A DNA stretch of 64,000 bases from an uncultured Sphingomonadaceae bacterium (GTDB lineage: Bacteria > Pseudomonadota > Alphaproteobacteria > Sphingomonadales > Sphingomonadaceae), in the NCBI GenBank assembly GCA_937995515.1, contig CALKJZ010000003.1, forward strand, positions 1 to 64,000. The letters run 5' to 3'. Of this stretch, positions 1-64,000 are shown in pieces (within the stretch, counting starts at the first letter, position 1; the number at the start of each line of letters is the position of its first letter). The notes under the pieces were generated by a model, which saw only the letters and a program-made list of their open reading frames with translations, searched no databases and was not told the origin of the DNA. The position numbers and the translations under genes were made by a program.

Positions 1-2
1 GC

Positions 3-658
3 GCAGCCGGGGGCGTTCGTTTCGGGCCGGAGTGCCGAGCCTCGGACGTGCCAGCTGGAGGCGTGGCCAGCCGGCCCGGTCGATTCGGTGATCCGGGGGA
101 CCTCTGGAACGAGACCGTGAACCAGGTCTTCGATCCGGCGCCGGGGGGATTGCCCGGCCGGACGTGCTGGCCGTGGAGGGGCAGCAGCGCCTGCTGGGGT
201 CGCTGGACCTTGCCGGCCTGTTCGCGCTGGAGGGGGCCGGGGTGCGTGTCCATGACCGGCCGCCCGACCGCCCGCCGGTGGGCACCCGCGCCGCGCGGCC
301 GGGAAACCCCGGGGGCGCGTGCACGATCGAGCTCCTGGCAGCGCGGATCTTCAACGACCGGGCCGCACTGGCCGGGCGGTCGCTCAAGTCGCTGTGGATC
401 ATCCGCCAGTTCGGCGAGGGGTCCGAGCCCGTGGCCAGCTGTTCGGGCTGGAGCGAGACGGCGCTGACCCGCTTTCCGCTGCGGCCGGGCGAGGGCGCTG
501 GCGCGGCCGATGCCGAGCTCGAGGACGCCTGTGTGGCAAATCTCCGCCAGTTCGCCGCGCGCGCGGCCATCGCGCCGGATGCGAAGAGGCGCCGGCGCCT
601 GCCCACGGGGGCCGGCCCCACGCCCGCGGCCTCGCCGGCAGAAGACATGCCCCGATGA
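3..658 (+). pseudogene. Frameshifted, 5'-incomplete copy of an exported protein of unknown function
   Basis: The reading frame that is open from base 3 (ending ...NETVNQVFDPAPGG) and the frame that is open from about base 150 to the TGA at 656-658 together align with the intact protein encoded just downstream (655-1353). Shared features are a DPA motif, an LGxLDLAxL motif, a VxxHD motif, a GRSLKSLW-like segment and LTRFPLRPGE. The switch between frames falls at a run of six G at 143-148, so one extra G would restore a continuous protein. It is either a real inactivating frameshift or a homopolymer base-call error. The 5' end lies outside the window. The stop overlaps the start of the next gene (ATGA). 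Function unknown. From memory the family looks like a conserved sphingomonad hypothetical with a DSASPC motif, which I cannot verify here. Confidence 0.5.
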
Positions 659-1353
659 TCCGCCCCATTCCTGCCGCGGCCGTGGCGTTTGTCCTCGCCG
701 GTGCCGTCCTTGCGCGAGCCGAGCCCGGAAGGCCGGCGGAGCCCGGAGCGCCTGCGGCCGCAGGGCGAGGGGAGGTGGCGACCGCGTGCGAACCCCACCT
801 CTGGCCGGCCGAGCGCTTCCAGTCGCTCACCACGGGATGGCTTGGCGGCGGGTTGATCGATGCGGCCATCCATGCCGACCGGGACAGGGACAACCGGACG
901 CAGATGGCCGCCACGCTCGACCCGGCGATCCAGCCCGAGGCGCTGGGCGCGCTCGATCTTGCGACACTGCAGGCGGCGCAGCCGTCGCGAGTCATCCTCC
1001 ACGACACACCGCTCAACCGCAAGACGGTCAGCAAGGTGACCACCCGGCGCGCGGACTCGGCCTCGCCCTGCCATGCGGAGGTGATCGCGGCCGACATGCT
1101 GTACCAGAAGAATGTGCTGCCGGGGCGCACCTTGCAGACGCTGTTCCCGGTGCGCGACTTTGGCGAGCGCCCCGACAGGCCGCGGGTGACCAAGGCCTGG
1201 GGCGGCGAACCGCTCACCCGGTTTCCGCCGCGGGAGGGCGAGGACATCGAGGCGGCCGCCGCGGACCTGGCTGCGACCATTGCGAGGAACTTCAAGGAGG
1301 TTGCGGCCCATGCCCGGCGCGCGGTCGCGCGCGCCCCGGCCGGCGGGGGCTGA
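655..1353 (+). CDS. Exported protein of unknown function, tandem paralogue of the preceding gene
   Basis: This 232-residue protein starts at the ATG of an ATGA overlap with the upstream copy. An N-terminal hydrophobic stretch with an ALARA-type cleavage site over residues 1-23 suggests export to the periplasm. The conserved core (about residues 60-215) has an NRTQMAATLDPA stretch, LGALDLATL, VILHDTPLNR, a TTRRADSASPCHAE segment with a single conserved Cys, and LTRFPPREGED near the end. I recognise no enzyme motif, so no function is assigned. The tandem arrangement and shared motifs with the upstream copy show a local duplication. It converges with the HNH gene after a gap of only 42 bases. 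Confidence 0.75.
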   Translation: MIRPIPAAAVAFVLAGAVLARAEPGRPAEPGAPAAAGRGEVATACEPHLWPAERFQSLTTGWLGGGLIDAAIHADRDRDNRTQMAATLDPAIQPEALGALDLATLQAAQPSRVILHDTPLNRKTVSKVTTRRADSASPCHAEVIAADMLYQKNVLPGRTLQTLFPVRDFGERPDRPRVTKAWGGEPLTRFPPREGEDIEAAAADLAATIARNFKEVAAHARRAVARAPAGGG

Positions 1354-1395
1354 CACGCGGCGCCTGACGCCCCGGTGGCCCCGGGGCCCTCTCGA

Positions 1396-1980
1396 TCAGG
1401 GGTCGAGCTCGACGTCCCAGTAGAGGAAGTCGCGCCATGTCTCATGGCAGTGGTGCGGCGGGAAGGCGCGGCCGTTTTCCTGCAGCTGGTGGCTGGTGGG
1501 CTGGAAGGGTCGCTGGCGCGGGAACATCTGCGCCTCGGCCGGGGTCCGCCCGCCCTTGCGCAGGTTGCACGGCGCGCAGGCGGTGGTGACATTGAGCCAG
1601 GTGGTGCGCCCGCCGCGCGCGCGCGGGATCACGTGATCGAAGGTGAGGTCCTCGCGGCTGCCGCAATACTGGCAGGTGAACCTGTCGCGCAGGAACAGGT
1701 TGAAGCGGGTGAAGGCCGGGTTGGTGGACGGCTTCACATACTGGCGCAGCGCCACGACGGAGGGCAGGCGCATGGCGAAGGAGGGCGAGCGGATCTCGCG
1801 GTCGTAGAGCGCGACGACGTCCACCCGCTCGAGGAACACGGCCTTGATCGCATCCTGCCAGCCCCACAGCGAGAGCGGAAAGTAGGAAAGCGGGGTATAG
1901 TCGGCGTTCAGCACCAGCGCCGGGCAGGCCTCGGGCGATGCCACCCGGTCGAGGCGGTCGAGCACGTCAGGATGATCCAT
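1396..1980 (-). CDS. HNH endonuclease family protein
   Basis: A 194-residue protein with the HNH nuclease core in its C-terminal half: a CQYCG zinc pair, then FDHVIPRARGG with the catalytic His, then an Asn-containing NVTTACAPCNLRKGG segment with the second CxxC. The N-terminal half (LVLNADYTPLSYFPLSLWGWQ) is the conserved lead-in of the stand-alone HNH proteins common in alphaproteobacteria. The frame is open for another 38 codons upstream, but the ATG at 1980 (MDHPDVLDRL) gives the usual family length. Such proteins cut or nick DNA in vitro, and their cellular role is generally unknown. No phage or restriction genes are adjacent. It diverges from gluQ across a 264-base gap that is AT-richer at its right end and probably holds both promoters. 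Confidence 0.85.
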   Translation of the reverse strand: MDHPDVLDRLDRVASPEACPALVLNADYTPLSYFPLSLWGWQDAIKAVFLERVDVVALYDREIRSPSFAMRLPSVVALRQYVKPSTNPAFTRFNLFLRDRFTCQYCGSREDLTFDHVIPRARGGRTTWLNVTTACAPCNLRKGGRTPAEAQMFPRQRPFQPTSHQLQENGRAFPPHHCHETWRDFLYWDVELDP

Positions 1981-2244
1981 CGAACGCCCCCCTGCCCGCG
2001 CACCAGTCGATCGCGCCTGCCATCCGCGCCCTCCGCTGCCGAGGCGCCCATGACGGTTTTCGACCCTATCGCACATCGGGCAGAACGCCGCCACGAGGGC
2101 CTTGCCGTCTGCTCCTTCGGGCCGGGACGCCCCAGCCGCGGTCCCTATACCAGAGGCAGTATGTCTTTCCTATGACAGCACCATATCTTGTCGTGTCAAC
2201 AGGTGCTGGATTCACCGGGCGGGTTGCCGCAGGAAGAGGCCCCG

Positions 2245-3108
2245 ATGCCGGGCCCAGCATGCGTGAGCCGATTTGCGCCCTCCCCCACCGGGCGGCTGCA
2301 CCTTGGCCACGCCTTTTCCGCGCTTCTGGCACACGATCTTGCCCGCCGTTCCGGCGGCCAGTTCGTGCTCAGGATCGAGGATATCGACCGCGGGCGGTGC
2401 CGGGAGCCGTTCGTTTCCGGCATCCTCGCCGATCTTGCATGGCTGGGCCTTGGCTGGGACCGTCTCGAGCGGCAGGCGCAGGGCGCGGCCCGGCACGAGG
2501 CCGCGCTTGCCCGGCTGGAGGCGATGGGGCTTGCCTACCCCTGTTTCTGCACCCGGGCCGACATTGCCGCGGCCGCCGGGGCGCCGCACGGCGCGCCGGT
2601 CATCTACCCCGGAACCTGCCGCGGCCTGCCGCCTGCCGAGGCCCGGGCGCGCGCGGCGGCCATGCCGCACGCCGTGCGGCTGGACGTGGCGCGGGCTGCG
2701 GCGATCGCCGGCCCGCTTGCCTGGCACGATGCCGGGGCCGGCACCGTCAGGGCGCAGCCCGAGATGCTCGGCGACATCGTGCTGGCGCGCAGGGATTTCG
2801 GGGTTGGCTACATGCTCGCCTCGGCGGTGGACGATGCCGAGGCCGGGGTGACCGACGTGGTGCGCGGGCGCGACCTGTTCGCGGCCACCCATGTGCAGCG
2901 GCTCCTGCAGGCGCTGCTCGGCCTTGCCACGCCCCGATATCACCACCACCGGCTTCTGCTGGCGGCCGACGGCCGGCGGCTCGCCAAGCGCGACCGGGCC
3001 GAGACACTGGAGGTGCTGCGCGCGCGCGGGCTCGCCGGCGCGGCAGTGGCCGCACGGCTGCGCGGCATCCCCGCCCTCGGGCCGGACTGCCACATCGCCT
3101 TCACCTGA
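2245..3108 (+). CDS. gluQ: Glutamyl-Q tRNA(Asp) synthetase
   Basis: The 287-residue protein is a truncated glutamyl-tRNA synthetase paralogue that has the catalytic domain but no anticodon-binding domain. It attaches glutamate to the queuosine base at position 34 of tRNA-Asp. The sequence shows RFAPSPTGRLHLGH (HIGH motif) at the N-terminus, RIEDID, a CFC...Y...C zinc-site pattern around residues 98-125 and LAKRD (KMSKS-like) near residue 250. The ATG at 2245 was chosen because AGGAAGAGG lies about five bases upstream. The longer frame begins with non-family sequence. It is monocistronic, with 169 bases of apparently empty sequence before the next gene. A predicted queuosine-precursor-type transporter lies about 30 kb away in the same window. 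Confidence 0.93.
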   Translation: MPGPACVSRFAPSPTGRLHLGHAFSALLAHDLARRSGGQFVLRIEDIDRGRCREPFVSGILADLAWLGLGWDRLERQAQGAARHEAALARLEAMGLAYPCFCTRADIAAAAGAPHGAPVIYPGTCRGLPPAEARARAAAMPHAVRLDVARAAAIAGPLAWHDAGAGTVRAQPEMLGDIVLARRDFGVGYMLASAVDDAEAGVTDVVRGRDLFAATHVQRLLQALLGLATPRYHHHRLLLAADGRRLAKRDRAETLEVLRARGLAGAAVAARLRGIPALGPDCHIAFT

Positions 3109-3277
3109 CAGCAGGACAGCAAGGCCCGGGCGTGTGCCGTCCCCTGCCGCCGCCATCGCGGCCGGGGGAAGGCGGGAGGGCAGCCGGGGGGCGTTCACGC
3201 CGCCGCGGCCCCGCGGGCGCTCCGGCTCCCAAAATGCCGCGCTGGCACCTGCTGCAGGCAAGCCTATATGACGCGGC

Positions 3278-3508
3278 ATGACGTCACTTCTGGTTGCGCT
3301 CATCGTGCTGGCCGCTGGCCTCACCGTCTATGCGCTGGTGCGCGGCATCATCGCCATGGCCTCGGGGCGCGACACGCTCGAGGGCGGCCAAGGCGTCTCG
3401 GGGCTCAAGTCCAACCGGATGATGACCCTGCGCGTCATCTTCCAGGCGGCGACCATCCTGCTCGTGGTGATCCTGTTTCTCGCCACCGGCGGCAGCTTCG
3501 TCCGCTGA
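3278..3508 (+). CDS. Small twin-transmembrane (HIG1-like) protein
   Basis: A 76-residue inner-membrane protein with two hydrophobic segments (about residues 4-27 and 51-70) joined by a polar GRDTLEGGQGVSGLKSNRMM loop. Small proteins of this twin-membrane, HIG1-domain-like type are commonly found directly before the PduO-type cobalamin adenosyltransferase in alphaproteobacteria, which is the arrangement here (22-base gap). HIG1 proteins in other organisms associate with respiratory complexes. A specific role here is not known. The pairing suggests co-transcription with the adenosyltransferase. Confidence 0.8.
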   Translation: MTSLLVALIVLAAGLTVYALVRGIIAMASGRDTLEGGQGVSGLKSNRMMTLRVIFQAATILLVVILFLATGGSFVR

Positions 3509-3530
3509 TCCGGCGCGGGAGTCGGCCCCG

Positions 3531-4136
3531 ATGGTGAAGCTCAACCGCATCTACACCCGGACCGGCGACGACGGCACGACTGGCCTTGCCGACGGCTCGC
3601 GGCTGCGAAAGGATTCGATGCGGATTGCAGCCTATGGCACGACCGACGAGGCGATGAGCGCCATCGGCATCGCGCGGCTGCACGCCGGGCCGGAGGCGGA
3701 TTCGATGCTGGCGCGCATCCAGAACGACCTGTTCGACGTGGGTGCCGACCTTGCCACTCCGCGCATGGACTGGGAGGGGCCCGATTTCGCGCAGAGCGGT
3801 GCCGAGGCGCCGTGGCAGCCGCTGCGCGTGGCGGCCTCGCAGACGGCGCGGCTGGAAGCCGAGATCGACGCCATGAACGCCGATCTTCCGCCCCTTTCGA
3901 GCTTCATCCTGCCCGGTGGCACGCCGCTTGCCGCGCACCTTCACCTTGCGCGCACGATCGTGCGCCGGGCCGAGCGCGCGGCGGTGGCTGCGGCTGCCGA
4001 GGCCGAGATCAACCCCGAGGCGCTGCGCTATCTGAACCGCCTTTCGGATCATCTGTTCGTGATGGCCCGGCACGTCAACAGCCCCGCGGCCGGCGGGCCG
4101 GGCGACGTGCTGTGGGTGCCGGCGGCCAACCGCTAG
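3531..4136 (+). CDS. ATP:cob(I)alamin adenosyltransferase (PduO type)
   Basis: A 201-residue cytoplasmic enzyme that transfers the adenosyl group of ATP to cob(I)alamin, making the coenzyme B12 needed by methylmalonyl-CoA mutase. The N-terminal KLNRIYTRTGDDGTTGLADG segment is the ATP-binding signature of the PduO family. Further conserved parts are the FILPGGTPLAAHLHLARTIVRRAER helix region (about residues 120-145) and the NRLSDHLFVMARHVN tail. It directly follows the small twin-membrane gene. Together with the propionyl-CoA carboxylase beta gene 8 kb downstream it suggests a propionate-to-succinyl-CoA route (inference). No cobalamin riboswitch was seen upstream. Confidence 0.92.
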   Translation: MVKLNRIYTRTGDDGTTGLADGSRLRKDSMRIAAYGTTDEAMSAIGIARLHAGPEADSMLARIQNDLFDVGADLATPRMDWEGPDFAQSGAEAPWQPLRVAASQTARLEAEIDAMNADLPPLSSFILPGGTPLAAHLHLARTIVRRAERAAVAAAAEAEINPEALRYLNRLSDHLFVMARHVNSPAAGGPGDVLWVPAANR

Positions 4137-4218
4137 CGCGCCCTTCGGGCCGGCGCCGTGGCCGGGCCGACCGGACCTTGGGCACCCGGAGGATCAAGAG
4201 GACAGACGAGGACACCCG

Positions 4219-6282
4219 ATGCTGACGCTCCTTCTTCTCGCCCTGCTGCCTGGTGCGGCTGCACCCGCCGTTGCGGCTGCGCCCGCCGTTGCCGCTGCAC
4301 CGCCGGCGCCTGCGGCCGGGGCCGCCCGCGCCGGCCCGGCGCTCGGCAGCTTCGGGGTGGATCTGTCCGGCATGGACAAAAGCGTGCGGCCGGGCGACGA
4401 CTTCTTCCGTTTCGTGAATGGCGGTTGGGAGGCGCGCACCGAGATCCCGGCCGACCGGTCGCGCTGGGGGATGTTCGACGAGTTGCGCGAGCTGTCGCTT
4501 GCGCGCACGCGCGCCATCCTCGAGGAGGCCGCCGCCGACCGGGCTGCAACCGGCAACCGGGCGAAGATGGGGGCCTTCTTTGCCAGCCTGATGGACGAGG
4601 CCGCGATCGAGGCCAGGGGCCTTGCGCCGCTTGCGCCCCGGCTTGCGGCCATCGATGCGATTGCCGACCGCGGGCAGCTTTCGGCCTTTCTCGGCGAGGC
4701 GACGCGGCGCGGCGCCGTCTCCCCGATCGGGGCGGGCGTGAGCCAGGACCTGCGCGACCCGGAGGCGATGCGCGCCGGGCTTGCGCAGGCGGGCCTCTCG
4801 CTTCCCGACCGCGACTATTATTTCGCGCCGCAGTGGGAGGCGGTGCGCGGCCAGCACCGCGCGCACGTGGCGCGCATGTTCGCGCTTGCCGGCCTCGACC
4901 GGCCCGAGGAGCGGGCCGCGCGCGTGCAGGCGCTGGAGACGAAGATCGCAGCCGCCCACTGGACGCGCGAGGCGAGCCGGCAGGCGGACAGGCGGCACAA
5001 CCCGGTGCCGCGCGCGCAGCTGGCGGCGGCCTATCCGGGCCTCGACTGGGGGGCCTTCCTTGCCGCCACCGGCTTCGACGGCGAGGCGATCATCAACGTG
5101 GCCCAGCCCTCGGCGGTCGAAGGGATCGCAGCTCTCGTCGGCTCGGAGCCCCTGGAGGCGTGGCGGGACTATCTTGCCTACCACGAGCTGCGCCGCGCCG
5201 CGCCGGCACTGCCGCAGCGCTTGCGCGACGAGGTGTTCGCCTTCCACGAGCGCACCCTTTCGGGCACGCCGCAGCAGGAGGAGCGCTGGAAGCAGGCCGT
5301 CGCCCTCACCTCGGCGGCGCTCGGCGAGGCAATCGGCGAGATCTATGTGGCGCGCCACTTCCCGCCCGAGGCCAAGGCGGCCATGGACGAGCTGGTGGCG
5401 AACATCCTGCGCGCCATGGATGCGCGGCTGGCCAATCTTGTCTGGATGGCGCCCGAGACCCGCACGGCGGCGCGGGCGAAGCTTGCGCGCTTTACCGCCA
5501 AGATCGGCTATCCCGGGCGGTGGCGCGACTATTCCGCACTCGAGGTGGTGGCCACAGACCCGCTTGGCAATCTCGAGCGGGCCGCGCGCTTCGAGGCCGA
5601 CCGGCAGCGGGCGAAGCTCGGCCGGCCGGTCGACCGCTCGGAGTGGTTCATGACCCCGATGACGGTCAATGCCTATGCCAACCCGACCTGGAACGAGATT
5701 GTGTTCCCGGCTGCGATCCTGCAGCCGCCCTTCTTCGACCCGAGGGCCGACAAGGCGGTGAACTATGGGGCCATCGGTGCGGTGATCGGGCACGAGATCC
5801 TGCACCATTTCGACGACCAGGGCCGCAAGTATGATGCCGATGGCAAGCTTGCCGACTGGTGGACCGAGGGCGACATCGTCCGCTTCGGCGCGCTGACGCA
5901 GCGGCTGGTGGAGCAGGTCGAGACCTACGAGCCGCTCCCGGGCAGGCGGATCAACGGCCGGGTGAGCCTCGGGGAAAATATCGCCGACCTCGGCGGGCTG
6001 AAGGTGGCCTACGACGCCTATCGCATGGCGCTCGGCGGCCGGCCGGCGCCGGTGATCGACGGCTTTACCGGCGACCAGCGCTTCTTCCTCGGCTTCGGCC
6101 AGATCTGGCGCACGCGCATGCGCGACGAGGCGATGGCGCGCCAGCTTGCCACCGGGCCGCACAGCCCGGGCAACATCCGCCCGCTGACGGTGCGCAACCA
6201 TGACGCGTGGTACGAGGCGTTCGGCGTGACCGAGACCGACCGGCTCTACCTGCCGCCCGACGAGCGGGTAAGGATCTGGTAG
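4219..6282 (+). CDS. M13-family zinc metallopeptidase (neprilysin/PepO-like)
   Basis: A 687-residue exported peptidase. The first ~25 residues form an Ala-rich signal peptide, followed by a low-complexity Ala/Pro linker. The mature protein begins with the family's GVDLSGMDKSVRPGDDFFRF lead. The peptidase domain carries NPTWNEIVFPAAILQPPFF, the zinc motif HEILHHF (HExxH, about residue 525) and ENIADLGGLKVAYDAY with the third zinc ligand Glu. The C-terminal region is intact, so the enzyme is probably active on short peptides in the periplasm or outside the cell. It stands between the cobalamin gene and a YqaA-type gene, with a strong hairpin after its stop, so it is probably its own transcription unit. 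Confidence 0.93.
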   Translation: MLTLLLLALLPGAAAPAVAAAPAVAAAPPAPAAGAARAGPALGSFGVDLSGMDKSVRPGDDFFRFVNGGWEARTEIPADRSRWGMFDELRELSLARTRAILEEAAADRAATGNRAKMGAFFASLMDEAAIEARGLAPLAPRLAAIDAIADRGQLSAFLGEATRRGAVSPIGAGVSQDLRDPEAMRAGLAQAGLSLPDRDYYFAPQWEAVRGQHRAHVARMFALAGLDRPEERAARVQALETKIAAAHWTREASRQADRRHNPVPRAQLAAAYPGLDWGAFLAATGFDGEAIINVAQPSAVEGIAALVGSEPLEAWRDYLAYHELRRAAPALPQRLRDEVFAFHERTLSGTPQQEERWKQAVALTSAALGEAIGEIYVARHFPPEAKAAMDELVANILRAMDARLANLVWMAPETRTAARAKLARFTAKIGYPGRWRDYSALEVVATDPLGNLERAARFEADRQRAKLGRPVDRSEWFMTPMTVNAYANPTWNEIVFPAAILQPPFFDPRADKAVNYGAIGAVIGHEILHHFDDQGRKYDADGKLADWWTEGDIVRFGALTQRLVEQVETYEPLPGRRINGRVSLGENIADLGGLKVAYDAYRMALGGRPAPVIDGFTGDQRFFLGFGQIWRTRMRDEAMARQLATGPHSPGNIRPLTVRNHDAWYEAFGVTETDRLYLPPDERVRIW

Positions 6283-6314
6283 GTCGCGCGCCGCCCCTGC
6301 CGCGCAGGGCGGGG

Positions 6315-6332
6315 GTGGCGCGGGTGCGCCAC
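6315..6332. terminator. Hairpin between the M13 peptidase and YqaA-type genes
   Basis: A perfect 7-base stem GTGGCGC/GCGCCAC with a 4-base loop lies 33 bases after the peptidase stop. It is preceded at 6292-6311 by a second stem (CGCCCCTG with CAGGGCG, one bulge). There is no T tract, so it may pause or stabilise the mRNA end rather than be a classic intrinsic terminator. Confidence 0.35.
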
Positions 6333-6352
6333 CTCGCCTAAGGCGCTCGCCG

Positions 6353-6937
6353 ATGCTGCGCGGCCTTTACGACTGGACACTTGCGAAGTGCCGGCACCCG
6401 CACGCGGAGCGCTGGCTGGCCGGGCTCTCGTTTGCCGAGGCGAGCTTCTTTCCCATCCCGCCCGACGTGCTCTTGGCGCCCATGTGCCTTGCCGACCCGC
6501 CGCGTGCCTTTCGCCTCGCTGCCATCACCACCCTCGCCTCGGTTGCAGGCGCGGTGTTCGGCTATCTCATCGGCCTGTTCCTTTTCGAGGCTGTGGGCCG
6601 CCCGCTTCTTGTTCTCTATGGCGGGGCCGAGGCCTTCGAGACCTTCGGGGCGGCGTTCAACGCCAAGGGCTGGCTCATCGTGCTGCTCGCCGGCTTCACC
6701 CCCCTGCCGTTCAAGGTGATCACCATTGCCTCGGGGGCCACCGGCCTGTCGCTTGCCGTGCTGGTGCTGGCGAGCCTTGTCTCGCGCGGGGCGCGCTTCT
6801 TCCTCGTGGCCGCGCTCCTGTGGAGGTTCGGCCCGCCCATGCAGATCCTCATCGAGCGGCATTTCAACACGCTCTCGATCCTGTTCGGCGCGCTGCTGGT
6901 GGGCGGGTTCGTGGTCCTCGGGATACTCGGGCGCTGA
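6353..6937 (+). CDS. YqaA-family (SNARE-associated/VTT domain) membrane protein
   Basis: A 194-residue multi-pass inner-membrane protein. The N-terminal part has a [17 protein letters not shown] segment with the re-entrant proline pattern of the DedA/YqaA superfamily. Around residue 120 it has [16 protein letters not shown], the second re-entrant signature. At least four hydrophobic segments are visible. Family members are thought to act in lipid translocation or membrane homeostasis, and the substrate here is unknown. It precedes etfB by 104 bases and may be read with it or separately. Confidence 0.87.
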
Positions 6938-7041
6938 GTTGCCCGCCCGCCCCGCCCCGTGCGACGGGGCGTTCGTTGACTCGCGCAGGCGAGTTGCCCA
7001 AAGGCAGGCGCAACCGAGAACACGCACCGGGAGCCAGGTTC

Positions 7042-7791
7042 ATGAAGCTGCTCGTGCCCGTGAAACGGGTGGTCGACTACAATGTGAAAGTGCGGGTGAA
7101 GCCCGACCAGAGCGGGGTTGAGCTTGCCAATGTGAAGATGAGCATGAACCCCTTCGACGAGATCGCAGTCGAGGAGGCGGTGCGGCTGAAGGAAAAGGGC
7201 TGGGCCTCGGAGATCGTGGTGGTCTCGATCGGCGTGCCGCAGTGCCAGGAGACCATCCGCACCGCGCTGGCCATGGGGGCAGACCGCGGCATTCTGGTCG
7301 AGACCGACACGCCGACCGAGAGCCTCGGCGTTGCCAAGCTTCTCGCGAAGATCGCCGCGGAGGAGCAGCCGGGCCTTGTGATCCTCGGCAAGCAGGCGAT
7401 CGACGACGACGCCAACCAGACCGGGCAGATGCTGGCCGCGCTGCTCGGCTGGCCGCAGGGCACCTTTGCAAGCCGGGTGGAGCCGGGCGAGGACCGGGTG
7501 GCGGTGACCCGGGAGGTCGACGGCGGGCTCGAGACGGTCGAGCTCCGCCTGCCGGCAATCGTGACCACCGACCTGCGCCTCAACGAGCCGCGCTATGCGA
7601 GCCTTCCCAACATCATGAAGGCGAAATCCAAGCCCATCGCGCGCAAGACCCCGGCCGACTATGGCGTGGATCTCACCCCGCGCGTCGAGACGCTGAAGGT
7701 GACCGAGCCGCCGAAGCGGCAGGCCGGCATCAAGGTGAAGACGGTCGACGAGCTGATTGCCAATCTGAGGAACGCGGGAGCGATCGCATGA
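7042..7791 (+). CDS. etfB: Electron transfer flavoprotein subunit beta
   Basis: The 249-residue beta subunit pairs with EtfA to carry electrons from acyl-CoA and other dehydrogenases to the ETF:quinone oxidoreductase. It starts [19 protein letters not shown] and contains the family signature [21 protein letters not shown], the AMP-binding region [17 protein letters not shown], and the recognition-loop-containing [19 protein letters not shown]. Its stop overlaps the etfA start (ATGA), so the two subunits are translationally coupled and made in equal amounts. The larger open frame upstream is a shadow of the YqaA-type gene. Confidence 0.96.
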
Positions 7792-8735
7792 GCATCCTGG
7801 TGCTTGCCGAGCACGACAATGCGCAGCTGAAGGACGCAACCCTGGCGGCGGTGACAGCGGCCGTCGAGCTCGCCCGCCACGCGGGCGGCGAGGTGCACCT
7901 GCTGGTGGCGGGCGACGGCTGCCAGCCGGTGGCCGAGCAGGCGGCGCGGGTGGAGGGCGTGGCCAGGGTGCTGTGCGCCTCCGATCCGGCCTATGCCCAT
8001 GCGCTGCCCGAGAATGTGGCGCCGCTGGTCGCGGGGCTGATGGACGGCTATGACGCGGTGCTGGCGCCTGCGACCACGCGCGGCAAGAACATCCTGCCCC
8101 GGGTTGCAGCGCTCATCGACGTGGCGCAGGTGTCCGACATCCTGTCGGTCGAGGCGGCCGACACCTTCACCCGGCCCATCTATGCCGGAAACGCGATTGC
8201 AACCGTGCGTGCAGGCGATGCCAAGAAGGTGATCACGGTGCGCGGCACCGCCTTCCCCAAGGCGAAGGCCGAGGGGGGCGCGGCTGCGATCGAGGCCGTC
8301 TCGGGGCCGGGCGATGCCGGGCTTTCGACCTTCCTCGGGGCGGAGCTGACCGCCTCGGAACGTCCGGAGCTCACAAGCGCCAAGATCATCGTCTCGGGCG
8401 GGCGGGCGCTCGGCAGCAGCGAGGCGTTCCACACCACCATCGAGCCCCTGGCCGACAGGCTGGGTGCTGCAGTCGGCGCCAGCCGGGCGGCGGTCGATGC
8501 CGGCTATGTGCCCAACGACTATCAGGTGGGGCAGACCGGCAAGATCGTGGCGCCCGAGCTCTATGTCGCGATCGGCATCTCCGGCGCCATCCAGCACCTT
8601 GCCGGCATGAAGGATTCGAAGACCATCGTTGCCATCAACAAGGACGAGGAAGCGCCGATCTTCCAGGTGGCGGATTACGGCCTTGTGGGCGACCTCTTCC
8701 AGCTGGTGCCCGAGCTCACGGAAAAGCTCGGCTGA
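7788..8735 (+). CDS. etfA: Electron transfer flavoprotein subunit alpha
   Basis: The 315-residue alpha subunit binds FAD through its C-terminal domain, where [29 protein letters not shown] and the motif [15 protein letters not shown] (about residues 255-280) are all present. The N-terminal half is the Rossmann-like domain that docks with EtfB. The ATG at 7788 overlaps the etfB stop. Downstream is a compound hairpin, so the operon probably ends here, although a hydroxyacyl-CoA dehydrogenase follows 1.7 kb further on beyond an inserted PEP-CTERM gene. Confidence 0.96.
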
Positions 8736-8736
8736 G

Positions 8737-8773
8737 CCGGGGCGGGGGCAGCCGCTGCCGGCGCACGCCCCGG
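8737..8773 (+). terminator. Compound hairpin after etfA
   Basis: An 8-base stem CCGGGGCG (8737-8744) pairs with CGCCCCGG (8766-8773). The enclosed sequence forms its own small hairpin GGCAG/CTGCC at 8747-8759. It begins at the etfA stop. No T run follows. Confidence 0.4.
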
Positions 8774-8841
8774 GCCCGTCTTGCGGCAGGTTGCTGGCGT
8801 GTCATCGTCCTGTCGGGGCGACGACACGGTCCTGACATGTG

Positions 8842-8888
8842 CCTGACCCGAAACTTTCACCATGTTTGGGCATCGCGCGCGGGTCAGG
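8842..8888. promoter_or_regulatory. 9-base inverted repeat upstream of the PEP-CTERM phytase-like gene
   Basis: CCTGACCCG at 8842-8850 is the exact reverse complement of CGGGTCAGG at 8880-8888, separated by 29 bases. It lies between etfA and the start at 8912, in a stretch less GC-rich than its surroundings. It could be a paired operator or an mRNA leader hairpin. Function is inferred only from position and symmetry. Confidence 0.3.
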
Positions 8889-8911
8889 GTGCTGATTCTG
8901 AGGGGGTCCTC

Positions 8912-10366
8912 ATGCGTGTCCGTGCCGCAGCGGCGGCGGCAGCGCTTGCGATGGCTTCGCCGTCGCCTGCCGCCATCACCTTCACCGGCCTCTGGGAGGT
9001 GCCAGGTGGGGCCGTCGATCTCTCGGGCCTTGGCCCGGGTGCGAACGCCGGCCGGCTCAACTTCGGCTCCGACCTGTTCTACGACCGCGCGTCCGGCACC
9101 TTCTGGGGCCTTCCCGACCGCGGCCCGGGCGGCGGGCTCATCGACTTCGCGCCGCGCGCGCACCAGTTCGGGCTTGCGATTTCGCCCGCGGGCGCGGTCA
9201 CGGGCTTCTCGCTGCTGTCGACCGTGGTGTTCAGCCGCGACGGGCTGCTGTTCACCGGTCTCAACCCGCGCCTTGCCACCGGCAGCGCAGCCGACCTCGG
9301 CCGTTCGCTCGACGCCGAGGGGCTGGTGCGGCTTGCCAGCGGCAATCTCCTCGTCGCCGACGAATATGGGCCCTCGCTCTACGAATTCGCGCCCGACGGC
9401 AGCTTCATCCGCGCCTTCCGTCCGCCGGAGAACATCATCCCGAAAGCGGCTGGCGGCACGCCCAACTTCGTGGACGGGCGGCCGACGATCACCCGCGGCC
9501 GGCAGGACAACCGCGGCTTCGAGGGGCTTACCATCTCGAACGATGGCAGGACGGTGATTGCGATCATGCAGGATCCGCTGGTGAACGAGGGCAACCCGGA
9601 CGGCCGGCGCAGCCGCAACCTCCGGATCGTGACCTACGACTATGAAACCGGGGAGCCGGGCGCCCAGTATGTCTACCAGCTCGAGGACCTCTCCGACATC
9701 AACGCCCGCGTGCCGGGCAACACCTTCGGCCAGAACTCGCAGGGCCGCAACATCGGCGTCTCGGCCATCACCATGCTGCCCAACGGGCAGATGCTGGTGG
9801 TGGAGCGCGACAACCGCGGCTTCGGGATCGGCGACCCGGACGGCACCGGCCGGCCGGTTGCAACCAAGCGCGTCTATCTCGTGAGCCTTGCGGGCGCGAC
9901 CGATGTGTCCGCGCTCGACCTGTCGGGGAGCAACAGCCTGCCGGAGGGCGTGCGGCCCGTGGCCAAGACGCTCTTCCTCGATGCCCAGGCGGCTCTGCAG
10001 GCGGCGGGCGCGCCGGTCGGCGAGAAGATCGAGGGGATCGCGCTCGGACCCTGGGTCGGCGGCGGGCTGATGATGTTCCTTGTGACCGACAACGACTTCT
10101 CGGTGACGCAGACGGGCGAAGGCGTGCAGCGCGAGATCTGCACCGGCGGGCTTGGCGGCGGCTTTGTGGAAGTGGCGCTCGGCACCCCCTGCCCCGAGGG
10201 CAAGGCGCTGATCCCGAGCTACATCTACGCCTTCCGCATCACCGGCGACGCGCTCGGGTCGATCGTGCCCGAGCCGGCGGCGTGGGCCATGATGATCGCC
10301 GGCTTCGGGCTGGTCGGTGGCACGCTCCGTCGGCGGCGGGCGGGCGGCCGCGCGCTCGCCGGTTGA
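8912..10366 (+). CDS. PEP-CTERM protein with phytase-like esterase domain
   Basis: A 484-residue exported protein. Residues 1-20 form a signal peptide ending SPSPAA. The body matches the 'esterase-like activity of phytase' family by features such as [47 protein letters not shown] and [19 protein letters not shown], a beta-propeller-like repeat pattern. The C-terminus is a PEP-CTERM sorting tail: [18 protein letters not shown] plus an Arg-rich end, which would be processed by an exosortase (not in this window). The start was chosen at 8912 because it begins the signal peptide and has GAGGGGG upstream. An inverted repeat lies 24-70 bases upstream of the start. The true substrate is unknown. Confidence 0.85.
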
Positions 10367-10427
10367 ACCCGCGCCCGGCCCCCGCTAGGCGGCCTTGCGT
10401 GTCGGGCAGGTCGTGCGGGGGAGAGCC

Positions 10428-11294
10428 ATGCGGATCGGGATTGTCGGCGCCGGGCTGATGGGCCACGGCATCGCCCAGGCTGCGGCTGCGGCCGGGCACG
10501 AGGTGATGCTGACGGACGTGGACCTCGCCCGCGCCGAGGCGGGCCGGGCGCGGGTCGAGGAGGCGCTGAGGCGCCTTGTCGCCAAAGGCCGGATGGAGGC
10601 CGCAGCCGCGGACGCGATCCTTCTGCGCATCACGCCCGGCGGCGACCGGGCCGGCTTTTCGGCTGCCGACCTCGTGATCGAGGCGGCGAGCGAGAATGTG
10701 GAGCTCAAGACGCGCATCTTTGCGGGCCTTGCCCGCGAGGTAGGGCCGCAGACGGTCCTTGCCACCAACACCTCCTCGATCTCCATCACCCGGCTTGCGA
10801 GCGCAACCGACCGGCCGGACCGGTTCGTGGGGCTGCACTTCTTCAACCCCGTGCCGGTGATGCGGCTGGTCGAGATCATTCCCGGGCTTGCCACCTCGGA
10901 GGGCACGCGCGCCTTTGCCCGCGCCTTTGTCGACAGCCTCGGCAAGACCGCAATCGTCTCGGAGGACAGCCCGAGCTTCATCGTGAACCGGGTGCTCTGC
11001 CCCATGATGAACGAGGCGATCTTCGCGCTCGGCGAGGGCGTGGGCAGCGTCGAGGACATCGACACCGGGCTGACGCTGGGCGCCAACCACCCGATGGGGC
11101 CGCTTGCGCTTGCCGATTTCGTGGGGCTCGACACGCTCCATGCCATCATGCTGGTGATGCTGGAGGCCACCGGCGACCCGAAGTATCGTCCGGCGCCGCT
11201 GTTGACCAAATATGTCGAGGCGGGCTGGCACGGCCGCAAGACCGGCCGCGGCTTCTACGACTATTCGGGCCCGACACCGGTTCCCACGCGCTAG
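10428..11294 (+). CDS. 3-hydroxybutyryl-CoA dehydrogenase
   Basis: A 288-residue NAD-dependent dehydrogenase that interconverts acetoacetyl-CoA and 3-hydroxybutyryl-CoA (or longer 3-hydroxyacyl-CoA esters). The Rossmann motif [11 protein letters not shown] is at residues 7-17. [30 protein letters not shown] (catalytic His) and [19 protein letters not shown] follow. The C-terminal domain ends with the expected [16 protein letters not shown] is directly upstream of the start at 10428. Nearby etfBA supplies an electron acceptor for acyl-CoA oxidation, so a shared role in beta-oxidation or polyhydroxyalkanoate metabolism is likely. Confidence 0.93.
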
Positions 11295-11299
11295 CCGGC

Positions 11300-11686
11300 G
11301 GCTGCGGGCGACGTTCGAGCGCGCCGGCGAGAAGCGAGGCCACGCCGCGGAAGACGAGGTGCAGCGCGCCGAGCAGCACCCGGGTGCCGACGCCGATGGC
11401 AGGCAGAGCGATGATCCGGCTGGCGATGAAGAGGAGCTGGATGCCGGTAACGCGCGAAATGGAGGGCAAGGCAGCGCAGGTTTCCCTGCACCGGCAGGCC
11501 CATGGTGCCGCGCAGGGCGAGGATGCCGAGGTCGAGGAGAATCATCGCGCCAAGGGCGCGGATCAGCGTCCGGATCACGCGGCCGTCGAGCGTGGCGTGG
11601 ATGACCTTGTCGGCGCCGGGGCCGAGGGCGACGAGCAGGAACAGGAGCGTGGACCGCACGCCTGCCCATGCCCGGGGTGATGGCAT
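11300..11686 (-). pseudogene. Frameshifted remnant of a small membrane protein
   Basis: On the minus strand a frame starting at 11686 (MPSPRAWAGVRSTLLFLLV) encodes hydrophobic, protein-like sequence through LRALGAMILLDLGILALRG and GLPVQGN. Near 11460 the protein-like signal jumps to another frame (ISRVTGIQLLFIASRIIALPAIGVG...) and continues to about 11300. The two parts read as one membrane protein interrupted by a frameshift. I do not recognise the family. The stretch lies between hbd and pccB and seems to be part of a decayed locus with the next entry. Confidence 0.4.
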
Positions 11687-11699
11687 GGTCCTGGACGGC

Positions 11700-12045
11700 C
11701 GCAACCGGGCCGGGGGCGCTGCCGGATCGAAGCCGACGCCGCGCCGGCCTGGCGCCCGGACGAGGAGGTAGCTGGGGCCGGAGCAGCTGAACAGCGCCTC
11801 GTTCTCATCACCCGCACCTTCCGCATCACGCCGAGCCCGTGGCGGCCCATCGGCCACCAGCGCCGGCAGATCAGTACGTCATTGACCGGCTGCCACAGAC
11901 AGGCGCCGGCAGAGGCCAGCCAGAAGAGGGGGCTTGCCGGCAGCGCCGCAACCGTCCTGGCCCAGCCGACGGCTGCGATCGCGCGCAGAAGAAGGCCGAG
12001 GATGGGGAGCGAGAGGGCGAAACCGCCCCACGTCTTGACCGCACG
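11700..12045 (-). pseudogene. Frameshifted remnant of a multi-pass membrane protein
   Basis: Reading leftward from about 12039, one frame encodes FALSLPILGLLLRAIAAVGW, two further hydrophobic segments and NDVLICRRWWPMGRHG. At about 11800 the protein-like signal continues in a second frame as NEALFSCSGPSYLLVRAPGR. No start codon with a ribosome binding site is visible and the N-terminus seems missing. The pattern resembles membrane proteins of sphingomonad exopolysaccharide clusters, an impression from memory only. Together with the preceding remnant it accounts for the ~970-base stretch between hbd and pccB, in which I see no intact gene. Confidence 0.4.
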
Positions 12046-12268
12046 CCCCTGGGGTCCGCTGGCCCGGGCCTTTCCCGCCGCAAGGGCCGCGATCGGGCGC
12101 TGTGGCAGGCTCTGTCGCCCCTCCGTTCCCTCAGGCCGCCAGCTACCGACTTTTCCGGCGGGGAAGCCCGGAGGCGTGGCGCGGCGCTGGCGGTCATCCG
12201 CGCGCCCCGGCCCGTGACAGGCCTGTTTTGCGCCGCTAACCGGGCGGCGAACGGCGGGGAGGAGGCGG

Positions 12269-13801
<1,533 letters not shown>

Positions 13802-13865
13802 GCCAGCGCGCCCGCGACAGCAGCGCGCGGTTCCCGGTGCGGCGGCTGGCTGCTAGCGGGGCCGC

Positions 13866-14534
13866 GTGGAGCGCGTGGCCATCATCGGCGCCTCGGGCGG
13901 GATTGGTTCGGCGCTTGCCGATCTGGCCGAGGCGCGCGGGGCCGAGGTGCTGCGCGTCTCGCGGCCCGGCATCGACCTCGACCGGCCGGAAAGTCTCGAG
14001 GAGGCGGCCGCCGCAGCCGGCGACGGGCTTTCGCACGTGATCGTGGCGGCCGGCCTTCTCCACCGGGATGGCCACGGGCCCGAGCGCGGCTGGCACGAGC
14101 TCGACCATGACTGGATGGTGGAGACCTTCCGCGTGAACAGCGTGCTGCCCGCGCTTGCCGCGCGCGCCTTCCTGCCGCGGCTGCGGCGCGGCGAGCGGGC
14201 GGTCTTTGCCGCGCTTTCGGCCCGGGTCGGCTCGATCGCCGACAACCGGTTGGGCGGCTGGCACAGCTATCGCGCCTCGAAGGCGGCGCTCAACCAGCTG
14301 GTGCGCACGCTTGCCGTCGAGCTTGCGCGCCGCAACCCGCAGGCGATCATCGCCGCCCTGCACCCGGGACCGGTGGACACGGGAATGTCGAAGCCGTTCC
14401 AGCGCAACGTGCCCGCGGGCCAGCTGTTCACCCCGGCCGTTGCGGCCGGGCACCTGTGGCGGGTGATCGACGGGCTCGACCGGTCCGACAGCGGCGGCTT
14501 CTTCGCCTGGGATGGCGCACCGATCCCCTGGTAG
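13866..14534 (+). CDS. SDR-family NAD(P)-dependent oxidoreductase
   Basis: A 222-residue short-chain dehydrogenase starting at GTG (13866). It has the nucleotide-binding IIGASGGIGSALADL at residues 5-19 and the active-site pattern S...YRASKAALN around residues 136-146 (Tyr and Lys four apart). ALHPGPVDTGMSK follows, typical of the C-factor-like single-domain SDRs. The substrate cannot be inferred. It follows pccB by 64 bases in the same direction and may be co-transcribed, although a role in propionyl-CoA metabolism is not implied. Confidence 0.88.
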   Translation: MERVAIIGASGGIGSALADLAEARGAEVLRVSRPGIDLDRPESLEEAAAAAGDGLSHVIVAAGLLHRDGHGPERGWHELDHDWMVETFRVNSVLPALAARAFLPRLRRGERAVFAALSARVGSIADNRLGGWHSYRASKAALNQLVRTLAVELARRNPQAIIAALHPGPVDTGMSKPFQRNVPAGQLFTPAVAAGHLWRVIDGLDRSDSGGFFAWDGAPIPW

Positions 14535-14600
14535 GCGCGACGGGCCGCATCCGGGCGTTGGACCGGCTGGCGGCTGCCGGAATGTGACCGGGAGTTCGCC

Positions 14601-14619
14601 CCGATTGCGACGCAATCGG
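14601..14619. promoter_or_regulatory. Perfect 19-base palindrome (operator candidate)
   Basis: CCGATTGCG and CGCAATCGG are exact reverse complements separated by a single A. The site lies 62 bases before the DUF2141 gene and 66 bases after the SDR stop. The near-zero spacer fits a dimeric repressor site better than a terminator hairpin. No regulator gene is adjacent, so the binding protein is unknown. Confidence 0.4.
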
Positions 14620-14681
14620 CGGCCATGGAGGGACGGGCGGCCGCGAAACCGGCTGCCGCTGTCCGACGTCTGGAGCCCGTG

Positions 14682-15263
14682 ATGACCCGACCTGGTGGAC
14701 CTTCTGCCCTTCGCACCGCCGCCCTTGCGGGTCTTGTCGGCGCGGCAGCATCGGCTGCCGCCGCACAGGCGCCCATTCTCGGGCCCGATGCCGCGGCCTG
14801 CCGGCCCGGCAGCACCGAGACGGCGCTGCTGGTGGTGGTGGACGGCTTCAAGCACCGCGACGGGCTGGTGCGCGCCGAAGTCTATCCGCCCAACGACGAG
14901 GATTTCCTGAAGCTCGACCACCGGCTGAAGGCGGAAGGCAAGTTCTTCCGCCGCGTGGAGGTGGCGCCGCCGCGCTCGGGCCCGGCCAAGATCTGCGTGC
15001 GCCTGCCCGAGCCCGGAGACTATGCCGTGGTGGCGGTCCACACCACCAACGTGGCGACCCACCGGCGCAAGTTCAACTTCCGCGAGGACGGCGTGGGGTT
15101 CGTGAACAACCCGCGGCTCGGCATGAGCCAGCCGCGCGCCGAGCGCGTGACCGTGGCCGCGCGGCGCGGGGTGAACGAGGAGGTGGTGATCCTCAATTAT
15201 CTCCGCGGGCTGGCGATGCGGCCGATCCCGGGTGCGGCGACCCGGACCGCCGAGCGGCGCTGA
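14682..15263 (+). CDS. DUF2141 domain exported protein
   Basis: A 193-residue protein with an N-terminal signal peptide (AALAGLVGAAASAAAAQA). A DUF2141-type domain follows, recognisable from VVDGFKHRDGLVRAEVYPPND, GPAKICVRLPEPGDYAVVAVHTTN and FNFREDGVGFVNNPRLGM with the conserved GVGFVNNP-like stretch. Proteins of this domain are small, predicted beta-sandwich secreted proteins of unknown function. The ATG at 14682 was chosen because it starts the signal peptide. A perfect palindrome lies upstream. The gene converges on korB. Confidence 0.82.
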   Translation: MTRPGGPSALRTAALAGLVGAAASAAAAQAPILGPDAAACRPGSTETALLVVVDGFKHRDGLVRAEVYPPNDEDFLKLDHRLKAEGKFFRRVEVAPPRSGPAKICVRLPEPGDYAVVAVHTTNVATHRRKFNFREDGVGFVNNPRLGMSQPRAERVTVAARRGVNEEVVILNYLRGLAMRPIPGAATRTAERR

Positions 15264-15330
15264 GGCACTGTCGGCGGCCGGGCCGGCAGCCCCGCGCCTG
15301 CGGGCGCCATGGCGGTGGCGGGAGTGGCGG

Positions 15331-15355
15331 GCCCGCCCGGCTCAGGCCGGCGGGC
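15331..15355. terminator. Hairpin between convergent DUF2141 and korB genes
   Basis: GCCCGCC (15331-15337) pairs with GGCGGGC (15349-15355), extended by two inner G-C pairs, with a six-base loop that includes the korB stop codon. It is placed to stop transcription from both sides. There is no T run. Confidence 0.4.
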
Positions 15356-16379
15356 TCACTTCCCATGTCTGGCCGCGGCGCAGCAGCGCGGCAAGGTCGG
15401 CAACCTTGCCGGCGGTGGCTTTCGCCACCTGCTCGGCCACCACCGTCTCGAAGCTTGGCCGCGGGTCGCAGTAGATGACCCCGAGTGCGACCGGGAAGGC
15501 GGGGAAGTTCATGTTGATGAGCATGTGCGCAACCGAGCGGTTGGTCTCGTCGTGGACGATGACACGCGGCAGCGTCTCGGGGGTCACCTCGATCACCTCG
15601 AGCATCAGCCGCTCGCGGTCGAGCGTGAGGCCCCGGGTGCCGCCGGCGAACAGCATCGGCTGGCCATGCTCCAGCCAGAGCTGGCTGGTCGGCGCGGCCT
15701 TCCGGTCGGTGAAGGCCTCGAACACGCCGTCGTTGTAGACCACGCAGTTCTGGTAGATCTCGACGAAGCTGGTGCCCTTGTGGGCGTAGGCGCGTTTCAG
15801 CACCTCGGGCAGCTGCTTCTGCGCGGTATCGAAGGTGCGGGCCACGAAGCGCGCACCGGCGCCGAGCGCGAACTCGCACGGCTTGACCGGCCGGTCGATC
15901 GAGCCGAACGGGGTGGTGGGGGTGCGGGTGCCGAGGCGCGAGGTGGGCGAGGCCTGGCCCTTGGTGAGGCCATAGATCTCGTTGTTGAACAGGAGCAGCT
16001 GGCAATCGAGGTTGCGCCGCAGCAGGTGCAGCATGTGGTTGCCGCCGATGGAGAGGCCATCGCCGTCGCCGGTGACGATCCACACGTCGAGCTCCGGGTT
16101 GGCGAGCTTGACCCCGGTCGCGATCGCCGGCGCGCGCCCGTGGATGGTGTGGAAGCCATAGGTTTCCATGTAGTAGGGGAAGCGCGACGAGCAGCCGATG
16201 CCGGAGATGAACACGGTCTTCGCCGGGTCTGCCCCCAGTTCGGGCATGGTGCGCTGCACCGCCTTCAGGATCGCATAGTCGCCGCAGCCGGGGCACCAGC
16301 GCACCTCCTGGTCGGAGGCCCAGTCGTCCGGGCGGGTGGACCGTGGGGACGCGGCAGCAGGCGGGGTCATCTCGTTCAT
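15342..16379 (-). CDS. korB: 2-oxoacid:ferredoxin oxidoreductase subunit beta
   Basis: The 345-residue thiamine-diphosphate subunit of a 2-oxoglutarate:ferredoxin oxidoreductase-type enzyme. WCPGCGDYAILKA near the N-terminus is the family signature. ISGIGCSSRFPYYMETYGFH and VTGDGDGLSIGGNHMLHLLRRN (GDG...N TPP motif) follow. It starts at 16379 with an ATGA overlap with the korA stop, so the two are coupled. The complex would oxidise 2-oxoglutarate (or another 2-oxoacid) to the acyl-CoA and reduce ferredoxin, an alternative to the NAD-linked dehydrogenase complex. Confidence 0.94.
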   Translation of the reverse strand: MNEMTPPAAASPRSTRPDDWASDQEVRWCPGCGDYAILKAVQRTMPELGADPAKTVFISGIGCSSRFPYYMETYGFHTIHGRAPAIATGVKLANPELDVWIVTGDGDGLSIGGNHMLHLLRRNLDCQLLLFNNEIYGLTKGQASPTSRLGTRTPTTPFGSIDRPVKPCEFALGAGARFVARTFDTAQKQLPEVLKRAYAHKGTSFVEIYQNCVVYNDGVFEAFTDRKAAPTSQLWLEHGQPMLFAGGTRGLTLDRERLMLEVIEVTPETLPRVIVHDETNRSVAHMLINMNFPAFPVALGVIYCDPRPSFETVVAEQVAKATAGKVADLAALLRRGQTWEVSPPA

Positions 16380-18253
16380 GCGATCGCCTCCTCGATGGCG
16401 GCTTCCACCTCGGCGATGCGGAACGGCTGGCCCGAGACCTTGGAGAACGGCCGCGCGTCGATGAGGAAGCGGTCGCGCAGCAGCACCTTGAGCTGGCCCA
16501 TGTTCATTTCCGGCACGAGCACCCGCTCGAAGCCGCGCAGAAGCGCGCCGAGGTTCTCGGGGAAGGGGTGGAGGTGGCGGATGTGGATGTGCGAGACGGC
16601 GTGGCCGCGCGCCCGCGCGCGCTCGACGGCCTTCAGGATCGGGCCGTAGGTGCTGCCCCAGCCGACGACAGCAAGCCGGCCCCAAGGCTCGCCGAGCGCC
16701 ACCTCCTGGGCGGGGATGAAGCGGGCGATGCCGTCGATCTTGGCGTGGCGGATCGCGGTCATCTTCTGGTGGTTGGCTGCCGAATAGTCGATGTTGCCGG
16801 TCTCGTGGCTTTTCTCGAGGCCGCCGATGCGGTGGATGAGGCCGGGTGTTCCCGGCTTCACCCACGGGCGCGCGAGCGTCACCGGGTCGCGGGCATAGGG
16901 GTTGAAGGGGCGGCCGTCGGCAGGCGGCTGGTCGCAGAAGATGGCCGGGAAGGGCTCGAAATCGTGCCGGTCGGGCACGCGCCACGGCTCGGCGGCATTG
17001 GCGATATAGCCGTCGGTGAGCAGGATGACGGGCGTCATGAAGCGGGTGGCGATCCGGCAGGCCTCGATGGCGACCGCAAAACAGTCCGACGGCGAGCGGG
17101 CGGCGAGCACCGGGATGGGCGTGTCGCCGTTGCGGCCGAAGACCGCCTGCGTGAGGTCGGACTGCTCGGTCTTGGTGGGAAGGCCGGTCGACGGCCCGCC
17201 GCGCTGCGAGTTGATGATCACCAGCGGCAGTTCCGTCATCACGGCAAGCCCCATCGCCTCGGTCTTGAGCGCGATCCCCGGGCCCGACGAGGAGGTGACA
17301 CCGAGATGCCCGGCGTAGGAGGCGCCGATCGCCGCGCAGATGGCGGCGATCTCGTCCTCGGCCTGGAAGGTGGTGACCCCGAACTCCTTGAGCCGCGCGA
17401 GCGCGTGGAGGATCGAGGAGGCGGGGGTGATCGGATAGCTGCCGAAGAACAGCGGCAGCTCGGCGAGCTTGGCGCCGGCCACCAGCCCGAGGCTGAGCGC
17501 ATCGGCGCCGGTGACCGTGCGGTAGAGGCCCGGCTCCGCCTCCGCGCGGCCGAGGTGGAACTGCTTGAGCGGGCCGGAGAGCTCGGCCGTCTCGCCCCAG
17601 GCGTGGCCGGCGTTGAGGGCGGCGAGATTGGCCTCCTTCAGCTCGGGCCGGCCGGCGAACCGGCCCTCGATCCATTGGACGACGGGTGCGCGCGGGCGGC
17701 CGAACATCCACATGACGAGGCCGAGCGTCCACATGTTCTTGGTCCGCAGCGCCTCCTTGTTGGAAAGGCCGAACGGCCGGACGGCGTCCAGCGTCATCTG
17801 GCTGATCGGCAGGGCCATCAGCTGCCAGCGCGCGAGGCTTCCATCCTCGAGCGGGTTTGCCGCATAGCCGGCCTTCTTGAGGTTGCGCTCGGTGAACTCG
17901 GCAGCATCGGCGATGATGAGCCCGCCGGGCTTCAGCCCGTCGAGGTTCACCTTCAGCGCGGCCGGGTTCATGGCGATGAGCACGTCGGGCGCGTCGCCGG
18001 CGGTCTCGATGTCGGTTGCGCCGAAATGGATCTGGAAGGCCGACACGCCAAAGAGCGTGCCCGCCGGCGCGCGGATCTCGGCCGGGAAATCGGGGAAGGT
18101 GGCAAGATCGTTGCCGGCGATGGCGGTGGCGAGCGTGAACTGGCCGCCGGTCAGCTGCATGCCATCGCCCGAATCGCCGGCGAAGCGGACGACGACGGCA
18201 TCGTGGCTGGCGGAGGGCGGCGGGGCGGGGTCGATCTTCGCGGCGGTGGCCAC
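16376..18253 (-). CDS. korA: 2-oxoacid:ferredoxin oxidoreductase subunit alpha (fused gamma-alpha)
   Basis: The 625-residue protein fuses the gamma domain (residues ~20-200, with VRFAGDSGDGMQLTGGQF and ATFPDFPAEIRAPAGTLFGV) to the alpha domain (from ~residue 215). The alpha domain carries ALSLGLVAGAKLAELPLFFGSYPITPASSILH-type sequence, a TSSSGPGIALKTEAMGLAV stretch and SQRGGPSTGLPTKTEQSDL, typical of KorA. The order korA-korB on one strand with an ATGA overlap is the usual two-gene form. A histone-deacetylase-family gene lies 33 bases upstream on the same strand and may be in the same transcript. Confidence 0.94.
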   Translation of the reverse strand: MATAAKIDPAPPPSASHDAVVVRFAGDSGDGMQLTGGQFTLATAIAGNDLATFPDFPAEIRAPAGTLFGVSAFQIHFGATDIETAGDAPDVLIAMNPAALKVNLDGLKPGGLIIADAAEFTERNLKKAGYAANPLEDGSLARWQLMALPISQMTLDAVRPFGLSNKEALRTKNMWTLGLVMWMFGRPRAPVVQWIEGRFAGRPELKEANLAALNAGHAWGETAELSGPLKQFHLGRAEAEPGLYRTVTGADALSLGLVAGAKLAELPLFFGSYPITPASSILHALARLKEFGVTTFQAEDEIAAICAAIGASYAGHLGVTSSSGPGIALKTEAMGLAVMTELPLVIINSQRGGPSTGLPTKTEQSDLTQAVFGRNGDTPIPVLAARSPSDCFAVAIEACRIATRFMTPVILLTDGYIANAAEPWRVPDRHDFEPFPAIFCDQPPADGRPFNPYARDPVTLARPWVKPGTPGLIHRIGGLEKSHETGNIDYSAANHQKMTAIRHAKIDGIARFIPAQEVALGEPWGRLAVVGWGSTYGPILKAVERARARGHAVSHIHIRHLHPFPENLGALLRGFERVLVPEMNMGQLKVLLRDRFLIDARPFSKVSGQPFRIAEVEAAIEEAIA

Positions 18254-18286
18254 GGTCCGGGGTCTCCCATGCTCTGTCGGCCCGGT

Positions 18287-19249
18287 CTAGGCCGGTCGGG
18301 GCGCCGGGCCAACCCCCCGTTGCGGCAGCGATGATGAACCGGGGCTTTCGGCAAGCCGGGGCGGCACGGGCAGGCCGGCAAGTGCGAGCAGCGTGCGCGC
18401 GTGCCGCCGGCCGAGGCGCAGGACATCGGCATCATAGCCGCCGCCCAGCGTCACCGCGAAGGGAATGCCGCGGGCCATGAGCGCGCCGCGCACCAGCCGG
18501 TCGCGGGCGAGGAGGCCCTGATCGGTGAGCGAAAGATGGCCGAGCCGGTCCTCCACGTGCGGGTCGACGCCGGCCTGAACGAGCACAAGATCGGGCCGGC
18601 TGGCCTCGACCGACGCCTCGAGCGCGGCCTCGAGCGCGGCGAGGTAGGCGGCATCGCCGGTGCCGGCCGGGAGCGCGACATCGAGGCTGGAGCGGGCCTT
18701 GCGCACCGGGAAGTTGCGCTCGCAGTGGATGGAAAGGGTGAAGGCCCCCGCCACCCCGGCAAGGCAGACGGCGGTGCCGTCGCCCTGGTGCACGTCGAGG
18801 TCGAGCACCAGGACACGCCGCCCCTCGCGCACCAGCACCATCGCGGCGACCGCCAGATCGTTGAACACGCAGTAGCCGGCCCCGCAATCGGGCATGGCAT
18901 GGTGCGAGCCGCCGGCGAGGTTGAGCGCTGCGCCAGCTGCAAGCGCGGCGCGCGCGGCGGCGAGCGTTCCGCCCACCGAAAGCGCGGCGCGGCGGGCAAC
19001 GGCCGGGGAGACGGGAAAGCCGATGCGCCGCTCGGCAGCGGCCGGCACGCGCGCTGCCATGACCGCCTCCACCCACGCGGGCGTGTGCGCGGCGCGCAGC
19101 ATGGCCGTGTCGGCCGGCTCCGGCTCGGCCCAGCAAAGGGCTGTGCCTGCCGCCTCGAGCGCACGGCGCGTGGCCTCGTATTTCGCCATCGGGAACCGGT
19201 GCCCCGGCCGCAGCGGGGCGACATAGCCGGGGTGGAAGAAGGCCTGCAT
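18287..19249 (-). CDS. Histone deacetylase-family (AcuC-like) amidohydrolase
   Basis: A 320-residue zinc hydrolase of the arginase/deacetylase fold. GGSHHAMPDCGAGYCVFNDLAV carries the catalytic His pair, VLVLDLDVHQGDGTA the zinc ligands Asp and His, and QAGVDPHVEDRLGHLSLT the third Asp. TLGGGYD near the end supplies the catalytic-site glycines, in place of the Tyr-containing GGGY of canonical enzymes (here G-G-G-Y-D is kept). The start at 19249 (MQAFFHPGY) fits the family better than the upstream GTG. Bacterial members deacetylate small molecules or acetyl-CoA synthetase. The substrate here is unknown. Confidence 0.9.
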   Translation of the reverse strand: MQAFFHPGYVAPLRPGHRFPMAKYEATRRALEAAGTALCWAEPEPADTAMLRAAHTPAWVEAVMAARVPAAAERRIGFPVSPAVARRAALSVGGTLAAARAALAAGAALNLAGGSHHAMPDCGAGYCVFNDLAVAAMVLVREGRRVLVLDLDVHQGDGTAVCLAGVAGAFTLSIHCERNFPVRKARSSLDVALPAGTGDAAYLAALEAALEASVEASRPDLVLVQAGVDPHVEDRLGHLSLTDQGLLARDRLVRGALMARGIPFAVTLGGGYDADVLRLGRRHARTLLALAGLPVPPRLAESPGSSSLPQRGVGPAPRPA

Positions 19250-19356
19250 GGCGCCCCGGCTCGCCCCTGTGCCGGCGCCGGTCAAGCGCGCATGGTGGCG
19301 CGGGCCTCTTGGCAGGGCGCCGGCTCGCCATTATAGCCCGCGGCCTGCTGGCGCAT

Positions 19357-19431
19357 TCCTCGGTAGCTCAGCGGTAGAGCATCCGACTGTTAATCGGACG
19401 GCCGTAGGTTCGAATCCTACCCGAGGAGCCA
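19357..19431 (+). tRNA. tRNA-Asn (anticodon GTT)
   Basis: The acceptor stem TCCTCGG (19357-19363) pairs with CCGAGGA (19421-19427). The D-arm contains TAGCTCAGCGGTAGAGC. The anticodon stem TCCGA/TCGGA encloses CTGTTAA with GTT at 19389-19391. The T-arm has GGTTCGAATCC. The discriminator is G and the 3' CCA is encoded. Confidence 0.97.
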
Positions 19432-19432
19432 G

Positions 19433-19456
19433 CCGGCCGGCGTTACGGGCCGGTTT
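19433..19456 (+). terminator. Hairpin with short T run after tRNA-Asn
   Basis: CCGGCC (19433-19438) pairs with GGCCGG (19448-19453) across a 9-base loop, followed by TTT. It sits two bases after the tRNA CCA and is the best intrinsic-terminator candidate in the window, though the T run is short. Confidence 0.4.
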
Positions 19457-19652
19457 GGGGCCAATCGCCCGCAGCGGCCTGTTGCGGCCCTTTGCCTGCG
19501 CCGTTGACCTCTGCCGGTCGCCTGCGGCTGTCTCTTGCGCGCCGTCCTTGCGCCGCACGTGCGCCGCGCCGATCGTCGGGCGCCCGGGGCCTTGCGCCGC
19601 GGGGGCTGCCATGCCACTTCAAGCCCGGCTCAAATCGCGGGAGGAGCGGACC

Positions 19653-21188
19653 ATGGCGGATGCACCAGTGCTCGAGACCGGGCCGGAGGGCGGGCCGGCG
19701 CACGAGGCCGGCCGCGGCCTCGAGGTGGACGTGCTGATCGTAGGCGCCGGGCTTTCGGGCATTGGCGCGGCGTGGCACCTGCAGGCGCGCTGCCCGGGCA
19801 CCTCCTATGCCATTCTCGAGGCGCGCGACGCCATTGGCGGCACGTGGGACCTGTTCCGCTACCCCGGCATCCGCTCGGATTCCGACATGTTCACGCTCGG
19901 CTACATCTTCCGCCCGTGGAAGGAGCAGAAGGCGATCGCCGATGGACCCTCGATCCGCGCCTATGTGAACGAGACCGCGCGCGAGGCCGGGATCGACCGG
20001 CACATCCGCTTCCGCCACAGGGTGGTGGCCGCCGATTTCGACAGCCGGACGGCGCGCTGGGTGGTGACCGCCGAGACGCCGGAGGGCAGGGCCATCGTCT
20101 CCGCGCGCCTCCTGCTGATGGCGGCGGGCTATTACTCCTACGACAGGCCCTACAACCCCCCGCTCCCCGGCGAGGAGCGCTTTGCCGGCACGCTGTTCCA
20201 CGCCCAGCACTGGCCCGAGGGGCTCGACCATGCGAACAAGCGGGTGGTGGTGATCGGCTCGGGGGCAACCGCGGTCACCATCGTGCCGGTCGTCGCCGAG
20301 ACGGCCGCGCATGTGACGATGCTGCAGCGCTCGCCGACCTGGATGATCTCGCGGCCCTCCGAGGACTGGCTTGCCAACCTCGCGCGGCGGATCCTGCCGA
20401 CACGGCTGGCCTATGCGCTGGTGCGCTGGCGCAACATCCTGTGGCAGAACTTCGTGTTCAAGCGGGCGCGCTCGGACCCGAAGACGGCCAATGCGCGGTT
20501 GCTGGAGCTGCTGCGCAAGGAGCTGCCCGAGGACGTGGTGAAGGCCCATTTCACGCCGCGCTACAATGTGTGGGAGCAGCGGCTGTGCCTCGTTCCCGAC
20601 AGCGATTTCTTCCGGGCCGTGACCGCCGGCCGGGCCTCGGTGGTGACCGACACGATCGACCATCTGGACGAGGGCGGAATCGTGCTCGCGTCGGGCTCGC
20701 GGCTCGATGCCGACATCATCGTCAAGGCCACCGGGCTCAACCTGCAGATGATGGGCGGGGCCGCCATCTCGGTCGACGGGGTGCCGGTGCCGGTGCCCGA
20801 GCGCTGGATCTATCGCGGCATGATGCTCGAGGGCGTGCCGAACCTCGTCTATGTGTTCGGCTATTTCAACGCCTCTTGGACCCTGCGCGCCGATCTCACC
20901 TCGATCTGGTTCTGCCGGCTGATCGACGAGATGCGGGCCCGCGGCGCCGACATCGCGGTGCCCGAGAAGGGGGCGGTGGCGCTGGAGGAGGAGCCGCGGC
21001 TGCTCACCTCGGGATATGTGGAACGGGCGCGCGCGATCCTTCCGCGGCAGTCGACCACCGCGCCCTGGCGCGACACGCAGGACTATCTCGCCGACCGCAG
21101 GGCCATCCTTTCCGGCCCGGTGGCCGACAGCGTGCTGCAGTTCCGCAGCGTGAGGGCCGGGGCCCTGGTGCCCGAGCCGGCCGAATAG
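19653..21188 (+). CDS. Flavin-containing (Baeyer-Villiger type) monooxygenase
   Basis: A 511-residue FAD/NADPH enzyme. VLIVGAGLSGIGAAWHLQ is the FAD Rossmann motif, followed by GGTWDLFRYPGIRSDSDMF typical of the class B monooxygenases. The Baeyer-Villiger fingerprint FxGxxxHxxxWP appears as FAGTLFHAQHWPEG. VVVIGSGATAVTIVP is the NADPH-binding motif. The ATG at 19653 is preceded by GGGAGGAG. Members convert ketones to esters or oxygenate heteroatoms. The substrate is not deducible. It stands alone between the tRNA and the convergent symporter gene. Confidence 0.92.
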   Translation: MADAPVLETGPEGGPAHEAGRGLEVDVLIVGAGLSGIGAAWHLQARCPGTSYAILEARDAIGGTWDLFRYPGIRSDSDMFTLGYIFRPWKEQKAIADGPSIRAYVNETAREAGIDRHIRFRHRVVAADFDSRTARWVVTAETPEGRAIVSARLLLMAAGYYSYDRPYNPPLPGEERFAGTLFHAQHWPEGLDHANKRVVVIGSGATAVTIVPVVAETAAHVTMLQRSPTWMISRPSEDWLANLARRILPTRLAYALVRWRNILWQNFVFKRARSDPKTANARLLELLRKELPEDVVKAHFTPRYNVWEQRLCLVPDSDFFRAVTAGRASVVTDTIDHLDEGGIVLASGSRLDADIIVKATGLNLQMMGGAAISVDGVPVPVPERWIYRGMMLEGVPNLVYVFGYFNASWTLRADLTSIWFCRLIDEMRARGADIAVPEKGAVALEEEPRLLTSGYVERARAILPRQSTTAPWRDTQDYLADRRAILSGPVADSVLQFRSVRAGALVPEPAE

Positions 21189-21291
21189 GCCGGCGGGCGG
21201 GCCATCGGGCCGGCGGCGCGGTCACGCCGGACCTCCGTTCGCCCGTGCCGGCGCCTCTCGCCCGTGCCGGTGCCCCTTGCGCCTGCGCCTT

Positions 21292-22809
21292 CTATTCGGC
21301 CGGGGCGCGGTTGCTGACCGGCCGGAGCGCGTGGGTGGGGCCGGCGGTGCGGTTGCCCCGTGCAAGTGCGAACACCACGCCCGAAAGCGCGGCCAGCGCG
21401 ATGAGGTTGGGGATCGCCATGGCGGCATTGGCGATGTCGCCCAGCCGCCAGATGAGGGTGAGATCCTGGAAGGAGCCGATGAAGATGGCAAGGCACCACA
21501 GCAGCCGCCAGGCGATGTGCAGGCGGTGCTCGCCGGCGGCGGTGGCGCCGGGCACCTGGTCGTAGAGGAAGGTGATCGCCCGCTCGCCATAGTAGGACCA
21601 GGTGAGAAGCGTGGTGAAGACGAACAGGATGAGCGCGGTCGCCGCGACGAGTGTGCCGAGCGGGATGCCGGCGACGGGCACGGGGAAGGCGGCGGCAAAG
21701 GCGCCAGAGGTCATGGCAAAGCCCGTGAGGTCGGACTGCCACGCGTGCGGGACGATCTCGACCGAGCCGTCGGCAAGCCTGTGGGTGAACTGGCCCTCGA
21801 CGGTGAGCAGGACGAGCGCGGTCATGGTGCAGATGACGATCGTGTCGATGAAGGTGCCCATCATGGCAAAGCGGCCCTGCTTTTCCGGGTCGTCGGTCTG
21901 CGCGACCGCATGGGCGATGGGGGTGGAGCCCTGGCCGGCCTCGTTGGAGAACAGGCCGCGCGCGACCCCGGCCCGGATGGCGATGATGATGGCCGCGCCG
22001 ACGAAGCCGCCGCTGGCCGCCTGCGGGTTGAAGGCGCCATGGAGGATGCGGGAGAAGGTCTCGGGGATGGACCCGAGGTCGAGAAGGATGGCCAGCGCTG
22101 CCATGAGGATATAGGCGCCGGCCATGAAGGGGACGATCCGCTCGGCGACGGCGCCGATCGACCTGATGCCGCCCAGGATGACGACGAAGACGACGGCCGC
22201 AACGATGAGGCCGCCCACCCAGTTGGCGAGACCTGTGAGCTCGCGGATGCTGACGGCGACCGAGTTTGCCTGGATTCCGTTGCCGGTGATGAGGGCGGAA
22301 AACAGCGTGCCGATGCAGAACAGGATGGCGAGCCAGCGCCAGCGCGGGCCGAGGCCCATCATGATGTAGGTCATCGGCCCGCCGCGCCAGTGGCCTTCCG
22401 GGGTCTTCTCGCGGTAGCGAATGGCGAGCGCGCCCTCGGCGAAGGCGAGCGCCATGCCGATGAGCGCTGTCACCCACATCCAGAAGATGGCGCCCGGGCC
22501 GCCGAGCGTGATGGCGGTGGCAACGCCTGCGAGATTGCCGGTGCCGACCTGGCCGGAGAGCGCGGTGGACAGGGCTGCAAAGGGGGAGATTTCGCCCGCG
22601 CCGTCGCCCTTGCGCTGGCGGGAGAAGAGGGTGCCGAAGGCGAGGCCCAGCTTCACGACCGGATAGAAGCGCAGGCCAGCCATGATGTAGAGGCCGATGC
22701 CGAGCAGGAAGAGCACCATCGGCGGGAAGGGGATCAGCTGTTCGCCGTTCCACAGCCCGCCCCAGATGAAGTCGGAGATGTTGACGACCTGCGCGATGAC
22801 GGGTTCCAA
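21292..22809 (-). CDS. Alanine/glycine:cation symporter (AGCS family)
   Basis: A sodium-coupled amino-acid transporter of about 505 residues with roughly ten hydrophobic segments. Family marks are STALSGQVGTGNLAGVATAI, FWMWVTALIGMALAFAEG, ITGNGIQANSVA and GLFSNEAGQGSTPIAHA. The frame is open further upstream, but the N-terminus of the family aligns near VALEPVIAQVVN. I chose TTG at 22809 because AAGGGG (22820-22815) is spaced five bases before it. GTG at 22815 overlaps that sequence and ATG at 22884 would add unrelated residues. It is divergent from the PEP-CTERM gene across a 383-base region. Confidence 0.88.
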   Translation of the reverse strand: MEPVIAQVVNISDFIWGGLWNGEQLIPFPPMVLFLLGIGLYIMAGLRFYPVVKLGLAFGTLFSRQRKGDGAGEISPFAALSTALSGQVGTGNLAGVATAITLGGPGAIFWMWVTALIGMALAFAEGALAIRYREKTPEGHWRGGPMTYIMMGLGPRWRWLAILFCIGTLFSALITGNGIQANSVAVSIRELTGLANWVGGLIVAAVVFVVILGGIRSIGAVAERIVPFMAGAYILMAALAILLDLGSIPETFSRILHGAFNPQAASGGFVGAAIIIAIRAGVARGLFSNEAGQGSTPIAHAVAQTDDPEKQGRFAMMGTFIDTIVICTMTALVLLTVEGQFTHRLADGSVEIVPHAWQSDLTGFAMTSGAFAAAFPVPVAGIPLGTLVAATALILFVFTTLLTWSYYGERAITFLYDQVPGATAAGEHRLHIAWRLLWCLAIFIGSFQDLTLIWRLGDIANAAMAIPNLIALAALSGVVFALARGNRTAGPTHALRPVSNRAPAE

Positions 22810-23192
22810 GGCCACCCCTTTTCTCAGCCGGCTGCGCGGGTTTCGATAGAGATTGTCACGCGCTTGTAAATGGGGCGCCTGCATGGGCCCCGTGCAGCGG
22901 CAGGAGGCGCGGCTGCCATGACACTTCGGTGATACGGCAAACAACCATTAACCACGATTTCGGCCCACGAGCGATCGTAAAAGACAGTTAACGAGGTTGC
23001 ATCGCCCAATCCCTCACGGGTATCTTCTGGGTGCCTGGAGAACAGCCGTGCGCCGGGTGCCGGAAAGCGCCGGGTGCCCTGAAGCCAGGCGATCGGCAAA
23101 TGTCCCGGCATGCCACATGGCGCCGCACGCCCATGGGCCAGACCGCGCCCGTGGGCCACACCGCGCCCGTGGGCCAGAACAGGGAGTGATGC
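22810..23192. promoter_or_regulatory. Divergent intergenic region between symporter and PEP-CTERM gene
   Basis: No gene is supported here. The left part (about 22915-23010) is clearly AT-richer than the rest of the window, with two TTAAC-containing patches (CCATTAACCACG, CAGTTAACGAGG), and probably holds the promoters of both genes. The right part holds repeats: GCGCCGGGTGCC twice (23050-23061 and 23067-23078) and an 18-base tandem repeat. Confidence 0.45.
23129..23180 (+). repeat. 18-base tandem repeat, three copies, each with a palindromic core
   Basis: The unit GCCCRTGGGCCASACCGC occurs at 23129-23146, 23147-23164 and, cut short, 23165-23180. The core GCCCATGGGC is a perfect palindrome in copy one and near-perfect (GCCCGTGGGC) in the others. 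The array ends 12 bases before the ATG of the PEP-CTERM gene, so it lies in its leader. Confidence 0.75.
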
Positions 23193-23846
23193 ATGACGAG
23201 GATCCTCACGGTTCCTGCCGCAGCGCTTGCGGCAGTTCTTGCCGCCGCCCCGGCGGCGGCCTTCACGCCGATTCTCGTGCCCGGTTCGGCCTATGTGGCG
23301 GCAACGACGCTGCTTGGCACACCGTCTGTCTCGCAGGATTACGACAGCTGGACGGACGGCACGCTCACGGTCGATTTTTCCAGCACGGTCGTGGGCTATG
23401 ACACGGCCGACCTCGCCTTCATGCCCAACGGGCGGACCGAGGGCGACACGATCGCGCCGGTGATGCTTCTCGCCGATCGCAGCGCGTCCTTCCTGCAGCT
23501 GAGCTTCGACAGGCCGCTTCGGACCTTCGGGTTCGAGATCGGCACCGAGGTCGGGGACTTCCAGACCTACACGGTGCGCTTCTTCAACGGCCCGACGCTG
23601 CTTGGCACGATCTCGGAATATTTCGAGGGCGACCGGGAAATCCGCCTGTTTGCAGCCAGCGCGGGCCCGGGCCAGGTGATCACCCACGTGACCACCCAGA
23701 CCGACTGGGGTCCGCTGATGGGCCGCCTGCGCTACCAGCTGGCGCCGACGGGCGGCGTTGTGCCCGAACCGGCCAGCTGGGCGATGCTGATCCTGGGCTT
23801 CGGCCTCGTCGGCGCAAGCCTGAGGCGGCAGGCGGCCATCGCCTGA
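23193..23846 (+). CDS. PEP-CTERM exported protein
   Basis: A 217-residue protein with a signal peptide (residues 1-23, ending AAPAAA). A central ~165-residue domain follows with alternating hydrophobic strands (LQLSFDRPLRTFGFEIGTE, TYTVRFFNGPTLLG) that suggests a beta-sandwich. The C-terminal sorting tail is PEPASWAMLILGFGLVGASL plus Arg residues. The tail directs the protein to an exosortase for processing at the cell surface, often in exopolysaccharide-producing bacteria. The central domain has no recognised function. GGGAG lies six bases before the start. Its last 83 bases recur almost identically in the next gene. Confidence 0.85.
   Translation: MTRILTVPAAALAAVLAAAPAAAFTPILVPGSAYVAATTLLGTPSVSQDYDSWTDGTLTVDFSSTVVGYDTADLAFMPNGRTEGDTIAPVMLLADRSASFLQLSFDRPLRTFGFEIGTEVGDFQTYTVRFFNGPTLLGTISEYFEGDREIRLFAASAGPGQVITHVTTQTDWGPLMGRLRYQLAPTGGVVPEPASWAMLILGFGLVGASLRRQAAIA
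23763..23845 (+). repeat. 83-base repeat, copy 1 (PEP-CTERM tail)
   Basis: The DNA for the sorting tail, from CCCGAACC to GCCATCGCCTG, is identical to 24709-24791 except for one base (G at 23771, A at 24717). The flanking coding sequences are unrelated. Confidence 0.9.
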
Positions 23847-23925
23847 CCATGGCGGCTCTGCCGCCCGTTCGCGGGCCCGGCCGGCAGAGCGTTCCTGTGG
23901 GCCCTGCAAGAGAGGGAACCTCGTC

Positions 23926-24798
23926 ATGATCCTTCGCCTGAGCCTTGCGGCATCGATGGCGGTTGCGGCCGCACCGGCTGCCGCCCAGCTTGCCGTGGTG
24001 TTCGACAACTTCACCTACGCGGGCACGGTGACCGACCCGGGCGGCAACACCCACAGCATCCAGACGGCCACCAACGGGCCGCGCCAGACGCGGGAGAACG
24101 CGCGCGACGGCCTCGTCTCGGTGCGGACCGGCGCCGCTGGCAAATATGGCCTGGATGTGAGCCAGATCTCGACGGCTTGGTACTTCACCAACATCACGCC
24201 GTTTGTCACCAACGGCTGGGGCAACCCGAACAACACGAACAATGGCTTCTTCCAGTTCTTCGAGAATGCAGCCGGGCTGCCGGGGATGACGGTGACGGGC
24301 GGCTGGTCTGGCGGAGGCACGGTCTTCACGCTCAACGTCTCGGGCGGCAACGGCGATGCGTCGAACGCTGCGCGGCTGTGGAACGCGCCGGCCGCAGCCG
24401 GGCCTGCAGGCGACACGGCAGGAAGCTTCCAGAGCTTCAGCCTGTCGCTGGTGGCGAGCTTTGCGACGCCTGCGGTCTTCAACCCCGTGACGGGCTGGCA
24501 CGAGCAGTGGAACGTGATGCCAACGAGCGTGACCGGAACGATCGCTGGCACCTTCCTTAACGACAGCACCTCCAACCCGGCAGCCAATGGGCTCTACAGC
24601 TTCGCCTTCACCATCACCGGGCCCGGCTCCTGGGCCGAGGACCAAGGCGCCTTCTGGAACAGCTCGTCGAACCCCATCTTCGTGCGCAGCAACTGGGCGG
24701 CGCCCGTTCCCGAACCAGCCAGCTGGGCGATGCTGATCCTGGGCTTCGGCCTCGTCGGCGCAAGCCTGAGGCGGCAGGCGGCCATCGCCTGCGCCTGA
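23926..24798 (+). CDS. PEP-CTERM exported protein (Asn/Gly-rich)
   Basis: A 290-residue protein with a signal peptide ending AAPAAAQ (about residues 1-21). The Asn-, Thr- and Gly-rich body includes GWGNPNNTNNGFFQFFENA and GGWSGGGTVFTLNVSGGNG, looks like an extracellular beta-rich domain and has no recognised fold. The C-terminus is PEPASWAMLILGFGLVGASL with an Arg-Arg-Gln end. GAGAGGGAA precedes the start. The body is not visibly related to the gene before it, yet the last 83 bases are nearly identical, so only the sorting tail is shared. The two genes are 79 bases apart and probably co-transcribed. Confidence 0.85.
   Translation: MILRLSLAASMAVAAAPAAAQLAVVFDNFTYAGTVTDPGGNTHSIQTATNGPRQTRENARDGLVSVRTGAAGKYGLDVSQISTAWYFTNITPFVTNGWGNPNNTNNGFFQFFENAAGLPGMTVTGGWSGGGTVFTLNVSGGNGDASNAARLWNAPAAAGPAGDTAGSFQSFSLSLVASFATPAVFNPVTGWHEQWNVMPTSVTGTIAGTFLNDSTSNPAANGLYSFAFTITGPGSWAEDQGAFWNSSSNPIFVRSNWAAPVPEPASWAMLILGFGLVGASLRRQAAIACA
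24709..24791 (+). repeat. 83-base repeat, copy 2 (PEP-CTERM tail)
   Basis: Second copy of the repeat at 23763-23845, with 82 of 83 bases identical. Beyond its end the two genes differ: copy 2 adds codons for Ala before its stop. Confidence 0.9.
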
Positions 24799-24811
24799 GG
24801 CGGCCTCGGGC
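24793..24811. terminator. Hairpin between convergent PEP-CTERM and ruvB genes
   Basis: GCCTGAGG (24793-24800) pairs with CCTCGGGC (24804-24811) with one G-T pair and a three-base loop. It spans the stop codon of the PEP-CTERM gene and lies five bases from the ruvB stop. There is no T run. Confidence 0.4.
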
Positions 24812-24816
24812 CGGCG

Positions 24817-25866
24817 CTACGCCCCGGGCTCCCCGGGTTCCGGGGGCTCGAGGGGGAGCGCCGGCTGGCTCGCCGGTGGCGACAGCCCGAGATGGGCCCA
24901 GGCGCGGGCGTTCAGCATCCGCCCGCGGGCCGTGCGGGCAACGAGCCCCGTCTGGATAAGATAGGGCTCGACCACATCTTCCAGCGTGTCGCGCGCCTCG
25001 GCGAGGCCGGCGGCCAGGGTCTCGATCCCGACCGGCCCGCCGCCGTAGAGATCGGCGATCATCCAGAGATAGCGCCGGTCCTGCGCATCGAGGCCCAGTG
25101 CGTCCACCTCCAGCCGGTTGAGCGCCCGGTCGGCGAAGGCGGCATCGACCGGTGCCTCGGGCTCGGCGCGGGCGGCTGCGAAATCGCGCACCCGGCGCAG
25201 CAGCCGGCCGGCGATCCGCGGCGTGCCGCGCGCGCGCGCGGCGATCTCGCGCGCGCCATCGTCGGCCAGCGGCACGCCGAGCAGGCGCGCGGCGCGGGTG
25301 ACAACCTCGAACAGCTCGTCGACGCTGTAGAGCTGAAGGCGCAAGGGGATGCCAAACCGGTCGCGCAGCGGCTGGGTGACGAGGCCGGCGCGCGTGGTGG
25401 CGCCGACGAGGGTGAAGGGCGGCAGGTCGATGCGGATGGAGCGCGCCGATGGCCCCTCGCCGATCATGATGTCGAGCGCGCGGTCTTCCATGGCCGGGTA
25501 GAGGATCTCCTCCACGTGCGGCGCGAGGCGGTGGATCTCGTCGATGAAGAGCACATCGCGCGGCTCGAGATTGGTGAGAATGGCCGCGAGATCGCCGGCC
25601 CTGGCGATCACGGGGCCGGAGGTCGCGCGGAAGCCGGCGCCGAGTTCGGCTGCGATGATCTGCGCAAGCGTCGTCTTGCCGAGGCCCGGCGGGCCGGAGA
25701 GCAGCACATGGTCGAGCGGCTCGCCGCGCTGCCGCGCGGCCGCCACGAACACCGCCAGATTGTCCTTGACCGGGCCCTGGCCGATGAACTCGGCCAGCCG
25801 GCGCGGGCGCAGCGCCGCATCGGCCGCATCGCGCTCGCCGGGGGCAAGCAGGCGGTCGGCCGGCAT
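24817..25866 (-). CDS. ruvB: Holliday junction branch-migration helicase RuvB
   Basis: The 349-residue AAA+ motor drives branch migration of Holliday junctions with RuvA. Walker [10 protein letters not shown], Walker B FIDEIHRL and sensor-1 GATTRAG are present, followed by the C-terminal winged-helix part ([17 protein letters not shown]). Start at 25866 in an ATGA overlap with the ruvA stop. The C-terminal tail is Pro- and Glu-rich ([13 protein letters not shown]), longer than the minimum for the family. It is the last gene of the yebC-ruvC-ruvA-ruvB operon. Confidence 0.97.
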
Positions 25867-26456
25867 CAGCGCGTGGCCCTGCGCAGCGCCAGCCGCACGA
25901 GAAGCTCGGTTGCGGCATCGGCTCCCGCCTCGCCCTCGGCCTCGGCGACCGCGCGCGCGGCCTCGGCAGGCCGGAAGCCGAGCGCCTCGAGCGCGGCGGC
26001 CGCCTCGCGCGCGGGGCCCGTGGCCGGGGCCGCAGGCGCAGGCGCCGCGGCGAGACCCTCGGGCGCCTTGCCCCTGAGCTCGGTGATGAGGCGCGCGGCA
26101 AGGCGCGGGCCGACACCGGGCGCGCGCGCCAGCATTGCCCGGTCCTCGCGCGCGATTGCCGCTGCAAGATCGGGCGGCGCAAGCGCGGACAGGAGGGCGA
26201 GCGCGAGGCGTCCGCCCACGCCCTGGACGCCGGTGAGCAGCCGGAACCAGGCCTGCTCGGCCGGATCGGCAAAGCCGAACAGCGTGATCGCTTCGGCGCG
26301 CAGCTGCGTTTCGATGCGCAGCCGCGCCGGCTGGCCGACCGCAAGGCGGCCGAGCGTGCGGCTGCTTGCGTGCACCAGATAGGCAACGCCGTGCACGTCG
26401 ATCACGGCATGATCGGCGCCGAGATCCGCGATCGTGCCCGAAAGCCCCGCGATCAT
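25866..26456 (-). CDS. ruvA: Holliday junction DNA-binding protein RuvA
   Basis: A 196-residue protein that tetramerises on four-way junctions and recruits RuvB. The N-terminal OB-fold begins [21 protein letters not shown]. The helix-hairpin-helix DNA-binding parts are around [18 protein letters not shown] and [16 protein letters not shown]. The C-terminal RuvB-binding domain ([15 protein letters not shown]) follows an Ala/Pro-rich linker. It overlaps ruvC upstream and ruvB downstream by four bases each. Confidence 0.96.
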
Positions 26457-26962
26457 GCCGCGGCCGCCCCGAGACCGGAGGAGAGATGGGCATGGGCGAT
26501 GGCGACGGCGAGCGCGTCGGCCTCGTCGTCGCCGAGCGGGCCGCAGCCGGGCAACAGGCGCGCGACCATGGCGGCGACCTGCGCCTTTTCGGCGGCGCCA
26601 GTGCCCACCAGCGCCTTCTTCACAAGGCGCGTTGCATGTTCGGCAACCGGCAGGCCCGCCTCGGCTGCGGCAAGGATCACCACGCCGCGCGCCTGGCCGA
26701 GCTTGAGCGAGGATTGCGGGTTGCGGTTGAGGAACACCTCCTCGACAGCGGCCTCGGTCGGCCGGTGCTCCATGAGGATCGCCGACAGCCCGCGATGGAG
26801 CGCTGCCAGCCGCACGGCGACAGGGTCTGCGGCATCGGTGCCGACGGCGCCGTGGGCGACATGGGCAAGCCGCGTGCCCTCCACCAACACGAGGCCCCAG
26901 CCGGTGCGCGCAAGGCCCGGGTCGAGGCCGAGGATGCGGCGCGCCGGCCGGCCCCCGCTCAT
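26453..26962 (-). CDS. ruvC: Crossover junction endodeoxyribonuclease RuvC
   Basis: The 169-residue Holliday-junction resolvase. [17 protein letters not shown] carries the first catalytic Asp. [21 protein letters not shown] holds the catalytic Glu region and the LGQARGV signature. [14 protein letters not shown] near the C-terminus holds the last acidic residues. Its stop overlaps the ruvA start (26453-26456). The ruvC-yebC gap is 24 bases, consistent with one transcript. Confidence 0.96.
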
Positions 26963-26986
26963 TGCGGCCCCCTCATGGCGCCCGGG

Positions 26987-27727
26987 TCACAGCGCGTCGG
27001 CCACCTCGTCGGACAGGTCGTAGTTGCCGAACACGGCCTGCACGTCGTCGGAATCCTCGAGCGCGTCGATGAGCTTCATGAGCTGGGCGGCATCCTCGGC
27101 CGAGACCTCGACCCGCTCCCTTGGCCGCCACGCCAGCCGCGCCTCGGCGGCCTCGCCGAGCCTTGTCTCGAGTGCGCGGGCGACCTCGTGCAGCGCGTCG
27201 GGCGCGGTCCAGATCTCGTGGCCGTCCTCGCCCGATTCCACATCTTCGGCTCCGGCCTCGAGCGCTGCCTCGAAGACCGCTTCCGCCGTGCCGGCCGCGG
27301 CGGGATAGACGATGCGGCCGAGGCGGTCGAACCCGTGGGCGACCGCGCCCGAGCTGCCGATGTTGCCGCCGTTCTTGGCAAAGGCGGTGCGCACGTCGGT
27401 GGCGGTGCGGTTGCGGTTGTCGGTCAAGGCCTCGACGATCAGCGCGACCCCACCGGGGCCGAAGCCTTCGTAGCGGATCTCCTCGTAGCTTTCCGCATCG
27501 TTGCCCTCGGCCTTTCGCAGCGCGCGCTCGATGTTCTCCTTGGGCATCGAGTTCGCCCTGGCGGTGGCGATGACGGCGCGCAGGCGCGGGTTGAAGGCCG
27601 GATCGGGGTTGCCCAGCTTGGCAGCCGTGGTGATCTCGCGCGCCAGCTTGGAGAAGAGGCGGGAGCGCTTCGCATCCTGCGCACCCTTGCGGTACATGAT
27701 GTTCTTGAACTTGGAATGGCCTGCCAT
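26987..27727 (-). CDS. YebC/PmpR-family regulator
   Basis: A 246-residue protein starting [21 protein letters not shown], the hallmark of the YebC family. [20 protein letters not shown], the [20 protein letters not shown] core and the [17 protein letters not shown] stretch follow. YebC proteins were described as transcriptional regulators, and some members help ribosomes translate proline stretches. The position before ruvC is the classic gene order. The frame is open for 100 codons upstream, but that part is shadow of decayed sequence, and the ATG at 27727 is the family start. Confidence 0.93.
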
Positions 27728-27759
27728 GGTGGATGCGGCATAGGCGGCCGCCGCGCCGA

Positions 27760-28870
27760 TGAAAAGTGGAAGGGCCGCTCCCGCGCGGCCGCCCAGAAGC
27801 CCGTTGCGGCCGCGTTCGGCTGGCGGCCCCCCGGCGCAGGCGCGGTTCGACGAGCCGCGAGGCCATGCCGGCCTGCGAGGGGCGCAAGCGCGGCCACAGG
27901 CACGAGCAGCAGCATGGCGACGCGGGAAAGGCCCGCGATGAAGGCGAAGGCATCGCGCGCGCAGCCGCGGATGGCGCCCGCCGACGAACCGGGCGGCGCC
28001 CAACATCAGGAAGAGGTGGATCGTGGCGTGCACATATCAGCACATATCAGATGTGGGGCGAGATGGCTCCGCGCGCACCGTGGTGCCCGGGCCGCTGGTC
28101 CACGAAGTCGGCAATCAATGAGGTGCTGCAGCAGGACTGGCGGCTTGCCGCCGAGGAAGCGCAGCGCGGCGACGACGGCGCCGAGGACGAGCGCCACGAG
28201 CCACGGCCGCCACGCCAGCCGCAGCACGCGCGCCCGCTTCGGCAAGGCCTGCGCCCTCGAGCTGGACCCTCGAGCTGGAGGTTGCCGAGCAGGAAGCCGG
28301 AGATGACGAACAGCCCGGCGTGGCGCGAGGCCCCGCCTCGAGCAGCTGGGCATGGAAGCCGACGACGAGAAGGAGCGCGATAGGGCGCAGCAGGGCGGCC
28401 GAATCCACCGGGCGCCGCCACGACTGCGGCCCCGCGCGCGGGGCCAGCCGCCCTGCAAGCTCGGCGATCGGGAGGTTCTGCCAGCCGGGCGGCAGGGCTG
28501 CCCGGTCGAGCTTGCCGTCGGGCAGCAGCGGCAGTCTTTCCACTGCGTGGAACCGCGCCGGCACGAAGGCAGGCGGCAGGCGCCACGCCAGCCGCCGGCG
28601 GATGGATGTGAAGAGGACTGCGCCGCCGGGCGCCACGCGGAAGGCCTCGAGCGGGGGACCCCCGGCCTTGCCGATCCCCAGCACGGCGGCCGGGGGGGAC
28701 GTGCCGGTCGACTTCGGGCGCGGCGGCAACCTCGCCGGGCTCCACCCGCACGCCGCGGATGTTCACCGGGTCGTCGGCGTCGTCGGCGCGCCCGAGGCGT
28801 GCGACCTCGCCGGTGGGCCAGGCGCCGGGCGAGATCGCCGGAGCGACAGGGGGCGCCGGGCGGCTCGGCG
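27760..28870 (-). pseudogene. Decayed adenylation-domain/acyltransferase-3 gene
   Basis: Reading leftward, protein-like pieces appear in order but in different frames. At about 28815-28710 the frame gives TGEVARLGRADDADDPVNIRGVRVEPGE, the A8 region of an AMP-binding (adenylation) domain. At about 28600-28480 another frame gives PAFVPARFH...LPLLPDGKLDRAALP, its A10 end. At about 28400-28270 an acyltransferase-3 start follows (LLRPIALLLVVGFHAQLLEAG, then in a shifted frame LFVISGFLLGNLQLEG). At about 28240-28130 a third frame gives LPKRARVLRLAWRPWLVALV. More hydrophobic fragments continue to about 27760. At least three frameshifts are needed, and a 10-base tandem duplication at 28031-28050 is one visible lesion. 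The gap between yebC and the FAD-subunit gene holds nothing else I can support. Confidence 0.6.
28031..28050. repeat. 10-base tandem duplication inside the acyltransferase relic
   Basis: CACATATCAG occurs twice in direct succession (28031-28040 and 28041-28050). Ten bases is not a multiple of three, so the duplication would shift the frame of any gene it lies in. Confidence 0.85.
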
Positions 28871-28983
28871 GCATGGGGTGTCGCATCGTGGAGGGCGACG
28901 GCCTGTGCCGTTTCCGAGGCGCCGTGGAACGCGATCTGCCGCGCGTGGGGCTGGGAGGTGGCGCCCGCAGGCGCCGTCTCGCT

Positions 28984-29754
28984 TCAGGCTGCAGCGGCCC
29001 TGCGGAGCATCACGCCGGCCAGATGGGCGCGATAGTCGGCATCGGCGTGCAGGTCGGCGGCGAGATCGGGATGGTCGAGCGCCTCGGGCAGCGGGCCGCC
29101 CGCTGCGAGCGCTGCCTCGGCGGCCTGCCAGCGGACGACGCCGGTGGTGGCGCCCGTGACGGCGACGCGCACTGCGTCGGCAAAGCGCGCAACGGCGACG
29201 CCCGCGAGCGCGTAGCGCGAGGCCGGATGGGGGAACTTCGCATAGGCAAAGCGATCGGGCAGGCGCAGGCCGATCCGGGTGATGAGTTCGCCATCGGCGA
29301 GAGCGGTTGCGAACATGCCCTGGAAGAAATCGTCGGCCGCGTGCGTGCCGCGGCTGGTCTCGACGATGCCATCGAGCGCGAGCAGTGCGGCCGGATAGTC
29401 GGCGGCCGGGTCGTTGTTGGCAACCGAGCCGCCGATGGTGCCGCGCGCGCGCACCTGCGGGTCGCCGATCCCGGCCGCAAGGCGCGCAAGGCCGGGGATC
29501 GCGCTGCGGACGACGGGCGAGCCGGCCACTCCGGCGTGGCGCGCCATGGCGCCGATCCACAGCCGGTCGGACTCGACGCCGATGGCGGCAAGCCCCGGCA
29601 CGCTGCCGAGGTCGATCAGCCGCTCGACCGCGCGCAGGCCCGACTTCATCGCCGGGATGAGCGTGTGGCCACCGGCGAGGAAGGCGGCATCGCCGCGGAA
29701 GGCGGCCGTCGCCTCGGCGACCGAGGCCGGGCGGATGAGCTCAAAGGGCTGCAT
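28984..29754 (-). CDS. Molybdenum hydroxylase FAD-binding (medium) subunit, CoxM-like
   Basis: A 256-residue subunit that carries electrons from the iron-sulfur subunit to an acceptor through FAD. FLAGGHTLIPAMKSGL (residues 27-42) and TIGGSVANNDPAADYPAALLALDG (around residue 105) are the two FAD-binding signatures. The C-terminal CO_deh_flav_C part is shortish but present. The start at 29754 lies inside the end of the iron-sulfur subunit gene (14-base overlap), so the two are coupled. The large molybdopterin subunit expected in such clusters is absent on both sides. Downstream is a pseudogene. Confidence 0.9.
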   Translation of the reverse strand: MQPFELIRPASVAEATAAFRGDAAFLAGGHTLIPAMKSGLRAVERLIDLGSVPGLAAIGVESDRLWIGAMARHAGVAGSPVVRSAIPGLARLAAGIGDPQVRARGTIGGSVANNDPAADYPAALLALDGIVETSRGTHAADDFFQGMFATALADGELITRIGLRLPDRFAYAKFPHPASRYALAGVAVARFADAVRVAVTGATTGVVRWQAAEAALAAGGPLPEALDHPDLAADLHADADYRAHLAGVMLRRAAAA

Positions 29755-30244
29755 CGGCAGTCTCCGCAATCAGGCCGGCTGCGGCCATGGCGCGCGCGCC
29801 CGCGCGGATGGCGGCAACGATGTTCTGGTAGCCGGTGCAGCGGCACAGATTGCCTTCGAGCTCGTGGCGGACCGTCTCTGCCGACACATCCGGCCCGTGG
29901 CGCATGGCAATGCCGATGCCTGCCATCACCATGCCGGGCGTGCAGAAGCCGCACTGGAGGCCATGTGCCGCGCGGAACGCCTCCTGCATGGGGTGAAGCT
30001 GGCCGTCGGCCCCGGCGAGACCCTCGATGGTGGTGACCTCGTGCCCTTCCGCCTGCGCGACGAGCAGGGTGCAGGCCTTCACCGGCACGCCATCGAGCAG
30101 GATGTTGCACGCGCCGCACTGGCTGGTGTTGCAGCCGATGTGGGTGCCGGTCAGCCCGAGGCCGTCGCGCAGCCACGCAACCATCAGCGTGTGCGGCAGG
30201 ACGTCGGCCGCGCGCGGCTGTCCATTCACGATCACCTCTGGCAT
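29741..30244 (-). CDS. Molybdenum hydroxylase (2Fe-2S) small subunit, CoxS-like
   Basis: A 167-residue protein with two [2Fe-2S] sites. The plant-type site is GCNTSQCGACNILLDG plus a later Cys (KACTLL). The second is QCGFCTPGM with NLCRCTGYQNI. This is the small subunit of xanthine dehydrogenase, CO dehydrogenase and related hydroxylases, and it is full length. It is followed by the FAD subunit with a coupled start. No molybdopterin subunit is in the window, so the partner must be encoded elsewhere or has been lost. A moaB gene for molybdenum-cofactor synthesis lies at 62 kb. Confidence 0.92.
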   Translation of the reverse strand: MPEVIVNGQPRAADVLPHTLMVAWLRDGLGLTGTHIGCNTSQCGACNILLDGVPVKACTLLVAQAEGHEVTTIEGLAGADGQLHPMQEAFRAAHGLQCGFCTPGMVMAGIGIAMRHGPDVSAETVRHELEGNLCRCTGYQNIVAAIRAGARAMAAAGLIAETADAAL

Positions 30245-30311
30245 ACCTCTCTCCTCGTCCCCTAGACGTGCGCTGGCCTGTCGGCCAGCCTGCCGAATGA
30301 TGAGGCCCGGC

Positions 30312-30953
30312 TCAGCTCCTCGGTGCCATGAAGGCGGCAAGGGCGGCCCCCATTTCCTCGACCATGCGCGCCCCGTGCGCCGTCTGCCGCGCGGCTTTCC
30401 ACCAGGCGGCCAGACCGGGCGCGGCCTCGGCGAGGATGGTGGCGGTGCCGAACGGCGACTCGAAGGCATCGAGGAAGAAGAAGACCGGCATCAGTGTCGC
30501 ATCCGCGATGGTGAGGTGTTCGCCCGCTGCGTGGGGGGCGCCCGCCGGGCGCAGCCGTTCCACCTGGCCGAGCGCCGTCTGCAACGATTCGCGCGCGGCC
30601 GGCACGGCCTCGGGCACCTCGCGGGCGCGGAAGATGGGCGTGAGCGCGGGCGCGACATAAAGGTCGGCCGCGCGGGCAAGAAGCCGCGCGCGGGCGCGCG
30701 CGCGCGGCTCGTCGGGAAGCAGCCGCGGCCCTTCGAGCACCTCGTCGAGATATTCGGCAATGACGGCCGATTCGGGCAGGGCGAAATCGCCGTCCAGAAG
30801 GGTCGGCATCTTGCCGAACGGATTGAGGCGCAGATAGGCCTCGGATCTGAGCCCGCCTTCGGGCATCTCGACCGGGATCTCGTGCCCCTTCAGCCGCGCG
30901 ACGAGCACGGCGCGCATCACGAAGGGCGAAAGCAGGCCTCCAAGAAGCTTCAT
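30312..30953 (-). CDS. Glutathione S-transferase family protein
   Basis: A 213-residue protein with an N-terminal thioredoxin-like domain (MKLLGGLLSPFVMRAVLVARLKG, then NPFGKMPTLLDGDFALPESAVIAEYLDE). The glutathione-binding PT...ES pattern is around residues 50-65. A helical C-terminal domain contains TIADATLMPVFFFLDA. I took ATG 30953, because AGGGAGG abuts the earlier ATG (30959) and is correctly spaced for this one. Substrate unknown. It is on the same strand as gapR and lies 22 bases after it. Confidence 0.9.
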   Translation of the reverse strand: MKLLGGLLSPFVMRAVLVARLKGHEIPVEMPEGGLRSEAYLRLNPFGKMPTLLDGDFALPESAVIAEYLDEVLEGPRLLPDEPRARARARLLARAADLYVAPALTPIFRAREVPEAVPAARESLQTALGQVERLRPAGAPHAAGEHLTIADATLMPVFFFLDAFESPFGTATILAEAAPGLAAWWKAARQTAHGARMVEEMGAALAAFMAPRS

Positions 30954-30975
30954 CGGCATCCTCCCTGTGGTCGGC

Positions 30976-31218
30976 TCAGGCGGCAAGGCCAAGCGCCGCC
31001 TTGTAGGTCTCAAGCAGCGCCTCCTGCTCGGCGCGGGCGCTGGCATCCATCCGCCGCAGCCGCACGATCGCGCGCATCGTCTTCACATCATAGCCGGTGG
31101 CGCGGGCCTCGGAATAGACGCCCCTGATCTCGTCCATGAGGGTGCGCTTTTCCTCCTCGAGCGTCTCGATGCGCTCGATGAACTGGCGCAGCTGCTCGGA
31201 TGTCACATTGGCGGTCAT
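30976..31218 (-). CDS. gapR: GapR/DUF2312 nucleoid-associated protein
   Basis: An 80-residue, strongly helical protein of the DUF2312 (UPF0335) family. It starts MTANVTSEQLRQFIERIETLEEEKRTLMDEIR and carries the conserved EARATGYDVKTMRAIVRLRRMD core. In Caulobacter the family member GapR binds overtwisted DNA ahead of replication and transcription and supports topoisomerase action. The family is restricted largely to alphaproteobacteria, which supports the taxonomic call. Its promoter must lie in the 95-base gap shared with the divergent MATE gene. Confidence 0.92.
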   Translation of the reverse strand: MTANVTSEQLRQFIERIETLEEEKRTLMDEIRGVYSEARATGYDVKTMRAIVRLRRMDASARAEQEALLETYKAALGLAA

Positions 31219-31313
31219 GGCGGCCCCCTGGCTTGGCCGGGCTGCGCTAGCCGAGCCGCGGGGCCGGCGGCAAGCGGCTTGGCGGCCTCCGCGCCCGCGG
31301 GTAGGAGCCGCGG

Positions 31314-32705
31314 GTGAACCCGCCCCGCCCTGCCCCCGGCCTCGGCGCCCCCGATGGCACCCTGCGCGAGCTCTGGCACCTTGCCGGCCCGGTGATGGGC
31401 TCGCGGCTCGGCATCATGGCCATGGGGCTGACGGACGCCATTGTCGTTGGCCAGTATTCGGCCGAGGAACTGGGCTTCCACGCGCTTGGCTGGGCGCCGA
31501 CGGGGACGGTGCTGGTGGCGGGCATCGGGCTTCTGGCCGGCGTGCAGGTGATGACGGCGCGGCACCTCGGCGCGGGCGCGCCGGAGCAGACGGGCGCGGT
31601 GCTGCGGCGCGGCATCGTCTATGCCTTCTGGCTGGGGATCGCCTTTACCGCGCTCATCTGGATTGGAGGCCCGCCGGCGATGCCGCTTCTGGGCCTCGAG
31701 CCTGCGCTGGTGGCGGGCGCGACCGCCGTGATGCTGATCTTCGCGCTTTCGATGACACCCTATCTCGTCGCCGATGCGATGATCTTCTGGCTGGAGGCGC
31801 ACGGGCGCGCCGCCTGGCCGCTGTGGGCGATGTGGGCCGCCAACGGGGTCAACCTGCTGCTCGATCTCTGGATGGTGCCCGGCCATTCGCCCTTCGGGGT
31901 GGATGGCGCACAGGCCGCGGCCTGGGCAACGCTCGGCAGCCGTACCGCGCTGCTGCTGCTTCTGGCCGCGATGGTGCTGCGCTGGGACGGCGCGCGGGCC
32001 TGGGGCGTGTTCCGCCGGGCGCCGCGAGACCCGCGCGCGGGCGCCGAGCAGCGCCGGATCGGCTATGCCTCGGGCGTCTCCTATGCAATCGAGGCCGGGG
32101 CCTTTTCCGCGCTTTCGATCGTGGCGGCGCTGGCCGGGACGCTGGCGGTGGCGGCCTGGGCGGTGGTCATCAATGTTGCCGCCATCGTGTTCATGCTGCC
32201 GATGGGCCTTGCGACCGCAACGGCCGTGTTCGTCGCGCGCTCGGTGGGCGCGGGCGATGCCGGCGCCATGGTGCGCGCCTTCCGGCTGGGGATGGCAAAC
32301 ACGGTTGCGGTGCTGCTCCTCGTCTCGCTGCTGATGGCGATTGGCGCCGACGGAGTGGCACGCGCCTATACCGCCGACCCGCGCGTGCTGCCGGCGATCG
32401 CCGGGGCGCTGGTGCTTTCCTCGCTGTTCTTCGTGGCCGACGGGATGCAGGCGGTTGCGGCCGCGGCGCTGCGCGCGCGCGGCGACATCTGGTGGCCGAC
32501 CGCGATGCACGTGGCAAGCTATGCCGTGCTGATGCTGCCGCTTGCCCATGTGCTGGCGCACCTTCGGGGCCTGGGGCTTGACGGGATCGTCTGGGCCGTG
32601 ATCGTGGCGAGCCTCGTGTCTGCAACCGCGCTCACCGGCCGCTTCCTGTTGCTTGGCCGCCGCCTTCCCGGGCGGGCGGCGCTGGCCCGGGCAGGTGCCA
32701 CGTGA
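31314..32705 (+). CDS. MATE-family efflux transporter
   Basis: A 463-residue protein with about twelve hydrophobic segments in two halves. It starts at GTG 31314 after GTAGGAG. The N-terminal half has ELWHLAGPVMGSRLGIMAMGLTDAIVVGQ, the MATE family lead, and the second half repeats the pattern at SGVSYAIEAGAFSALSIVAAL. Such exporters use a sodium or proton gradient to expel cationic drugs or metabolites. The stop overlaps the next start (GTGA). It is first in a four-gene coupled operon whose other members suggest a small-molecule substrate rather than a general drug pump (inference). Confidence 0.92.
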   Translation: MNPPRPAPGLGAPDGTLRELWHLAGPVMGSRLGIMAMGLTDAIVVGQYSAEELGFHALGWAPTGTVLVAGIGLLAGVQVMTARHLGAGAPEQTGAVLRRGIVYAFWLGIAFTALIWIGGPPAMPLLGLEPALVAGATAVMLIFALSMTPYLVADAMIFWLEAHGRAAWPLWAMWAANGVNLLLDLWMVPGHSPFGVDGAQAAAWATLGSRTALLLLLAAMVLRWDGARAWGVFRRAPRDPRAGAEQRRIGYASGVSYAIEAGAFSALSIVAALAGTLAVAAWAVVINVAAIVFMLPMGLATATAVFVARSVGAGDAGAMVRAFRLGMANTVAVLLLVSLLMAIGADGVARAYTADPRVLPAIAGALVLSSLFFVADGMQAVAAAALRARGDIWWPTAMHVASYAVLMLPLAHVLAHLRGLGLDGIVWAVIVASLVSATALTGRFLLLGRRLPGRAALARAGAT

Positions 32706-33370
32706 ACGGGCCGCCGCTGCCGCCGCCGCTTGCCGCCGCTGCGGCCACGGGCATCCCGCGCTCGCTGCAGGCCTATGCGGTGCTCTATGGCGGGCTTCTC
32801 GTGGTGGCGGGCGTGCTCGGGTTCAAGCTGGTGAAGCTGGGGCCGCTTGCGGTGCCGGGCGGGGTGTTTGCCTTCCTCCTCGCCATCGTGACCATCAATG
32901 CCACCGCCGAGCTGCACGGGCGGGGTGTCGCCCAGCGCATGGTGCTGATGGGCTATGTGCCGATGACGGTTGCGATCCTCCTGATGCAGCTGGTGCTGGC
33001 ACTGCCCGGGGCCGACGGCTGGGGCGGGCAGGCGGCGGCCGAGGCCGTGTTCGGCGCCTCCAGCCGGCTGATTGTCGCCGGCATGGTGGCCTATGGCATT
33101 TCGCAGACGCTCGACGTCACGATCTTCACCTGGATGCGCGGCCAGCCAGGCGGGCAGATGCTGTGGTTCCGGGCCACGGTTGCGGCCGTGATCGCGCAGA
33201 CGGTGGATACCATCATCTTCGTGACGATCGGGTTTTTCGGCCTTTATCCGCTGCTGCCGGTGATCGGCGGGCAGCTTGCGGCCAAGGCGGTCATCTGGGT
33301 GCTGGCGGTGCCGCTCCTCTACCTTGTGGTGGGCGCTGGCCGCCGGCTCGACGGGCGGGGCATGCGCTGA
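32702..33370 (+). CDS. VUT-family transporter (queuosine-precursor type)
   Basis: A 222-residue inner-membrane protein with six or so hydrophobic segments, matching the vitamin-uptake-like/YhhQ (COG1738) pattern. The marks are LLVVAGVLGFKLVKLG, the ATAELHGRGVAQRMV motif after the third segment, SQTLDVTIFTWMR, and the TVDTIIFVTIGF stretch. Family members import 7-deazapurine queuosine precursors in other bacteria. Starts at GTG 32702 overlapping the MATE stop and ends in a TGATG overlap with the first deacetylase gene. The presence of gluQ in the window shows that queuosine-modified tRNA is used by this organism. Confidence 0.85.
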   Translation: MNGPPLPPPLAAAAATGIPRSLQAYAVLYGGLLVVAGVLGFKLVKLGPLAVPGGVFAFLLAIVTINATAELHGRGVAQRMVLMGYVPMTVAILLMQLVLALPGADGWGGQAAAEAVFGASSRLIVAGMVAYGISQTLDVTIFTWMRGQPGGQMLWFRATVAAVIAQTVDTIIFVTIGFFGLYPLLPVIGGQLAAKAVIWVLAVPLLYLVVGAGRRLDGRGMR

Positions 33371-34257
33371 TGGACGATCCGGACCTCTATGCCTACCGGC
33401 CGTGGCGGGAGCGCGCGCCGCTCCGCTGGCCGGGGGGCGCCACCTGCGCGGTGTGGGTGGCGCCCAATCTCGAATATTACGAGCTCGACCCGCCGCCCCA
33501 CCCCAAGAGGCGGGCGTGGGCGCGGCCGCACCCGGACGTCGTCGGCTTCGGCCACCGCGACCATGGCAACCGCGTGGGCCACTGGCGGATGGCCGAGGCG
33601 ATGAGCGCGTTCGGCTTTCCCGGCTCCGTCTCGCTGTCGGTGGCGCTCTGCCAGCACCACCCGGAGATCGTGGCCGATGCGGCCGCGCGCGGCTGGGAGT
33701 TCTTCTCCCACGGGATCACCAACACCCGCTATGCCTACGACATGAGCCCCGACCAGGAGCGGGCGATCATCCGCGATTCGGTGGAGACGGTGAAGGCGGC
33801 CACCGGCCAGACCATCCGCGGCTGGCTGGCGCCTGCGCTCACCCATACCGTCAACACCATGGACCTGCTGGCCGAGGCCGGCCTCGCCTACACCTGCGAC
33901 CTCTACCACGACGACCAGCCGACCTGGGTCTCAACCCGCAACGGCCCGCTCGTTGCGATCCCCTACAGCCTCGAGGTCAACGACCATTATGGCTTTTTCG
34001 TCTACAACATGAGCCCGCGCGCCTATGCCGAGACCCTGATCCGCCAGTATGAGCGGCTGGCAGCCGAGGGGGCGAGCGGAGGCACGGTGATGTGCATTCC
34101 GCTGCACGCCTATCTCATCGGGCAGGCGCACCGGATCGGCCCGTTCCGCGAGGTGCTGCGCCACATCGCCGCCGACGGCCGCGCCTGGATCGCGCGCGCG
34201 GGCGAGATTGTCGATCAGTTCCGCGCGCAGGTGCCGCCGCCGGAGACGCGCCCATGA
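33370..34257 (+). CDS. Polysaccharide deacetylase/PuuE-like hydrolase 1
   Basis: A 295-residue NodB-fold protein of the PuuE-like subgroup. After YRPWRERAPLRWPGGATCAVWV it has FGHRDHGNRVGHWRMAEAM, EFFSHGITNTRYAYDMS and PALTHTVNTMDLLAEAGLAY, with the metal-site His residues in the SHG and later CIPLHAYLIGQAHR parts. Cytoplasmic, as no signal peptide is seen. Members of this subgroup hydrolyse cyclic amides such as allantoin as well as acetylated sugars. It overlaps the transporter gene by one base and the second hydrolase by four, so they are made together. Confidence 0.85.
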   Translation: MDDPDLYAYRPWRERAPLRWPGGATCAVWVAPNLEYYELDPPPHPKRRAWARPHPDVVGFGHRDHGNRVGHWRMAEAMSAFGFPGSVSLSVALCQHHPEIVADAAARGWEFFSHGITNTRYAYDMSPDQERAIIRDSVETVKAATGQTIRGWLAPALTHTVNTMDLLAEAGLAYTCDLYHDDQPTWVSTRNGPLVAIPYSLEVNDHYGFFVYNMSPRAYAETLIRQYERLAAEGASGGTVMCIPLHAYLIGQAHRIGPFREVLRHIAADGRAWIARAGEIVDQFRAQVPPPETRP

Positions 34258-35174
34258 CCCTCGATCCCTCCTATCTCGAATATCCGCGCCGCAGGCTCGG
34301 CTATGATCACGACCTCTACGACTGGTCGAACATCCACGCGCGTGGGCCCGTTGCGTGGCCGGGCGGCGCGAAGGTGGCGGTCTGGCCGTGCATCGTCGCC
34401 GAGTTCTTCCCGCTCACCCCCGCCGACCGGCCGTTCCGCGCGCCCGGGCACATGCAGACGGCCTTTCCCGATTACCGGCACTACACGGCGCGCGACTATG
34501 GCAACCGGGTTGGCATCTTCCGGCTGCTCGACGCGCTGGAGGCGCGCGGGATCCGCGGCTCGGTGGCGATGAACGTGGCGGTGGCCGAACGCGCCCCGGC
34601 GCTCCTGGCTGCGGTGCGGGCGGGCGGGCACGAGATCGTGGCCCATGCCACCGACATGAACGGGGCGATCGACTCCAGCCTTCCGGCCGAGGAGGAGGAG
34701 GCCATCATTGCGGGCACGCGCGCGCGCTGGCAGGCGCTCGGCGAGGAGCCCCGGGGGTGGCTTTCGGTTGCGCGCTCGCAGAGCTGGCGCACCGCCGATC
34801 TCCTCCTCGCCCACGGCTTTGCCTGGATGGCGGACTGGCCGAACGACGACCTGCCCTACCGCTGGCGCAACGGCATCATCAACCTGCCTCTGAACCACGA
34901 GCTTTCCGACCGGCAGATCATCAACGTGACACAGGCGGGCAGTGACAGCTGGGCCGAGCAGATCGGCGATGCGGCCGCCTGGCTCGCCGACGAGGCGGCG
35001 CGGCAGGGCGCAGGCCGGCTGCTGCCCCTTCAGCTCACCCCCTACATCATCGGCCTGCCCTACCGCGTGGGCGCGCTCGAGCGCCTGCTCGACCTGCTCC
35101 GTTCGCGCGGCGACTGCTGGTTCGCAGCCGGTGGCGCGATTGTAGCCGAATGGGCGCGCCAGCAGCCCGGCTGA
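34254..35174 (+). CDS. Polysaccharide deacetylase/PuuE-like hydrolase 2
   Basis: A 306-residue paralogue of the gene before it, with the same layout: VAWPGGAKVAVWPCIVAEFF, YTARDYGNRVGIFRLLDALE, EIVAHATDMNGAIDSS, SVARSQSWRTADLLLAHGFAWMADW and a final LQLTPYIIGLPYRVGALERLLD. The acidic and His residues of the NodB metal site differ in places from copy 1 (AHA for SHG; TPYIIGLPYR for LHAYLIGQAHR), so the two may form a hetero-oligomer or have different substrates. It ends the coupled operon and converges on the exported repeat-protein gene with a three-base gap. Confidence 0.85.
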   Translation: MTLDPSYLEYPRRRLGYDHDLYDWSNIHARGPVAWPGGAKVAVWPCIVAEFFPLTPADRPFRAPGHMQTAFPDYRHYTARDYGNRVGIFRLLDALEARGIRGSVAMNVAVAERAPALLAAVRAGGHEIVAHATDMNGAIDSSLPAEEEEAIIAGTRARWQALGEEPRGWLSVARSQSWRTADLLLAHGFAWMADWPNDDLPYRWRNGIINLPLNHELSDRQIINVTQAGSDSWAEQIGDAAAWLADEAARQGAGRLLPLQLTPYIIGLPYRVGALERLLDLLRSRGDCWFAAGGAIVAEWARQQPG

Positions 35175-35177
35175 GCC

Positions 35178-35957
35178 TCAGCCAAGCTGGCCGAGCGGCG
35201 AGCGGCGGGCGGCCTCGCGCCGCGCGGCGGCCACGTCGCCCTGGCGCAGCAGCGGCAGGACGGCGCGGGCCTGGGCCTGCACCAGCCGCTCGAACCCGTC
35301 GGCGGCGCGCGCCCGGTCGGCGCGCTCGAGCAGCGCCTCGGCGCGCCGCGCATTGCCGGGATCGAGCGCCAGCGCGGTAAACGCGAAGAAGGTGGGGATG
35401 ACGGGGCCAGGCGGATCAAGCGCCATGGCCTGCCCGAACGACGCCTCGAAGCCCTGCCGGCTGGCGCCGAGCGCGGTGCCGGCGACCAGCCGTCCAAGCG
35501 TCGCCACCGCCTCGCCGTGCCAGCCGCCGAGCGCGGCGTGGGCAAGCGCATTTTGCGGGTCGCGCGCGATGGCGGCTTCGAACGCGCGCCGCGCTTCGCG
35601 CGCAAGGCCCGGCGAGTTCCTGAGCTTGGCGCGGTAGCCGGTGGCGATGGCGCGCTGCAGCCGCGCCTCGGTATTGCCGGGCTCGAGCGCAAGCGCGCGG
35701 TCGAAGAAGGCCTCGGCCCGTTCCAGGAGCGCCTCGGCGCGGGCACGGTCGCGCGCGGCCCAGGCGGCCTCGGTCGAGGCGGCGCGGCCTGCGGCAATGA
35801 GCGCGGCCGCGCCTGCTGCGCCCTCGCCGGCGGCGACCGCCTCGGCAAAGCGGCCCTGTGCAAACAGCGCCCCGGCATCGGCCGCGTGCGCTTCCGGTGC
35901 GGCAACGACGAGGCCAAGGAGCGCGCCGGGGATGAGCCGGGCCTTCATCCCCCGCAT
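35178..35957 (-). CDS. Exported TPR-like protein of unknown function
   Basis: A 259-residue protein with a signal peptide (residues 1-25, ending EAHA). A helical, Ala-rich body follows with repeat-like stretches AEAFFDRALALEPGNTEARLQRAIA, ARRAFEAAIARDPQNALAHAALG and FFAFTALALDPGNARRAEALLERA, spaced like tetratricopeptide repeats. TPR proteins are scaffolds, and no partner can be named. The ATG at 35957 shares its A with the lysK stop (TGATG). A second ATG at 35948 is also possible. Translationally coupled to lysK, but the functional link is unclear. Confidence 0.78.
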   Translation of the reverse strand: MRGMKARLIPGALLGLVVAAPEAHAADAGALFAQGRFAEAVAAGEGAAGAAALIAAGRAASTEAAWAARDRARAEALLERAEAFFDRALALEPGNTEARLQRAIATGYRAKLRNSPGLAREARRAFEAAIARDPQNALAHAALGGWHGEAVATLGRLVAGTALGASRQGFEASFGQAMALDPPGPVIPTFFAFTALALDPGNARRAEALLERADRARAADGFERLVQAQARAVLPLLRQGDVAAARREAARRSPLGQLG

Positions 35958-37567
35958 CAGGCGGGCTCTGCCTCGAGCGCGGAGGCAATCAACGAGCGGG
36001 TTTCGGCAATGCCGAACAGCGCGATGAAACTGCCCATGCGCGGCCCCTCGGAGGTGCCGAGCAGCACCTCGTAGAGCGCCTGGAACCAGGCCCTGAGCGG
36101 CTGGAAGCCGTGACGCTTGCCGATCTCGTAGATCTCGAACTGGATGGCTTCGGCATCCGCGTCCGGGTGGGCGCAGAGCCAGCGGTCGAGCTCGGCGATG
36201 GCGGCGCGCTCGCGCGCGTCGGGGGCGCGGCGGCGGAGCATGGGCGCGACATGGTCGCGGTGGAAGGCGAGCGCATTGTCGAGCATCCGGGCCAGCCGCG
36301 GGTCGGAATCCGGGTCGACCCCGGGGGCGTGGCGGCGGATGCTCGAGGCGAGCACGCGGTGATCCACCGGCCCGAGGCCGGAGACGAGATTGAGGAGCAT
36401 GGCATAGGAGACAGGCGGAGGCGGGGGCGGGCGACCACCGTGGACATGGAAGGCCGGGTTGCCCAGCCGCTCCCTTGCCGGCTGGGTGGCAAAGGCGGCG
36501 CAGAACCGCTCATAATCCTCCATCGCGCGCGGGATCACGCCAAGATGCAGCTTCTTGGCCGCGCGGGGCTGCTGGAACATGTAGAGCGCGAGGCTTTCCG
36601 GCGGGGCATAGGCCAGCCATTCCTCGACGGTGAGGCCATTGCCCCTCGTCTTGGAGATCTTGCCGCCCGCCTCGTCGAGGAACAGCTCGTAGGTGAACCC
36701 CTCGGGCGGGCGGCCGCCAAGGATGCGCGCGATCCGTGAGGAAAGGGTGACCGAGTCGATGAGGTCCTTGCCCGCCATCTCGTAATCGACCCCCAGCGCC
36801 ACCCAGCGCATCGCCCAGTCCACCTTCCACTGGCACTTGGCGTGGCCGCCGGTGACCGGGGTCACCCGCGTCTCGCCGGTCTCCGGATCCTTCCACGCGA
36901 TCGTGCCGGCGGCCACGTCGCGGTCGAGGATCGGCACCTGCAGCACCCGCCCGGTGCGCGGGCACAGCGGCAGGAAGGGGGCGTAGGTCGCGCGGCGCTC
37001 GGGCCCGAGCGTGGGCAGCACCACCTCGATCACCTCGTCGTAGTGGGCAAGCACGGCAAGGAGGGTGGTGTCGAACCGGCCGGAGCGGTAGCATTCAGTG
37101 GCCGAGAGGAACGCATAGTCGAAGCCGAAGCGGTCGAGGAATGCCATCAGGCGCGCATTGTTGTGCGCGCCGAAGCTCGCGTGGGTTCCAAACGGGTCGG
37201 GAACGGCGGTGAGCGGCCGGTCGAGGTGCGCTGCCAGCACTTCCTGCCGGGGCAGGCCGGGCGGCACCTTGCGCATCCCGTCCATATCGTCGGAAAAGGC
37301 GACAAGGCGGGTGGGAACCCCGGGGCAGAGCAGCTCGAAGGCGCGCCGGACCATGGTCGTGCGCACGACCTCGCCGAAGGTGCCGATGTGCGGCAGGCCG
37401 GAAGGGCCGTAGCCGGTCTCGAACAGGATGCCCGCCTCGGGAAAGCCCCCGGGGTAGCGCGCGATGAGCTTGCGCGCTTCCTCGAACGGCCAGGCCCTGC
37501 TTTCTTGCGCGGCTTCCCGAAGCTCGCGAAGCTCGGCGTCGGAGAAGGAGGCAAGGCCCGTTTCCAT
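35957..37567 (-). CDS. lysK: Lysyl-tRNA synthetase, class I
   Basis: A 536-residue class I enzyme, the form found in archaea and in many alphaproteobacteria instead of the usual class II LysRS. The HIGH region reads GYGPSGLPHIGTFGEVVRTT (around residue 55) and the KMSKS region KISKTRGNG (around residue 285). RLVAFSDDMDGMRKVP and the helical C-terminal anticodon-binding part complete the family pattern. The start at 37567 fits the normal N-terminus (METGLASFSD). The frame stays open far upstream only because stops are rare in this DNA. The start codon overlaps that of the divergent helicase gene. Confidence 0.94.
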   Translation of the reverse strand: METGLASFSDAELRELREAAQESRAWPFEEARKLIARYPGGFPEAGILFETGYGPSGLPHIGTFGEVVRTTMVRRAFELLCPGVPTRLVAFSDDMDGMRKVPPGLPRQEVLAAHLDRPLTAVPDPFGTHASFGAHNNARLMAFLDRFGFDYAFLSATECYRSGRFDTTLLAVLAHYDEVIEVVLPTLGPERRATYAPFLPLCPRTGRVLQVPILDRDVAAGTIAWKDPETGETRVTPVTGGHAKCQWKVDWAMRWVALGVDYEMAGKDLIDSVTLSSRIARILGGRPPEGFTYELFLDEAGGKISKTRGNGLTVEEWLAYAPPESLALYMFQQPRAAKKLHLGVIPRAMEDYERFCAAFATQPARERLGNPAFHVHGGRPPPPPPVSYAMLLNLVSGLGPVDHRVLASSIRRHAPGVDPDSDPRLARMLDNALAFHRDHVAPMLRRRAPDARERAAIAELDRWLCAHPDADAEAIQFEIYEIGKRHGFQPLRAWFQALYEVLLGTSEGPRMGSFIALFGIAETRSLIASALEAEPA

Positions 37568-40349
37568 GGACGACAGATTGCCCAGACCCGCGCTGGTGGC
37601 AAGCCATGCGGGCATATGGCAGACCGACGCGGCCGGTCGCGTCGTGGCGATGGGGCCGGCCGAGGCGGCAGCCGCCGCGGCCGACACGCCGCACCTGATG
37701 CTGAATGCGGCCCTCCTTGCTGCGCGGCTGGGCGTGCCGCGCCTGACCGGGCTCGATCTGCTCGAGCTGTTCGCCTTCGTGGCGCCGGCGCGCTTCATCG
37801 TGCCCTCGGCGGCCGGGCTTGCCGGATGGCTCGGCCTCGACGCGCCCGAGGGAGATGCCGCGGCCGGCCCCTTCCTGCAGCGCGCCGCCTGGGCCCTGCT
37901 GGCGGCCATGGCCGCGCCCGGCTGGCCCTTGGAGGGTGCGCACGAGAGTGCGCGCGCGCTGCAGCGGGCCGGCTGGGTGTGGGCGCCCTTCGTCCTTGCC
38001 CGGCTTGGCCCGCCCGCGCGGCCGGCGCCGAGCCTGTTCGATGCCCTGCCGCGCCACGAGGAGGCGCCGCCGCGGCCTGCGCCACGCGCCTTGGCCATCG
38101 AGCCCGAGACGGTGCGCGCCGAGCTGCGGCGGATGCGCGGGCACGCGCGGCCTGCCCGCCCCGCGCAGGAGGCCTATGCGCTGGCCGCCGCCCACGCCTT
38201 CCAGCCGCGCGAAACCCGCAACGGCCCCAACCTCGTGATCGCCGAGGCCGGCACCGGCACCGGCAAGACGCTTGGCTATCTTGCGCCGGCCGTGGCCCAT
38301 GCGCGGCAGACCGGCGGCCAGGTGTGGCTTTCGACCTTCACCCGCGCGCTGCAGCGGCAGCTGCGCGCCGAGACCCGCGTGAGCCTTGCCGACCTCGAGG
38401 CCGTGGGCGCGATCGTGGTGCGCAAGGGGCGGGAGAATTATCTCTGCCTCCTCAACCTCGAGGATGCCATGCAGGGCGCCTTTGCCGGGCAGGCGGCGGT
38501 GTTCGCCCAGCTGGTCGCGCGCTGGGCGCGCCATACCGAAGATGGCGACATGGTGGGCGGCGACCTGCCGGGCTGGCTCCCCGGCCTGTTCCGCCGCACC
38601 GGTGCGCTCCCGGCGCTCACCGACCGGCGCGGCGAGTGCATCCGCGCGGCCTGCCCGCACTGGCGCTGCTGCTTCATCGAGCGCAGCGTGGCGGCATCGG
38701 GCCGCGCCGACCTCGTGATTGCCAACCACGCGCTGGTGATGGCGAGCTTCGCGCGCGGCGAGGCGCAGACGCCGCCCCGGCTGGTGTTCGACGAGGGCCA
38801 TCACCTGTTCGATGCCGCCGATTCGGCCTTTTCGGTGGCGCTGACCGGCGCGGAGGCGATCGAGATGCGGCGCTGGTTCCTGGGGCCGGAGGGCGGGCGC
38901 CAGCGGCGCGGCGGGCGCCGGCGCGGGCTTGCGGCGCGGCTGATGGACATGGGCAGCCAGGAGGAGCAGGGCCGGCAGGCGCTGGAGGCGGTGCTCGCCG
39001 CCGCGCGGGCGCTCCCCGGCGAGGGCTGGCTCGACCGGCTCTGCGCAGACGAGCCCGAAGGGCCGGTCGAGCAGCTGCTCGCACGGCTGCGCGCGCAGGT
39101 GCTGACCCGCGCCGGGGGCGAGGCGCACGGCTATTCGCTGGAGGCGACGCTGGCCGATCCGCTGCCCGGGCTGGTGGAGGCGGCGGGCCAGGCCGGCCAT
39201 GCGCTCGATCGGCTGTCGCGGGCCGCGGAGGCGCTGCGCCGGGTGCTGGCGCGGCTTGCGCTCGAGCCGCCCGGCTGGCTCGACCAGCCGGGTCTCGCGC
39301 GCCTCGAGGCGGCCGATGCCGGGCTTGCGCTGCGCATCGACCAGCTGGCGGCGTGGCGGGCGATGCTGGCGCGGCTGGGCGGCCCGCCAGACCCGGAGTT
39401 CGTGGACTGGGCGGGCGTGGTGCGCAGCGACGGGCGGGAGCTCGATGCCGGGCTGTTCCGCCATTGGCTCGACCCGATGAAGCCGCTTGCCGCCGCGGTG
39501 CTTGCGCGCGCGCACGGCGTGCTGGTGACATCTGCCACCCTCGGCGACCCGAACGATCCTTGCGGCGCGGGCGAGGCCGGGCCGGCTGTACGTCGCGGGG
39601 AGGGAGGCGGGGAGGGCGGCGGGGAGGGCGGTGCACGGGCCGCAATGGCGGCGGCCGCGGGTGCGCCGCACCTCGCCGTTGTGCCGCACATCGTGCGCGT
39701 GCCAAGCCCGTTCGACCATGGGCGCGCGGCGCGGATCTTCATTGCAACCGATGTCGAGCGGCGCGACCTCGCCGCCCTCGCCCATGCCCATGCGGTGCTG
39801 ATCGAGGCCTCGGGCGGCGGCGCGCTGTGCCTCTTTACCGCGATCGCGCGGCTGCGCGAGGTCCATGCCCGGATCGCCGACCGGCTTGCCCGCAGCGGCC
39901 TGCCGCTGTTCGCCCAGCACGTGGACCCGATGGACACGGGCACCCTTGTCGACCATTTCCGCGCCGATCCGCACGCCTCGCTGATGGGCACCGACGCGCT
40001 GCGCGACGGGGTGGACGTGCCCGGCGACTCGCTCAGGCTCATCCTGTTCGAGGGCGTGCCCTGGTCGCGCCCGACGATCCTCGAGACGGCGCGGCGCGCG
40101 GCTTGCGGCGGCCCGGCGCACGAGGACCGAATGGTGCGGCGGCGGCTCGCCCAGGCCTATGGGCGGCTGATCCGCCACGAGGCGGACCGGGGCGTGTTCG
40201 TGCTGCTGGGGCGGCAGGTGCCCTCGCGGCTGCTTTCGGCCTTTCCGCCGGGCGTGCCCATCGCGCGCGCCCCGCTTGCCGAGGTGGCCGAGGCCACCGC
40301 CGCGTTCCTTGCGCGCGAGGGCATTGCCCCCCGGGCGTCGGCCGTTTAG
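37566..40349 (+). CDS. DinG-family ATP-dependent DNA helicase
   Basis: A 927-residue superfamily 2 helicase of the XPD/DinG type (COG1199). Walker A is IAEAGTGTGKTLGYL (about residue 228). The Walker B/DEAH box is LVFDEGHHLFDAAD. Cys residues at YLCLL and CIRAACPHWRCC lie where the [4Fe-4S] cluster of the family sits. The C-terminal motifs include MGTDALRDGVDVPGDSLRLI and LAQAYGRLIRHEADRGVFVLLG (Q-x-x-GR-x-IR). Residues ~677-690 carry a Gly/Glu repeat insert. The N-terminal ~190 residues (ADTPHLMLNAALLAARLG, LDLLELFAFV) are also seen in sphingomonad homologues, as I recall. It probably unwinds 5'-tailed DNA during repair. Confidence 0.92.
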   Translation: MDDRLPRPALVASHAGIWQTDAAGRVVAMGPAEAAAAAADTPHLMLNAALLAARLGVPRLTGLDLLELFAFVAPARFIVPSAAGLAGWLGLDAPEGDAAAGPFLQRAAWALLAAMAAPGWPLEGAHESARALQRAGWVWAPFVLARLGPPARPAPSLFDALPRHEEAPPRPAPRALAIEPETVRAELRRMRGHARPARPAQEAYALAAAHAFQPRETRNGPNLVIAEAGTGTGKTLGYLAPAVAHARQTGGQVWLSTFTRALQRQLRAETRVSLADLEAVGAIVVRKGRENYLCLLNLEDAMQGAFAGQAAVFAQLVARWARHTEDGDMVGGDLPGWLPGLFRRTGALPALTDRRGECIRAACPHWRCCFIERSVAASGRADLVIANHALVMASFARGEAQTPPRLVFDEGHHLFDAADSAFSVALTGAEAIEMRRWFLGPEGGRQRRGGRRRGLAARLMDMGSQEEQGRQALEAVLAAARALPGEGWLDRLCADEPEGPVEQLLARLRAQVLTRAGGEAHGYSLEATLADPLPGLVEAAGQAGHALDRLSRAAEALRRVLARLALEPPGWLDQPGLARLEAADAGLALRIDQLAAWRAMLARLGGPPDPEFVDWAGVVRSDGRELDAGLFRHWLDPMKPLAAAVLARAHGVLVTSATLGDPNDPCGAGEAGPAVRRGEGGGEGGGEGGARAAMAAAAGAPHLAVVPHIVRVPSPFDHGRAARIFIATDVERRDLAALAHAHAVLIEASGGGALCLFTAIARLREVHARIADRLARSGLPLFAQHVDPMDTGTLVDHFRADPHASLMGTDALRDGVDVPGDSLRLILFEGVPWSRPTILETARRAACGGPAHEDRMVRRRLAQAYGRLIRHEADRGVFVLLGRQVPSRLLSAFPPGVPIARAPLAEVAEATAAFLAREGIAPRASAV
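39596..39628 (+). repeat. G-rich 12-base tandem repeat in the helicase gene
   Basis: CGGGGAGGG occurs at 39596, 39608 and 39620 with a 12-base period, encoding a GEGG repeat. It gives at least six runs of three or more G within 33 bases, a pattern able to form a G-quadruplex on the coding strand. Confidence 0.8.
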
Positions 40350-40386
40350 TCCGGCCCCGGCGCCGGGGTGCGCCACGGGAGGCCGG

Positions 40387-40920
40387 ATGCCCATCTTGAC
40401 CCTGCTTCGCCATGCCAAGTCGAGCTGGGACGACCCGGTCGAGCGCGATTTCGACCGGCCGCTCAACGGCCGCGGCTGGCGCGCGGCCGAGCGCATGGGC
40501 CGCTACATCGGCGAGGAGGGCCTTCTCTTCGACATGGTGCTGGCCTCGCCGGCGCTGCGGGTGAAGCAGACGATCGAGGGCGTGGAGCAGGGCCTCGGGC
40601 GACGGCTTCACACGCGCTTCGACCGGCGGATCTACATGGCCTCGGGCGTGCTGCTGCTGGACCTCCTGCAGAACGAGGCCGAAGGTGGGAGGCTGCTGTT
40701 GGTGGGGCACAATCCCGGCCTCGAGGACCTTCTGATGCTGCTGGTGCCAGAAGATGGCGCGCCGCTGCGGCGCGAGGCGGAGCGCAAATATCCAACGGCA
40801 ACGCTGGCCGAGATCGGCCTCGCCCCCGTGGCCTGGGGCGAGGTGCGCGAGGGAAGCGGGACACTCAGCCGCTTCGTGCGCCCGCGCGACCTCGACCCGT
40901 CGCTGGGGCCGGATGCATGA
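40387..40920 (+). CDS. SixA-like histidine phosphatase
   Basis: A 177-residue histidine-phosphatase-fold protein. LLRHAKSSWDDPVERDFDRPL carries the catalytic RHA motif at the N-terminus, as in the SixA subgroup. VLASPALRVKQTIEGV and LLLVGHNPGLEDLLMLL supply the second catalytic Arg and His. SixA removes phosphate from His-containing phosphotransfer domains in E. coli. The partner here is not known. It overlaps the following lipoprotein gene by four bases (ATGA) and follows the helicase gene by 37 bases. Confidence 0.9.
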   Translation: MPILTLLRHAKSSWDDPVERDFDRPLNGRGWRAAERMGRYIGEEGLLFDMVLASPALRVKQTIEGVEQGLGRRLHTRFDRRIYMASGVLLLDLLQNEAEGGRLLLVGHNPGLEDLLMLLVPEDGAPLRREAERKYPTATLAEIGLAPVAWGEVREGSGTLSRFVRPRDLDPSLGPDA

Positions 40921-41525
40921 CCCGCGCGGTGCCGCTTGTCCCGCTCGCCACGCTGCTGGCGCTTCTTGCCGGTGCGTGCGTCCATGCCGGCGGGGCCGCG
41001 CCGCCGGCCCCGGGCCGGCCTGCGGCTGCCGGTGTCGAGGTGCCCGCCGAGCGGGTGCCGACCGACATCCGCCGGCTGACCATCCTCGTGCGCGACATGG
41101 AGGCAAGCCTTAGGCTCTACCGCGACGTGATGGGGCTTCGCGTCAACTATGATGCGGAGCTGACCACCTCGGGGGTGGCGCTGCCCGCCGGCGTGCCGGG
41201 CAACAGGGTGCGGCTGGTGCTGCTGAACGGCAATGACCCCTGGATCGGCTGGATCGGGCTGATGCAGTATCTCGATCCGCCGCTGCCCGACCCAGGCCCG
41301 CCGCCGACCCGGCTCGGGATCGGCGGGCACGTGCTGGTGACCAACACCGACGATGCCGTCAAGCGCTGCGCGATGGCGCGCGACGTGCCGGGCGTGCGCT
41401 TTACCGCCGAGGCACGGCTGCAGACCTATCCCGGGCGCGGCGGCGGCCCGCCGATCCGCGTGATGGGGTGCAATTTCTTCGATCCTGACGGCACCTTCAT
41501 CGAGCTGAACCAGATCCTCGACTGA
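40917..41525 (+). CDS. VOC-family (glyoxalase-fold) lipoprotein
   Basis: A 202-residue protein with an N-terminal lipoprotein signal (LATLLALLAGAC, lipobox LAGAC, Cys about residue 21) and a Pro/Ala-rich linker. One vicinal-oxygen-chelate domain follows: RRLTILVRDMEASLRLYRDVMGLRV at its start, HVLVTNTDDAVKR midway and MGCNFFDPDGTFIELNQIL at the end, with the metal-site Glu in FIELN. VOC proteins are usually cytoplasmic, so a lipid-anchored one is unusual. Function unknown. It is coupled to the SixA-like gene. Confidence 0.85.
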   Translation: MTRAVPLVPLATLLALLAGACVHAGGAAPPAPGRPAAAGVEVPAERVPTDIRRLTILVRDMEASLRLYRDVMGLRVNYDAELTTSGVALPAGVPGNRVRLVLLNGNDPWIGWIGLMQYLDPPLPDPGPPPTRLGIGGHVLVTNTDDAVKRCAMARDVPGVRFTAEARLQTYPGRGGGPPIRVMGCNFFDPDGTFIELNQILD

Positions 41526-41579
41526 GCCGCAGCACCGGCAGGCGTTTGCCGTTGGCGGCTGCCGGGCTAAGTGGGCTTC

Positions 41580-42611
41580 ATGCTTGCTTCGCCTGCACTC
41601 CGGCTGGTGCTCGACGGGGAGGCGCTTGCGGCCAACTGGCGCTGGTATCAGGGGCGCGCGGGCGTGCCCGCTGCGGCTGCGGTCAAGGCCGATGCCTATG
41701 GGCTGGGCGCGCGCGAGGTGGTGAAACGGCTGTTCGCCGCCGGCTGCCGCACCTTTGCCGTTTCCACCTGGGCCGAGGCCGAGGCGCTCGGGCGGCCGCC
41801 GGGGGAGGCGGCGGTGCTGGTGCTGCACGGCTTCTGCGGCGCCGACATGCCGGCCGCTGCAACCATGCCCTGGGCGCGGCCTGTCCTCAACACGCCCGCG
41901 CAGGTGGGCGCGTGGAAGGCGGAGTTTCCCGGCCGGCCCGCCGACCTGATGGTGGAGACCGGCATGAACCGGCTTGGCGTGGGCGTGCACGAACTGGGGC
42001 TCGCCGAGGGGCTGCGGCTGGTAACCGTGCACGGCCACCTTGCAACCGCCGACATTCCCGACCACCCGATGGCCGAGGTGCAGCGCGTGCGCTTCGTGCA
42101 GGTGGCGGGCGCGCTGCCGGGGGTGGCAGCGGCGCTCGCCAACTCGGCCGGCGTGTGCCGCGGCCGGCAGTTCAGCTTCGATCTCGTGCGCCCGGGCCTC
42201 GGCCTCTACGGGGGGCGGCCGCACCCGGCCGCCGAGCCGCGCCCGGTGGTGCGCCCAGAGGCGCGGGTGCTCCAGCTGCGCACCGTGGCCGAGGGCGAGC
42301 CCGTGGGCTATGGCGCCGCCTGGGTGGCCCGGCGCCCGGCGCGGATCGCCACCATCAACCTCGGCTATGCCGATGGCCTGCTGCGCGCGCTGGGGCCGCA
42401 CCTGCGCTTCCGAGCGGGCGGCCGCGCCGTGCCGGTGGCGGGGCGCATCTCGATGGACCTGATCGCGCTCGACGTGACCGGGGCGGAGGTCGGCGAGGGC
42501 GACTGGGTGGCGCTCGACTTCGACCTGCCGCAGCTGGAGGCGGCAAGCGGGGTGAGCCAGTATGAGCTCCTCGCCCTGCTGTCGCGGCGCTACGCCCGCA
42601 TCTGGAGCTGA
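41580..42611 (+). CDS. alr: Alanine racemase
   Basis: A fold-type III PLP enzyme of 343 residues that makes D-alanine for peptidoglycan. [14 protein letters not shown] holds the PLP Lys. [26 protein letters not shown] is the conserved mid-region. [25 protein letters not shown] carries the catalytic Tyr on the C-terminal beta domain, and [14 protein letters not shown] follows. I chose ATG 41580. A GTG three codons earlier (41571) is also possible, and neither has a clear ribosome binding site. Monocistronic by spacing. Confidence 0.93.
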
Positions 42612-42757
42612 GCGCCCGGGCCTCGGCCCGACGGGCTGATTGCGGGCCTCCGGCACGACGAGGCGAGACGATTTGCCCCGCATCCTGCCCTCGAAGCGCG
42701 GCCGGCGGACCCTATGTGCAAGCCCCGGCCGCGATGGCCATCGGAGGAGTGACAGGC

Positions 42758-43321
42758 ATGCATGTCAGGGCATTGATGCTGGGCGCCGCGCTGGCGCTTG
42801 GGGCCCCTGCGCTTGCGCAGGGCATGAACGCGCGAATGCTTGGCGGCGCCGCCGCCAGCAGCGCCGAGACGATCGTTGCAAACCTTGCGCGCTCGGCCGA
42901 CCACACGACACTGGTGGCGGCCGTCAGGGCCGCGGGGCTGGCCGACACGCTGAACGCCGCAGGACCGTTTACGCTGTTCGCACCGACCAACGCGGCGTTC
43001 GCAAAGCTTCCGGCCGGCACGGTCGAGACGCTGCTGAAGCCGGAGAACAGGAGCCAGCTCGCCGCCATCCTTGCCTATCACGCGGTTGCTGGCCAGCAGC
43101 TGATGGCCGCCAGCCTCGTGGAGGCCGCAGGACGGGGCGGCGGCAGCGCGCAGCTGACAACCGTGCAGGGCGGTGCGCTCACCGGTCGCACAGAGGGGCC
43201 GAATGCGGTCTTTCTCGTCGACGGGCGGGGCAACCGCGCGAATGTGGTTGCGGCCGATGTCGTTGGATCGAACGGTGTCATCCACGTGATCGACACCGTG
43301 CTGCTGCCGCCCGCGCAGTAA
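42758..43321 (+). CDS. Exported fasciclin (FAS1) domain protein
   Basis: A 187-residue protein with a signal peptide (residues 1-21, ending PALAQ) and one FAS1 domain. [19 protein letters not shown] leads in, [25 protein letters not shown] is the H1 region, [13 protein letters not shown] follows, and the H2 box near the end reads [25 protein letters not shown]1 proteins act in adhesion or surface binding. ATG 42758 has GGAGGAG eight bases upstream. A predicted strong hairpin follows the stop. Confidence 0.92.
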
Positions 43322-43331
43322 CGGGCGGGTC

Positions 43332-43364
43332 GCCGCGGCCCGGGCTTCAGCCCCCGGCCGCGGC
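43332..43364. terminator. Strong hairpin between convergent fasciclin and ABC exporter genes
   Basis: GCCGCGGCC (43332-43340) pairs perfectly with GGCCGCGGC (43356-43364), and GGG at 43342-43344 can extend the stem with the C run at 43351-43355. The ABC-gene stop lies in the loop. There is no T tract. Confidence 0.45.
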
Positions 43365-45173
43365 GGCCTCGGCCTGCTGGAGCGCCCAGAGGGCGGCATA
43401 GACGCCGCCCCGGGCAACGAGCTCGGCATGGCGGCCGCGCTCGACGATGCGGCCCTCCTCCATCACCAGGATCTCGTCGGCATCGACGATCGTCGAAAGC
43501 CGGTGGGCGATGACGATCTGCGTGCGGCCGCGGCCGAGCCGGTCGAGCGCGTCCTGGATGTCGGCCTCGGTTGCGCTGTCGAGCGCGCTCGTTGCCTCGT
43601 CGAGGATGAGGATCGGCGGATCCTTAAGGAGCGTGCGGGCGATGGCGACGCGCTGCTTCTCGCCGCCGGACAGCTTGAGGCCGCGCTCGCCCACCAGGGT
43701 CTGATAGCCGTCGGGCAGGCGGCTTGCGAAATCGTGGATCCGGGCGGCCCGCGCGGCGGCCTCGATCTCGGCCTCGCCTGCGCCCTCGCGGCCATATCCG
43801 ATGTTGAAGCCGATCGTGTCGTTGAACAGCACCGTATCCTGCGGCACGATGCCAAGGGCCTGCCGGAGGCTTGCCTGCGTCACGTCGCGGATGTCCTGCC
43901 CGTCGATGCGGATGGCGCCCGAATCGACATCCCAGAAGCGGAAGAGCAGGCGCGCGATGGTGGACTTGCCCGCGCCCGACGGCCCGACGATGGCCGTGCG
44001 CGTGCCGGCGGGCACGGTGAACGAGATGCCCTTCAGGATCTCGCGCCGCGGCTCGTAGCAAAAGCGCACATCCTCGAAGGTGACCGTGCCGGCTGCAACC
44101 TTGAGCGGCCGGGCATGGGCGGCGTCGACGATCTCGGGCTCGGTATCGAGCAGGCCGAACATCGCCTCCATGTCGATGAGGCCCTGACGCACCTCGCGGT
44201 AGACCATGCCGAGGATGTCGAGCGGGCGGAACAGCTGCAGGAGCAGCGTGTTGACCAGCACCACATCGCCCGGGGTGAAGCGGCCATCCGCCCAGCCCCG
44301 CACGGTGAACGCCATGCCGGCGAACAGCATCAGGCTGGTGAGCAGCGACTGGCCGATGTTGAGGAGGGCCAGCGAGTTCTCGGAGCGGATGGCGGCCTCG
44401 GCATAGGCGCCGGCGGCCCGGCCGTAGCGCGCCTGCTCGAGCCGTTCGGCGTTGAAATACTTGACGGTCTCATAGTTGAGCAGCGCATCGACGGCGGTCG
44501 CCGAGGCGCGATTGTCGAGCTCGACGGTGCGGCGGCGCAGCTCCGAGCGCCATGCGGTCACCTTCCAGGTGAACAGCGCATAGGCCGCGACCATCGCCAG
44601 CGTTGCCACGACCAGCTCGGCGCCGATCCTGGTGCCGAAGATGACCAGCACGGCCGCAAGCTCGATGAGCACGGGGGCAAGGCTGAACAGCAGGAGGTAG
44701 AGCATCAGGTCGATGGACTTGGTGCCGCGCTCGATGATGCGGCTGAGCTGGCCGGTCTTGCGGTCGAGGTGGAAGCGCAGCGACAGGGCATGGAGGTGCG
44801 CGATCACGTGCGTGGCAAGGTTGCGGGTTGCCTCCTGCCCCACCCGCTCGAAGATGGTGTTGCGCAGATTGTCGAACAGCACGTTTGCAAAACGCGCCGC
44901 CGCATAGGCGGCGACCAGTGCCACCAGCACGGCCACGGTCCCGCCGGCCGCCGGCGGGCCGGCCATGCGGTCGACGAGCGCCTTGTAGGCGAACGGCATG
45001 ACAAGGAGCGCGGCCTTGGCCAGCAGCACGAGGAGGAAGGCGGCCACCACCCGCAGCCGGAGGTCGGGCCGGTCGGCGGGCCAGAGATAGGGCAGGAAGC
45101 GCAGCAGCGTTGCAAGGCGCGCGTCGCCCTTCCGGGCCGGGTCTGCGGCGGGGGCGTGGGCGTGCGAGGTCAT
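43347..45173 (-). CDS. ABC exporter of the Atm1/HMT1 type (fused permease and ATPase)
   Basis: A 608-residue half-transporter with six membrane segments in the first ~330 residues, then an ATPase domain. Walker A is VGPSGAGKSTIARLL, the Q-loop VPQDTVLF, the signature LSGGEKQRVAIARTLLK, Walker B ILILDEATSALD and the H-loop IAHRLSTI. The membrane part (ERVGQEATRNLATHVIAHLHALSLRFHLDRKTGQLSRIIERGTKSI region, residues ~105-150) is typical of Atm1-type exporters, which move glutathione-linked compounds or metals out of the cell. It works as a homodimer. Divergent from the MBL-fold gene. Confidence 0.93.
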   Translation of the reverse strand: MTSHAHAPAADPARKGDARLATLLRFLPYLWPADRPDLRLRVVAAFLLVLLAKAALLVMPFAYKALVDRMAGPPAAGGTVAVLVALVAAYAAARFANVLFDNLRNTIFERVGQEATRNLATHVIAHLHALSLRFHLDRKTGQLSRIIERGTKSIDLMLYLLLFSLAPVLIELAAVLVIFGTRIGAELVVATLAMVAAYALFTWKVTAWRSELRRRTVELDNRASATAVDALLNYETVKYFNAERLEQARYGRAAGAYAEAAIRSENSLALLNIGQSLLTSLMLFAGMAFTVRGWADGRFTPGDVVLVNTLLLQLFRPLDILGMVYREVRQGLIDMEAMFGLLDTEPEIVDAAHARPLKVAAGTVTFEDVRFCYEPRREILKGISFTVPAGTRTAIVGPSGAGKSTIARLLFRFWDVDSGAIRIDGQDIRDVTQASLRQALGIVPQDTVLFNDTIGFNIGYGREGAGEAEIEAAARAARIHDFASRLPDGYQTLVGERGLKLSGGEKQRVAIARTLLKDPPILILDEATSALDSATEADIQDALDRLGRGRTQIVIAHRLSTIVDADEILVMEEGRIVERGRHAELVARGGVYAALWALQQAEAAAAGG

Positions 45174-45253
45174 CGCGGCCCTTCCTGCCCCATCGCCTGC
45201 CGGTTCGCCAAGCGGGGGTGGACGGATGGCGGCAGGCCCCCCATGTGCGCGGC

Positions 45254-45928
45254 ATGGACGAGACCAGTGTGCCGCCGCTCAGGGCCGTCGTGATCCCGGT
45301 CACGCCGCTTGCGCAGAATGCCACCCTCCTGTGGTGCACGCGCAGCATGCGCGGCGCGTTGACCGACCCGGGCGGCGATCTCGACCGGCTGATCGAAGTG
45401 GCCCGCGGGCATGGCGTGACAATCGAGAAGCTGCTGGTGACGCACGGCCACATCGACCATTGCGGCGAGGCCGGGGTGCTGGCGCGCCGGCTCGGCGTGC
45501 CGATCGAGGGGCCACACCCCGACGACCGGTTCTGGATCGAGATGAACCCGATGATCGGCGCGCAATATGGCGTGCCGGGTGCCACCGCCTTCGAGCCCGA
45601 CCGCTGGCTGCACCAGGGCGACCGGGTGCGGGTGGGCGACCTCGTGCTCGACGTGCTGCATTGCCCCGGCCACACGCCCGGCCATGTCGTATTCCATCAT
45701 CCGCCCTCGAAGCTGGCCATCGTGGGCGACGTGCTGTTCCAGGGCTCGGTGGGGCGGACGGACTTTCCGCGCGGGAGTTTCGACGATCTCGTGCGGAGTA
45801 TCACCACGCGGCTGTGGCCACTGGGCGAGGATGTGACCTTCGTGCCCGGCCACGGCCCGCTTTCGACCTTCGGCGCCGAGCGGCGGTCGAACCCGTTCGT
45901 CGGCGACCGGGTGCTGGCCCGGGCCTGA
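45254..45928 (+). CDS. Metallo-beta-lactamase-fold hydrolase (glyoxalase II-like)
   Basis: A 224-residue zinc hydrolase. LLVTHGHIDHCGEAGVLAR is the THxHxDH metal motif. HCPGHTPGHVVFH and IVGDVLFQGSVGRTDFPRGS supply the next His and Asp ligands, and FVPGHGPLSTFGAER the last. The pattern is that of the YcbL/glyoxalase II-like group, which hydrolyses thioesters. The start at 45254 (MDETSVPPLRAVV) fits the family. Converges on the DUF937 gene with a nine-base gap. Confidence 0.92.
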   Translation: MDETSVPPLRAVVIPVTPLAQNATLLWCTRSMRGALTDPGGDLDRLIEVARGHGVTIEKLLVTHGHIDHCGEAGVLARRLGVPIEGPHPDDRFWIEMNPMIGAQYGVPGATAFEPDRWLHQGDRVRVGDLVLDVLHCPGHTPGHVVFHHPPSKLAIVGDVLFQGSVGRTDFPRGSFDDLVRSITTRLWPLGEDVTFVPGHGPLSTFGAERRSNPFVGDRVLARA

Positions 45929-45937
45929 GGCCGCGGC

Positions 45938-46552
45938 TCAGCCGGGGCGGCCTCCCTTCGTCATCCGGAGGATGTCGTTGAGCGGGTTGCCGTCGCCATC
46001 CATGTCGAGCATCGCGGCGACGCCTGCGAGGCCGGCCGCTGTTCCCGCCCCCCGGGCTGCGCTGCCCCCGGTGACGGCCCCGACGACCTGGTTGACCAGC
46101 CCGGCGAGCCCGCCTTCGCCCGCCGGCGCCCCGCCCGCAGGCGCGGCATCGGCCGTCTTGGCGAGGAAGCCGGCTGCGGCCATCGCGAGCATGGGCAGCA
46201 GCCTGCGCAAAAGATCCGCGCTCACCCCGCTGGCAGATGCCGCCTCGGAGGCGACTGCGCGGCTCACCTCCTTCGAGCCGAAGATCCGGCCGAGGACGTC
46301 GTTGCCCGTGCTGACCGGCGTGGGCTCGGGCGCGAGAACCCGGTCGAGGAGGCTGGCGCCGCCGGCCTGCTGCACCATGCCGATGAGGCCCTCCAGCCCG
46401 CCGGGCCCGGCCTTTGCGCTGTTCCTGAAGCCGCCGAGCACGGCCGGAAGTAGCGCCTGTGCACCCGCCTCGACCGTCTGCGGATCGACGCCGAGTTCCC
46501 GTGCCATCTGCGCAAGGCCCTCTGCCCCGCCGACCGCCTCGAGCATGTTCAT
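45938..46552 (-). CDS. DUF937 domain protein
   Basis: A 204-residue, Ala/Gly-rich protein of the DUF937 family. EGLAQMARELGVDPQTVEAGAQALLPAVLGGF and LLRRLLPMLAMAAAGFLAK are the two family helices, and a DMDGDGNPLNDILRM segment near the end could bind calcium (DxDxDG loop). The region between is low-complexity. No signal peptide. Role unknown. GGGGGCG precedes ATG 46552. Divergent from the PLP enzyme gene across 141 bases. Confidence 0.8.
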   Translation of the reverse strand: MNMLEAVGGAEGLAQMARELGVDPQTVEAGAQALLPAVLGGFRNSAKAGPGGLEGLIGMVQQAGGASLLDRVLAPEPTPVSTGNDVLGRIFGSKEVSRAVASEAASASGVSADLLRRLLPMLAMAAAGFLAKTADAAPAGGAPAGEGGLAGLVNQVVGAVTGGSAARGAGTAAGLAGVAAMLDMDGDGNPLNDILRMTKGGRPG

Positions 46553-46693
46553 GGGGCGCCCCCTTTTTGCCGGATCCCGGCCAACACCGTGCCCGAAGAG
46601 CCCGCGCGCTGCAACGGCCGTGTGCGCCACGTGCCGGTTCCGGCGGCCGCCCGGCCCGGCTATGGAAGGGCGGCGAGCCGAGGGAGCAAGGCG

Positions 46694-48001
46694 ATGGACA
46701 ATGCGGAAGACCCGGCCGGTACCGGCGCGCGCCGGCGGCCCCGGCCCGACGTCACGGCGATCGGCAACCGGCGGCTCAGGCCCGCGACGCTCATGATGGG
46801 CCACGGGTTCGACCCGGCCCTTTCCGAGGGCGCGCTGAAGCCGCCCATCTTTCTGACCTCGACCTTCGTGTTCGAAAGCGCGGCCGAGGGCAAGCGCCAC
46901 TTCGAGGGTGTGACGGGCCGCCGCCCCGGCGGTGCCGAGGGGCTCGTCTATTCGCGCTTCAACGGGCCCAACCAGGAGATCCTCGAGGACCGGCTGGGCG
47001 TGTGGGAGGATGCGGAAGACGCGCTCTCCTTCTCATCCGGCATGTCGGCGATCGCAACGCTGCTTCTCACCTTCTGCCAGCCGGGCGACATGATCGTGCA
47101 TTCCGGCCCGCTCTATGCCGCAACCGAGACGCTGATCGCGCGCATCCTCGGCCGGTTCGGGATCGGCTGGATGGACTTTCCGGCCGATGCGGGGGAAGAG
47201 ACGATCGCGCAGGTGATGGAGGCTGCGGCCCGGAAGGGCCGGGTGGCGCTTGTCTATGTTGAAAGCCCTGCGAACCCGACCAACGTGCTGGTGGACATCG
47301 AAGCCGTCTGCCGGGCGCGGGCGCGCGTGCTTGCCGATGCGCCGCCGCCGGTTGCCATCGACAACACCTTCCTCGGCCCGCTGTGGCAGAAGCCGCTGGC
47401 GCATGGCGCGGACCTTTCGGTCTATTCGCTCACCAAATATGCCGGCGGCCACTCCGACCTCGTGGCCGGAGCCGTGGTGGGCCCGGCCGCGCACATCAAC
47501 AAGGTGCGGATGATGCGCAACACGCTTGGCACCATCACCGATCCGCACACGGCCTGGATGCTCCTGCGCTCGCTCGAGACGCTGGAGCTCAGGATGACGC
47601 GCGCGGGCGCGAATGCGGCGCGCGTGTGCGACTTCCTGTCGGGCCATCCGAAGGTGGAGCGGGTGGGCTACCTCGGCTTTCTCGCCGGGGAAGACAGCCA
47701 CCAGGGCGCGATCTATCGCCGCCAGTGCAGCGGCGCGGGCTCCACCCTCTCGCTCTATCTGAAGGGCGGCGAGAAGGAGGCCTTTGCCTTCCTCGACGCG
47801 CTGGTGATCGCAAAGCTTGCAGTGAGCCTCGGCGGCACCGAGACCCTGGCCAGCCACCCGGCGGCAATGACGCACCTCTCGGTGCCGGAGGCGCGCAAGG
47901 CCGCACTCGGCATCACCGACAATCTGGTGCGGATCTCGATCGGGGTGGAGGACCCGGACGATCTCATCGCCGATTTCGAGCAGGCGCTCGCGGCGATCTG
48001 A
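46694..48001 (+). CDS. Cystathionine gamma-synthase family PLP enzyme
   Basis: A 435-residue trans-sulfuration-type enzyme. LKPPIFLTSTFVFES and YSRFNGPNQEILEDRL are the N-terminal signatures. VESPANPTNVLVDIEAV and IDNTFLGPLWQKPLAHGADL follow, and SVYSLTKYAGGHSDLVAGAV holds the PLP Lys. The C-terminal domain is intact (SLGGTETLASHPAAMTH). Slightly longer than MetB/MetZ, with a ~38-residue Arg/Pro-rich N-terminal part. The exact reaction (gamma-synthase, gamma-lyase or other) is not clear. A true MetZ is encoded at 55 kb. Confidence 0.9.
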   Translation: MDNAEDPAGTGARRRPRPDVTAIGNRRLRPATLMMGHGFDPALSEGALKPPIFLTSTFVFESAAEGKRHFEGVTGRRPGGAEGLVYSRFNGPNQEILEDRLGVWEDAEDALSFSSGMSAIATLLLTFCQPGDMIVHSGPLYAATETLIARILGRFGIGWMDFPADAGEETIAQVMEAAARKGRVALVYVESPANPTNVLVDIEAVCRARARVLADAPPPVAIDNTFLGPLWQKPLAHGADLSVYSLTKYAGGHSDLVAGAVVGPAAHINKVRMMRNTLGTITDPHTAWMLLRSLETLELRMTRAGANAARVCDFLSGHPKVERVGYLGFLAGEDSHQGAIYRRQCSGAGSTLSLYLKGGEKEAFAFLDALVIAKLAVSLGGTETLASHPAAMTHLSVPEARKAALGITDNLVRISIGVEDPDDLIADFEQALAAI

Positions 48002-48064
48002 GCCCGGCCGGCGCCCCTGCCGGCCGGCCGTGCACCCGGGCGCGACCGCCCCGGCGGGCCGTGG

Positions 48065-48290
48065 TCAGGCCCGGCAGGTGGCGGCGGCCTGGCGCCGGAG
48101 CGCGCGGCCCGGAAGGCCGAAACCGGCATCGAGACGCGCCCAGCTCGCAGGCGCTGGCACGACACCGCGAGGAGGCAGGCGCTGACGGCCGATGCGGATG
48201 ACGCCCTTTTCGCCGTTGTCCGTGCCGCGCAGGTCGATGGCAAGCAGGCCATGGACGAGGCCCAGCCGGCCGGGGCGCCCCCTCTGCCAT
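48065..48290 (-). pseudogene. Relic of a PEP-CTERM protein gene (3' end only)
   Basis: Leftward from about 48290 to the TGA at 48067-48065 a protein-like frame reads LLAIDLRGTDNGEKGVIRIG and then VPAPASWARLDAGFGLPGRA followed by LRRQAAAT. The second part aligns residue by residue with the sorting tail of the exported proteins at 23-24 kb, but the PEP is PAP and charged or Pro residues break the membrane segment (RLD for MLI, P for V). No start is visible upstream: the sequence runs into the S1/P1 nuclease leader. It looks like a truncated, non-functional tail. It occupies the gap between the PLP enzyme and nuclease genes (48002-48328), where I see no other gene. Confidence 0.55.
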
Positions 48291-48328
48291 GCCTTGGTTT
48301 TGCAATGCGCGCGTGCGAAGGCGGTGCC

Positions 48329-49159
48329 ATGGACATCCGGCCGCAAGCCCGCCCCCGCCCCCGGCTCCCGGCCGTGCTGCGGGGGCTGGCCACGCTCGGT
48401 GTTGCCGCCCTGGGGCTTCCCGCCCACGCCTGGGGGCCGACGGGCCACCGGGTGATCGGGCTCATGGCCGAGCGCTATGTCGCGCCGAAGGCGCGTGCGG
48501 GGCTCGTCGAGATTCTCGGCACCGAGAGCCTTGCCGAGGCCTCCACCTGGCCCGACTTCATGCGCTCCTCGCCCGAGACCTTCTGGCGCTTCCAGGCAGG
48601 CCCGTGGCACTTCGTGACCGTGCCCGACGGCAGGACGTGGGAGGAGGTGGGCCCGCCGCCGGGTGGCGATGCGATCACCGCGCTGCGCCAGTTCGCCGCC
48701 ACGGTGCGCAACCGCGAGGCGCCGCTCGCCGACCGGCAGCTGGCGCTGCGCTTCATCATCCACATCGTTGGCGATCTCTCGCAGCCGCTGCACGTGGGCA
48801 ACGGGCGCGACCGCGGCGGCAACGACGTGCGCGTGAGCTTCTTCGGCCGCCCGACCAACCTGCACGCGCTGTGGGATTCGGGCATCATCGACTCCGAGCA
48901 GCTGTCGCACAGCGAATGGGCCGAGTGGCTGGACCGGCGGCTGACGCCGGAGCAGCTGCGCGACTGGTCGTCGGCCGACCCGCTGCAGTGGGTGGCAGAC
49001 GCGCAGGCGGTCCGCGGCCGGCTCTACCCCGCAGGCGGCACCGAGCTCGGCTATCCTTACGTGTTCGAGCACCTCGACACGCTGCGCGCGCAGCTGGCCA
49101 AGGGCGGGCTCCGCACGGCGGCCTATCTCAACTGGCTGTTCGACGCGCCCGCCCGTTGA
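48329..49159 (+). CDS. S1/P1 family nuclease
   Basis: A 276-residue exported zinc nuclease. The signal peptide ends AHA directly before W-G-P-T-G-H, so the mature N-terminus is the Trp that ligates zinc in S1/P1 enzymes. ASTWPDFMR, WHFVTVPDG, IIHIVGDLSQPLHVGNGRDRGGND and NLHALWDSGIID supply the other zinc ligands. It degrades single-stranded RNA/DNA or nucleotides, probably for nutrient scavenging. ATG 48329 was chosen (GAAGGCGG just upstream). An ATG eight codons earlier is possible. Confidence 0.92.
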   Translation: MDIRPQARPRPRLPAVLRGLATLGVAALGLPAHAWGPTGHRVIGLMAERYVAPKARAGLVEILGTESLAEASTWPDFMRSSPETFWRFQAGPWHFVTVPDGRTWEEVGPPPGGDAITALRQFAATVRNREAPLADRQLALRFIIHIVGDLSQPLHVGNGRDRGGNDVRVSFFGRPTNLHALWDSGIIDSEQLSHSEWAEWLDRRLTPEQLRDWSSADPLQWVADAQAVRGRLYPAGGTELGYPYVFEHLDTLRAQLAKGGLRTAAYLNWLFDAPAR

Positions 49160-49192
49160 CGGCGGCGCGCCCGCGCCTATGCGGGGCCGGCC

Positions 49193-50116
49193 ATGAGTGC
49201 TGCCAAACCCCACGCCGGTATCGCCCACGCGGCACCGGCCGACATGCTCGCCAAGACGCAGGTGCTTGTCGAGGCGCTGCCCTATCTGCAGCGCTACGCG
49301 GGCGCGACCTTCGTCGTGAAATATGGCGGCCACGCCATGGGCGAGCCGGCGCTTGCGCAGGATTTCGCGCAGGATATCGTGCTGCTGAAGCAGGTCGGCA
49401 TCCGCCCGGTGGTGGTGCATGGCGGCGGCCCGCAGATCGGTGCGATGCTCGCCCGGCTGGGCCATGAGAGCCGGTTCGTCGACGGCCTGCGCGTGACGGA
49501 CGCCGCCACCGCCGAGGTGGCCGAGATGGTGCTTTGCGCGATCAACAAGCAGCTTGTTTCGTGGATCAATGCCGCAGGCGGGCGCGCGGTGGGTCTTTCG
49601 GGCAAAGACGGGCACCTCGTGCGCGTGGCGAAGGTCGAAGGGCGCGTGCGCGACCCCGAAAGCGCGATCGAACGGGCCGTCGATCTCGGCTTCGTGGGCG
49701 CGCCCGCCGAGGTGCGGCGCGACCTCATCGACCATCTGACCGCAGGCGGCTTCATCCCCGTGGTGGCGCCGGTGGGCTTCGGGGCGGATGGCGGCACCTG
49801 GAACATCAATGCCGACACCATGGCCGGCGCGATTGCCGCAGCACTCGGCGCGGCAAGGCTGTTTCTGCTGACGGACGTGCCCGGCGTGCTGGCCAAGGAT
49901 GGCAGCCTGCTCACCGATCTTTCGCCCGCGCGAATCGCCGCGCTGCGCGCGGACGGCACGATCGCAGGCGGAATGATCCCCAAGCTCGAGACCTGCGTTG
50001 CGGCGGTGGAGGGCGGCGCGGATGCCGCCGTCATCCTCGATGGCCGGGTGCCGCACGCCATGCTGCTCGAGATCTTCACCCGCAAAGGCGCCGGCACGCT
50101 CGTCCGGCGTGACTGA
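49193..50116 (+). CDS. argB: Acetylglutamate kinase
   Basis: A 307-residue amino-acid kinase, second step of arginine synthesis. [11 protein letters not shown] is the ATP-binding Lys/Gly motif. [14 protein letters not shown] binds acetylglutamate, [10 protein letters not shown] follows, and [17 protein letters not shown] and LLTDVPGVL form the nucleotide site. The ~30-residue N-terminal helix ([16 protein letters not shown]) is typical of the arginine-inhibited form. It stands 34 bases after the nuclease gene, an unrelated neighbour. No other arg gene is in the window. Confidence 0.96.
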
Positions 50117-50120
50117 GGCG

Positions 50121-50177
50121 GCGCGACCGATGCCGCGCGACCGATGCGCCGGGACACGCCTGTGGCGCGACCGATGC
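50121..50177. repeat. Three copies of a 13-base repeat after argB
   Basis: GCGCGACCGATGC occurs exactly at 50121-50133, 50135-50147 and 50165-50177, between the argB stop and the dnaE2 operator. Role unknown. Confidence 0.8.
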
Positions 50178-50248
50178 GGCGCGGCGGGAGGCGGCTCCGC
50201 CAGCCCCCGCTCCCTCGACCTCGCGGGGTCTCTCTTTCGAATCAACAA

Positions 50249-50263
50249 GAACAAATATAGAAC
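50249..50263. promoter_or_regulatory. LexA (SOS) box of dnaE2
   Basis: GAAC-AAATATA-GAAC is an exact match to the alphaproteobacterial LexA site GAAC-N7-GAAC (GTTC-N7-GTTC). It ends nine bases before the dnaE2 ATG, in a short AT-rich patch. LexA bound here would block transcription until DNA damage. Confidence 0.92.
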
Positions 50264-50272
50264 AAATGGGCC

Positions 50273-53200
50273 ATGCGCCCCGCCCTCCCCGCCTTCTGCC
50301 CGCAGGCCGCCTCGCACTTCTCGCTGCTCGCCGGAGCCTCGTCGGCCGACGAGCTGTTCGCCGCTGCGGCCGTCCTCGGCTGGGATGCGCTCGCCATCAC
50401 CGACCGCAACACGGTGGGCGGGCTCGTGCGCGCGCATCTCGCCGCACGCGCAACCGGCGTGCGCCACGTGCCCGGCTGCCGGCTCGATCTCGCGCGGGAC
50501 GATGGCACGCCGGGCCCATCGCTCCTGGCCTATCCGCGCGATGTGGCTGGCTGGGCCAGCCTGTGCCGGCTGCTGACGCTGGGCAAGCGCCGGGCGCCCA
50601 AGGGCGCGTGCACCCTCTTCTGGGCCGATGTGGCCGCCCATGCCGCAGGCCTCGAGGCGGTGCTGCTGCCCGGGCGGCTCCGGACCGGCGACGGCGAGAC
50701 GTTCCGCGAGATCTTCGCCGCCAGCGGCCGGCTGGGCGTTGCGCTGCGCCGGCTGCCGGGCGAGGCGGCGCGCCTCGACCGGCTGGGCGCCTTCGCGCGC
50801 CGTCTCGGGCTTCCCGTCATCGCGCTTGCCGACGTGCTCTACCACGACCCGGGGCGGCGGATGCTGGCCGATGTGCTGGCCTGCATCCGCCTGAGGTGCA
50901 CCATCGACGAGCTGGGCTGGCGGCGCGAGCGCCATGCCGACCGGCACCTGCCCGCGCCCGCCGAAATGGCGCGCCGCTTTGCCGCCTGGCCGGAGGCGCT
51001 GGCCGAATGCGGCCGGCTGCTCGAGCGGCTTTCCTTCTCGCTTGCCGATCTGCGCTACCAGTATCCCGAGGAGCGGCCGGACCCTTCGCTCAGCCCGCAG
51101 CAGACGCTGGAGAAGCTGACCTGGGAGGGCGCGGCGGCGCGCTATGCCCATGGGGTGCCCGAGGCGGTGCGGGCCCAGCTGGCGCACGAGCTCGCGCTCA
51201 TCGGGACCATGGGCTATGCGCCCTACTTCCTGACCGTGCACGCCATCGTGCGCTTTGCCCGCGCGCGCGGGATCCTCTGCCAGGGGCGGGGAAGCGCTGC
51301 CAACTCGGCGGTCTGCTACGTGCTGGGCATCACGGCCATCGATCCCGTCCGCTCCGAACTGCTGTTCGAGCGCTTCATCTCCACCGAGCGCAACGAGCCG
51401 CCCGACATCGATGTCGATTTCGAGCATGAGCGGCGCGAGGAGGTGATCCAGTGGATCTACGACCATTATGGCCGCGACCGGGCGGCGCTGACCGCCGTCG
51501 TCTCGCGCTTCCGCGCGCGCGGCGCGGTGCGCGAGGTGGGCAAGGCGCTCGGCCTGCCGCAGGATATGACGGCAGCGCTCGCCGGGCAGGTGTGGGGCTG
51601 GTCGTCGGACGGGGTGTCGGAGCGGCACGCGGCCGACCTCGGCCTCAACCTCGACGAGCCGCGCCTGCGGCTGACACTCGACCTCGCACGCCAGCTCATC
51701 GGCACGCCGCGCCACCTCTCGCAGCATCCCGGCGGCTTCGTGCTGACCGAGCGGCCGCTGTGCGATCTCGTGCCCATCGAGCCGGCCGCCATGGACGGGC
51801 GGCAGGTGATCGAATGGGAAAAGGACGACATCGAGGCGCTGCACTTCATGAAGGTCGACGTGCTGGGGCTGGGGATGCTGGGGTGCATGCGCCGCGCCTT
51901 CGACCTGCTTCGCGCACACAAGGGGGTGGCGATGGATCTTGCCACCATCCCCGCGGAAGACCCGGCCACCTATGCGATGATCCGCCGGGCCGACACGGTC
52001 GGCGTGTTCCAGATCGAAAGCCGGGCACAGATGTCGATGCTGCCGCGGCTGAAACCCACGACCTTCTACGATCTCGTGATCGAGGTGGCGATCGTGCGCC
52101 CCGGGCCCATCCAGGGGGACATGGTGCACCCCTATCTGCGGCGGCGCGAGGGCAGGGAGCCGGTGACCTTCCCCTCCCCCGCGCTGGAGCGGGTGCTGGG
52201 CAAGACGCTCGGCGTGCCGCTGTTCCAGGAGCAGGCGATGAAGGTTGCAATCGCATGTGCCGGATTCACGCCGTCCGAGGCCGACGCGCTCCGGCGCGCC
52301 ATGGCCACCTTTAAGTTCACCGGCGGGGTCGCCCATTTCCGCGACAAGCTGATCGCCGGCATGGTGGCGCGCGGCTATGACGCGGCGTTCGCCGAGAAGA
52401 CCTTCCGGCAGATCGAGGGCTTCGGCTCCTACGGCTTCCCGGAAAGCCATGCCGCCTCCTTCGCGCTCATCGCCTATGCCTCCTCGTGGATGAAGTGCCA
52501 CCACCCGGAGATCTTCGCCTGCGCGCTGCTCAACGCCCAGCCGATGGGCTTTTATGCCCCCGCGCAGATCGTGCGCGACGCGCAGGCGCACGGTGTCGGG
52601 GTGCGCCCCGTCTCGATCGACGACAGCCGGTGGGACTGCACGCTGGAGCCGGCCGACGGCGGCGGCCTGGCCCTGCGCCTCGGCCTGCGCATGGTGCGCG
52701 GGCTCGCCCGGGCGGAGGCCGAGGCGCTTGTCGCCGCAGCCGCCGCGCACCGCGGCTGCCGCGACATGGGCCTGCTGCACCGCGCCAGCGGGGTTTCGCG
52801 CGCAGCAATCGAGCGACTTGCCGAGGCCGACGCCTTTGCCGCCTGGGGGCTTTCGCGGCGCGAGGCCCTGTGGGCGGCCAGGGCGCTGGGCGAGGCGCCG
52901 CTGCCGCTTTTTGCTGCGGCCGATGCTGCGCAGCATGGCGCCGAGCCCGACGTGCGGCTGCGCCCGATGGCGGAGGGCGCGGAGGTGGTGGAGGACTATC
53001 GCGCCGTCTCGCTCACGCTGCGCGCGCACCCGCTCGCCTTCCTGCGCCGGGAACTGGGGCGGCAGCGCTTCCGGCCGCTGGCGGAGATTGCCACAGCGCC
53101 CGACGGCCGCGCGCTTGCCACTGCCGGGATCGTGCTGGTGCGGCAGAAGCCGGGCTCGGCCAGGGGCGTGATGTTCGTGACCCTGGAGGACGAGACGGCC

Positions 53201-53539
53201 ACCGGCAATCTCATCATCTGGCCCCGGCTGTTCGAGGAGCAGCGGCGGCTGATCCTTTCGGCCTCGATGCTGGGGGTCGAGGGCATCGTGCAGCGCGAGG
53301 GCGAGGTCATCCACCTCGTGGCGCGCTGGCTGTTCGATCTTTCGGGCCTGCTGGCAAGCGTGGGCGGGCGCGCGCTGCGGATCCACCCATCCCGCGGGGA
53401 CGAGGCGCGAACGGGCGGGGGGCCGGACCAGCGCGACCGGCCCGGGCCGGCCCACGCGGGGCCCGCACCGGTCTTGGCCTTCCGCTCTTCCGGGATCGGC
53501 CACCCGCGCGCCATCCGCGTGGTGCCGCGCGACGGCTGA
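50273..53539 (+). CDS. dnaE2: Error-prone DNA polymerase III alpha, DnaE2
   Basis: A 1088-residue C-family polymerase for damage-induced mutagenic synthesis. The N-terminal PHP domain begins [19 protein letters not shown]. The catalytic core has [38 protein letters not shown] (catalytic Asp pair) and [10 protein letters not shown]. The fingers region has [12 protein letters not shown] and [20 protein letters not shown], the DnaE2-type form. The C-terminal OB part carries [19 protein letters not shown]. DnaE2 is normally accompanied by ImuA and ImuB, but neither is adjacent. The LexA box nine bases upstream puts it under SOS control. The start at 50273 is the first ATG after the box, and no ribosome binding site is evident. 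Confidence 0.95.
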
Positions 53540-53552
53540 ACCCGCGGCCGCC

Positions 53553-53578
53553 GGCGGGCCTGGAGCCTGCGGCCCGCC
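53553..53578 (+). terminator. Hairpin after dnaE2
   Basis: GGCGGGCC (53553-53560) pairs perfectly with GGCCCGCC (53571-53578) over a 10-base loop, 14 bases after the dnaE2 stop. No T run follows. Confidence 0.45.
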
Positions 53579-53931
53579 CTGCACAGCGCGTGGCCCACAG
53601 GCCGTGGCCTGCAACGCTTCGCCCACAGGGCGTGGCCAGACGAGCGCGGCGCGGCTGATGCGCCACACCGGCGAACAGGGCGGCCGTCCCGCGACGGCTG
53701 ATGTCCGCAGGGCCGACAGACCCCTTGGAACCCCCTTGCCGCCCCGCTGGCGGCGGCTGCGGCCCGCGCGCCCGGCCTGCCCCGCGGAGGCCTTCGTGGC
53801 GCCGGGCGAAGGCCCGGGCGGTCCTGCACCATGAGGCGTGCGGCCGGTGGTGGGCAGCGGCAGGCCGGCTGGCAACCGCCTGCGTGGTCGGGCCGGGCCG
53901 TGACCCGAACGGGTGCGGCCGGCGCCGGGCG
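53579..53931. other. Gene-free stretch with 17-base direct repeats
   Basis: No reading frame here has protein-like content. It contains a 17-base direct repeat, GCCCACAGGCCGTGGCC at 53593-53609 and GCCCACAGGGCGTGGCC at 53621-53637 (one mismatch), each bearing GGCC-type symmetry. The eleven bases at the end of dnaE2, GCGACGGCTGA, recur at 53691-53701. The remainder is plain GC-rich sequence between convergent dnaE2 and the LysR gene. Confidence 0.5.
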
Positions 53932-54744
53932 TCAGCCGCTGCAGAGCGCCTCGACGAAGGCTCTCACCTTCTGCGATTTCCATTGCGGCGCGGGCGCGCA
54001 CAGCCAGAAGCTGGCGTCTGCGGCGCGCGGGGCGCCGCGCGTCTCCAGCCGGCCGGCCGCGAGGTGCGCCTCGGCCAGGAGGGGCGGCACGTCGGCGGTG
54101 CCAAGGCCGGCGAGTGCGAGATCGAGTGCGGTTCCGGCATGGTCGACACGGATGGCGCCAGCATCGACACGGATGGCGCCAGCGCCAGCGCCCTCCCCCT
54201 GCCAGAGGATCGGCCGGTCGGGCGCGCCGGGGGCAGCGACGGCGACGAGCGCCGGCTCGGCCAGCCGGCGCCCGAAGATGCCCTCGGCATCGGGATCGGG
54301 GCCGAAGGAGAGGGCGAGATCAAGGTTCGCCTCGGCGAAATCCGCCGGGCCGTCGAGCGGCAGCAGCCGCACGGCACCTTGCGGATTGGCGGCCACCCAG
54401 CGGCCGAGGCGGGCCGGGAGCCAGTGGGCGAGCGCCGGGCGCGCAACCGCCATGGTGAGCCGGCCCGCGGCCTGGCCGGCCTGCAGGTGGCGCACGCACT
54501 CCTCGAGCGCTGCAAAGCCCGCCCGCAGGGCCGCAATCGAATCCGCGGCCTCCGGGGTCAGCTCCAGCCCGCGCGGGGTGCGGCGGAACAGGATGACGCC
54601 GAGCGTCTCCTCCAGGGCCCGGATCTGCTGGCCGACGGCTGCCGGTGTGACGGCGAGATCCTCGGCCGCGCGGGTGAACGAGAGGGTGCGCGCGGCCGCA
54701 TCGAAGACGCGCAGCGCATTGAGCGGCAGGAGCGACCGGCGCAC
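53932..54744 (-). CDS. LysR-family transcriptional regulator (GcvA-like)
   Basis: A 270-residue regulator. The N-terminal helix-turn-helix is LPLNALRVFDAAARTLSFTRAAEDLAVTPAAVGQQIRALEE (residues ~6-46), followed by LGVILFRRTPRGLELTPEA, as in GcvA/AmpR-type members. The effector domain (residues ~90-270) has GRLTMAVARPALAHWLPARL and a 7-residue tandem duplication GAIRVDAGAIRVDH in its middle. I chose GTG 54744 because it lies four bases after the apaG stop and gives the family N-terminus. It follows metZ and apaG on the same strand, so it may be made with them. The target is unknown. Confidence 0.87.
   Translation of the reverse strand: MRRSLLPLNALRVFDAAARTLSFTRAAEDLAVTPAAVGQQIRALEETLGVILFRRTPRGLELTPEAADSIAALRAGFAALEECVRHLQAGQAAGRLTMAVARPALAHWLPARLGRWVAANPQGAVRLLPLDGPADFAEANLDLALSFGPDPDAEGIFGRRLAEPALVAVAAPGAPDRPILWQGEGAGAGAIRVDAGAIRVDHAGTALDLALAGLGTADVPPLLAEAHLAAGRLETRGAPRAADASFWLCAPAPQWKSQKVRAFVEALCSG
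54143..54184. repeat. 21-base in-frame tandem duplication in the LysR gene
   Basis: TCGACACGGATGGCGCCAGC plus one base occurs at 54143-54163 and 54164-54184, with 20 of 21 bases identical. On the coding (minus) strand it doubles seven residues in the effector domain. Confidence 0.85.
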
Positions 54745-54748
54745 GGGC

Positions 54749-55156
54749 CTAGTGGGCGCTGCGCCGCGAGGCCGGCGAGACGAGATCGAAGGCGGGAATG
54801 GCGACGCGGAAGGCAAGGCCGCCCTCGTCGACCATGCCATAGCTTCCCTCCATCTGCCCCGAAGGCGTGCTGAGCGGGCAGCCGGAGACATAATCGAAGG
54901 ATTCGCCCGGCGCGATGACGGGCTGCTCGCCGACCACGCCGGCGCCGGACACTTCCTGCCGGCGGCCGCGCGCATCGGTGATGATCCAGTGCCGGTCGAT
55001 CAGCTGCACGGCGCGGTCGGTGCCATTCTCGATGCGCACATGATAGTGCCACATGAAGCGACCCTCGGCCGGGTCGCTCTCGTGCGTGGCATAGTGCGGC
55101 TGCACGCGCACGGTGATGCCGTCGGTCTCGGCGGCATAGTGGAACAGGGCGCGCAT
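54749..55156 (-). CDS. apaG: ApaG-domain protein
   Basis: A 135-residue fibronectin-like beta-sandwich protein. VRVQPHYATHESDPAEGRFMWHYHVRIEN, LIDRHWIITDARGRRQEVSGAGVVGEQPVIAPGESF and SGCPLSTPSGQMEGSYGM, given here as the residue ~15-115 landmarks, make the family certain. ApaG is linked to cobalt/magnesium resistance and nucleotide metabolism in enterobacteria, but its molecular role is unclear. It starts three bases after the metZ stop, so it is probably co-transcribed with it. The corA gene at 61 kb is another cobalt/magnesium-linked gene in the window. Confidence 0.94.
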   Translation of the reverse strand: MRALFHYAAETDGITVRVQPHYATHESDPAEGRFMWHYHVRIENGTDRAVQLIDRHWIITDARGRRQEVSGAGVVGEQPVIAPGESFDYVSGCPLSTPSGQMEGSYGMVDEGGLAFRVAIPAFDLVSPASRRSAH

Positions 55157-55159
55157 GGC

Positions 55160-56365
55160 TCAGAGCCCGGCCCGGCCGAGCGCCTGGTCGAGATCCTCGA
55201 TCAGATCCTCCGGATCCTCGAGCCCGACCGAGAGGCGCAGCATGTCCTCGGTGATACCCATGGCGAGGCGGACCTCCTCCGAGACGCTGGCGTGGGTGGT
55301 GGATGCCGGGTGCGTCATCAGCGTGCGCGAATCGCCCACATTGTTGGAAATGTCGATGAGCGCGAGCGAATCGAGGACGGCATGGGCGCGGGCGCGGCCA
55401 CCGCCAACCCAGAGCGCCATGATCGTGCCCCCGGCCGCCATCTGCCGCATCGCCAGCCCATGCTGCGGGTGCGAGGGAAGGCCGGGGTAGAGAAGGCGCA
55501 CCCTGCCCTCGAGCGCCTGCGCGACCTTCTGCGCATTTGCACAGGCGCGCATCACGCGCAGCTCCAGTGTCTCGAGCGACTTCAGCACCACCCAGGCGTT
55601 GAAGGGCGAGAGCACCGGGCCGGTGTGGCGGGTAAACGCAAGCAAGGTCTCCTCGATCCACTGGCGGCTGCCGGCAATCGCGCCGGCGAGCACCCGGCCC
55701 TGGCCATCCATCAGCTTGGTGGCGGAATGGGCGACGACATCCGCGCCGAGTTCGAGCGGCCGCTGGAGGATGGGCGAGGCAAAGGCATTGTCGACGATGA
55801 CAAGCGCGCCGGCGGCCCGCCCGATCGCCGCCACCTCCGCGATGTCGATGATGTCGAGCGTGGGGTTGGCCGGTGTCTCGAGGAAGAAGGCGCGCGTGTT
55901 CCTGCGGATGGCATTGGCCCAGGCGGCCGGATCGCGCCCGTCGACCACGGTCGTCTCAACGCCAAAGCGCGGCAGGATGGTATCGACCAGCACCCGGCAC
56001 GAGCCGAACAGCGCCCGGCCGGCCACCAGATGGTCGCCGGCCGAGAGGTGGCTCATGAGCGCGGCCGTCATCGCCGCCATGCCGCTTGCCGTGCAGCGCG
56101 CCGCCTCGGCGCCCTCGAGCAGCGCGATCCGCTCTTCCAGCATCTCGACCGTCGGGTTCTGCAGGCGGGAATAGGTCATGCCCGCGGCCTCGCCGCGGAA
56201 CCGGGCCGCAGCCTCCCCGGCGTTGTCGTAGCAGTAGCCGGAGGTGAGGAAAATGGCCTCGCTGGTCTCCCCATGGGCCGAGCGGGCCGTGCCGCCGCGC
56301 ACCGCGCGGGTGGCCGGGCGCCAGCGCATGGTCGTCGAGCGGTCCTGACCGGTGTGCGGCTTCAT
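55160..56365 (-). CDS. metZ: O-succinylhomoserine sulfhydrylase
   Basis: A 401-residue PLP enzyme that makes homocysteine from O-succinylhomoserine and sulfide. GETSEAIFLTSGYCYDNAGEAAARF is the MetZ-specific lead (residues ~32-56). TYSRLQNPTVEMLEERIALLEGAEAARCTASGMAAMTAAL covers residues ~64-103. ETPANPTLDIIDI follows, and AHSATKLMDGQGRVLAGA holds the PLP Lys. The GDSRTLMTHPASTTHASVS tail is typical. It heads the leftward metZ-apaG-lysR cluster. I looked for a SAM-II riboswitch upstream and did not find one. Confidence 0.94.
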   Translation of the reverse strand: MKPHTGQDRSTTMRWRPATRAVRGGTARSAHGETSEAIFLTSGYCYDNAGEAAARFRGEAAGMTYSRLQNPTVEMLEERIALLEGAEAARCTASGMAAMTAALMSHLSAGDHLVAGRALFGSCRVLVDTILPRFGVETTVVDGRDPAAWANAIRRNTRAFFLETPANPTLDIIDIAEVAAIGRAAGALVIVDNAFASPILQRPLELGADVVAHSATKLMDGQGRVLAGAIAGSRQWIEETLLAFTRHTGPVLSPFNAWVVLKSLETLELRVMRACANAQKVAQALEGRVRLLYPGLPSHPQHGLAMRQMAAGGTIMALWVGGGRARAHAVLDSLALIDISNNVGDSRTLMTHPASTTHASVSEEVRLAMGITEDMLRLSVGLEDPEDLIEDLDQALGRAGL

Positions 56366-56481
56366 GGGGCCTGCCTAGGCCGCCTCGGCCCCGGCTTCAA
56401 CCCAAGCCGCAGGCGGCAGGTGGTGGACAAGCCCCCGCCCCTGCCATTAAGGGCGGCCAGCGCAACGAAGGCGGGTCTGGC

Positions 56482-57123
56482 ATGCGGGCATGGGGCTATA
56501 TTCTTGGCTTGGGAACCGTGGCAGCGGGGCTCGGCATGGTGGTGAACAGCTTCGGCGAGGGTGCGCAGGCGCAGACCAAGGCGCAGGCCACCGCAGCCGG
56601 GCCCGCCGCGCCTGCCAAGCCTGGGCGTACGGGCGCGCCTGCGGCCAGCGTCTACGACATCACGCTGACCCGCATCGATGGCCGGCCCCTGCCCCTTTCG
56701 GCCTTTCGCGGGCAGGTGATGCTGGTTGTCAACACCGCCTCCAAATGCGGGTTCACGCCGCAGTATGAGGGGCTGGTGAAGCTGCAGGAGCGCTATGCCG
56801 GGCGCGGATTTACGGTGATCGGCATTCCCTCGGCCGACTTCGGCGGCCAGGAGTTTGGCAGCAACAGCGAAATCCGGCAGTTCTGCGAGACCCGGTTTGG
56901 CGTGAACTTCCCGATGACCGAGCGCCTGCGGGTGACCGGGGACGAGGCGAACCCCTTCCACCGCCATGCGCGCGCGGCGCTTGCGCGCAACAATGTGCCG
57001 CAGTGGAACTTCCACAAGTTTCTGGTGGACCGGGAAGGCCGGGTGATCGCCGGCTTCGGCTCGCGCGTCGATCCGCTCTCGCCCGAGCTTGCGCGCGCGA
57101 TCGACGCGGCGCTCGGCTCGTGA
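56482..57123 (+). CDS. Exported glutathione peroxidase
   Basis: A 213-residue thiol peroxidase of the glutathione-peroxidase family with an N-terminal hydrophobic segment (YILGLGTVAAGLGMVVN), then an Ala/Lys/Pro linker. VNTASKCGFTPQYEGL holds the peroxidatic Cys. GIPSADFGGQEFGSN carries the conserved Gln (FGGQE), and PQWNFHKFLVDREGRV the conserved Trp-Asn-Phe. The segment could be a cleaved signal or a membrane anchor. Most bacterial homologues are cytoplasmic, so an envelope location is notable. Its stop overlaps the start of a lipoprotein gene (GTGA). Confidence 0.9.
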   Translation: MRAWGYILGLGTVAAGLGMVVNSFGEGAQAQTKAQATAAGPAAPAKPGRTGAPAASVYDITLTRIDGRPLPLSAFRGQVMLVVNTASKCGFTPQYEGLVKLQERYAGRGFTVIGIPSADFGGQEFGSNSEIRQFCETRFGVNFPMTERLRVTGDEANPFHRHARAALARNNVPQWNFHKFLVDREGRVIAGFGSRVDPLSPELARAIDAALGS

Positions 57124-57557
57124 GCGCCCTGCGCCCGGCTGGCCTTGCCGCGCTGCTGCTGGCAGCCTGCGGGCCGACGGAGACGACGCCCGAGAAGGCG
57201 GCGGCCGACCTTGCGCGCGCGCGGCCGCTGGAAGAGCTTCCCACCAACCCCAATGTGACGGTGACGGGCACCCGCGCCTTCCAGTGCGACGGCGATTTCC
57301 CGGTGACCGCCATCTACGGCACCGGGCCAGAGGGCGAGCCGGACGTGGCGCTGGTGATCATGGGCCAGAGCCTGCGCCTCCAGCAGGTCAAGGCTGCCTC
57401 GGGCGCGCGCTTCCAGGGCGTGCCAGGCCTCCAGCCCGATCAGGGCGTGGTGTGGTGGGAAAAGGGCGACGAGGCGCTGCTGATGTCCTTCCCGTGGGAC
57501 AGCGCCGACCCGATGGCGGATGCCAGGGTCGAGCGGACCTGCCGGCTGAAGAGCTGA
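57120..57557 (+). CDS. Lipoprotein with MliC-like (lysozyme inhibitor) domain
   Basis: A 145-residue lipoprotein starting at GTG 57120 inside the GPx stop. The signal ends LAALLLAAC, a canonical lipobox (LAAC). The C-terminal part has FQCDGDFPVTAIYGTG, LVIMGQSLRLQQVKAASGARF and VVWWEKGDEALLMS, ending in RTC. This is the C...SGAR(Y/F)...WxKG...C pattern of the MliC lysozyme-inhibitor family, with an insert between SGAR and W. Known MliC proteins block host c-type lysozyme. The assignment is by motif only. Coupled to the exported peroxidase, which suggests an envelope-stress pair. Confidence 0.72.
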   Translation: MSALRPAGLAALLLAACGPTETTPEKAAADLARARPLEELPTNPNVTVTGTRAFQCDGDFPVTAIYGTGPEGEPDVALVIMGQSLRLQQVKAASGARFQGVPGLQPDQGVVWWEKGDEALLMSFPWDSADPMADARVERTCRLKS

Positions 57558-57560
57558 GCC

Positions 57561-59039
57561 TCAGGCCGCGCGCGCCCGGTCGCGCGCCGCCATGGCCTCG
57601 GCGATCCGGCCGGCCTCGGCGGCCGACATGCCGAGACCGAGGCGCGTGCGCCGCCACAGCACATCCTCGGGGGTGGCGGCCCATTCGCGATCCATCATGT
57701 GGGCGATCTCCGCCTCGAAGAGGGTGCCGAGCCGCGCGCCGAGGCCCGCGTCGAGCAGCGCCTCGGCCTCGGTGCCCCACAGCCGGGCGAGGCGGCGGAC
57801 GATCGCCGGATCGTGATCGGGGTGGGCGGCGACGAGGCCGGCCTCGAAGGCGGCAAAATCGCGATCGGGCGTGCCGCCCGGCGTGCGCGGGATGTCGCCG
57901 CCGGGAAGCGGCACGCCGGCTGTCCAGCGGCGGGTGCGGGGGGCCACCGCCTTCAGCACATCCTCGGCGAGCAGGCGGCAGGTGGTCAGCTTGCCGCCGA
58001 CGACGGTGAGCGTTGCCGTGTCGTGCCGCACGAGCTTCCAGTCGCGCGTGGTCTCGCGCTCGCCCTTGCCGGGCTCGAGCACCAGCGGGCGCACGCCGGC
58101 GAAGCGGTGGACGATGTCGCCGGGTGCCAGCGGGCGGGCGAGGACGGCGTTGGCCGCAGCAAGGAGATAGTCCTCCTCCGCCCGGGTGCAGCCGATGCCG
58201 CCGGGCGAATCGACCGGGGTTTCGGTGGTGCCGATGAGCGAATGGGCGGCACCCAGCGGGATGACGAAGACGATCCGCCCGTCCGGCTGCTGGAGCATCC
58301 ACGCATCCGCGCCGCGGTTCACGCGCCGGGTGACGATGTGCGCCCCCTGGACGAGCCGCAGGCGCGGCGGATCGGGAAGGCGCAGCACGTCGCGCGCGAC
58401 CGTCTCGGCCCAGGGGCCGGCGCAGTTGACGAGGACGCGCCCGGCGAGCTTGCGACCCGAGGCGAGGGTGAGAACCCAGGCCCCGCCCTCCCGCCGGGCG
58501 GCGGCCACGCCGTCGCGCAGGTGGATGGCGGCGCCGCGCGCGGCGGCATCGCGGGCGTGCAGCACCACGAGCCGGGCGTCATCCGTCCAGCCATCCCAGA
58601 AGCGGAAGGCCGAGACGAGCTCGTGCCGCAGCGCCGCGGCGGCGGGCTGTTGGCGGAGCGCCACGCGCGCCGAGGCCGGAAAGGCGCGGCGGCTGGCGAG
58701 ATGGTCGTAGAGGAACAGCCCGAGGCGGAGCTGCCAGGCCGGCCGGCCGCCGGGCACAAGCGGCAAGAGGAAGGGGATCGGCCGGGAGAGATGCGGTGCC
58801 GCAGCCAGCAGGACCTCGCGCTCGGCAAGCGCCTTGCGCACCAGCCCGAACGCCCCGAACTCGAGGTAGCGCAGGCCGCCGTGGATGAGGCGCGTGGAGG
58901 CCGAGGATGTCCCCGAGGCGAGATCGCCCCGTTCGACGAGTGCAACCGAAAGGCCGCGCCCAGCGGCGTCGCGGGCGACGGCCGCGCCGTTGATGCCGCC
59001 ACCGATCACCACGAGGTCCCGGATGTCGTCCGCGCTCAT
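57561..59039 (-). CDS. glpD: Aerobic glycerol-3-phosphate dehydrogenase
   Basis: A 492-residue FAD enzyme at the inner membrane that oxidises sn-glycerol-3-phosphate and passes electrons to quinone. LVVIGGGINGAAVARDAAGRGLSVALVERGD (residues ~8-38) is the FAD motif. GTSSASTRLIHGGLRYLEFG and VNCAGPWAETVARDVL follow. KLVRHDTATLTVVGGKLTTCRLLAEDVLKA spans the substrate region, and the C-terminal alpha-helical domain is present. Start at 59039 (MSADDIRDL). No other glp gene is nearby. Confidence 0.95.
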   Translation of the reverse strand: MSADDIRDLVVIGGGINGAAVARDAAGRGLSVALVERGDLASGTSSASTRLIHGGLRYLEFGAFGLVRKALAEREVLLAAAPHLSRPIPFLLPLVPGGRPAWQLRLGLFLYDHLASRRAFPASARVALRQQPAAAALRHELVSAFRFWDGWTDDARLVVLHARDAAARGAAIHLRDGVAAARREGGAWVLTLASGRKLAGRVLVNCAGPWAETVARDVLRLPDPPRLRLVQGAHIVTRRVNRGADAWMLQQPDGRIVFVIPLGAAHSLIGTTETPVDSPGGIGCTRAEEDYLLAAANAVLARPLAPGDIVHRFAGVRPLVLEPGKGERETTRDWKLVRHDTATLTVVGGKLTTCRLLAEDVLKAVAPRTRRWTAGVPLPGGDIPRTPGGTPDRDFAAFEAGLVAAHPDHDPAIVRRLARLWGTEAEALLDAGLGARLGTLFEAEIAHMMDREWAATPEDVLWRRTRLGLGMSAAEAGRIAEAMAARDRARAA

Positions 59040-59083
59040 GGCGCCGGCGATAGCGGTGCGGCAGCCGGCCGTCGAGGCGGGGG

Positions 59084-60244
59084 TCAGAAGAGCGAGGGCT
59101 GGCGCGGGTCGGCGCCCGGCCTTGCGCCCCCGTCCTCCTTGCATCCGGCCTGCTTGGCCCGAAGCCGCGTGCCGACGGCCGCCGCATCGCCGGGCCTTCG
59201 GACTCCGGGCCTTCGGAACAGGTCGGTGCGCAGCTTCGGCATGGGGCCGTCGAGCCCGAGCCGGGCGCGCGCGACGGCAAGGCGGCGCGCCAGCAGCTCC
59301 GCCCACGCGCCCTCGCCGCGCATTCGGCTGCCGAAGCGCGGATCGTTGAGCCGGCCGCCGCGCATCCCCCGGATCGCGGAGAGCACATGCGCCCGCGCAT
59401 CGGGCCGGTGGGCGGCAAGCCAGGCCTCGAAAAGGGGTGCGACCTCGTGCGGCAGGCGCAGGGCGAGCGCCGTGGCGTGCCGCGCGCCAGCCGCAGCGGC
59501 AGCCGCGAGCAGGGCTTCGAGCTCGTGATCGTTGAGCGCGGGGATCATCGGCGAGGCGGAGACGGCCACCGGCACGCCCGCTCCTGCAAGGCCGCGGATG
59601 GCGGCGAGCCGGCGGTGCGGGGCGGCCGCGCGCGGCTCCATGGCGCGGGCGAGCGCCGGGTCGAGCGTGGTGAGCGAGACCATCACGAGGACGAGGCCGC
59701 GCGCGGCCAGCGGCCGCAGCAGGTCGAGGTCACGCAGCACGCGGTCGGACTTGGTGGTGACGGACACGGGATGGCCTGTCTCGAGGCAGAGCTCCAGCAC
59801 CGCGCGGGTGATGCGGAAGCGGGCTTCGACCGGCTGGTAGGGATCGGTGTTGGTGCCCATCGCAAGCACCGCCGGCCGGTAGGCAGGCCGGGCGAAGGCC
59901 GCGCGCAGGAGCGCCGGGCCATCGGGCTTGGCAAACAGGCGGCTTTCGAAATCGAGCCCCGGCGAAAGGCCGTGGAAGGCATGCGTCGGCCGCGCGAAGC
60001 AGTAGATGCAGCCATGCTCGCAGCCGCGATAGGCGTTGAAGCTGCGGTCGAAGGGAATGTCGGGGCTGTCGTTGCGGGTCAGCACCGAGCGCGGGCGCTC
60101 GATCGTCACCGTGATGCGCAGCGGCGGGCGGTCCTCGTGGGCGTGGGCCCAGTCCTGCCAGTCGCCCCAGGGCTCGCGCGCCAGGTCGTCGAAGCGGGTG
60201 GAGAGCCGGTTGTCTGTCGCGCCGCGCCGCATGGACGCGAACAT
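59084..60244 (-). CDS. PA0069-family radical SAM protein
   Basis: A 386-residue radical SAM protein. RGCEHGCIYCFARPTHAF is the CxxxCxxC cluster motif (around residue 76). DSPDIPFDRSFNAY before it and AMGTNTDPYQPVE after it are marks of the PA0069/SplB-like group. SVTTKSDRVLRDLDLL and SASPMIPALNDHELEALL follow. The reaction is unknown; some distant relatives repair DNA photoproducts. The start at 60244 (MFASMRRGATDNRL) was preferred, and a second ATG at 60232 is possible. It ends with QPSLF. Downstream of the small membrane protein and corA on the same strand. Confidence 0.9.
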   Translation of the reverse strand: MFASMRRGATDNRLSTRFDDLAREPWGDWQDWAHAHEDRPPLRITVTIERPRSVLTRNDSPDIPFDRSFNAYRGCEHGCIYCFARPTHAFHGLSPGLDFESRLFAKPDGPALLRAAFARPAYRPAVLAMGTNTDPYQPVEARFRITRAVLELCLETGHPVSVTTKSDRVLRDLDLLRPLAARGLVLVMVSLTTLDPALARAMEPRAAAPHRRLAAIRGLAGAGVPVAVSASPMIPALNDHELEALLAAAAAAGARHATALALRLPHEVAPLFEAWLAAHRPDARAHVLSAIRGMRGGRLNDPRFGSRMRGEGAWAELLARRLAVARARLGLDGPMPKLRTDLFRRPGVRRPGDAAAVGTRLRAKQAGCKEDGGARPGADPRQPSLF

Positions 60245-60270
60245 AACAGGAACAGATGCGCGGTTCCAGC

Positions 60271-60651
60271 CTAGCCCGGCGGCACGAGGCCAATGGCCTC
60301 CAGAACCAGCGCCTGCACCAGCGATGCGCCAAGCCAGAGCAGCGCATCGGCGAGCGCCGACGAAAGGGGCGTCCGGCGCAGCACGAGGGTGGCCGCAACG
60401 CTCGGCAGCACGAAGCCCGCCCAGATGACGGCGGGCGTCGCGGCGACCATCACCGCGCGCGGCGCCTCTTGCGGCGCGAGGATGAGCGCGCCGGCGAGGA
60501 TGGCGCAGAGCCAGGCCTGCGCCACCAGCAGCAGCAGGGCCGGGCCGGTGCCCGGGCTGCGGCGGCGGGCACGCAGCCACAGCAGGCTGAGCGCATAGCC
60601 CGCCGCGGTTGCCGCAAGGATCGGGGCGAGGTTGAGCCAGATGTAGATCAG
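60271..60651 (-). CDS. Small membrane protein, apparently CTG-started, coupled to corA
   Basis: A 126-residue, four-segment membrane protein: IYIWLNLAPILAATAAGYAL, ALLLLVAQAWLCAILAGALI, AATPAVIWAGFVLPSVAATLV and ALLWLGASLVQALVLEAIG. The pattern resembles the DUF1761-type membrane proteins (weak). No ATG, GTG or TTG precedes the first segment in frame. A CTG at 60651-60649 overlaps the corA stop exactly as ATG does in ATGA overlaps, and GGAAGGG (60664-60658) lies six bases before it. The nearest ordinary start, GTG 60525, would cut off the first segment and part of the second. I therefore propose a CTG start or a recently mutated ATG. Confidence 0.6.
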   Translation of the reverse strand: MIYIWLNLAPILAATAAGYALSLLWLRARRRSPGTGPALLLLVAQAWLCAILAGALILAPQEAPRAVMVAATPAVIWAGFVLPSVAATLVLRRTPLSSALADALLWLGASLVQALVLEAIGLVPPG

Positions 60652-61694
60652 AGCCAGCCCTTCCGCTTGAACAGGAGATAGGGGACAACCGAGGAGAGGA
60701 CCATCAGCAGCAGCGCGAGCGGATAGCCGAGCGGCCAGGCGAGCTCGGGCATGTGCTCGAAGTTCATGCCGTAGATGCTGGCCACCATGGTGGGCGGCAG
60801 CAGCACCACGGCTGCAACCGAGAAGATCTTGATGATCGCGCTCTGCTCGATCGAGATCCGGCCGACGGCGGCATCGAGCAGGAAGGCGACGTTCGAGAAC
60901 AGGAAGGCGCTGTTCTCGTTGAGCGACTGGATGTCGCGCTGGAGCGCCTTCAGGGCTTCGCGGTGCGCTTTGTCGCGCCGGCTGGCGGCGGCGGGGGGGT
61001 CGGCGTCCGCCTGCCCGGCGGCGGCAGCCGAGGCGACCCCCTTGCCAACGCCGGGGGCCATGGCGGGGACAGCGAGAAAGGTGACGGCGCGGCCCAGCGC
61101 GACCAGCGAATCATGGCATTTGGAGAGCACGAACTGGGTCATGCCGATCCGGCGCAGGATCTGGTTCAGGTCCTCCGTGGAAAGGCGGCGGTCGGCCGGG
61201 GCGCCGAAGATGCGCTGCGAGACGGCATCATTTTCCGCGCCCATGCGCTCGAGGATGTCGGCCGTGCGATCGACCGCGTGTTCGAGAATGCGCAGGAGCA
61301 GGGCCATGGAATCCGCCGGCGGCGGGGCGCGGCGCAGGCCCTGGGCGAGCTTGCGGAAGGCCTGCGGATCGCCGTAGCGCACGGTGACAAGGCGCCCGTC
61401 GGCGAGCACGAAGGTGACCGGCACGCTTCCCGGTGCCTCGCTTTCGATCCCGACCACGAGCGGCACCGTGATGTAGGTGGCGCCATCCTCGATGTAGGTG
61501 CGCGAGGTCGCCTCGATCTCGCCCATCTCGGCGCGGCTGGGAAGCGCGATCCCGAGCACCTCTTCGACCATCGGCTTTTCCCAGGCGAGCGGATCGGCGA
61601 CATCGATCCAGACGGCCGCGGCAAGCGGCGCCGGGTCGTCGGTCGGCGCGAGGACGAGCGGGCCGGTGCGGCCGGGGAAATAGGCGCTGAGCAT
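60648..61694 (-). CDS. corA: CorA-family magnesium/cobalt transporter
   Basis: A 348-residue divalent-cation channel subunit (pentamer). A large acidic N-terminal cytoplasmic domain of about 285 residues is followed by two C-terminal membrane segments. The first ends at the selectivity motif YGMNFEHMPEL (GMN), and the second precedes the short LFKRKGWL tail. An Ala/Gly/Asp-rich insert (about residues 220-245) is longer than usual. The start at 61694 (MLSAYFPGRTG) follows GGGGG. An ATG five codons earlier is possible. Its stop overlaps the presumed CTG start of the small membrane gene. Confidence 0.93.
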   Translation of the reverse strand: MLSAYFPGRTGPLVLAPTDDPAPLAAAVWIDVADPLAWEKPMVEEVLGIALPSRAEMGEIEATSRTYIEDGATYITVPLVVGIESEAPGSVPVTFVLADGRLVTVRYGDPQAFRKLAQGLRRAPPPADSMALLLRILEHAVDRTADILERMGAENDAVSQRIFGAPADRRLSTEDLNQILRRIGMTQFVLSKCHDSLVALGRAVTFLAVPAMAPGVGKGVASAAAAGQADADPPAAASRRDKAHREALKALQRDIQSLNENSAFLFSNVAFLLDAAVGRISIEQSAIIKIFSVAAVVLLPPTMVASIYGMNFEHMPELAWPLGYPLALLLMVLSSVVPYLLFKRKGWL

Positions 61695-61718
61695 GGGTGC
61701 GGCCCCCATGCGCCGGGA

Positions 61719-62246
<528 letters not shown>

Positions 62247-62251
62247 GGCGT

Positions 62252-64000
62252 TCAGCGCCGGTCGGTCGGCGCGCCGGGAAAGGGCACGGCGGCAACGCCG
62301 GGCAGGCCCGGAAAGCGCGGCCAGAGGTTCTGCGCGACGGCCGAGAGGCTTGCGGTTTCATCCATGTGCGCAGGAAGCCGGCCGGTTTCGGCGCGGTGGC
62401 GCGCGTCGTAGAGCCAGTAGTTGCGCATCACCACGCCGACATAGTGGCGTGTCTCGCGGAACGGGATGCTTTCCATCCACAAAAGCACGTCGTTGTTGTC
62501 GCGCACACCGCCATTGTTCCAGCGCATCACCGATCCGGGCCCGGCGTTGTAGGCGGCGATCACCTTGGGCAGGAGGCCCTGGGTGTGGCTGCTGTCGCGC
62601 AGCATCTCGAGATAGGACTGGCCATATTCGACATTGAAGCTCGGGTCGGCCAGCATTTCCTGGTTGTGCGGCATCTCGAGCTGGCGGGAGAGGTCGCGCG
62701 CGGTGCCGGGCATCACCTGCATGAGGCCCTGTGCGCCCACGGGCGAGCGCGCCGAGGTGATGAACCGGCTTTCCTGCATGGCGTGGGCGAAGACGAGGTT
62801 GCGGTCGACCCGCCAGCCGTTGAACGGCTGCCAGTCGGGTGCGGGCAGGCGGGCCGACATGGGCGGCACCATCCCCTCGGGTGGGTTGTGCGCCAGCCAG
62901 TACTGGGTGGCCGGCAGGCTGAGCCGGCTGGCGAGCCGCAGGATCGGCTCATAGTATTGCGTGGGCGCCGTGGCCGCGAGGTGGCGGAGCTCGCGGTCGG
63001 CAAGGCCGGTCTCGCCCACCTCGACGAGGGCGGCGGCCCGCCTTGCGCCCGGAAGTTTCGAAAGGGTTGTCCAGTCGGCCTGGATGAAATCGGGCTCCGA
63101 CCAGTCGATCCGCGGGTTGAGGCCGAGGACGCGGGCTGCGAGCAGGCCATAGAGGCCGTATGGGTCGCGCGCGACGGCAAGGCGCAGCAGGCGGCCCTGC
63201 CGTTCGGGCCGGCCGCATCGCAGGTGCGCGCGCGCGGCCCAGTAGGCTCCCTTGGCGGCGAGCGGGCCGCTGGCATAGCGGCCGGGGACCGACTCGAAGG
63301 CGGCTGCGGCTTCCTCGCACCGGTTCTGACGGAAATGGGCAAGGCCCTCGACGAAGCTGCCGAGCGCGGCCCATTCGCCGCTGCCGCCGGCGGCCAGCGC
63401 TGCAAGGCGCGCAGCGAGCGCGTCGTCGAGGTCGAGATAGGCGTCCCACGCGGCCTTCTGCAGCCATTCGCTGCGCACCGCCGAGCTGAGCCCGGGGCCG
63501 ACCCGGTCGAGAACCGCTTCCACCTCGTGCACGCGCTTGGCGGCGATGAGCTGGCGGACCTGGGCGGCAAAAGCCTCGTCCTCGCGGCTCTCGCTGCGCA
63601 CCGAGCGGGGGCCGGGCGGGGGGGTGAAGCTGACCGGCACGAGGCGCCGGCCGGCGATGACCGGCGGCAGATCCTGTGTCCCGGCGCGGCGGGCAAGGTC
63701 GGCGAGCGCGCGTGCCTGCGGCGCGCCGGGGTTGGCCTCCAGCCATGCAACAAGCCGGGCGCGGTCGGCGCGCGGGCCCTCGGCCAGGAGGATCTGCGCC
63801 TCGGCGGTCGCATGCAGCGGGCCGGGCCCCATGGCCGCGAGCGCCTCGGTTGCGCGGGCCGTGCGCCCGGCGGCGATATCCATGAAGATCCGCCGGTAGA
63901 GGAACCGCTGGCGCGCGGAGAGCTGGGCTGGCACGGCGCGCTCACGCGGCGAGAGCTCGGCCGCGGCGGCCGGCGCGCCGGTCACCCGGTCGTCGATGGC
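62252..64000 (-). CDS. Lytic transglycosylase (Slt70-like), 5' end beyond the window
   Basis: At least 583 codons are open to the window edge. The C-terminal ~170 residues form the lysozyme-like SLT domain: FAHAMQESRFITSARSPVGAQGLMQVMPGTA with catalytic Glu (the Q-E-S-R part), then FNVEYGQSYLEMLRD, and VIAAYNAGPGSVMRWN near the end. The region before it is helical and Ala-rich (e.g. FRQNRCEEAAAAFESVPGRY), like the superhelical U domain of Slt70. The enzyme cleaves peptidoglycan with formation of anhydro-muropeptides in the periplasm. No signal peptide is visible at the GTG 63985, so the true start lies outside. Confidence 0.92.
   Translation of the reverse strand, partial: AIDDRVTGAPAAAAELSPRERAVPAQLSARQRFLYRRIFMDIAAGRTARATEALAAMGPGPLHATAEAQILLAEGPRADRARLVAWLEANPGAPQARALADLARRAGTQDLPPVIAGRRLVPVSFTPPPGPRSVRSESREDEAFAAQVRQLIAAKRVHEVEAVLDRVGPGLSSAVRSEWLQKAAWDAYLDLDDALAARLAALAAGGSGEWAALGSFVEGLAHFRQNRCEEAAAAFESVPGRYASGPLAAKGAYWAARAHLRCGRPERQGRLLRLAVARDPYGLYGLLAARVLGLNPRIDWSEPDFIQADWTTLSKLPGARRAAALVEVGETGLADRELRHLAATAPTQYYEPILRLASRLSLPATQYWLAHNPPEGMVPPMSARLPAPDWQPFNGWRVDRNLVFAHAMQESRFITSARSPVGAQGLMQVMPGTARDLSRQLEMPHNQEMLADPSFNVEYGQSYLEMLRDSSHTQGLLPKVIAAYNAGPGSVMRWNNGGVRDNNDVLLWMESIPFRETRHYVGVVMRNYWLYDARHRAETGRLPAHMDETASLSAVAQNLWPRFPGLPGVAAVPFPGAPTDRR

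Follow-up and report, generated by a model that had tools for sequence, protein, structure and literature searches.

Genes at the locus

The window, by which we mean the whole stretch of 64,000 nucleotides analysed here from an uncultured bacterium of the family Sphingomonadaceae, contains a compact array of four genes (Table 1), encoding a MATE efflux transporter, a VUT transporter and two paralogous hydrolases, hereafter H1 and H2. Re-reading of the sequence confirmed overlaps of 4, 1 and 4 bases between consecutive genes, in line with the first-pass annotation, which had also correctly placed molybdenum hydroxylase subunits nearby (the FAD and FeS subunits are encoded ~1 kb off on the opposite strand) and gluQ in the same window. 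According to the codon-usage gene calls, overlaps of 1-4 bases occur in 10/42 co-directional neighbour pairs of the window, or in 7/39 if the three junctions of the array are left aside; three in succession are unusual (Fisher p 0.01, for a test picked post hoc), and such a run is no proof of a single pathway. A search of the window and four other loci for Rfam riboswitches (e.g. preQ1) found only tRNAs. Here and below, genes outside the named features were called with a simple codon-usage caller, and the loci L049, L050 and L052 were read by tblastn.

Table 1. Features of the window discussed in the text
Feature	Position	Strand	Remark
GluQ	2245-3108		
GapR-like gene, first of divergent block	30976..31218	-	PF10073, 1e-32
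MATE efflux transporter gene	31314-32705	+	GTG start, re-read from sequence
VUT (COG1738/QPTR transporter)	32702-33370	+	GTG start, re-read from sequence
H1, PuuE/cyclic-imidase-like hydrolase	33370-34257	+	ATG start; predicted catalytic member of pair
H2, paralogous partner of H1, altered active site	34254-35174	+	ATG start

Fold and active site of H1 and H2

The profile analysis matched both proteins to the PuuE model TIGR03212 with scores below its cut-off of 424.6 bits (H1: 117.3; H2: 82.4). The two AF2 models (pLDDT 85.8 and 87.9) exhibit the NodB-like fold of the PuuE type, and Foldseek reported 1z7a and 3cl6 (PuuE) as the best PDB matches (H1: 1z7a, E-value 1.8e-18; 3cl6, 4.5e-18; H2: 1z7a, 8.0e-19), with PuuE, its unassigned relatives and HpPgdA ranked above every CE4 esterase. 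The fold is thus shared with 3cl6 and 1z7a at E-values of about 1e-18, and H1 has the Glu, the first His and the C-terminal His at aligned places; however, the identity in the fold alignments is 23-26%, the scores lie far under the PuuE cut-off, and PuuE is a single protein, whereas H1 and H2 are two paralogues that always occur together and for which no ureide context was recognised.

Extraction kept H1 from 81 and H2 from 92 of 93 loci, both being kept from 80, so that the residue counts exclude loci lost to start choice and the length filter. The residues N33, E35, H114, N118 and H246, the last being the C-terminal His (His247 of HpPgdA), are present in 75/75 H1 sequences (after dropping rows more than 97% alike). 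At position 246 (H1 numbering) H2 has Thr in 81/88 sequences, including that of the window, His in 3/88 and Ser or Val in 4/88, while the equivalents of E35, H114 and N118 are kept as Glu in 88/88, His in 83/88 and Asn in 80/88. The H2 clade is supported by values of 100/99 in a tree of 55 rows. The metal-site differences between the two hydrolases proposed in the first-pass annotation are therefore real; moreover, the Asp-His-His metal triad of CE4 deacetylases is missing from both proteins, and H2 lacks the C-terminal His as well. HpPgdA (HP0310, 3qbu) belongs to the branch of the family shared with H1 and H2; according to the part of PMC3084791 consulted, it forms a tetramer, has a small, buried site and binds a metal via D14, H86 and H90, as opposed to E, H and N in H1. 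H1 is most likely the catalytic chain and H2 a diverged partner, and the hydrolase is probably metal-independent; since the Glu is kept and the His usually is, H2 may have another kind of activity.

Distribution of the pair and its conserved neighbours

H2 is present in 73/397 sampled genomes of the family, and H1 was found directly upstream of it in 71/71 family loci read (G109 and G158, both with an H2 match, and a second copy in G260 were left out). A 4-base overlap of the two genes occurs in 56/80 loci, a count that takes the starts closest to the window gene and includes some loci that are near-duplicates of a single genome; in two loci the genes are parted by a 763-base gap. Similarity to the window gene is higher for H1 than for H2 in 79/79 loci. 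The two hydrolases are a genuine paralogous pair, tightly coupled, and candidates for PuuE-type ring-opening enzymes.

Within about 8-10 kb of the pair, or up to the contig end, the 71 loci contain a recurrent set of genes. An isochorismatase-family cysteine amidase (AMD) is encoded in 62/71, in 61 of these by the gene that immediately precedes H1 in the same orientation, and is absent from the neighbourhood in nine, the window included. An HMG-CoA-lyase-like enzyme (HMGL) is found in 58/71, LeuC in 57/71, LeuD in 56/71 and a CaiB CoA-transferase in 56/71. Among 59 relatives, 16 have H2 orthologues, and exactly these 16 have AMD orthologues (the chance of identical sets is 1/C(59,16) = 9e-15, kinship ignored). 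CaiB occurs in the same 16 and two more, and so does LeuC at an identity of at least 59% (as a fragment only in two of the 16), a limit that is partly arbitrary because G031, which has no pair, has LeuC at 57%. CaiB and LeuC occur without the pair in G002 and G048; the HMGL search covered six genomes. In the genome of the window all these genes lie apart from H1-H2, at three other loci: AMD at C9, CaiB and HMGL at C24, and LeuCD at C2.

AMD has the residues D43, K136 and C169, which we take to be the Asp-Lys-Cys triad of isochorismatase-superfamily cysteine amidases, in all 81 sequences that 84 loci yielded (one being of the AMD2 type), and it matches RutB and biuret amidohydrolase weakly. For one cluster member each, other than that of the window genome, LeuC scored above the cut-off of TIGR00170 (573.1 vs 560.25) and HMGL above that of PRK05692 (283.5 vs 246 bits), while a CaiB representative stayed below that of the succinate-glutarate CoA-transferase equivalog (214.7 vs 750 bits) and ICL-type representatives below that of the methylisocitrate lyase equivalog (293.8 and 252.6 vs 354.4). 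HMGL-, CaiB- and LeuCD-type enzymes act on many substrates. The clusters also carry genes that we could not place, for a methyltransferase, ABH, VOC, nitrilase-like and FAD oxidase proteins.

AMD-H1-H2 is also found on plasmids of Sphingomonadales, Rhodospirillales, Rhodobacterales and Burkholderiales. On a Salipiger plasmid it lies among amidases and hydantoinase genes, and on an Agrobacterium plasmid the pair lies beside an amidase and transporters, in both cases with no LeuCD, CaiB or HMGL.

Predicted pathway and its alternatives

On balance, we favour the view that H1 and H2 are a PuuE-type ring-opening pair that acts in the catabolism of a nitrogen heterocycle together with AMD, LeuCD, CaiB and the HMGL-like enzyme. 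From the gene set, its linkage and co-occurrence, the predicted folds and the residues we infer a class of substrate and an order of reactions. H1 and H2 would be two chains of one hydrolase, most likely a heteromer, that opens a cyclic imide or amide to a half-amide; AMD would then free ammonia to leave a dicarboxylate, LeuCD would hydrate the resulting alkyl-maleate-like acid to an alkyl-malate, the CaiB-type CoA-transferase would add CoA, and the HMG-CoA-lyase-like enzyme would cleave the product, yielding a 2-oxo acid plus an acyl-CoA. The window species has the genes assigned to this putative pathway spread over four loci, with H1-H2 behind a MATE-VUT pair that is probably unrelated.

The conversion of cyclic imides to half-amides is the reaction of cyclic imide hydrolase (EC 3.5.2.16). 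In the nicotinate fermentation of Eubacterium barkeri, dimethylmaleate hydratase (DmdAB) is followed by 2,3-dimethylmalate lyase; by description, this succession of a LeuCD-type hydratase and an ICL/PEP-mutase-type lyase resembles the LeuC-LeuD-ICL triplet located directly after H2 in five loci, whereas most H1-H2 loci have CaiB and HMGL instead. The closest parallel, likewise by description, is the nicotinate pathway of Aspergillus nidulans as presented in the part of PMC9304392 consulted, which counts allantoinase and cyclic imidases among the relatives of PuuE and cites the imidase of P. putida YZ-26 beside HxnM: there the cyclic imidase HxnM, a PuuE/HpPgdA-like ring opener, is followed by the ammonia-freeing amidase HxnN. 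It differs in having a single imidase, another amidase and other downstream steps.

As to the substrate, our guess is a substituted maleimide. The full form of this proposal, i.e. an undescribed aerobic route for substituted maleimides (e.g. from oxidative breakdown of chlorophyll, haem or bilins) through H1-H2, AMD, LeuCD, CaiB and HMGL, with a heteromeric imidase that includes a conserved pseudo-enzyme as one of its chains, is speculative and rather improbable. Searches of the open-access literature on cyclic imides with polysaccharide deacetylase and on the gene combination of the cluster retrieved no description of such a cluster; none was among the matches listed for cyclic imide hydrolase or imidase, and no bacterial pathway among those listed, as far as their text was accessible, for haematinic acid or maleimide catabolism. 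The terms "polysaccharide deacetylase" and "isochorismatase" are absent from the part of PMC10653915 (mBio, Sphingobium) consulted, and pJE1 and JZ-6 had no match in the literature searched. The claim of the first-pass annotation that no such system has been described thus stands, within the open-access literature searched, for H1-H2 with its conserved partners; the membership of MATE, VUT and the Mo-hydroxylase is not supported.

An unlikely alternative is a six-membered ring (glutarimide or a dihydroxypyridine tautomer, e.g. citrazinate) that would yield an aconitate- or glutaconate-like acid rather than an alkyl-maleate. It agrees with the opening of 3-hydroxypiperidine-2,6-dione by HxnM, reported in the same part of PMC9304392, with the flavin monooxygenase genes near 6/71 clusters and near related PuuE3 clusters, and with the place of LeuCD within the aconitase superfamily, but the five LeuC-LeuD-ICL triplets recall dimethylmaleate hydratase and dimethylmalate lyase. 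Quite improbable is a hydantoin-, allantoin- or dihydropyrimidine-type ureide ring, with AMD as an N-carbamoyl amidohydrolase: PuuE allantoinase is the best named match of H1 and H2, and the weak matches of AMD fit as well, but the PuuE scores fall below the cut-off, no urate or ureide genes were recognised among the neighbours named or scanned (part of all neighbours), and such a route does not require LeuCD, CaiB or HMGL. A purine route was dropped on the same low scores and lack of recognised ureide genes.

The transporters of the window species

The first-pass annotation had combined the four genes, with the Mo-hydroxylase, into one pathway, in which a purine- or deazapurine-like ring, taken up by VUT, would be opened by H1/H2 and a product exported by MATE. 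We regard this as very improbable. In its favour are the overlaps, with co-transcription presumed, and the transport of 7-deazapurines by relatives of VUT (as given in the consulted part of PMC11130926). Nevertheless, MATE and VUT adjoin the pair in 1/71 family loci, that of the window, so that the arrangement was not seen beyond the window species in any family locus read (the survey started from the 73 genomes with H2), an outcome that the first-pass annotation had itself named as a refutation; G001, G003 and G004, three genomes of the genus to which the window belongs, carry the pair with neither transporter next to it; and the conserved partners of H1-H2 indicate a dicarboxylic acid. Nothing supports a substrate of the purine or deazapurine type.

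VUT matches Vut_1 (PF02592, 2.4e-35) and, like QPTR/YhhQ, exceeds the cut-off of TIGR00697, "queuosine precursor transporter" (114.4 vs 50.95 bits), but differs in scoring 40.2 bits against the YhhQ model NF008406 (cut-off 252). It is a second copy in its genome, the canonical paralogue being at C27. Window-type VUT proteins (39-52% identity) occur in 21 other family genomes, 16 of which have no H1-H2, and VUT adjoins MATE in G016 and G026, so that in two further genera MATE and VUT form a couple of their own, away from H1-H2. Because QueC was not found above cut-off in the window genome, while TGT is kept, VUT is better explained by salvage of queuosine precursors; it is probably their importer and stands outside the hydrolase pathway. 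MATE (MatE PF01554, 2e-35; TIGR00797, 153.1 bits, above the cut-off of 147.4) is probably an unrelated neighbour as well: in G001 its orthologue lies beside GapR, GST and the Mo subunits (L206), without VUT, H1 or H2, an independent block that also speaks against the Mo-hydroxylase as a member of the pathway. The transporters beside H1-H2 in the window species look like chance neighbours.

Implications

The automatic label, under which H1 and H2 would deacetylate polysaccharides or peptidoglycan, is hardly credible in spite of the match of H1 to Polysacc_deac_1 (1.3e-8), given the missing metal triad, the position of every CE4 esterase further down the list of fold matches and the conserved catabolic neighbours. 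Behind the two "polysaccharide deacetylase" labels stands a conserved catabolic module, the AMD-H1-H2 core of which reaches beyond the family, on plasmids of other orders. Identification of the substrate would correct the mis-annotation and give a function to a translationally coupled pair of an enzyme and its altered partner, and it may reveal how sphingomonads use nitrogen-ring compounds.

Genomic context of the four-gene run

On re-reading of the sequence, the genes for the MATE exporter, the COG1738/QPTR transporter VUT and the hydrolases H1 and H2 overlap by 4, 1 and 4 bases, as the first-pass annotation had claimed; MATE and VUT score over their own family cut-offs in the profile search, and both hydrolases are PuuE relatives, though distant. 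That observation is right, but its interpretation as one pathway for a purine- or deazapurine-like ring is wrong. Overlaps of 1-4 bases are frequent in the window (10 of 42 co-directional pairs by our own gene calls), so the overlaps alone do not imply a pathway. H2 was found in 73 of 397 sampled family genomes (E <= 1e-40), and 71 of the 73 H2-bearing loci were read for ~8-10 kb on either side or as far as the contig end. MATE and VUT occur near H1-H2 in one of these 71, namely the window itself, and in the loci read the four genes are not a conserved operon. The same-genus genomes G001, G003 and G004 carry H1-H2 elsewhere, without MATE or VUT beside it, and in G016 and G026 MATE adjoins VUT on contigs different from those with H1-H2. 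The proposed tie of the Mo-hydroxylase to the hydrolases is not supported either: in G001 (locus L206) MATE adjoins GapR, GST and both Mo-hydroxylase subunits, arranged as in the window, but VUT and H1-H2 are absent from that G001 locus; we therefore assign the Mo-hydroxylase to the MATE side. The transporters are a matter separate from H1-H2.

For the window VUT, salvage of queuosine precursors, ascribed to COG1738/QPTR proteins (PMC11130926), is likely the simpler role, since in the window genome (G000; 2.42 Mb in 31 contigs, the window being on C3) QueC, the one que gene searched for, was not found above cut-off (best 25.4 bits vs 150.3), while TGT is kept and GluQ lies within the window, as annotated. 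QueC is above cut-off in G001, G003 and G004. Two points temper this role: a canonical VUT paralogue on C27 gives G000 two VUT paralogues, and both VUT types also occur in QueC-bearing relatives, e.g. G005, G006 and G008. Separately, a further PuuE-like gene lies close to QueC and a gene that we take to be QueE-like in G001 and G003; its counterpart is kept in G000 (L093).

Coordinates of features in the window and related loci
Feature	Location	Remarks
GluQ	window 2245-3108	
Pieces of a broken gene	window 27727-28984, minus strand	frames resembling fragments, presumably AMP-ligase/acyltransferase-type by motifs; no intact gene found by our gene caller
Mo-hydroxylase FAD and FeS subunits	window 28984-30244	large subunit not recognised nearby
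Lysyl-tRNA synthetase	window 35957-37615	faces H2 near its end, one TPR-like gene between; archaeal-type LysS model matched too
TGT	G000 C14:120989	
PuuE-like gene cluster	L092 (G000 C8) 5984-12263	
Caprolactamase-alpha-like gene cluster	L100 (G000 C10) 2838-10165	
PuuE-like gene near QueC	L201 (G001) 7477-10186	
PuuE-like gene near QueC	L202 (G003) 2526-5239	

The H1-H2 pair and its partners

H1 lies immediately upstream of H2 in 71/71 loci, and a 4-base overlap joins the two at 56 of 80 loci. Genes recurring nearby (tblastn, E <= 1e-10) encode the isochorismatase-family cysteine amidase AMD (62/71), the HMG-CoA-lyase-like HMGL (58/71), the hydratase-like LeuC (57/71) and LeuD (56/71), the CoA-transferase CaiB (56/71), ABH (46/71), ALDH (42/71) and a methyltransferase (42/71). 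Of the 62 AMD-bearing loci, 61 have AMD immediately before H1 and on its strand. Nine loci have no AMD nearby (the window, G001, G003, G004, G026, L133, L134, L188 and L192); the search for AMD elsewhere in the genome covered the first five and found it in each. Plasmids of Sphingobium TomTYG65, Sphingomonas JE1 and Acidiphilium multivorum carry AMD-H1-H2 together with LeuCD, CaiB and HMGL; on those of Burkholderia plantarii, Salipiger abyssi and Comamonas endophytica the set of partners differs or is smaller. On an Agrobacterium plasmid no AMD adjoins the pair. A LeuC-LeuD couple and an isocitrate-lyase/PEP-mutase-type gene directly follow H2 in L058, L059, L166, L178 and L182, the couple being a second LeuCD in four of these. 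This partner module was not found described in the open-access literature searched.

The AlphaFold2 models of H1 and H2 (pLDDT 85.8 and 87.9) match best PuuE and its relatives. In the reference HpPgdA, metal is bound by Asp14, His86 and His90, with His247 also in the site (PMC3084791); at these places H1 has E35, H114, N118 and H246, each of which, like N33, is present in 75/75 sequences (rows >97% alike dropped). H2 has E in 88/88, His in 83/88 and Asn in 80/88 at the first three places, T in 81/88 and H in only 3/88 at the H246-equivalent, and is variable at the N33-equivalent. In the two more distant PuuE-like groups from the same genomes, 7/7 sequences retain N, E and both histidines, the first and the C-terminal one. 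We infer that H1 is the catalytic chain and H2 a diverged partner, most simply in a putative heteromer. In a 55-row tree, rooted at the midpoint only, H1 and H2 each form one clade (100/99 support each; a few long H2 branches), and their split therefore predates their spread. In 79/79 loci, H1 shares more identity with its window counterpart than H2 does. Among the named contigs (11 loci), the closest H2 relatives are in Sandarakinorhabdus, Thermaurantiacus and other Sphingomonadales, and more distant ones on contigs labelled Rhodospirillaceae and Marinimicrobia.

Predicted pathway

AMD should hydrolyse an amide, as its Asp-Lys-Cys triad is intact in 81/81 sequences (from 84 loci; one is an AMD2-type relative). 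LeuCD-type enzymes are hydratases of alkyl-maleates, CaiB-type transferases serve to activate dicarboxylates, and HMG-CoA lyase splits 3-hydroxy-acyl-CoA with a tertiary alcohol. We infer that PuuE-like imidase, amidase, LeuCD, CaiB and HMGL steps in series would yield ammonia, a 2-oxo acid and an acyl-CoA from a substituted cyclic imide; alternatively, the ring may be six-membered. The predicted imidase-amidase order resembles that of HxnM and HxnN of Aspergillus nidulans, a PuuE-like imidase and then an amidase, backed by deletion mutants and metabolites (PMC9304392).

Elsewhere in G000, at L092, a PuuE-like gene clusters with an arylmalonate-decarboxylase-like gene, a flavin monooxygenase, a methyltransferase and an FAD oxidase; similar clusters in G034, G031 and G025 carry an isocitrate-lyase-type gene too. 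At L100, a caprolactamase-alpha-like gene (532.7 bits vs a cut-off of 1000), probably with a putative B-type partner, adjoins HMGL-, CaiB- and isochorismatase-like genes, a logic similar to that of the H1-H2 module with a different ring opener.

In G000 the partners are dispersed, with AMD on C9 (adjoining ABH, DUF and a VOC-like gene), CaiB and HMGL divergent on C24, and LeuCD on C2. Among 59 relatives, 16 have an H2 orthologue (E below 1e-80), and AMD orthologues (E below 1e-100; best other hit 4.4e-31) fall in precisely these 16 (p = 9e-15, a value that ignores kinship, though the 16 span five families). These 16 plus G002 and G048 also have CaiB (E below 1e-140; best other hit 9e-69) and LeuC (at least 59% identity); in G026 and G036 LeuC is present only as fragments, and that of G031, at 57%, falls just under the limit. 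The retention of these genes though their linkage is broken is the best evidence of a single pathway, and H1-H2 with its partners forms a catabolic module that is widely kept and holds a conserved hydrolase pair, one member putatively active and the other altered.
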